Part shown: in pieces, positions 1-21,211 of the stretch
Numbering within the stretch: the first letter of the stretch is position 1
How the letters are laid out: every line of letters starts with the position of its first letter
IMG/VR virus record: IMGVR_UViG_3300034418_014142
Span: 1 to 21,211 of that record
DNA: 21,211 bases
Direction: 5' to 3' (one strand)
Source: a virus
Translations under genes and position numbers: made by a program
Notes under the pieces: model-generated
Databases searched by the model: none
Told to the model about the DNA's origin: nothing
Seen by the model: only the letters and a program-made list of their open reading frames with translations

Positions 1-613
1 TAGCAACACCCTCATCTGAAATAAGGCGAGCATATCTGGTTGTGCTGGACCAATCCGGATCGCTGATCTTTTTATCTAAACCAAACTCTTCTTTAATAAA
101 ACGCCTAAGCAATGGGTCGTTGTACTTGCGATGTGCAGTTGGTTTAGGTATATCCTTTCTACCTCCACTAAAAATATCAAGCAAGAACTCTGCCCATTTC
201 TTTACATCATCGCTTGGGTTAATGCTTTCTTCAATTGCATCGTAAAGATCCTTATCCATCGGTTTACCAGCACTCTTCTGTAAACTAAAGATTGTTCCGC
301 GTGTTGTGACGATGTAATTCCTTTTCTTTTCAATTGCTTTTTCAATTTCGTCTGGGTCATCCGTAAAGTAATAATCTACGCCAGGTGCTATAAGTGCTGC
401 ATACTCTCTGGTTTGCATTTCGTTAACTATATCTCTAAATTCTACCTCGCTTAACTTTATCCTTAATCGACGGTGTATAAAGTCGATGAAATCTCGTTTG
501 GTCCAACGGTTATCAACTGTTGGCGGTTCGACTCCTTGTATTTTGTCGTTCCATAAATCTGTAAGATACAGGCATATTTGCTTTTTGTCCTTGTAATTTA
601 AACTCGTTGCCAT
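1..613 (-). CDS. Hypothetical protein, 3' end beyond window (204 residues visible)
   Basis: I translated this frame by hand. It opens with ATG at 613 (MATSLNYKDKK) and stays open to the left edge, so the C-terminus is missing. The start overlaps the end of the preceding gene by 16 nt, which is common in this cluster, and the leader is A-rich (ATAAAAAA before ATG). The protein is soluble, charged and mostly helical in appearance. Visible landmarks are a K/R-rich segment (WTKRDFIDFIHRRLRIK, residues 37-53), an acidic stretch (DDPDEIEKAIEKKRN, 85-99), and a Trp/Tyr-rich end (DPDWSSTTRYARL) near the edge. I see no nucleotide-binding motif or transmembrane segment. It follows replication-initiator-like genes in the same transcription unit, so a role in DNA metabolism is possible, but that is inference from position only. 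I do not recognise the family. Confidence 0.75.
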   Translation of the reverse strand, partial: MATSLNYKDKKQICLYLTDLWNDKIQGVEPPTVDNRWTKRDFIDFIHRRLRIKLSEVEFRDIVNEMQTREYAALIAPGVDYYFTDDPDEIEKAIEKKRNYIVTTRGTIFSLQKSAGKPMDKDLYDAIEESINPSDDVKKWAEFLLDIFSGGRKDIPKPTAHRKYNDPLLRRFIKEEFGLDKKISDPDWSSTTRYARLISDEGVA

Positions 614-948
614 TTTTTTATGAAGTTGTTTTTTTCTGACGCCTCGTCGAATATTCGTTTTGTCTCTGACGTTTCCCATTCCACGTTTAACACCTTGTTG
701 TAAAGATCTTGCAAATCTTGTTCGTCCTCAATATAACGAATATTTTTGTATTGGGTGTCGTGCCCATAACCGTTAAAGTACACCTGCACCTCTTTAGAGA
801 TTTCTGAATACATCACAACGGGTTCGTCTTCTTTTTCAAAAAAATGTACAACTTTTCGTTCTAAGTCTGCGTCTCCGTGTACTTTAGTTATTCGGTGCTT
901 TAACCCTTTACCCTCGCACCATTCTTGTAATCTATCAAAATTCAACAT
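598..948 (-). CDS. Small hypothetical protein (116 aa)
   Basis: I place the start at the ATG at 948 (MLNFDRLQEWCEGKGLKHR), which overlaps the upstream gene by 14 nt. An in-frame GTG at 975 would add nine residues but would raise the overlap to 41 nt. The reading frame ends at 598 and overlaps the next gene by 16 nt. The protein is highly charged, without signal peptide or membrane segment. An alternating hydrophobic stretch around VVMYSEISKEVQVYFNG suggests beta strands, and an acidic helix follows (YIEDEQDLQDLYNKVL). The C-terminus is basic (NNFIKKWQRV). I do not recognise a family. The tight overlaps on both sides argue that it is a real gene cotranslated with its neighbours in the replication-type cluster. 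Confidence 0.7.
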   Translation of the reverse strand: MLNFDRLQEWCEGKGLKHRITKVHGDADLERKVVHFFEKEDEPVVMYSEISKEVQVYFNGYGHDTQYKNIRYIEDEQDLQDLYNKVLNVEWETSETKRIFDEASEKNNFIKKWQRV

Positions 949-1255
949 CTCCAAAAATATCGATTTCTTCTTCACAAGGATCTGGTTCTCCTGGTATTGG
1001 TATACTTAACATGCGTGTTGTAGTGCCTGGGGCGTGCGTAATTTTAACTTTACCCCGGTTGGCAAGACCATTTATTATACCTCTTGTTTTTATCGGTGTA
1101 CAGCATATGATCTCTCCAAGGAATTCGTCAGATGCAAAACAACACTTGTCTTGAACTTGCCAACCCCAGACGTAGTTAACAATTAATTTCTCTTCCAGGT
1201 TAAGTAAAGTTGGGTCCTGGTGTATATGTTCGAATATTGGTATAAGTCTCTTCAT
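935..1255 (-). CDS. Winged-helix DNA-binding protein, replication-initiator-like (106 aa)
   Basis: Residues about 20-75 fit the winged helix-turn-helix seen in phage and plasmid replication proteins (HTH_36-type). There is a first helix (EEKLIVNYVWGW), then a residue run like 'gxCFASDEFLGEIICCTPIKTRGIINGLANRGKV', where the middle is helix-turn-helix and LANRGKVKI is the start of the wing. In this family the domain binds origin or regulatory DNA. The C-terminus is acidic (PDPCEEEIDIFGD). The start is an ATG four bases after the stop of the 152-aa gene. That gene has an N-terminal domain that in many phages is fused to such a winged helix, so the two may be halves of one initiator. Whether it binds an origin or acts as a regulator cannot be told from the sequence. 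Confidence 0.6.
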   Translation of the reverse strand: MKRLIPIFEHIHQDPTLLNLEEKLIVNYVWGWQVQDKCCFASDEFLGEIICCTPIKTRGIINGLANRGKVKITHAPGTTTRMLSIPIPGEPDPCEEEIDIFGDVEF

Positions 1256-1259
1256 ATGT

Positions 1260-1718
1260 TTAAGTTTGGGGTAAGTCCAATTGGTCCTCTATAGAACCCT
1301 TAGTATTATCTTTACTTGTAGAAGTTTTAGTTATAGTTTTAGTTTTAGTGTGCGTGCTCTTGCTTGTGCGGGCAGATGCCTTGGCATCATCCTTAACCTC
1401 TTCTTCCTTTTTAGGATTCCACCTTCTTTTTGCAAGGTCTGACTGCCTTTTAGAATATTGTTGTCTTCTCTCCATTTCGTTCTCTAAAAACTCGTTGTAG
1501 AAATTACCTTTATTGTCGTGCTTAAACAACAAGATAACGTTGTCATATTCTACACCATCACAAACTTTATAAAACATTTCCCTTGTTAAATGTCCGTGTT
1601 GGTGTTGCGCACATAAAAGTGTAATGTAAATCCCCCGCTCTTCCATTGTTAAAAACATTGTCTCTGATAAGAAATTTTGGGGATACATCAGAAATGCTGG
1701 ATCTTTTTGTTTTGCCAT
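1260..1718 (-). CDS. DUF1376-like replication-associated protein (152 aa)
   Basis: The N-terminal 100 residues resemble the domain at the start of many phage and prophage replication proteins (DUF1376-like). They show an opening with PAFLMYPQNFLSETMFLTMEERGIYITLLC, where 'a phage Y..F..d...Lt.eErG.Yi.LL' pattern is visible. They end with a basic helix (RRQQYSKRQSDLAKRRW, residues 84-100) that matches the usual 'sakaRWn' end of this domain. The remaining 50 residues are low-complexity Lys/Thr/Ser (STHTKTKTITKTSTSK) and probably a disordered linker. The family is tied to DNA replication initiation by its repeated location next to helicase loaders and DnaD-like proteins, and biochemical evidence is thin. 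The start lies one base after the stop of the upstream HNH gene. Confidence 0.6.
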   Translation of the reverse strand: MAKQKDPAFLMYPQNFLSETMFLTMEERGIYITLLCAQHQHGHLTREMFYKVCDGVEYDNVILLFKHDNKGNFYNEFLENEMERRQQYSKRQSDLAKRRWNPKKEEEVKDDAKASARTSKSTHTKTKTITKTSTSKDNTKGSIEDQLDLPQT

Positions 1719-1719
1719 T

Positions 1720-2241
1720 TTATATGTTGTAATTTTTAGGTTGCTCTTCCGTGGTCACAATATAACCACTTTTCATAACTCTGCCTGGTGTTCTTAAGGC
1801 ATACATGATTTGTCCGTAAGATACACCAATTAAACTTGCCAGGTGTCGTCTTGAATTTGCCTCTACACGTTCGCCTGTATCCTTATGTGTTGCCACCCAT
1901 TTGGTGCCATAATATCTTCTGACGTTGTTTGCTGCGTCCACCCATTTTAGATTCTCTACACGATTATCTGTTCGGTCAAAATTTAGGTGTGCAACTTGTT
2001 CATAACCGTTTGGGTTTGGTATAAACGCTTTTGCAACAAGTTGTCCAGCAGATAAGGTTCTCTTAAAATTATCGACGCATAACATATAAGCGTGATAACG
2101 ATTACCGTTATTGCCTTCGATCCAAGTGGGTTTTAAAACATAACCTGGTTTGTGCTTGCGCATATAGGATCTACAACGACCCATATTGCTGATTTCGTAA
2201 CATCCTTCGTATCCGGATATCCATTTCCATTGTTCTTCCAT
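1720..2241 (-). CDS. NUMOD4/HNH homing-type endonuclease (173 aa)
   Basis: Three modules of free-standing phage homing endonucleases can be read in order. Residues 1-45 are a NUMOD4 DNA-binding motif (W..ISGYEGCYEISNMGRCRSY). Residues 60-105 are an HNH_3-type core with the usual LVAKAFIPNPNGYEQVAHLN and DNRVENLKWV, where H85 would be the general base and N93/N97 lie in the metal-binding part. Residues 122-165 look like a NUMOD1-type helix-turn-helix ending in 'GYIV'. Such proteins nick or cut phage DNA at a specific site and spread the gene by recombination. It is the first gene after the terminator at 2320-2356 and heads the replication-type cluster. It appears complete, with an A-rich leader before ATG. 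Confidence 0.88.
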   Translation of the reverse strand: MEEQWKWISGYEGCYEISNMGRCRSYMRKHKPGYVLKPTWIEGNNGNRYHAYMLCVDNFKRTLSAGQLVAKAFIPNPNGYEQVAHLNFDRTDNRVENLKWVDAANNVRRYYGTKWVATHKDTGERVEANSRRHLASLIGVSYGQIMYALRTPGRVMKSGYIVTTEEQPKNYNI

Positions 2242-2319
2242 AATTGGTTTGCTTTTGTTTTATATATCGTTATACTTATTAAAAACTTTAATGTTTCGGT
2301 AAAAATATACAAAAGGTCA
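2242..2319 (-). other. A/T-rich leader between terminator and NUMOD4/HNH gene
   Basis: This non-coding stretch lies downstream of the terminator, in transcription terms, and before the start at 2241. It is very A/T-rich and must hold the promoter of the left gene cluster if transcription is reset there. On the minus strand a TTTTG followed at once by TATATTTTT is visible (about 2301-2314). The two boxes are not spaced like the TTG-N17-TATATTTA elements found elsewhere in the window. I therefore see promoter-like composition but cannot name a site. Confidence 0.3.
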
Positions 2320-2356
2320 CAAAAAACCCCGAAGAAAATGGCCAAATCCTCGGGGT
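2320..2356 (-). terminator. Intrinsic terminator after HNH gene
   Basis: Read on the minus strand, ACCCCGAGGA (2356-2347) pairs with TCTTCGGGGT (2335-2326). This gives a 10-bp stem with one G-T wobble and an 11-nt loop that contains TGGCCA. Six T residues follow directly (2326-2321). The hairpin sits 75 nt after the stop of the HNH gene at 2431 and separates the late gene block from the replication-type cluster. Confidence 0.85.
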
Positions 2357-2430
2357 GTGTTGCAAGATGAGTCTACAAATTAACGTATAATAAAAAGCAA
2401 AAATATCAAAAATGGAAATCTTGCAACAAC

Positions 2431-3060
2431 TTATATATCATAATAATCTGTCAATGTTTCTTCCGGTGTAAAATCCTTAACAGTACTGAATTTAACAATT
2501 CCTTTCTCTTTGTACTGTTCGTATCTTTTAAGAATCATGCTTGGGATACCAATTACCTTGAAATATTCTACCATATCTGATTCTGGGGTGAAGTATTTTT
2601 CGCGTTTCACCATTTCTATAAGCGTATTTCTTATAAACTTTTCACGGTACATTTGTCGACGGCCCCTTTCTTGTATAGTTAAATGCGATACAACACAAAT
2701 ATTTTCCGGTCTGCTGTCATATGGGTTGTAATTAATGTGTAGAACCTGTTTGTTATTCTGCACCTTGCCATTGAAACACTCGTATACAAGTTTCGAATAA
2801 CCACCGCCAGCAGTATGTTTTCTTATTCTCCAGGGTTTGCCCTCAACCTTACCGTTTATGCTTATTCCTGTAATCTGACCATATTCACCCCGCTGGTTTC
2901 TGATGTAGATTTCATCTTCCGCCTCAATATCTGTACACCTTAAATAACCCCAGTTGTTGGCCTCCAGTGGTAGTTTAGGATGGGGCATCCATATTTCTTC
3001 TCCCTTGGGAATGGGATAAGTGCATTGGAAAAAATGTTGCGGGGTTTCTGTAAATCTCAT
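2431..3060 (-). CDS. HNH family endonuclease-like protein (209 aa)
   Basis: Residues about 87-126 match an HNH_3-type core. LVYECFNGKV is followed by the histidine segment VLHINYNPYDSRPENICVVS, with H108 at the place of the catalytic histidine and the Asn of PENI in the last element. The usual 'nHiDgn' has become LHINYN, so activity is likely but not certain. The N-terminal 85 residues do not show a NUMOD4 motif. They have a Trp-containing beta-rich look (EIWMPHPKL, GKPWRIRKH) and may bind DNA. The C-terminal third is helical and charged. The start follows the stop of the small membrane gene by three bases, so it belongs to the end of the late transcript, and the terminator lies just behind it. 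Confidence 0.75.
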   Translation of the reverse strand: MRFTETPQHFFQCTYPIPKGEEIWMPHPKLPLEANNWGYLRCTDIEAEDEIYIRNQRGEYGQITGISINGKVEGKPWRIRKHTAGGGYSKLVYECFNGKVQNNKQVLHINYNPYDSRPENICVVSHLTIQERGRRQMYREKFIRNTLIEMVKREKYFTPESDMVEYFKVIGIPSMILKRYEQYKEKGIVKFSTVKDFTPEETLTDYYDI

Positions 3061-3063
3061 ATG

Positions 3064-3288
3064 TTACCTTTTAGAAGAATCTTGATCCTTAAGTTTCTTA
3101 ATTTCTAAAAGGTATTTTCTGGAGACGAGTATAGATGCCACTATAGAAACGGTATATGCTATAATTTTAAATGCAAACTCGATGTTTGTCATCGATACCA
3201 TTACAGCACCTGCGTTTAAGAAAGTTACCGGTTCCTTAATTAAACCTTGGGCAACATATGTTATTGTGTCGATTTTTCCTTGGGGCAT
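3064..3288 (-). CDS. Small single-span membrane protein, holin candidate (74 aa)
   Basis: One hydrophobic segment is clear (FKIIAYTVSIVASILVS, about residues 40-57), followed by a strongly charged tail (RKYLLEIKKLKDQDSSKR). The preceding half (FLNAGAVMVSMTNIEF) is moderately hydrophobic and may be a membrane-associated helix. Small genes of this layout in a phage late operon are often holins or spanin partners, but no lysin is next to it in this window, so the lysis role is inference. It overlaps the 3' end of the previous reading frame by 28 nt and ends three bases before the HNH gene. Expression from the late transcript is likely. Confidence 0.65.
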   Translation of the reverse strand: MPQGKIDTITYVAQGLIKEPVTFLNAGAVMVSMTNIEFAFKIIAYTVSIVASILVSRKYLLEIKKLKDQDSSKR

Positions 3289-3500
3289 TTATCTTTATCG
3301 ATGTATTTTTGTAATTTCTTCTCGTTTTGTCTGGTCGCTGGATATTCCCTTGACAAACGAACCGGTCTTTGTTCTCCCATTACTTGATTAATTTCCAGAA
3401 TTTGGTAAGTTATAGCAATCGATGCCGCTATAATAACCGCCGCTATAATATCCACCACCGTTATAACGTGCGTTTCTGAGGATCCTTTGTTTTGCTGCAT
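3261..3500 (-). CDS. Possible overprinted membrane protein (79 aa; or 39 aa from 3380)
   Basis: From ATG at 3500 this frame encodes a short polar N-terminus, a convincing membrane span (VVDIIAAVIIAASIAITYQI, residues 15-34) and a charged tail rich in Lys and Arg. The first 113 nt overlap the 3' end of the connector gene in another frame, where the same DNA encodes a Gly/Tyr-rich tail. An internal ATG at 3380 lies eight bases after the connector stop and would give a soluble, basic 39-residue protein without the span. I cannot decide between the two starts. If the long form is real, it and the next gene form a pair of single-span proteins, an arrangement seen for holin/antiholin or spanin pairs. 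Confidence 0.45.
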   Translation of the reverse strand: MQQNKGSSETHVITVVDIIAAVIIAASIAITYQILEINQVMGEQRPVRLSREYPATRQNEKKLQKYIDKDKCPKEKSTQ

Positions 3501-4023
3501 ATGGATAATGGGGTATTACAAGGTTGTTGTTATAGTTGTTCGCTTTATCAGGCAGTTGACCTGCTGCAATATCAGGTGAGTTGTATTCTGGGTAATCTGA
3601 CGAGTAATATTGCAGATGTTCTTGCATCCTGCGTGTATAGTTCTCTGCGATGTTCTTAACCTGGTTCATCAGAAATTGCAACTCGTTAAGTTCTATAGTT
3701 TCTGCGTTTTCTGACGTGCCTGAAAGCACACCTTTATTGTAAACCCTATACTTAATCGTTGGCAACGCCATATAAAGTGCCCAATTACATAACATTGGTC
3801 CAATATAGTCATCCAGCAAGGTTGTATCTGCTGATGTCGTTGTGCCATTGTATACCCTTGTTTTCAACGCGTTAAGGTAAGAGGCCCCCAGGTAATTTTG
3901 CAAATAAATCTGCTGGGCATCAAATACATAAGGTTGCAAGTCATCGGGCGATAAATTAAAGTTTATCGTTGTGAACGACTTTAACTTGTCTTCGCTCACT
4001 AAAAGTATTTCTGGATAACTCAT
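3388..4023 (-). CDS. Head-tail connector/adaptor-like protein (211 aa)
   Basis: The helical N-terminal 140 residues match the pattern of head-tail adaptor proteins of Bacteroidota phages as I know them. They open with 'ILLVSEDKLKSFTTINFNL', then 'AQQIYLQNYLGASYLNALK', then a long helical stretch with LLDDYIGPMLCNWALYMALP and a 'NKGVLSGTSENAE' turn. The protein is expected to sit under the portal and form the neck of the virion. It lies directly after the portal gene (11-nt gap), which supports that role. The C-terminal 45 residues are unusual, rich in Tyr, Gly and Asn (NGGGYYSGGYYSG), and are encoded by DNA that may carry a second overlapping gene. The function is known from family context only. 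Confidence 0.7.
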   Translation of the reverse strand: MSYPEILLVSEDKLKSFTTINFNLSPDDLQPYVFDAQQIYLQNYLGASYLNALKTRVYNGTTTSADTTLLDDYIGPMLCNWALYMALPTIKYRVYNKGVLSGTSENAETIELNELQFLMNQVKNIAENYTRRMQEHLQYYSSDYPEYNSPDIAAGQLPDKANNYNNNLVIPHYPYAAKQRILRNARYNGGGYYSGGYYSGIDCYNLPNSGN

Positions 4024-4034
4024 ATTGTTTTATT

Positions 4035-5162
4035 TTATTGAATGGCGTCCGTTTCTCCGATCACTTGGTCAGGGAAAAGGTTTAGCGGTTGTATTTTTAG
4101 TTCGGTGTTATAACCATAATAATGCATTATGCGGTTAAACGCCTTAAGCATAACTTGCTGGTCAGGTTGTATAACGGTTCTTGTAAAGTGCTGGTGTGCA
4201 ACGATGATCTCGTCCTTGTTCGAACCTAAACCGCCGCCACCTTCGTGATACAAACCAAGTAAAAGTGGTGAGGTGATGCGGTGTCCCGTTAAGATCCTTG
4301 AAGTTATCCTCGTCTCGAGGTTAACATAATAATCATCGTTTGCCGACTCAATCGGTGTAACATCTGGAGATGTTTCTGCTGAATCGCTAAACGTTGCGAA
4401 GAACTTGCCGACATTTTCAACTCCACTAAAAGCAGATGCCATTTCTTGGTAAAGTTGTTGTTGCATATCTGGATCTGGCACCCCGTTCTTAAAGTTGATC
4501 CATAAACTTGGGTTAAGTCCATTCTCCAGGTTGCTTAAGTGTAGTGTAGAAACCTGAATATCGATTTCGATATCCGAACAAGATCCTGAGTAACTTGGCA
4601 ATGGGTAATATTTAGAACCCGGTGCATAATCATAAAAGTAAAGAATCTGGTTTGGAAATTCTTCTGCCATATCTGGGTCGAACGTGTGATATGCAATTGG
4701 TTTATGCTTTTTATAGTTCTTCCAATCTGACGAGTAATAATAAAACTTAGAACGATCTTCTGATCGGTCGATTTCTCCCGCTCTTACATCACCGAACGGG
4801 ACGTGATAAAACGAGTGAATCTTTTCTGCGTCTTTTGTCCAAATAATCTGTAAAGCAAACCCGCCATAGGTTTCATAATCGAGTGATGCTTTATCGAACA
4901 CCTCGTTCCAAGATTCATATTTGTTTGCACGGTTGAGAACATAATTATATTCTTCGACCTTACATTCTAAACCCTCACCAACAACGTTTAGCGCCTTGCT
5001 GGTAATTGCCGTGCGGTTAATTGCCGATTTGTTATACAACTCGGTGACATATTGAGGGTAAAGATTATCGTCTCCAAACGAGATCCATTTCTTACCTCGC
5101 ACCTTAAAGATGTTTGGCACCGTTGGTGCTGGAACGAAATTTGTATTGAATTTGTAAATCAT
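4035..5162 (-). CDS. Phage portal protein (375 aa)
   Basis: The protein shows the portal pattern: an N-terminal 'WISFGDDNLYPQYVTELYNKS' section, where the phrase 'gdnnlyp..l..ly..S' is typical for Bacteroidota phage portals. A helical middle (WNEVFDKASLDYETYGGFALQI) follows. A C-terminal section has ITSPLLLGL, a Gly-rich turn, then LGSNKDEIIVAHQHF and 'VIQPDQQVMLKAFNRIM'. Portals form the dodecameric channel at one capsid vertex through which DNA enters and leaves. I choose ATG at 5162 (MIYKFNTNF), which starts ten bases after the upstream stop. A TTG at 5189 would add nine residues and overlap the upstream gene by 17 nt. Its place after the fibre genes and far from the protease is unusual. 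Confidence 0.88.
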   Translation of the reverse strand: MIYKFNTNFVPAPTVPNIFKVRGKKWISFGDDNLYPQYVTELYNKSAINRTAITSKALNVVGEGLECKVEEYNYVLNRANKYESWNEVFDKASLDYETYGGFALQIIWTKDAEKIHSFYHVPFGDVRAGEIDRSEDRSKFYYYSSDWKNYKKHKPIAYHTFDPDMAEEFPNQILYFYDYAPGSKYYPLPSYSGSCSDIEIDIQVSTLHLSNLENGLNPSLWINFKNGVPDPDMQQQLYQEMASAFSGVENVGKFFATFSDSAETSPDVTPIESANDDYYVNLETRITSRILTGHRITSPLLLGLYHEGGGGLGSNKDEIIVAHQHFTRTVIQPDQQVMLKAFNRIMHYYGYNTELKIQPLNLFPDQVIGETDAIQ

Positions 5163-5172
5163 ATTAAGTTGT

Positions 5173-5469
5173 TTAATTGTTTCCGGCAACGGTTATAGCG
5201 GTTTTACCATCAACCGTTATTAAGTATAGTTGCCCTGCCGTTCCGCCAGAATAATTACTGTAAAAATCTGCGTCGCTTGCATAAGGGCCCGGCAAATTTG
5301 CTGCGAACACGTTTGCCTTAGTTAATTTAGTTCCTGAGGTGCTTACTTGCACGCCGAGGTTAACCCCAGCACCGTCCGTTATTTCTTGGTAACTTGCGTT
5401 CATCCCCGTTTCACCCATATTGATGATGCCGAGGTAAGTGTCTTTTACACGTTTGTTTTCTAAATTCAT
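5173..5469 (-). CDS. Short fibre-related protein sharing an N-terminal module (98 aa)
   Basis: Residues 1-48 are clearly related to residues 1-48 of the 356-aa fibre. They share M-x-L-x-N-x-R, the dipeptide TY, N-x-G-x-TG, the ITDG-x-G element and STSG at matching positions. The rest is short: a linker and a small beta-rich end (AGQLYLITVDGKTAITV), without collagen repeats or a jelly-roll. I read it as a reduced fibre or an adaptor that docks to the same partner as the long fibre, which is inference. Its ATG overlaps the preceding stop as ATGA (4 nt), so it is probably translationally coupled to the 277-aa gene. No database family is known to me. Confidence 0.7.
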   Translation of the reverse strand: MNLENKRVKDTYLGIINMGETGMNASYQEITDGAGVNLGVQVSTSGTKLTKANVFAANLPGPYASDADFYSNYSGGTAGQLYLITVDGKTAITVAGNN

Positions 5470-6299
5470 ATCGATGTCATATATGTTGTTACTGCGGTGC
5501 CAAAATCTGATGCCGCAGATGCTATAGATCCACCCGCACCACCTATAGAAACCGTTCTCTCCGAATAATCTGCTGCAAACCGTCCTCTTAAGAAATTGAC
5601 ATAAAGGGTTTGGGATATAGCAACCTCTGTCGATGCGGTTGTTGCCAATAAAGATCCATCTTTAAAAAATTTAACCTCAGATGAAGATGCACGGTCGACG
5701 TGTGATAAACCTATAGACGTTGCAACATCGGTTTGTATTTGTGCTGCAACCTCAAGTAAAGAATATTCTGCTCTTTTATTTAGTGCACCTTGCGGTGGCA
5801 TCATTGTGTTAATTGCCGCATATTGTTCTCCTATACCAAACGATGTTGCTACAACACCAACGTCGCCATATATTATATTTTGTAAGTCATCGAAGACATA
5901 AACAAATAAACTTGCATCTGAGTTTTGGAAATTCGCTCCCGTTACACCAACCTGAAATTCTGAATCAATATATGCTGGTGTTGCATCTACACGACCTGTA
6001 TATCCCTCGTTTGAGGTAAAACTTGGTGTGTTATAAAGTTGTGCATAATTTCGGTTTGGGTCGATCCAATTGATTCTGGCAAAATCTGAACCCGCATCGG
6101 TTGCAAAAACATAAAAGACGTCCAAGTTATCCCAAACCCCGAGGTTAACCATTGATTCTACAAGATCATTTTGTAGATCTTGTTGGTCCTCGCTGGGTAA
6201 TGTATACCCTTGTCCTGTTGCATAATCGAGTATATCCTGGTAAAATGTATTAAAACCAGAAGAATTCGATGCCCATATGCCGTGCGTTATCGGTAACAT
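5466..6299 (-). CDS. Receptor-binding-type protein related to the middle of the 745-aa lectin protein (277 aa)
   Basis: The middle is a diverged single copy of a beta-rich module that also occurs at residues 248-500 of the 745-aa protein. Shared landmarks are a helix leading to G-[LV]-W-x2-L then FY-x-FA (residues 54-66 here), a N-x2-DPR/DPN element (77-83), and a GY...Y.D..F element (99-115). The C-terminal part has two strands (VKFFKDGSLLA, TLYVNFLRGRF) and a Ser/Ala/Gly-rich end. In Bacteroidota phages such modules lie in tail-surface proteins and may bind cell-surface glycans, though I know of no direct proof. It is flanked by the long fibre and the short fibre-like protein, so a place in the adhesion apparatus is likely. 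The start is three bases after the previous stop region. Confidence 0.65.
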   Translation of the reverse strand: MLPITHGIWASNSSGFNTFYQDILDYATGQGYTLPSEDQQDLQNDLVESMVNLGVWDNLDVFYVFATDAGSDFARINWIDPNRNYAQLYNTPSFTSNEGYTGRVDATPAYIDSEFQVGVTGANFQNSDASLFVYVFDDLQNIIYGDVGVVATSFGIGEQYAAINTMMPPQGALNKRAEYSLLEVAAQIQTDVATSIGLSHVDRASSSEVKFFKDGSLLATTASTEVAISQTLYVNFLRGRFAADYSERTVSIGGAGGSIASAASDFGTAVTTYMTSI

Positions 6300-6301
6300 A
6301 A

Positions 6302-7372
6302 TTATGCTTTAAGTTCTCCGAACATATACCAGGTATCGGTGCCCGTTTTAACTATACTCGCTCCAGAATATTGGTTCTTTAAGGAACGGTAATCGTTTGA
6401 CGAGTTAAGTGTAACCCCGACCGCACCCGTTATGCCAACCTCGCCAGTTCCACCTCGGGTAAACACCATTTGTGAACCACTTGGAAAAGCAACCGAGGCG
6501 TTCGTTGGAATAACAAACGTTGATGCACCTGTAGCGGTAAAGAACTTGTTATGATCTGCAAGAACAAGGTTAACCGTGCCTGATGTAGACGCCGTTGTCA
6601 TATAATTTGTTCCTGACGTTCCTGATGTTCCTGCTGCACCCGTTGCTCCCGTTGGTCCTGCTGTATTTACACTTTGTAGTTGCACGTTAACCGATGCTGC
6701 ATCTGGTTTGCCAACCCCGGTTTCATATTGTAAAGATACATCCGTTGATGTTGATTCCCAATATATTTCAACCGTGTCGTTAACGTTTAAACTTTGTCCA
6801 ACAAACCCAAATGTTAAAGTTTGTTCTGAGGGCACACTTGCAGATTTTCTTGCTGCAAGTGTTATGTGGTGTGAAGAATTTGGATAATCAACTGAATTAA
6901 ATTTTAACCATACTCGCACATCTTCACCTGAACCAGAAAGGTTGGAAATTAACATTGTTGTTAACATCTGATAAATTCCAGGATCTTGTATAGTTATGGT
7001 TCCACCCGATTGGGTGATGCGTTCAGATAAAGTTGTGCCGTTAAGTGTAACCTTCTGCGGTGTATTGATAACCGCAATTGCTTGATCTACACTTGAATAA
7101 AAAGATGCATAAGCACCTGTAGCGCCTGCACCGTCTCGACCATCGTTTCCTGACGTTCCTGAGGTTCCCGAGGTTCCAGATGAACCGATTAACCCCGTTA
7201 CCCCGTTAACATATACATTTCCGGTAAAGTTTATCCCCGAGGTTGACGCCTCCATTGGCATCGGGGTTCCAAATCCATCGGTGATTTGTTGAAAATCTCC
7301 GGTGAACCCTGTAGCGCCAACGTTCATAACGCCGCCGTAAGTATTCTGTATTCTTGTGTTCGTTAAATCCAC
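6302..7372 (-). CDS. Collagen-like tail fibre protein (356 aa)
   Basis: Domains in order: an N-terminal attachment-like module (1-50, shared with the 98-aa protein); a Gly-X-Y collagen-like segment (59-87, with repeated GTS triplets and NDGRDGAGATG); and a jelly-roll-like domain (about 88-235) resembling the C1q/TNF-type heads of phage fibres. A second collagen-like segment follows (239-255, PTGATGAAGTSGTSG), then a C-terminal beta domain (260-356) ending in 'DTWYMFGEL', a form common at fibre tips. Collagen-like stretches drive trimerisation. The start is GTG at 7372. No in-frame ATG precedes it, and the first residues align with Met1 of the 98-aa relative. A promoter-like element and a terminator hairpin lie just upstream, so it probably starts its own transcript. 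Confidence 0.85.
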   Translation of the reverse strand: MDLTNTRIQNTYGGVMNVGATGFTGDFQQITDGFGTPMPMEASTSGINFTGNVYVNGVTGLIGSSGTSGTSGTSGNDGRDGAGATGAYASFYSSVDQAIAVINTPQKVTLNGTTLSERITQSGGTITIQDPGIYQMLTTMLISNLSGSGEDVRVWLKFNSVDYPNSSHHITLAARKSASVPSEQTLTFGFVGQSLNVNDTVEIYWESTSTDVSLQYETGVGKPDAASVNVQLQSVNTAGPTGATGAAGTSGTSGTNYMTTASTSGTVNLVLADHNKFFTATGASTFVIPTNASVAFPSGSQMVFTRGGTGEVGITGAVGVTLNSSNDYRSLKNQYSGASIVKTGTDTWYMFGELKA

Positions 7373-7390
7373 TTGAATCTTTATTTTAAC

Positions 7391-7420
7391 TAAATATAAA
7401 AATCGATGTTTATGACAAAA
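7391..7420 (-). promoter_or_regulatory. Promoter-like element before the fibre gene
   Basis: On the minus strand TTTTG (7420-7416) is followed after exactly 17 nt by TATATTTA (7398-7391). This fits the Bacteroidota sigma-70 pattern (TTG, then TAnnTTTG) with one mismatch at the last base. It sits 19 nt before the GTG start, and its TTTTG lies inside the T-rich end of the terminator behind it. Confidence 0.6.
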
Positions 7421-7450
7421 GAAAACCGGGGTTAAAGTTAACCCCGGTTT
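7414..7450 (-). terminator. Terminator after the 745-aa lectin gene
   Basis: A perfect 13-bp inverted repeat, AAACCGGGGTTAA (7423-7435) and TTAACCCCGGTTT (7438-7450), has only two bases between the arms. The innermost pairs must open to form a loop. On the minus strand the stem is followed by TTCTTTTG. It lies 38 nt after the stop at 7488 and would end the transcript that began before 10803 or earlier. Confidence 0.75.
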
Positions 7451-7487
7451 CTCGGTTTATATAGAGACGCCTTAAGCGGCGGAATGT

Positions 7488-9725
7488 TTAGAACCAAGTT
7501 TGTCCAGGCAAGTAATAACTGCGAACATACCATTGAATTAATTCATCTGATTCTGCTGCTGTCAGATAATTATTTTCACAAAAACCAAATGCAACTATAT
7601 CGAAATTATTGGTTGCTGTTGAACTGCCAAGATCTGCACGACCAATCAAAAATTCTCCCTGGTTTGTAGTTGAATGTGAGGAAACGTTTGTATCAACTTG
7701 CGATCTGTTTATATCCAAATAATTTGAAGTTGCTATATTACCTCTATACTCGTAATTCATTATAAAATAATCACTTGTATTTGGAACTGATGCCCATTGC
7801 AACTGAACGTTTGCCGAACCATAAGATCTCATATATTGGTTTTGGTTCGAAAGGTTATTAAAGAATTGGTATCTTCCCGTGCCGTCGTTTGAATTAAAGT
7901 AAGAATAACTCTCTCCATTCGTTCTTCTTCTGACAATTGCAAAAGCACCTCTTAGATCATCAATTGCAAATGCTGGTGGCGAATAATTTGTTGAAAGGTA
8001 AGAAACCTCTGTTGCCGCATCTGGTGTGTTTAATTCCCATCTTGGTGTATTCGTTTCATACTTAACAACCGATGAAGATCCTCCCGAACCTGTAACCTCA
8101 ACCGAACCTTCAACACCTGCAACAAGATCTATAGGATAAACCTGATTCGAAGATGTTCTTATACCGTAATCTGCCGTTGTAAAGTAAGCAAAATTGCTTT
8201 GAACTAAATCGATTGGTCCAAACCAACCTCTTGTGTAGTTGTAGTCGTCCAGAATCGTTTGCATCGCTGCTTGTTCGGATGAACTTAGAGATTCTGCTAT
8301 AACAAAAGTTAAAAAGTTTGCGTTTGAACCTCCAAACGGTGTGCCACCACCGTTATTATAAGCACCGAGCAAAAAGGAATCGTTTTGCCCTGCTGAAAGT
8401 GTTGCCGTTCCTGACGAAAACACGTTACCGTTTATTGCCCATTCATATGAATCACCTGCTGTTTCTTTATTGAATGTCCAGTTACCAATAACCTCATTAC
8501 CAAAAGTTCCAAGGAAATTTGTTCCTCCACCATTTTCGCCAAAAAAGTTTGTGCCGTTTTGAACATCTCCCCATAACGCCTGACGGTAAGTTCCTCCATC
8601 GCCCCAATTATCTCCGGATAACGCACCTGCTTGATAAAAAGATTGATAATGTGCAACGTAAATATCGTTAAGATCCGTTAAATCGTTTGTGCTGAAATGT
8701 GTATCTGCATAGGATCCATTTACACCTGCTGGTTGATAACCAAGTCTGTCGAATGTGCCTGCTCCGCCGAAATCAAGTCTAAACGCTGCGTCAAGATCTC
8801 GGGGATCTTTAAGGTTGAATCTCTGCTGAGTTGGAAATAAACCAGCGAATGGATAAAAAGCATAAAGTTTGCTCCATAAACCTTCTGCTTTAAGAGAAAC
8901 AACCGCATCGTTAATTGCGTTTGCTTGGGTTGTGTCATAAATGTTAGCAATATCAATAAACGCTTGAGCATCTGCATCTGAAACGGTTACTTGTGTTGTT
9001 AATGGACATACTGCCTCATATAGTGTTGTAATCTCCGCGTTTGTAAGTTCTCTGTCCCAAATGGTATATTCATCTAAACGACCATTTAGGTAAGAACTTG
9101 TGTTTGCACGATCCCGACCAACGTTTAATAATTGTCCGGATGCTGTATATGATGTTCTTGTTGCTGTTCCAAGAGAAACATCATCAACAACAACCTTGAA
9201 AGTGTTTGTGCCAGCGTTTTGTCTGACAACAACGTGATGCCAGGTATCGTCTGTAAATACACCAGCGGGTAAACTAAAACTTTGGTTTTGTGTATTCCAA
9301 GTTACAAGAATATCTCGTATAGCACCAGGTCTTATAAGAACCCTCATTCCAGATGATCCAGGATTTCTTTTATCCCAAAGACTTTGGTTGTTTGTTGTAT
9401 CATCTAAACTCACCCAAGTTGATAACGTCCAACCTCCGGTTCCAACGGGTTCCATTTCGTTGGAATTTCCAAATGCCGCCAACCAAGAATTTACACCATT
9501 AAAAGATGCTGCTGAACCAAATTTGCCTGATGCAAAAGGGTTCATATTATTTGGACCCGCGGTTCCAAAAAACGATTCCCCAAGGGAATTTATATAGTCG
9601 TCGTCGAATTTATAATAACCCATTATATCCGTTGTAGAAATCAAGGACGCTGGACAAACGGGTGCTGGTGCTCCCCCTCCTCCAAATATGGGTGTATTAT
9701 TAAGGTTTAAGTTTAGATTTAACAT
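7488..9725 (-). CDS. Large lectin-like tail protein with LamG domain (745 aa)
   Basis: Residues 35-238 are a Laminin_G_3/concanavalin-like domain, starting with GYYKFDDDYINS, with GKFGSAASFNGVNSW in the middle, TWHHVVV near 161 and the closing LDEYTIWDRELTNAEITTLY. Residues about 248-500 are a second module I know from surface proteins of Bacteroidota phages, marked by GLWSKLYAFYPF and FNLKDPRDLDAAFRL. Residues 505-745 form a third beta-rich region, also lectin-like in appearance (FAIVRRRTNGESYSYF, then a DIVAFGFCENNYLTAAE close, which is the usual end of this fold). The opening LNLNLNLNN is low complexity. The three-part build suggests a receptor-binding or adhesin protein on the tail surface binding host polysaccharide. 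The binding target is inference. A terminator follows. Confidence 0.82.
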   Translation of the reverse strand: MLNLNLNLNNTPIFGGGGAPAPVCPASLISTTDIMGYYKFDDDYINSLGESFFGTAGPNNMNPFASGKFGSAASFNGVNSWLAAFGNSNEMEPVGTGGWTLSTWVSLDDTTNNQSLWDKRNPGSSGMRVLIRPGAIRDILVTWNTQNQSFSLPAGVFTDDTWHHVVVRQNAGTNTFKVVVDDVSLGTATRTSYTASGQLLNVGRDRANTSSYLNGRLDEYTIWDRELTNAEITTLYEAVCPLTTQVTVSDADAQAFIDIANIYDTTQANAINDAVVSLKAEGLWSKLYAFYPFAGLFPTQQRFNLKDPRDLDAAFRLDFGGAGTFDRLGYQPAGVNGSYADTHFSTNDLTDLNDIYVAHYQSFYQAGALSGDNWGDGGTYRQALWGDVQNGTNFFGENGGGTNFLGTFGNEVIGNWTFNKETAGDSYEWAINGNVFSSGTATLSAGQNDSFLLGAYNNGGGTPFGGSNANFLTFVIAESLSSSEQAAMQTILDDYNYTRGWFGPIDLVQSNFAYFTTADYGIRTSSNQVYPIDLVAGVEGSVEVTGSGGSSSVVKYETNTPRWELNTPDAATEVSYLSTNYSPPAFAIDDLRGAFAIVRRRTNGESYSYFNSNDGTGRYQFFNNLSNQNQYMRSYGSANVQLQWASVPNTSDYFIMNYEYRGNIATSNYLDINRSQVDTNVSSHSTTNQGEFLIGRADLGSSTATNNFDIVAFGFCENNYLTAAESDELIQWYVRSYYLPGQTWF

Positions 9726-9734
9726 AATTCTTTA

Positions 9735-9986
9735 TTAAATTCCTGGTGGGTTTATTGCATCTTGTTCAACCGCGGTTATCCAAGATGAAAGTGCTGCAAC
9801 ATCTGCAAGAAAAGAATTTCTTATAACCGCACCATATTCTTCTGGTGGTCCTGGATATGACATCGACAATTGCTCGGTTCCCGTTACAAAAGTAAAAGGT
9901 CCCGTTTGATCAACAAAAGTGTTTTCATCGATTTCTAAATAATCTGGCGATGCGATAAAGTAATCGTTTATTTCTTGTTGTGTCAT
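9735..9986 (-). CDS. Small virion-associated hypothetical protein (83 aa)
   Basis: A small acidic protein (start MTQQEINDYFIASPDYL) with a central beta-like stretch (FVDQTGPFTFVTG) and a helical C-terminal part (IRNSFLADVAALSSWITAVEQDAI). There is no signal peptide or membrane span. It lies nine bases before the large lectin gene and nine bases after the 96-aa gene, so it is probably cotranscribed with both. Its location suggests a small structural protein or chaperone of the adhesion complex. I do not recognise a family, and that role is inference. Confidence 0.6.
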   Translation of the reverse strand: MTQQEINDYFIASPDYLEIDENTFVDQTGPFTFVTGTEQLSMSYPGPPEEYGAVIRNSFLADVAALSSWITAVEQDAINPPGI

Positions 9987-9995
9987 AATCTTGTT

Positions 9996-10286
9996 TTAGT
10001 ATAGTGCATAGGCGCTGCCTGCAGAAACCGATGCAACGGCAGAAACACGAATCGGTTGATATCCTGCTGGTAATGCAACTGATATAGATCCTGTTGCTCC
10101 AACCGGGGTAAAACCAACCGTTGCTGCCTCGCTTAACAAAAGAGAAAAGTTTGTAACTCCAGATGCAAGTGGTGATCCAGGGGTAATTGCCTCAACGTTG
10201 TTCGGAGATGCATACTGCAACTCTTTAGCAATAACCTCGATCATAATATCTGAATTCCAAGATTCTTGAGGAGATGGGTTACTCAT
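9996..10286 (-). CDS. Small virion-associated hypothetical protein (96 aa)
   Basis: The N-terminal half is helical (MSNPSPQESWNSDIMIEVIAKEL). The C-terminal half is strand-rich and small-residue-rich (TGSISVALPAGYQPIRVSAV, then SVSAGSAYALY). This pattern of an N-terminal helix and a short beta domain is found in small virion proteins of Bacteroidota phages, but I cannot name one. It is followed by the 83-aa gene after nine bases. A TATATTTA box lies 19 nt before the start. Confidence 0.6.
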   Translation of the reverse strand: MSNPSPQESWNSDIMIEVIAKELQYASPNNVEAITPGSPLASGVTNFSLLLSEAATVGFTPVGATGSISVALPAGYQPIRVSAVASVSAGSAYALY

Positions 10287-10305
10287 AATTGTATTTTATT
10301 TTTAG

Positions 10306-10313
10306 TAAATATA
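10306..10313 (-). promoter_or_regulatory. TATATTTA box before the 96-aa gene
   Basis: TATATTTA on the minus strand in a 31-nt gap, 19 nt before the start at 10286. At the place of the upstream TTG (17 nt away) the sequence is ATG, so the element is incomplete. It may be a weak promoter, or merely A/T-rich. Confidence 0.35.
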
Positions 10314-10317
10314 ATTT

Positions 10318-10803
10318 TTAGGCACCTTGCCATAATTTTTGGTAAAAGTCCCATTTAGTTTGGGTTGTGTTCCAAACACCATAAGAAGAATAATAAACAT
10401 AACTTGAGTTTGTCTCGTTATTTGAAACATAAGGTGTGTAATTAATCTCGTTTGGTGTTAAATCTTCAAGCACCATTTGTCCCTCGTCAAGTAAATCTCC
10501 TGCTGCGGGGTTAAGTGTTGCGGTGCTTGTATTCCATAACTTGTAGTCCCAATTACCGGCGGGTGCCAGGTAAACCGAACCGTTTAAAGGATCTTCTATA
10601 GAAACGTTCGGGGTTAAGGTAATTTCAAGTTTCAGATAACGGGTGTTGCGGGTTAAGACACTTGGGACAACATATGTCCATTGTCTTGTAAACCCATTAT
10701 TAAACCCAAGGAGAAAGTAATCTCCAAACGTTTGCACGTCGTTGTCTATAGTGTCAACATATATGACAAACGTGTTTGTTGTAATCGGGGTTAACGTTAT
10801 CAT
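10318..10803 (-). CDS. Conserved-type virion protein of unknown function (161 aa)
   Basis: The protein is beta-rich throughout. It opens with TPITTNTFVIYVDTIDND and continues with YLKLEITL. The core 'NGSVYLAPAGNWDYKLWN' is followed by a Leu/Asp-rich close 'AGDLLDEGQMVLED'. This order ('nG.v.L...G.w.Y.iye' then 'l.eeG...v') recalls a protein I have seen repeatedly beside tail genes of Bacteroidota phages. Its function is not known to me. The C-terminus is Tyr/Asn/Trp-rich (SYVYYSSYGVWN). The gene has its own promoter-like element and lies behind a strong terminator, so its dose may be set apart from the capsid and tail tube. A structural role near the tail is likely but inferred. Confidence 0.65.
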   Translation of the reverse strand: MITLTPITTNTFVIYVDTIDNDVQTFGDYFLLGFNNGFTRQWTYVVPSVLTRNTRYLKLEITLTPNVSIEDPLNGSVYLAPAGNWDYKLWNTSTATLNPAAGDLLDEGQMVLEDLTPNEINYTPYVSNNETNSSYVYYSSYGVWNTTQTKWDFYQKLWQGA

Positions 10804-10821
10804 CTATAAGGATGTTTATAG

Positions 10822-10849
10822 TAAATATAGATTTGTGCTTTTCTGCCAA
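10822..10849 (-). promoter_or_regulatory. Promoter-like element before the 161-aa gene
   Basis: On the minus strand TTG (10849-10847) and TATATTTA (10829-10822) are separated by exactly 17 nt, the same spacing as at 7391-7420. The box ends 18 nt before ATG at 10803. It lies directly downstream of the terminator hairpin in the transcription direction. Confidence 0.65.
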
Positions 10850-10850
10850 T

Positions 10851-10877
10851 AAAAAAACGGGGCGTTAACCCCGTTTT
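10851..10877 (-). terminator. Terminator after the 174-aa tail protein gene
   Basis: On the minus strand AAAACGGGG (10877-10869) pairs with CCCCGTTTT (10862-10854) around a 6-nt loop. Seven T residues run from 10857 to 10851. The stop codon of the 174-aa gene is 24 nt upstream. This is the most typical terminator of the window. Confidence 0.88.
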
Positions 10878-10900
10878 CCTTAACCTCGTCTTTTTGTGTT

Positions 10901-11425
10901 TTAGACGGTCGTAATTGTGATACCGTTTAGCGATGTTAAACTGTCAAGTGCGTATACACTCTCTTTTTCATCTGAGGTAATTGTAACAACGTAATTTTGA
11001 GCATCGCCAGGCGCGGTTCCAGAATTCGCCGTCATCGAAGTGGTCACTCCGCCGCGATCTTTACCCATAAACCATAGTTGTCCATTGTTGTCTTCGAAGA
11101 TAATTTTGATATCTCTGTTTCTGCTTAGCAGAAGTAATTGATTTCTCTTGTCTGCTGATAACTTTTGCAAGTTAAAAGTAAACGCCTGAGAATAAAATGC
11201 GGTTCCATTTGTATTGGAGATGTTTGCGGTTTCAACAAAATTTGCTGTGTCCTTTGCCAACGAATATTGATATAGATTCCCGCTTCCTGTAAGTCCAGTA
11301 ATTTGGTTATCCGAATCAAGCGTTGTAGACGATACAACAATATCAACACCAATATAACAAGTGGAAATACCCGATATTGCATCGATACAATTAAGCGGGA
11401 TACTTTGTGTGATTAAACAACTCAT
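10901..11425 (-). CDS. Probable major tail (tube) protein (174 aa)
   Basis: The layout fits a protein family found after the capsid gene in Bacteroidota siphoviruses. There is a Cys-containing opening (MSCLITQSIPLNCIDAISGI), an early strand (CYIGVDIVVSS), and a central 'QAFTFNLQKLSADKRNQLLLL' helix. Then comes a strand pair 'DIKIIFEDNNGQLWFMGKDRG' and a late 'YVVTITSDEKESVYAL' strand. Beta-sandwich tail tube proteins of similar length polymerise around the tape measure protein. The gene lies two genes after the protease and directly behind the major capsid gene, and a strong terminator follows, as expected for abundant virion proteins. Family membership is from memory of the pattern, so I hold it as probable. 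Confidence 0.62.
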   Translation of the reverse strand: MSCLITQSIPLNCIDAISGISTCYIGVDIVVSSTTLDSDNQITGLTGSGNLYQYSLAKDTANFVETANISNTNGTAFYSQAFTFNLQKLSADKRNQLLLLSRNRDIKIIFEDNNGQLWFMGKDRGGVTTSMTANSGTAPGDAQNYVVTITSDEKESVYALDSLTSLNGITITTV

Positions 11426-11458
11426 ATTTCTTGTTTTTCTTGATTTTTAGTTTTTCTT

Positions 11459-11486
11459 TAAAGGGGAGATTAAGTTCTCCCCTTTA
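11459..11486 (-). terminator. Hairpin without T-tract after the capsid gene
   Basis: TAAAGGGGAGA (11459-11469) and TCTCCCCTTTA (11476-11486) form a perfect 11-bp stem with a 6-nt loop, 20 nt after the capsid stop. On the minus strand it is followed by AAGAAAAAC rather than T residues. It may therefore be a weak terminator, an attenuator, or an mRNA 3'-end stabiliser between capsid and tail protein. Confidence 0.55.
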
Positions 11487-11506
11487 GAATTATTGGTGTT
11501 TGGTTA

Positions 11507-12388
11507 TTATGCCAAATCGTTTGTAGAGAATTCTTCAACCAATACTCCAACACCGTTAGTGTATTTTGCGATCATTCTCATTTCCTGGTTGTCACGTGAC
11601 CACCAAGCGTCGATTCTGTCTGTATCTTCGGTCAAACCACAAACCATAACTATATGCTTCGAAGGTCCGCAAATAACGCGTTGTGATGTTCCAAATCCAC
11701 CAACCGGAACTGCGGTGATGTTTGTTCCTGGAATAACAACGCTCTGTCCCAAACCTGTTCCTGTAGAAACGCCTGGATGGTAGTGGTAAAGGTTAAGAGC
11801 AACCAAGTTTGTCATCAATGCGCGGAAAGATGCATATGACATAAACATCATAAGGTCTTCGCGATTTGAAACTGCCAATGGCAACGCGTCGATCATCTCA
11901 AGTGCTCTTGCGTAAGCGGTGCTTGAAGTGAAAGCGCCAGTTGCTCCCTGACTTGCTCCATTCGCAACTGTAACCTGAGTGATGATTTGAGAACCAATAA
12001 CGCCTTCTGCTGATTTTCTTGATTCTGCAACCATATAGTTTGCGATTTGCTCTTCGAATGGCAAGTTCTCGCCATAAGCAGATGAATCAAGTTGTGTAGA
12101 CAACCAGTAATCTCTCAAATCTGCAAGACATAGTGACTGCTTCCAAGATTTTGTTGAGTTTGTGATTGTAATTTGTGTGAAGTTTGTAGAACCACCTGAG
12201 GTCCATCCACACGCTTCGTTTTGGAAATCTGCTGTCGCTCCAAGAACGTTTACTGCAACGGTTGCTTCTGGGTAACCAGGGCGAACGTCAATGTAATCAA
12301 CCAAGTCTGCGCCAAGCACTGCCTTGGAAATCAGTAACCCCGAGTCCTCCAGGGTAAATGATGATAAATCGGAAAGTGAAAATCCCAT
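11507..12388 (-). CDS. Major capsid protein, HK97-like (293 aa)
   Basis: The place is right for a major capsid protein: directly after an acidic scaffold, which itself follows the maturation protease. The protein has the usual order of an N-terminal helical arm (SLSDLSSFTLEDSGLLISKAVL), a segment 'WKQSLCLADLRDYWL', a long helix (FEEQIANYMVAESRKSAEGVI), and an axial-domain-type section (MFMSYASFRALMTNLVAL). It ends with the strand-rich 'VIPGTNITAVPVGGFG' and 'VICGPSKHIVMVCGL', a form typical of P-domain and A-domain ends of HK97-fold proteins. It forms the icosahedral shell. No promoter lies in the 20-nt gap before it, so it is expressed with the scaffold. A perfect hairpin follows. Confidence 0.85.
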   Translation of the reverse strand: MGFSLSDLSSFTLEDSGLLISKAVLGADLVDYIDVRPGYPEATVAVNVLGATADFQNEACGWTSGGSTNFTQITITNSTKSWKQSLCLADLRDYWLSTQLDSSAYGENLPFEEQIANYMVAESRKSAEGVIGSQIITQVTVANGASQGATGAFTSSTAYARALEMIDALPLAVSNREDLMMFMSYASFRALMTNLVALNLYHYHPGVSTGTGLGQSVVIPGTNITAVPVGGFGTSQRVICGPSKHIVMVCGLTEDTDRIDAWWSRDNQEMRMIAKYTNGVGVLVEEFSTNDLA

Positions 12389-12408
12389 AATATTATTCTT
12401 TTTTTAGT

Positions 12409-13011
12409 TTAGTGTTTTGTAAAGAAGTTATCCTTCTTAAGGTTTTTTAGTGCTGCAACACGTGCTGCAACTTTGTCTTCTGCGTTTGCAACTGAAAATT
12501 CTTCAGATGTTAAAGTTTTGAATTTCTCGCCTGCTGGTTCTTTAGCGAACTTAGCATACTTTTCTTTCATCATCTTAACCTCTTCTTTGATCTCTGCCAT
12601 TTCTGACACGACCTCTTCAACTGCCATAACGACTTTTTGCATCGCTTCTTTGATCTCAGCAACATCTTCCATTTCGATTTTTGGTTCGTCCTCGTGCTCT
12701 TCAGCATCGACCTTAACCTCAACCTCTTCTTCTTGTGCCTCGACCTCAACGTCAACGCTTGCTTCTTCAGAAGATTTCTCTTCAACTGAAACGATCTTAC
12801 CCTCTTCGTCAACGACGATTTTTAGGGAATCGGTCTCGTGTTCGCCCGATGGTGCTGGGGTGTTACCTTCTTCGGTAACGACGAATACAGGGTAACCTGG
12901 TTCGAATGCCTCTGCCTCAACAACGGTTCCATCAACGAGTGTTTCAGATGCGAGTTTAACCTCCATCCCAAGAACAACGCGAATTTGATTCAACTTGTTT
13001 TTGAAGTTCAT
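12409..13011 (-). CDS. Capsid scaffold protein (200 aa)
   Basis: Residues 15-80 form a small strand-rich domain (TLVDGTVVEAEAFEPGYPVFV, then PSGEHE, LKIVVDEEGKIVSVE). This is the 'L.dGt.v......G..v......pa..G.....g..i.vde.G.I..i' pattern of scaffold proteins beside Bacteroidota phage capsids. Residues 80-155 are extremely acidic and predicted coiled coil (VDVEVEAQEEEVEVKV, EIKEAMQKVVMAVEEVV). The end is basic (AALKNLKKDNFFTKH), as seen in scaffolds that bind the capsid through a C-terminal helix. It lies between protease and capsid, is probably cleaved by the protease, and starts its transcript at the box at 13041-13048. Confidence 0.82.
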   Translation of the reverse strand: MNFKNKLNQIRVVLGMEVKLASETLVDGTVVEAEAFEPGYPVFVVTEEGNTPAPSGEHETDSLKIVVDEEGKIVSVEEKSSEEASVDVEVEAQEEEVEVKVDAEEHEDEPKIEMEDVAEIKEAMQKVVMAVEEVVSEMAEIKEEVKMMKEKYAKFAKEPAGEKFKTLTSEEFSVANAEDKVAARVAALKNLKKDNFFTKH

Positions 13012-13040
13012 ACCTGTTAATTATTTTTGTTTGTAGTCAC

Positions 13041-13048
13041 TAAATATA
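13041..13048 (-). promoter_or_regulatory. TATATTTA box before the scaffold/capsid genes
   Basis: TATATTTA lies on the minus strand, 29 nt before the scaffold ATG at 13011, in the 61-nt gap behind the protease gene. The position 17 nt upstream reads ATG rather than TTG. It would drive the scaffold, capsid and tail protein transcript up to the terminator at 10851-10877. Confidence 0.45.
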
Positions 13049-13051
13049 CTT

Positions 13052-13087
13052 TTAAACGGGTGTGACATATCTTTATTCCCCGTTTAA
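13052..13087 (-). terminator. Possible hairpin at the end of the protease gene
   Basis: TTAAACGGG (13052-13060) and CCCGTTTAA (13079-13087) can form a 9-bp stem with an 18-nt loop. One arm lies inside the last codons of the protease. No T-tract follows on the minus strand, so termination is doubtful. It lies next to the TATATTTA box and repeats the hairpin-then-promoter order seen twice elsewhere. Confidence 0.3.
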
Positions 13088-14491
13088 GATCTCGATTAAC
13101 TTTTCGACTTTCTTTTTGTCTTTCAGATATTCTTGGTAATCTTCTTCTTCGACGAAATTACCTTGTAAAGACAAACCTTTAAGTTCACCCGCCTTAACCT
13201 TTTTCCAAGTGTTCGGGTTTGTTACTCGCATCTTGGTCATCCAGGTTCCTTTTGGCACCTCCATATTGTATATGGTGTTTGCTTTATCCGTCTCTGCGTC
13301 TTCAACCACCCAAGATTCGAAAACATAAGAACCAGCATCCATATCGTCAATGTGCTGGATGTTTGTTTCTTTCGCTCTTAGTTCTCTCATAAACTTTTCT
13401 GCCATTCTTGCAATGGTGCCCTCAGAAAACTTTACATAATATGGGTTGCCATCTTCACCCTTGCGGATAATCTCAAGGTTCGGTATAGCAACGGGCCCAA
13501 CAACGATTTTCTCGTCTTCATCTGCGAATAAACCTCGCCAAGATGTAAACTCGATATTCTTGATTAACGAACCTGCTTTTCTGCCAACGAATTTACCACT
13601 TGGTTTCCAATCGCCGTTATCTCTTTCATAAATCTCGATTAAGTAACCAGGATCTTCAGGTGTTCCCTCGACACGGAAATCTGCACCTGGCACCTTGCGT
13701 GAACCCTTGCGAACGATTTCCCTGATGCGTCCTCTTGGGTTTTGTCCACCCGTTTTCCAAGATACCGCATCACCAACTTTTAGATCTTCAACCGCTGCCA
13801 TTTCTTGTTTCTGGGGTTCGACTAAACCCTTGTTAAGATATTCGTGTATCTTTTCGATATGACCTGACATATAAGACGTGTCATATGTCTTACCGGTTCT
13901 TTTAGCGATCTCGTCCATTATGTCGTTAAAGTCGTCTAAAAGCACCATTGCCTCTTTAAGATCATCGGTTGACGAAAAGTCGTTCTCAATGGCGTTCTTT
14001 TCTATAGCAAAAATACCGTCTGCTGCTCTCGCTGCTGCACGAACCATTCCATAATCATCTTCACCCTTGGAATCTTCTATAAGTTGCTTAAACGTGCCTA
14101 TAGCACCTGGGCAGATATAGAAATATTTGGTGCGATAACCGAAGATGTCCATCTCCTCGCTAAAATTCGATTTCTTAACAAGTTTATCCTCGTCGTCCAC
14201 TTGGTGTGTATATGGCGGTAAAGAACCGGTGTCTATACTAAACCCTTGCTCATACATCGAGTAACATATTGCTGCTGCTTGATCTTCTGGTTTGCCCTCG
14301 CCTAAAACAACGGGCATACAGCGGGACATAAAGTCGCTTTCAGATTCACCTGCTCTTGGTTTTACAAATTCTTCTGAACGCATATACATCCAATATTTGC
14401 CAATGGCGGGTTCGTCCACCAGGGCAATTGCATCAACGCCCGAGTTCTCGAGGTCGTCGATTATTTCTAAATTAATAACTTTTCTCTCCAT
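13073..14491 (-). CDS. XkdF-like head maturation protease with a large insertion (472 aa)
   Basis: The protein has the two ends of an XkdF-type (Peptidase_S78_2) protease. The N-terminus carries the GVDAIALVDEPAIGKYW element. The C-terminal part runs from VVGPVAIPNLEIIR through YYVKFSEGTIARMAEKF, with the likely catalytic histidine at 380 (NIQHID), the ESWVVED element (392-398), VPKGTWM, and the likely nucleophile S441 in LKGLSLQG. Between them, at about 40-315, lies an insertion. It has a Cys-containing helical motif (DFMSRCMPVVL...QAAAICYSMY), a helical region (110-220), and a Tudor/SH3-like domain at 237-312 (LKVGDAVSW, GGQNPRG, PGYLIEIY) that resembles DUF2945/HVA. It processes the scaffold and capsid in the prohead. 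A TATATTTA box ends only five bases before ATG. Confidence 0.82.
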   Translation of the reverse strand: MERKVINLEIIDDLENSGVDAIALVDEPAIGKYWMYMRSEEFVKPRAGESESDFMSRCMPVVLGEGKPEDQAAAICYSMYEQGFSIDTGSLPPYTHQVDDEDKLVKKSNFSEEMDIFGYRTKYFYICPGAIGTFKQLIEDSKGEDDYGMVRAAARAADGIFAIEKNAIENDFSSTDDLKEAMVLLDDFNDIMDEIAKRTGKTYDTSYMSGHIEKIHEYLNKGLVEPQKQEMAAVEDLKVGDAVSWKTGGQNPRGRIREIVRKGSRKVPGADFRVEGTPEDPGYLIEIYERDNGDWKPSGKFVGRKAGSLIKNIEFTSWRGLFADEDEKIVVGPVAIPNLEIIRKGEDGNPYYVKFSEGTIARMAEKFMRELRAKETNIQHIDDMDAGSYVFESWVVEDAETDKANTIYNMEVPKGTWMTKMRVTNPNTWKKVKAGELKGLSLQGNFVEEEDYQEYLKDKKKVEKLIEILNGE

Positions 14492-14496
14492 CGATT

Positions 14497-14504
14497 TAAA
14501 TATA
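14497..14504 (-). promoter_or_regulatory. TATATTTA box directly before the protease start
   Basis: TATATTTA on the minus strand ends five bases before the ATG at 14491, in the 18-nt gap after the tape measure gene. No TTG lies 16-17 nt upstream. If it is a -7 element, the RNA would start at or next to the start codon. Confidence 0.4.
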
Positions 14505-14509
14505 AATTT

Positions 14510-16690
14510 TTATAGTCGTGCTATATCTGATATGCGTTTGTTCGCCTCTTGTTGTGAAGACATCTCCGATGCAACAACATATGTCTTGATGATCGGTTGT
14601 TTTTGTCCCATTAAGGCGTTCTCTTGTCCTGAACTTAAGTTGCCCATTGAACGTTGATCACCTTGTCCGAGTGAATTCATCTTCTCGAGCATAGGCAAGA
14701 ACGATTGGGTGGCGTTGCGGTTAACTATAAACTCACCGCCCTCGAGTTCACCAAACGGAGACATAATTCCACCTTGGGCGTGTGATCTCCCGGTTAATAA
14801 ACCGCCTTGTCTAAACTTGCTTGGTGATGAACCAGCACCACCAGCACCGTCTCCGCCACCAGCACCACCACCAGCGGGTTGAAACTTTTGACTTGCGATT
14901 TTAGCAACGTTTGCTAAACCTGCTGCGATAATTAAACCCGCTTGTATCGCTGGATAACCTGGGAAAAGTATAGTTGCTGGGTTTGCAGATGCTGCGGATA
15001 ACACTTTAGTTGCTGCCAAGTAAGTGTCTATAGTTGCCGTTGCAATATTAACACCCTTTTGCACGTTAAACGCTCTCTTTTGTGCTTTTTCGTTTTCACC
15101 AGCAAACGTGTTTACTAAATCTGCGATGATGTTAAGTCCATCCTTTACCGCTTGTGCTTTTGCCTCGAGTTTAGCACGCTCATAATCTTTTTCTGCCTGA
15201 ATATCAGAGTCTCTAAATTCTTTATTCTTGGCGTCCACCGCGTTATTCCTTGCATCGGTTAACGCCGTTGTATCTAAATTTAACTTTTCCGCTTGCTCTA
15301 TAAGTTTGTCATAATATTCCTCGATCTTCTGTATCTCGAGGGCACGACGCTCTTCTTCTGTATCTGCGGTTGCCTCGGCGATTGCCTTAAGTGTGTCTTG
15401 CTTTTCTTTTTCCTTGGCGATTTCTTTTTGGCGTGCCTCTTCGTCTTTCTTTTCCTTTTCCTCTCTTGCTTTATCCGCATCCGCTTGACGCTTTTTCTCG
15501 ATTTCGCCCAACTTAAGGGTATATGCTTCTTCTGCTTCTTCCCTTAACCTCGCCTTTTCCTTTTCGGTGGCGTCAAGACGTTCTATAGAAATTAACGCCT
15601 CGTTGCGTTCGATCTCTGCTTGCTTTTCTGCACGCTCGTTTGCGTCGTCTATACTTGCTAAAAGGTTCTTCTGCTCTGCCTTGCGAATCTGATCTTCTAT
15701 AGCAAGTCGTTGTTTAGCATATGCTTCTGCCTCTGCTCGTTGTTTATCCCTTAACGCCTTTTCTTGGTCGAAAAGTTCTTTCTGCTTTTGTTTAGTTTCT
15801 TGTTGCCTTTGGGCATATGCTGCTTCTGCCTCGGCGAGTTTATCGAGATCTTCTGCTGACGAATCTGACAAGGCGTTAAGTGCTCTTAGTGCCTCCACCC
15901 TTTGTCTTGCAAGTTCTTCTTCCTGGGCGGCAAGATCGATTTCCGCTTTCCTTACATCTTCCAGCGCGGTTAACCTTTCTTGATAACTTAAGTTCTCGTC
16001 GTTGATCTTAAGTTTAGCATCTGCTATAAGAGCGTTTTGTTTAGCACGTTCGACGTTTAGAGAGCGTTGTGCATCATCTATACCTTGTAGTGTATCTGTA
16101 AGCGCCGCCGCTGCTTTTGCCTCTTCAAGGATTTCTGCACCTATACCCGATACAGCACCTCTTGCATCTTCCATTGCACCTTTAAAGTCACCAGAAAAGA
16201 ATTTAGCAATGGCACCAGCAAATTGCAACACCCTGTCTCTTACAACATCCACCGCTGCAGATATGCCGGCGAGCACCTGGTCGAATTGTTCTGCTCCCTC
16301 TTTAGTCGAGGTGAACGCCTTGAATAAACCTGTAAGGGCAAGGACAACTGCTGCGATTACCGCTCCAATTGGGTTTGCGACAAGTGTAAGCAACGCCTTG
16401 TTAAGTCCACCGACACCTTGTATAACACCGCCGATTGGTCCACCGATACTGCCAAGTGCACCGCCCAAACCTTTTGCTGCGACGTTACCCTTAAGCAACG
16501 CCTTTTCGTTTTGCTTAACCGCGTTGTTTAGTTCTTTAAATTCTTTAGAACCAACGGGTGCTTTTGCCAAGGCATCTCTTGCGTTCTTCGCCGCCTCTTC
16601 AAGTTCGTTGACGGAATTTACCGTTTTATCGATAACCTGTCCGTCTTCAACGACTTTAACCTTAAAAGTTATTTCTTTATTCTTTGCCAT
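14510..16690 (-). CDS. Tail tape measure protein (726 aa)
   Basis: A short N-terminal beta part (ITFKVKVVEDGQVIDKTV) leads to a helical region with a hydrophobic, Gly-rich stretch (about 75-125, LTLVANPIGAVIAAVVLAL). Residues 210-510 are a long charged coiled coil (Glu/Lys/Arg/Gln-rich). After a second hydrophobic part (518-600), a Gly-rich linker (606-622) leads to the C-terminal element GGLLTGRSHAQGG and LEGGEFIVNRNATQ, which is typical of tape measure proteins of Bacteroidota phages and prophages. It sets tail length, and by the usual relation of about 1.5 angstroms per residue it would give a tail near 110 nm. It lies behind the tail tip genes. I see no tail assembly chaperone pair upstream. 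Confidence 0.9.
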   Translation of the reverse strand: MAKNKEITFKVKVVEDGQVIDKTVNSVNELEEAAKNARDALAKAPVGSKEFKELNNAVKQNEKALLKGNVAAKGLGGALGSIGGPIGGVIQGVGGLNKALLTLVANPIGAVIAAVVLALTGLFKAFTSTKEGAEQFDQVLAGISAAVDVVRDRVLQFAGAIAKFFSGDFKGAMEDARGAVSGIGAEILEEAKAAAALTDTLQGIDDAQRSLNVERAKQNALIADAKLKINDENLSYQERLTALEDVRKAEIDLAAQEEELARQRVEALRALNALSDSSAEDLDKLAEAEAAYAQRQQETKQKQKELFDQEKALRDKQRAEAEAYAKQRLAIEDQIRKAEQKNLLASIDDANERAEKQAEIERNEALISIERLDATEKEKARLREEAEEAYTLKLGEIEKKRQADADKAREEKEKKDEEARQKEIAKEKEKQDTLKAIAEATADTEEERRALEIQKIEEYYDKLIEQAEKLNLDTTALTDARNNAVDAKNKEFRDSDIQAEKDYERAKLEAKAQAVKDGLNIIADLVNTFAGENEKAQKRAFNVQKGVNIATATIDTYLAATKVLSAASANPATILFPGYPAIQAGLIIAAGLANVAKIASQKFQPAGGGAGGGDGAGGAGSSPSKFRQGGLLTGRSHAQGGIMSPFGELEGGEFIVNRNATQSFLPMLEKMNSLGQGDQRSMGNLSSGQENALMGQKQPIIKTYVVASEMSSQQEANKRISDIARL

Positions 16691-16706
16691 ATTCGGGCGT
16701 TTATTT

Positions 16707-16714
16707 TAAGTATA
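16707..16714 (-). promoter_or_regulatory. TATACTTA variant box in a palindrome before the tape measure gene
   Basis: The minus strand reads TATACTTA, a variant of the boxes elsewhere. It overlaps the perfect 10-bp palindrome AAGTATACTT (16708-16717) and lies 16 nt before the start at 16690. No TTG is at the expected distance. It may be a promoter, an operator, or chance in A/T-rich DNA. Confidence 0.3.
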
Positions 16715-16731
16715 CTTTTATCCGTTTTTGA

Positions 16732-19700
16732 TTATGGGAACCACTCGAATTCTACCGTGTAAACGTCTTCCCCAATTGGTCCAAATGTTAGTGTGTAGTA
16801 AGGTGCGCTTGTTCCACTATCAATATGTACAATATCTCCGTTTTTGCGAACGACATATGCAACCGATCCACCATAAATTGCTGGAACTATAACTTGGAAT
16901 CTGAACCAAGAACTCGGAGAATATAATGGGGCAAAAGAATTGTCAAAGTTTGCACCTGTTGATACCTCATAACCGTTTGCAAGGAAACTCTCGCCGTCAT
17001 AAGATATCTCGTTGTACACTTGTAACTCAGTGGTTGTGCCTGAGTTGTTCTCAAGTGTTACATCTACAGAATCTGTTCGGTCTCCGCACTCCGCCCAAAT
17101 TGTTTGTGCATTTGTACAACCACCTGTTGCACCCGCTGTTGCACCAGCAACCTGAACATATACTGCTCCATCAGAAACATAACCATCTGCTGTTGCGCCG
17201 ATCGGAGATTCTTGGTAAGGGTCGTTATAGAACGCTGTTGCGTCATAAAAGTTTGGTGTGTCATAATACATTGTGTTGGTTCCAACCGCACCTGTTGTAC
17301 CTTGTCCACAACAACCACCTGCCTCTGTTGAACCGTATCCAAGCACATCGTCATATCCAAGTTCGTCACAGATACAACCGCTGGCGTTTCCAACCTGTAC
17401 TATAGTTTTACCATCTCGCCCAATTAACACCGGGGAACTGCTACCGTTTTCTTTATACCAGGTGCCAGGGGTTAACAAACCATAACCAGCGCTGGAGAAT
17501 GCAAGTGTCGATGTTGCAAGAGATGTACCGTCATAATAAATGGAAACCGGATAACTTGTACAACAAACGGCGGTGCAGAAATTTGTAGATGCACACGCGG
17601 TTGATGAAACGGTTAACGGGTTACAAGAACAAGATGTTCCAACTCCAATGGATATAACAAAACCTGAACGGTCAACTTGCAAAATCGTTGTGCCGTCGCT
17701 ATAGTAACCTGCTGCTGCGGGCACGAATAAACTTTGATCCTGGAATAATTGGAAGGTGCCACCAAAAGTGTCTTGTGCAGAATAAAGGGTATATTGTGCA
17801 AACCCATTACAACAATATGCGTCACACAAGGTGTCACCAAAACATAACCCTGAATATGGATAAGATTTAACACCCGAACCAGGTCCTGTAGTGTCGATGT
17901 TTATACCAACTGTACCAAGTTTAAGTAATTTAACCTTAACCTCGCTTGTTGCACCGAGTACATAATCTTTAATTTCCAGTGGCATATACCAAGCATCCTT
18001 AACAAATAAAAGGTCGTTAAACCTTAACTTGGTTACATCTTGGTAATCAAGTACAAATGTGCCCTCTAAAATTCTGGACGAAGAAGAGAACGTGTCGTTG
18101 TACCAATCTTCCCAATACAAGTTGTAAGCATCTCTTGGGGTTCTACCCGAACCAACGTTTGGTGTATCTTCTACATCCCAAAATTGTTCGACGTTTTTCC
18201 AGTTAAGGTCGAACGCTGATTCGTTAAATGGGTATCGATCGTATTGAGAAAACACAGGATATTCTGTTTTTGCAGTGCTTACACTTGGGTTTACAGTGTC
18301 GTTGGAAATATACCAAGTCAATGGTGAGGTTTGCATTCCGTTATAGAACATAAGACGAGGTTTAACCTGTATAGGTTGGCGCTCGTTCTCGGTATCTTTT
18401 GCAAAATGGGGAATCAAGAAATTGGCGTTGTTCCCAATGGGTGCAAGCGGCACCGGGGAAAATATACTTGTCAGGTCTCGGTTACCTGTAATAACCTCTA
18501 TACCAGAATCTTGTTTGCGTTCTCCAAAAACCTCCTTATATTCTTGTTCATAAGAAAAGTTGTATATGTCAGATTCTTTAGAATCCTTAAATGTAATTTG
18601 TCTCTGCTGAGTATAGAACGTTGGCGTTATAGAAACGTCCTTGGCGTTGTTTAGTTTATCGGTCCAGTCTTTTTGTTCGCCTTGTCCAACCCAATCCTTC
18701 CAAGGTTCTATATAAAAGTTCTTAGGGTTCTCAGGGTCTGGTTCCCAGATTAACTTAAACCTGTCGTTTATACCTTTTATAAAATCGATTTGCTTTGTGT
18801 TTGCTGGCATAAGACCAGCAGGGTTTACAACGTTTGGTGTTATACCAGAAAATATACCACTGCGTAAATCGAACGCCGAGTTGGTTTGCCCACTTGGAAC
18901 AATAACATATAATTCAACCGAGTCACCTTTAGTAATGTTTGCGGATAAGGTTGTTTCAAAATTACCTGAAATCCCAAATTTAACAACAGCGCTTGCTGGT
19001 TTACCAACTGGACTTGGTAAATCCAGATATTGTTGAGTATAATCAATGTAACCAGTTTGTGTTGCTCTTTTAACACCGTTAACAAACAATTGGAATTGCA
19101 TGTTAAAGGTATAAGGTGGTGCTGTTTGGTAAGCAGGTGGTTGTGGGATCTGGAATTCAAATATCATATCTTTAATTGTAAAAAGATATGGTCCACCGGT
19201 AAAGGGTGCGATAAACTCGGATAATGTTGGCAACCAAGCGTTACCGTTGTTGTATACTACAGAGGGAAAGTTAAGTTTCTTTGCATCACCTGGGGTCACC
19301 GTACCAAAGTCTTGGAAACCGTTTTGTGCTTCGAAATTGGAATCTGAGCGCTGGGTTGGCAATGCCTCGTTGCTGGAAATTAAGTATAAATCTGTAAACC
19401 AACCCTGGTCTAAAAATTCAGATTCATAAGTAAACCCTGCCTCCTCGAAAATTTTATCCCAAACTACCTTGGCACGAATTGCTGGTTTAAATTGGGTGGT
19501 GTCCAACGGAAAAGACGAGGATGTAAAACCATATTTAGAAACTACACCATCGTATTTAGATAATGTGCTTTGGTTTGGGTTACCGCTTGTATAGGTGTAA
19601 CCCCATTCTGCCAACGGATAAACTATATCACCGTCAAACAATTTGCGTTCCCAAGATTTAGTTATTTGGGTATAGTTTATGGTGTGGTTAAAGTCGTCCA

Positions 19701-20115
19701 GGTTTAGTTCGCTTAGTTCCTTGGGTGCAACCACCGATGCAAAGTTACTGGTCTCGCCCATAAAGATCAATTCGTATTCGATCTTACCTGTAGCATCACC
19801 GCGGATAATTTGGTTAATTCTTAAGTTACCCTCCATAAAGGTGGAACCGTTAACCGTTACATAAGCATCTGCTTTTTGCCTTGCGTCATAATCTTGGGCG
19901 TTAACGTTAAACACCGCTTTAAAGTACTTACCGTTTGTTGGTGTGTGTGGCACCCTAAACGTTCTGGAAAAATTACTTGCCGTCTTAGTTGGGTCTTCTA
20001 AACTTTCGACCTGCTTGGTAATCTTAATGGGTTCTTCTTGGTATAGATCCAGTTCTAAAAAACCAGAATATCCTGACTGACCTTGCTGTAAAGCAAATAA
20101 TTGAATGTTGTCCAT
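16732..20115 (-). CDS. Large tail tip/baseplate-like protein with Cys-rich repeats (1127 aa)
   Basis: Residues 20-70 match a module at the start of large tail proteins in Bacteroidota phages (LDLYQEEPIKITK, DPTKTASNFSRTFRVP, then TNGKYF). Residues 442-500 carry a second recurring element (FIKGINDRFKLIWEPD, then IEPWKDWV, DWTDKLNNAK). The middle is beta-rich. From about 750 a Gly/Ser linker leads to a Cys-rich part with three repeats (756-1000) marked by C-x5-C-x3-CC and a YYSDG or similar turn. The last 125 residues form another beta domain. I infer a place at the tail tip, with the repeats exposed and possibly disulphide-linked. The ATG overlaps the preceding stop by one base, so it is coupled to that gene. 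The exact function is not known. Confidence 0.75.
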   Translation of the reverse strand: MDNIQLFALQQGQSGYSGFLELDLYQEEPIKITKQVESLEDPTKTASNFSRTFRVPHTPTNGKYFKAVFNVNAQDYDARQKADAYVTVNGSTFMEGNLRINQIIRGDATGKIEYELIFMGETSNFASVVAPKELSELNLDDFNHTINYTQITKSWERKLFDGDIVYPLAEWGYTYTSGNPNQSTLSKYDGVVSKYGFTSSSFPLDTTQFKPAIRAKVVWDKIFEEAGFTYESEFLDQGWFTDLYLISSNEALPTQRSDSNFEAQNGFQDFGTVTPGDAKKLNFPSVVYNNGNAWLPTLSEFIAPFTGGPYLFTIKDMIFEFQIPQPPAYQTAPPYTFNMQFQLFVNGVKRATQTGYIDYTQQYLDLPSPVGKPASAVVKFGISGNFETTLSANITKGDSVELYVIVPSGQTNSAFDLRSGIFSGITPNVVNPAGLMPANTKQIDFIKGINDRFKLIWEPDPENPKNFYIEPWKDWVGQGEQKDWTDKLNNAKDVSITPTFYTQQRQITFKDSKESDIYNFSYEQEYKEVFGERKQDSGIEVITGNRDLTSIFSPVPLAPIGNNANFLIPHFAKDTENERQPIQVKPRLMFYNGMQTSPLTWYISNDTVNPSVSTAKTEYPVFSQYDRYPFNESAFDLNWKNVEQFWDVEDTPNVGSGRTPRDAYNLYWEDWYNDTFSSSSRILEGTFVLDYQDVTKLRFNDLLFVKDAWYMPLEIKDYVLGATSEVKVKLLKLGTVGINIDTTGPGSGVKSYPYSGLCFGDTLCDAYCCNGFAQYTLYSAQDTFGGTFQLFQDQSLFVPAAAGYYSDGTTILQVDRSGFVISIGVGTSCSCNPLTVSSTACASTNFCTAVCCTSYPVSIYYDGTSLATSTLAFSSAGYGLLTPGTWYKENGSSSPVLIGRDGKTIVQVGNASGCICDELGYDDVLGYGSTEAGGCCGQGTTGAVGTNTMYYDTPNFYDATAFYNDPYQESPIGATADGYVSDGAVYVQVAGATAGATGGCTNAQTIWAECGDRTDSVDVTLENNSGTTTELQVYNEISYDGESFLANGYEVSTGANFDNSFAPLYSPSSWFRFQVIVPAIYGGSVAYVVRKNGDIVHIDSGTSAPYYTLTFGPIGEDVYTVEFEWFP
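17116..17850 (-). repeat. Three protein-level Cys-rich repeats in the 1127-aa tail protein
   Basis: Residues 756-831, 839-916 and 933-1000 are related repeats. Repeats 1 and 2 both begin with C-x5-C-x3-CC (C758/764/768/769 and C841/847/851/852) and end with CSC or CIC. Repeat 3 keeps only a CC (935-936) and a closing C1000. Each has a tyrosine-rich turn and a late G-x2-IVQV-like strand (TTILQVDRSG, KTIVQVGNASG, AVYVQVAGATAG). Confidence 0.75.
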
Positions 20116-21211
20116 TAAACGGTTTGTTTTTGTTGTACTTTGGTGAACGTTAAGTCGAACGACGCTTGTACAAGTTTCTCTTGTTTAACAAATTTGTAAG
20201 TGTAGTCGAGGTTATTAACCTTAACCGTTACCGGGTTTGTTGCCCCGTCAATGTATCCCCAAACACTTGGAGATTCTGGTATAGCACCCAAAAAGTCGAC
20301 ATCTTCTTGGGTTACCCAATCGCTCTCGATTCTGTAAGTTTGTGTAACCGTCTTGTTAAACGATTTGTTACCGCCCCTTAACCAATTCTGGTAATTGGGC
20401 ACGTCGTCGATTTCTTTAACGGGTTTTAACGCCGTGTAATCTAAAACCGATTGGTAATATTCCGTTTCTTGAGAACGAGATGTTCTCTCATATTTCATTG
20501 TGAAGTTGTAGTAATCTCGCCCGCCCAGGTCGTTTAACCAACTTAACCTCACCGGCGGATAAAGGTCGTTGCAATTGGTGTCGAGGGTAAAGGTTACCGT
20601 TTCACCAGCAACCGCATCTGGTGTTGTTGCCGCCGTTGCGTTATCTTTATAGTAAGGGGTTACCTCATAATATGTTGTGCCAACGGGCAAACTTAAGTCT
20701 CGGGTCCCAACGTTAACCGCCATCATAACATAATCTTTATCAAACGATATAGACGTGTAATTTGCTGCCGTCATTGGTCCACCCCCGTTGCTGGTTATGT
20801 TTTGTATAAAGGTCGAGGATATAGAACCACTTGCGTTGAAATATTCGATATTGATACCCTGCACCGCTTTAGCATAAGTTGCCGCTGTGTCGATCCAATT
20901 GATAAACGACAAGGTGTGCACGTCGTTGTCTTGTATAGTGATGTTATTGCCTTGGCGTTTCAGGAACTTGCCGTCGCCGTCCATCAGATATTCGTCGAAA
21001 TAACCATAATCGGTTAAGTAATCGCTGAGGTGATCTTGTTGATCTGTAAAGTCAAAAGCACCTGGGGTTGCCCTGACACCAACGTTTGCCTCTGCCGGAT
21101 ACACGTTATATGCCGGTGCACCCGTTGCACCTGAACCGTCGAATATAGTTAATTGTCCGTTGGTGCCGATGTATTCCTCGCCTGCCTTAACCTCGACCAC
21201 CGGGCATATCT
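20115..21211 (-). CDS. Tail-associated protein, 5' end beyond window (at least 365 residues)
   Basis: The frame is open to the right edge. A GTG at 21200 could start it, but the codons before it (ICPV) read into the window edge without a stop, so the gene probably begins outside. The visible part is beta-rich, with an early VKAGEEYIGTNGQL stretch, a long middle, and an end (DYTYKFVKQEKLVQASFDLTFTKVQQKQTV) that alternates strands. The element TYRIESDWVTQEDVDFL followed by 'PSVW' recalls a protein next to tail tip genes in Bacteroidota phages, but I cannot name the family. It is coupled to the large tail tip gene by a one-base stop/start overlap, so both probably belong to the tail tip. Role inferred from context. 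Confidence 0.6.
   Translation of the reverse strand, partial: ICPVVEVKAGEEYIGTNGQLTIFDGSGATGAPAYNVYPAEANVGVRATPGAFDFTDQQDHLSDYLTDYGYFDEYLMDGDGKFLKRQGNNITIQDNDVHTLSFINWIDTAATYAKAVQGINIEYFNASGSISSTFIQNITSNGGGPMTAANYTSISFDKDYVMMAVNVGTRDLSLPVGTTYYEVTPYYKDNATAATTPDAVAGETVTFTLDTNCNDLYPPVRLSWLNDLGGRDYYNFTMKYERTSRSQETEYYQSVLDYTALKPVKEIDDVPNYQNWLRGGNKSFNKTVTQTYRIESDWVTQEDVDFLGAIPESPSVWGYIDGATNPVTVKVNNLDYTYKFVKQEKLVQASFDLTFTKVQQKQTV

Follow-up and report, generated by a model that had tools for sequence, protein, structure and literature searches.

Terminators directly ahead of phage-specific promoters in an uncultured phage family with a probable ECF-type sigma factor reader

Introduction

In this work, we describe two short cassettes in a viral genome, each a predicted intrinsic terminator placed directly ahead of a phage-specific and presumably late promoter; on balance, we favor the reading that these promoters are recognized by an ECF-type sigma factor of the phage itself. 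The window (the whole stretch of DNA that was analyzed) comprises positions 1 to 21,211 of IMG/VR record IMGVR_UViG_3300034418_014142, in which 695 of 21,211 bases (approximately 3%) are intergenic. The promoter has the form [TA]TGnCA-N14-YATAYTTA, with TTG-N17-TATATTTA as its strongest form.

The phage family is uncultured and probably infects Bacteroidota. A near-DNA search of cultured phages gave no match, the portal protein shares only 25% identity with Nonlabens phages, and a portal search of 84,980 genomes for a prophage or host returned none. Our search of the literature on Bacteroidota phages found no description of phage-specific promoters or of the sigma factors that go with them.

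Terminator-promoter cassettes and other sites in the window

On the minus strand, cassette 1 (7451-7391) reads GAAACCGGGGTTAAC-TTTAACCCCGGTTTT-C-TTTTG, with exactly 17 nt between the TTG and the box TATATTTA and another 18 nt to the GTG at 7372, and cassette 2 (10879-10822) reads GGAAAACGGGGTTAACGCCCCGTTTTTT-TA-TTG, with the same 17-nt gap before TATATTTA and the same 18 nt from there to the ATG at 10803 (Table 1). The order of hairpin, T residues, TTG, 17 nt and box given in a preliminary description of this DNA is thus present at both places; of the box-to-start distance of 18-19 nt given there, the 18 holds at both and the 19 does not. The record holds no copies of TTG-N17-TATATTTA other than the two in the cassettes (reversed-pattern control, 0). 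Both hairpins combine the G+C-rich stem, short loop and T-run of intrinsic terminators, shuffled sequences never folded as well as either in an RNA folding test, and the T-run adjoins or overlaps the -33 element. Both cassettes are kept at the same genes in the relatives L005 and L006 (approximately 70% DNA identity), where the hairpin pairing is preserved despite a base-pair change (CCGGGG/CCCCGG to CCGAGG/CCTCGG). The orthologues of the cassette 1 gene in these two relatives sit behind the same cassette, and a terminator lies directly upstream of the cassette 2 gene in 8/8 orthologues that carry the strict promoter.

Table 1. Positions of the predicted promoters, hairpins and genes in the window
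Feature	Position	Strand	Details
Cassette 1 intrinsic terminator hairpin	7422..7451	minus	13 bp stem, then C-TTTTG; RNA fold -20.4 kcal/mol, z -4.6
Cassette 1 promoter, TTGTCA-N14-TATATTTA	7391..7418	minus	22.6 bits, top site of window; kept in L005 and L006
Gene downstream of cassette 1	6302..7372	minus	356 aa, GTG start; minor tail / virion structural families
Cassette 2 intrinsic terminator hairpin	10852..10879	minus	12-13 bp stem, T-run; RNA fold -17.1 kcal/mol, z -4.2
Cassette 2 promoter, TTGGCA-N14-TATATTTA	10822..10849	minus	16.6 bits
Gene downstream of cassette 2	10318..10803	minus	161 aa, no assigned function
Third promoter, ATGTCA-N14-TATATTTA	13041..13068	minus	21.8 bits; precedes approximately 200-aa gene ahead of capsid gene; no terminator
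Fourth promoter, ATGGCA-N14-TATATTTA	10306..10333	minus	15.8 bits; precedes 96-aa gene; no terminator
Weak promoter-like site, ATAGCA-N14-TATATTTA	14497..14524	minus	8.8 bits; box ends 5 nt upstream of ATG 14491
Weak promoter-like site, TAATCA-N14-TATACTTA	16707..16734	minus	8.2 bits; precedes tape-measure gene
Major capsid protein gene, HK97 fold	11507..12388	minus	AlphaFold2 mean pLDDT 69.6; Foldseek best E 3e-10, phage capsids
200-aa gene immediately ahead of capsid gene	12409..13011	minus	Probable scaffold
Hairpin 3' of capsid gene	11457..11488	minus	-17.5 kcal/mol, z -4.7; then GAAAAAC, no T-run on coding strand
Further terminator, CCCCGAGGA...TTCTTCGGGG-TTTTTT	2321..2355	minus	Between two HNH genes

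The promoters at 13041-13068 and 10306-10333, which stand without a terminator, had been missed by the preliminary description. The former is also present in L005 (as ATGTCA-N14-TATACTTA) and in further relatives, and probably drives the capsid gene jointly with the preceding gene, whose position suggests a scaffold. The hairpin behind the capsid gene is no terminator in the coding direction because it lacks a T-run on that strand, and no phage-type promoter was found downstream of the terminator between the HNH genes. Concerning the weak sites, the one upstream of ATG 14491 would, if used, yield a leaderless mRNA, with sites of similar score turning up in shuffles too, and L005 carries TATATTTA at the place matching the site ahead of the tape-measure gene.

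The bipartite motif among relatives

The window contains five copies of the box TATATTTA, versus 1.5 in shuffles. All five are intergenic and on the coding strand, and none lies inside a gene, which answers the refuting condition named in the preliminary description, a box as frequent within genes as ahead of them. The six highest-scoring sites are likewise all intergenic and on the coding strand, and three sites score at least 16 bits (0.015 in Markov shuffles). The preliminary description had proposed looking for the TTG-N17-box arrangement in related phages; among 52 dereplicated relatives (155 family boxes), TTG stands at spacer 17 from TATATTTA in 30 cases, compared with 3.3 per other spacer. 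The signal is sharper still for the fuller element, with.TGnCA at the exact spacing ([TA]TGnCA-N14-TATATTTA) at 34 sites versus 0.7 per other spacing (maximum 3). A relaxed box (YATAYTTA plus two more) yields 49 unique promoter sites outside the window, and 49/51 sites precede an ORF, a count that is not independent because this box was picked after inspecting portal upstream regions; the fixed-box spacing test is cleaner. In 12 long records, 25 of 28 strict sites precede starts, and across the family the promoters precede portal, scaffold/capsid and tail genes. An 18-base form of the promoter matches 14 viral contigs, 11 of them bearing this family's portal; in 257 Gb of bacterial and archaeal genomes, its matches are limited to 39 scattered contigs.

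Terminators lie upstream of 18 of 53 such promoters, versus 9 of 590 other gene starts and 32 of 5000 random positions (Fisher p 4e-15), with the reservation that orthologous sites share descent, so that site counts are not independent events and p-values are indicative only. This enrichment makes separate transcription units likely and, together with the positional conservation of the units, agrees with the earlier suggestion that structural transcripts are insulated from one another. The terminator-promoter units therefore likely split the structural block into separate transcription units.

Comparison with the host promoter

The -7 box of the Bacteroidota sigma-ABfr promoter is TAHHTTTG, its last G being nearly invariant, and the -33 element, published as TTTG, is barely visible (PMC6847099). 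The phage promoter is like it in layout, spacing and a near-identical -7 box, which agrees with TAHHTTTG at seven of eight positions, and in both cassettes the TTG, at spacer 17, corresponds to the -33 element. It differs in the final A of TATATTTA in place of the G, in a long and strong -33 element (WTGnCA), and in being a form that host genomes do not use. In 395 Bacteroidota genomes, TTTGTCA-N14-TATATTTA is no commoner than expected by chance (12 matches versus 15 for the reversed control), and in 100 genomes from the family of Flavobacterium panici it occurs 10 versus 8 times; the G form with the same -33 gave one match in 100 Bacteroidota genomes. The earlier claim of a match to the Bacteroidota consensus consequently has to be withdrawn, and the motif is better read as specific to this phage family.

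The closeness of the two boxes means that the host sigma factor might still be able to read the phage promoter. That the host main sigma factor is its actual reader, with TATATTTA as a tolerated TAHHTTTG variant whose lost G is offset by a strong -33 TTTG, nevertheless seems unlikely to us. The shared seven positions and the published TTTG speak for it, as do the TATATTTG boxes, some preceding genes, of the nearest isolate, Nonlabens phage P12024S; however, in the host the G hardly ever varies and the -33 is faint (PMC6847099), TATATTTG joined to the same -33 does not exceed background in the phage family (1 versus 0.35), the A form and the G form with this -33 are both unused by Bacteroidota genomes, and the extra CA of WTGnCA is left unaccounted for.

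Phage P12024S itself was considered as an example of a sigma-promoter pair and rejected: it has a sigma-like gp33, but its boxes are TATATTTG and the motif is absent. Host-type boxes as early promoters were also set aside, as those that precede genes are too few for a call (approximately 10 of 301 TAHHTTTG in the 12 long records), and a sigma-70-type consensus scan was uninformative (52 promoter-like sites versus 45 in shuffles).

An ECF-type sigma factor in the family

A search with PF08281 revealed an ECF-type protein throughout the family, its gene being conserved at approximately 40 family loci and also found in G004, the closest of the relatives tested. No sigma homologue was found within the 21,211-nt window, whose record seems to stop short of the gene that this phage presumably also carries. 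The protein matches TIGR02937 over its full length (E=6.6e-10; 38.9 bits versus a curated cut-off of 42.9), and all Pfam and NCBIfam sigma matches, PF08281 included, fall below their curated cut-offs, for which reason we use the label 'ECF-type' or 'ECF-like'. Its AlphaFold2 model (pLDDT 86.8) shows two helical domains and a low-confidence linker (84-90), the predicted architecture being sigma-2 and sigma-4 joined by a linker with no further domain. The top Foldseek matches are ECF sigma factors almost throughout (probability up to 1.00), although none of the whole-protein matches passes E 0.001; region 4 resembles sigma-E bound to -35 DNA (TMt 0.75, rmsd 1.2).

Sigma subclades and promoter variants run in parallel, a clade structure that shared descent alone could produce; the sigma factor has the helix IPRTT in the TTGCCA clade and IPRTS in the TTGTCA clades. 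The strict motif was not found in the available DNA of four sigma-bearing relatives (L128, L157, L163 and L165), perhaps owing to a divergent motif or to partial pieces. A second, gp55-like sigma factor occurs beside the ECF-type one in only two records among the relatives tested. A T4-gp55-like or classical sigma factor as the reader was rejected, as PF04542 matched only two relatives, both without such a portal promoter.

It is rather improbable that a phage activator or an alternative host sigma factor reads the motif and that the ECF-like protein controls something else. In its favor, a conserved upstream block set apart from the box would also suit an activator site next to a -7 box, several of the weaker sites in the window retain the box and lose most of the -33, and Q-like and gp55-like families occur among the family profile matches. 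Against this, two conserved blocks held at a rigid 17-nt distance are what contact by sigma-2 and sigma-4 should produce, a sigma factor with exactly these two domains is present family-wide, and host genomes contain the motif no more often than expected by chance, an argument against an alternative host sigma factor.

Very little probability attaches to TATATTTA as an A/T-rich translation leader element, with the hairpins protecting mRNA 3' ends and no separate promoters: leaders in these phages are indeed A-rich and lack Shine-Dalgarno sequences (13 SD-like starts among 509; 66% with A at -3), and the box lies 3-48 nt upstream of start codons, but its spacing is fixed to the -33 block and variable to the start codon, the reverse of a ribosome signal. 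Chance similarity in an A+T-rich genome, where the box alone is expected 1.5 times per window, is a negligible prospect given the strand and intergenic bias of the five copies and the 34 versus 0.7 of the spacing test, and is already refuted by conservation at orthologous genes in relatives.

Proposed mechanism and significance

Under the reading that we favor, the phage ECF-type sigma factor with the host core RNA polymerase, rather than the host main sigma factor, would read the promoter, which would drive the head, portal and tail genes across the family. Polymerase starting at the capsid promoter (13068) would stop at 10879-10852, the next round would begin just past 10822 and stop at 7451-7422, and transcription would resume past 7391. 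One short module, with a T-run that abuts or enters the -33 element, would thereby both terminate one transcript and initiate the next. A wider picture, on which our judgment is evenly balanced, is of a widespread, undescribed aquatic phage family, probably of Bacteroidota, whose own ECF-type sigma factor hijacks the host polymerase through a dedicated bipartite promoter differing at the host's nearly invariant base, with some of these promoters in compact stop-and-restart modules (the T-run forming the upstream edge of the next promoter) that were copied within genomes.

Bacteroidota phages are among the commonest in the sea and the gut, and little seems to be known about the timing of their genes. 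With a defined sigma-promoter pair to which the host polymerase should be blind, late timing could be tested directly; such a pair could also serve as an orthogonal switch for expression in Bacteroidota, for which few tools exist. The motif would also allow late genes and transcription units to be annotated in many metagenomic contigs, and the module would illustrate how a compact genome divides one block into separately started units in approximately 60 bases.

Comparison with known phage systems

The late promoters of phage T4 (TATAAATA) are read by gp55, have no -35 element and require the sliding clamp. Common to them and the present family are an A/T-rich box before late genes and a small phage sigma factor (predicted here); unlike T4, this family has a strong -33 element at fixed spacing. 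Phages phiEco32, 7-11 and SU10 encode a sigma factor (ECF-type in the SU10 annotation) and have phage-specific middle and late promoters (PMC4331800, PMC4281155). They differ from the present family in having enterobacterial hosts and one compact motif (tAATGTATAtA or a TGATGT core) rather than a -33/-7 pair, and no recurrent promoter-fused terminator is mentioned in the portions consulted. The likeness would lie in an ECF-type phage sigma factor (predicted here, from relatives of the window's phage), a few well-conserved promoters before structural genes, and reuse of the host core polymerase (proposed here); as in phiEco32 and 7-11, the phage-specific motif of the present family stands mostly ahead of structural genes.

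Cassettes and promoters in the window

The window, an incomplete virus record of 21,211 bases, carries essentially all of its genes on the minus strand.

Features of the window in order of listing
Feature	Position	Strand	Remark
Tape measure	14510-16690	minus	
XkdF-type protease	13073-14491	minus	
200-aa gene		minus	between protease and capsid genes
Capsid gene	11507-12388	minus	HK97 fold, Foldseek E 3e-10
Strong hairpin	11457-11488		after capsid gene
174-aa gene		minus	
Cassette 2	10879-10822	minus	
161-aa gene		minus	
Laminin-G-type fibre protein	7488-9725	minus	
Cassette 1	7451-7391	minus	
Tail protein	6302-7372	minus	
Portal	4035-5189	minus	
Two HNH genes, one NUMOD4-HNH	1720-2241, 2431-3060	minus	
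Terminator	2355-2321		separates the HNH genes
Primosomal protein		minus	

The cassettes before the tail protein and 161-aa genes are built as the preliminary description had it (terminator hairpin, T-run, TTG, 17-nt spacer and box TATATTTA), except that box and start codon lie 18 nt apart in both, not 18-19 nt. Both hairpins fold far better than shuffled sequences and share a core (CCGRGGTTAACGCCYCGG), which suggests that the cassettes are copies of one unit. As expected of a box that precedes genes rather than lying inside them, all five copies of TATATTTA fall on the coding strand and within the 695 intergenic bases. The same register of -33 element and box occurs at 13068 (ATGTCA) and 10333 (ATGGCA), making the two cassettes two of four good promoters, and is kept loosely at 14524 and 16734. 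That these promoters and terminators are real as sequence features is beyond reasonable doubt.

Behind the terminator between the HNH genes stands TATATTTTT in place of TATATTTA. On the coding strand, no T-run accompanies the hairpin after the capsid gene. This hairpin may protect capsid mRNA at its 3' end or serve as a site of processing; in either role, it could give capsid a dose different from that of the next gene without a new promoter.

Conservation of the promoter across the family

Capsid and portal searches yielded at least 80 IMG/VR contigs. Two related loci (L005 and L006; DNA ~70% identical) retain each cassette at the corresponding gene, where substitutions in the hairpins keep base pairing and the spacers, though different in sequence, stay at 17 nt; in cassette 1 of both, a ~13-nt insertion between terminator tail and -33 element shows that T-run and -33 are separable. 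Motif statistics came from 52 dereplicated loci (608 kb), and the search of related phages proposed earlier favoured the same spacing, with TTG at spacer 17 from TATATTTA 30 times against 3.3 per other spacer. The conserved block exceeds TTG,.TGnCA occurring at the same place 34 times against 0.7. Single-base box variants CATATTTA, TATACTTA, TATATCTA and GATATTTA gave a weaker signal than TATATTTA, and TATATTTG gave none in these loci. Upstream of portal genes, these box variants stand in register.

At the portal promoters of L143-L146 and L160, and at window 14497-14504, the box ends just 3-7 nt upstream of the ATG, a distance that would make the mRNAs of portal and other genes leaderless. 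In L188, L177 and L067, a leader of 44-47 nt separates the promoter from a probable scaffold gene (191-192 aa). The leader contains a small hairpin (TCTGG...CCAGA) and keeps its form among relatives. In L008, L045, L051, L054, L086, L123 and L124, TTTTTGTCAAATG...CAATATATTTATTG precedes a small conserved gene (MKAYFLNI..., MKTYFLNI...); the stretches examined lack the family portal and capsid, and these loci possibly represent another phage group with the same promoter type.

Of 53 family promoters, 18 have an intrinsic terminator at most 60 nt upstream; the figures for other gene starts and for random places are 9 of 590 and 32 of 5000 (p 4e-15). Terminator and promoter occur together in all eight orthologues of the 161-aa gene that have a strict promoter. 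In six loci from a more distantly related clade, the pair stands ahead of another gene. Promoters of portal and scaffold genes mostly lack a terminator, which is thus a frequent, non-obligatory partner.

Distinction from the host promoter

The nearest isolates are Nonlabens phages (portal identity 25%), Shine-Dalgarno sequences occur at only 13 of 509 starts and A stands at -3 in 66%, a Bacteroidota-like pattern, from which we infer a host in that phylum. The promoter had been read as a Bacteroidota-consensus match, a reading that fails: F. johnsoniae promoters have a nearly invariant final G and little at -33 (PMC6847099), and TTTGTCA-N14-TATATTTA was not enriched over the reversed pattern in 395 Bacteroidota genomes (12 matches against 15) or in 100 genomes from the family of Flavobacterium panici (10 against 8). 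The G form of the box with the same -33 gave one match in those 100 genomes. An all-genome scan placed the 18-base promoter form in 39 scattered contigs; it also occurs in 14 viral contigs, 11 with the family portal. Viral contigs were also scanned blind with a 16-base form; among the matches listed, 34 of 119 loci carried a family capsid or portal gene, and the site preceded an ORF in 33 of these 34 against 19 of 85 elsewhere. Were the host outside Bacteroidota, the argument against a host promoter would fall to the all-genome scan alone.

A candidate phage sigma factor

Weak Sigma70_r4_2 matches occur in 11 of 23 family records. The sigma-like proteins (mostly 155-200 aa) form a single family, present in about 40 loci. 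They align with TIGR02937 (sigma70-ECF) over its full length at E 6.6e-10, under the curated cut-off, are predicted to have two helical domains and a linker, and find ECF sigma factors in PDB. The usual place of their genes is a few kb downstream of portal, and TTG is the start codon in most loci. No homologue was found in the incomplete window record; that of the closest relative (G004) has one. Promoter variants track sigma subclades: loci with the helix IPRTT have TTGCCA in six of six, and position 5 of the box is C in the L143-L146 clade. This match fits promoter-sigma co-evolution, and could reflect descent alone. On the best explanation, a phage ECF-type sigma probably reads the family promoters.

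Several clade members have a hairpin with a T-run just upstream of the sigma gene (L138:12315, L139:10866, L150:12661 and others). Two loci, L285 (G016) and L286 (G021), encode a second small sigma beside the ECF-type one; that of G016 matches the T4 gp55-like late sigma (phrog_234, E 9e-10).

Comparison with known systems

phiEco32 and 7-11 (PMC4331800, PMC4281155) already represent this kind of system, a phage-encoded sigma with phage promoters; here, the reading by sigma is predicted. Within the literature searched, what appears new is a bipartite promoter near yet distinct from the host box, joined with terminators into modules, in phages probably of Bacteroidota.
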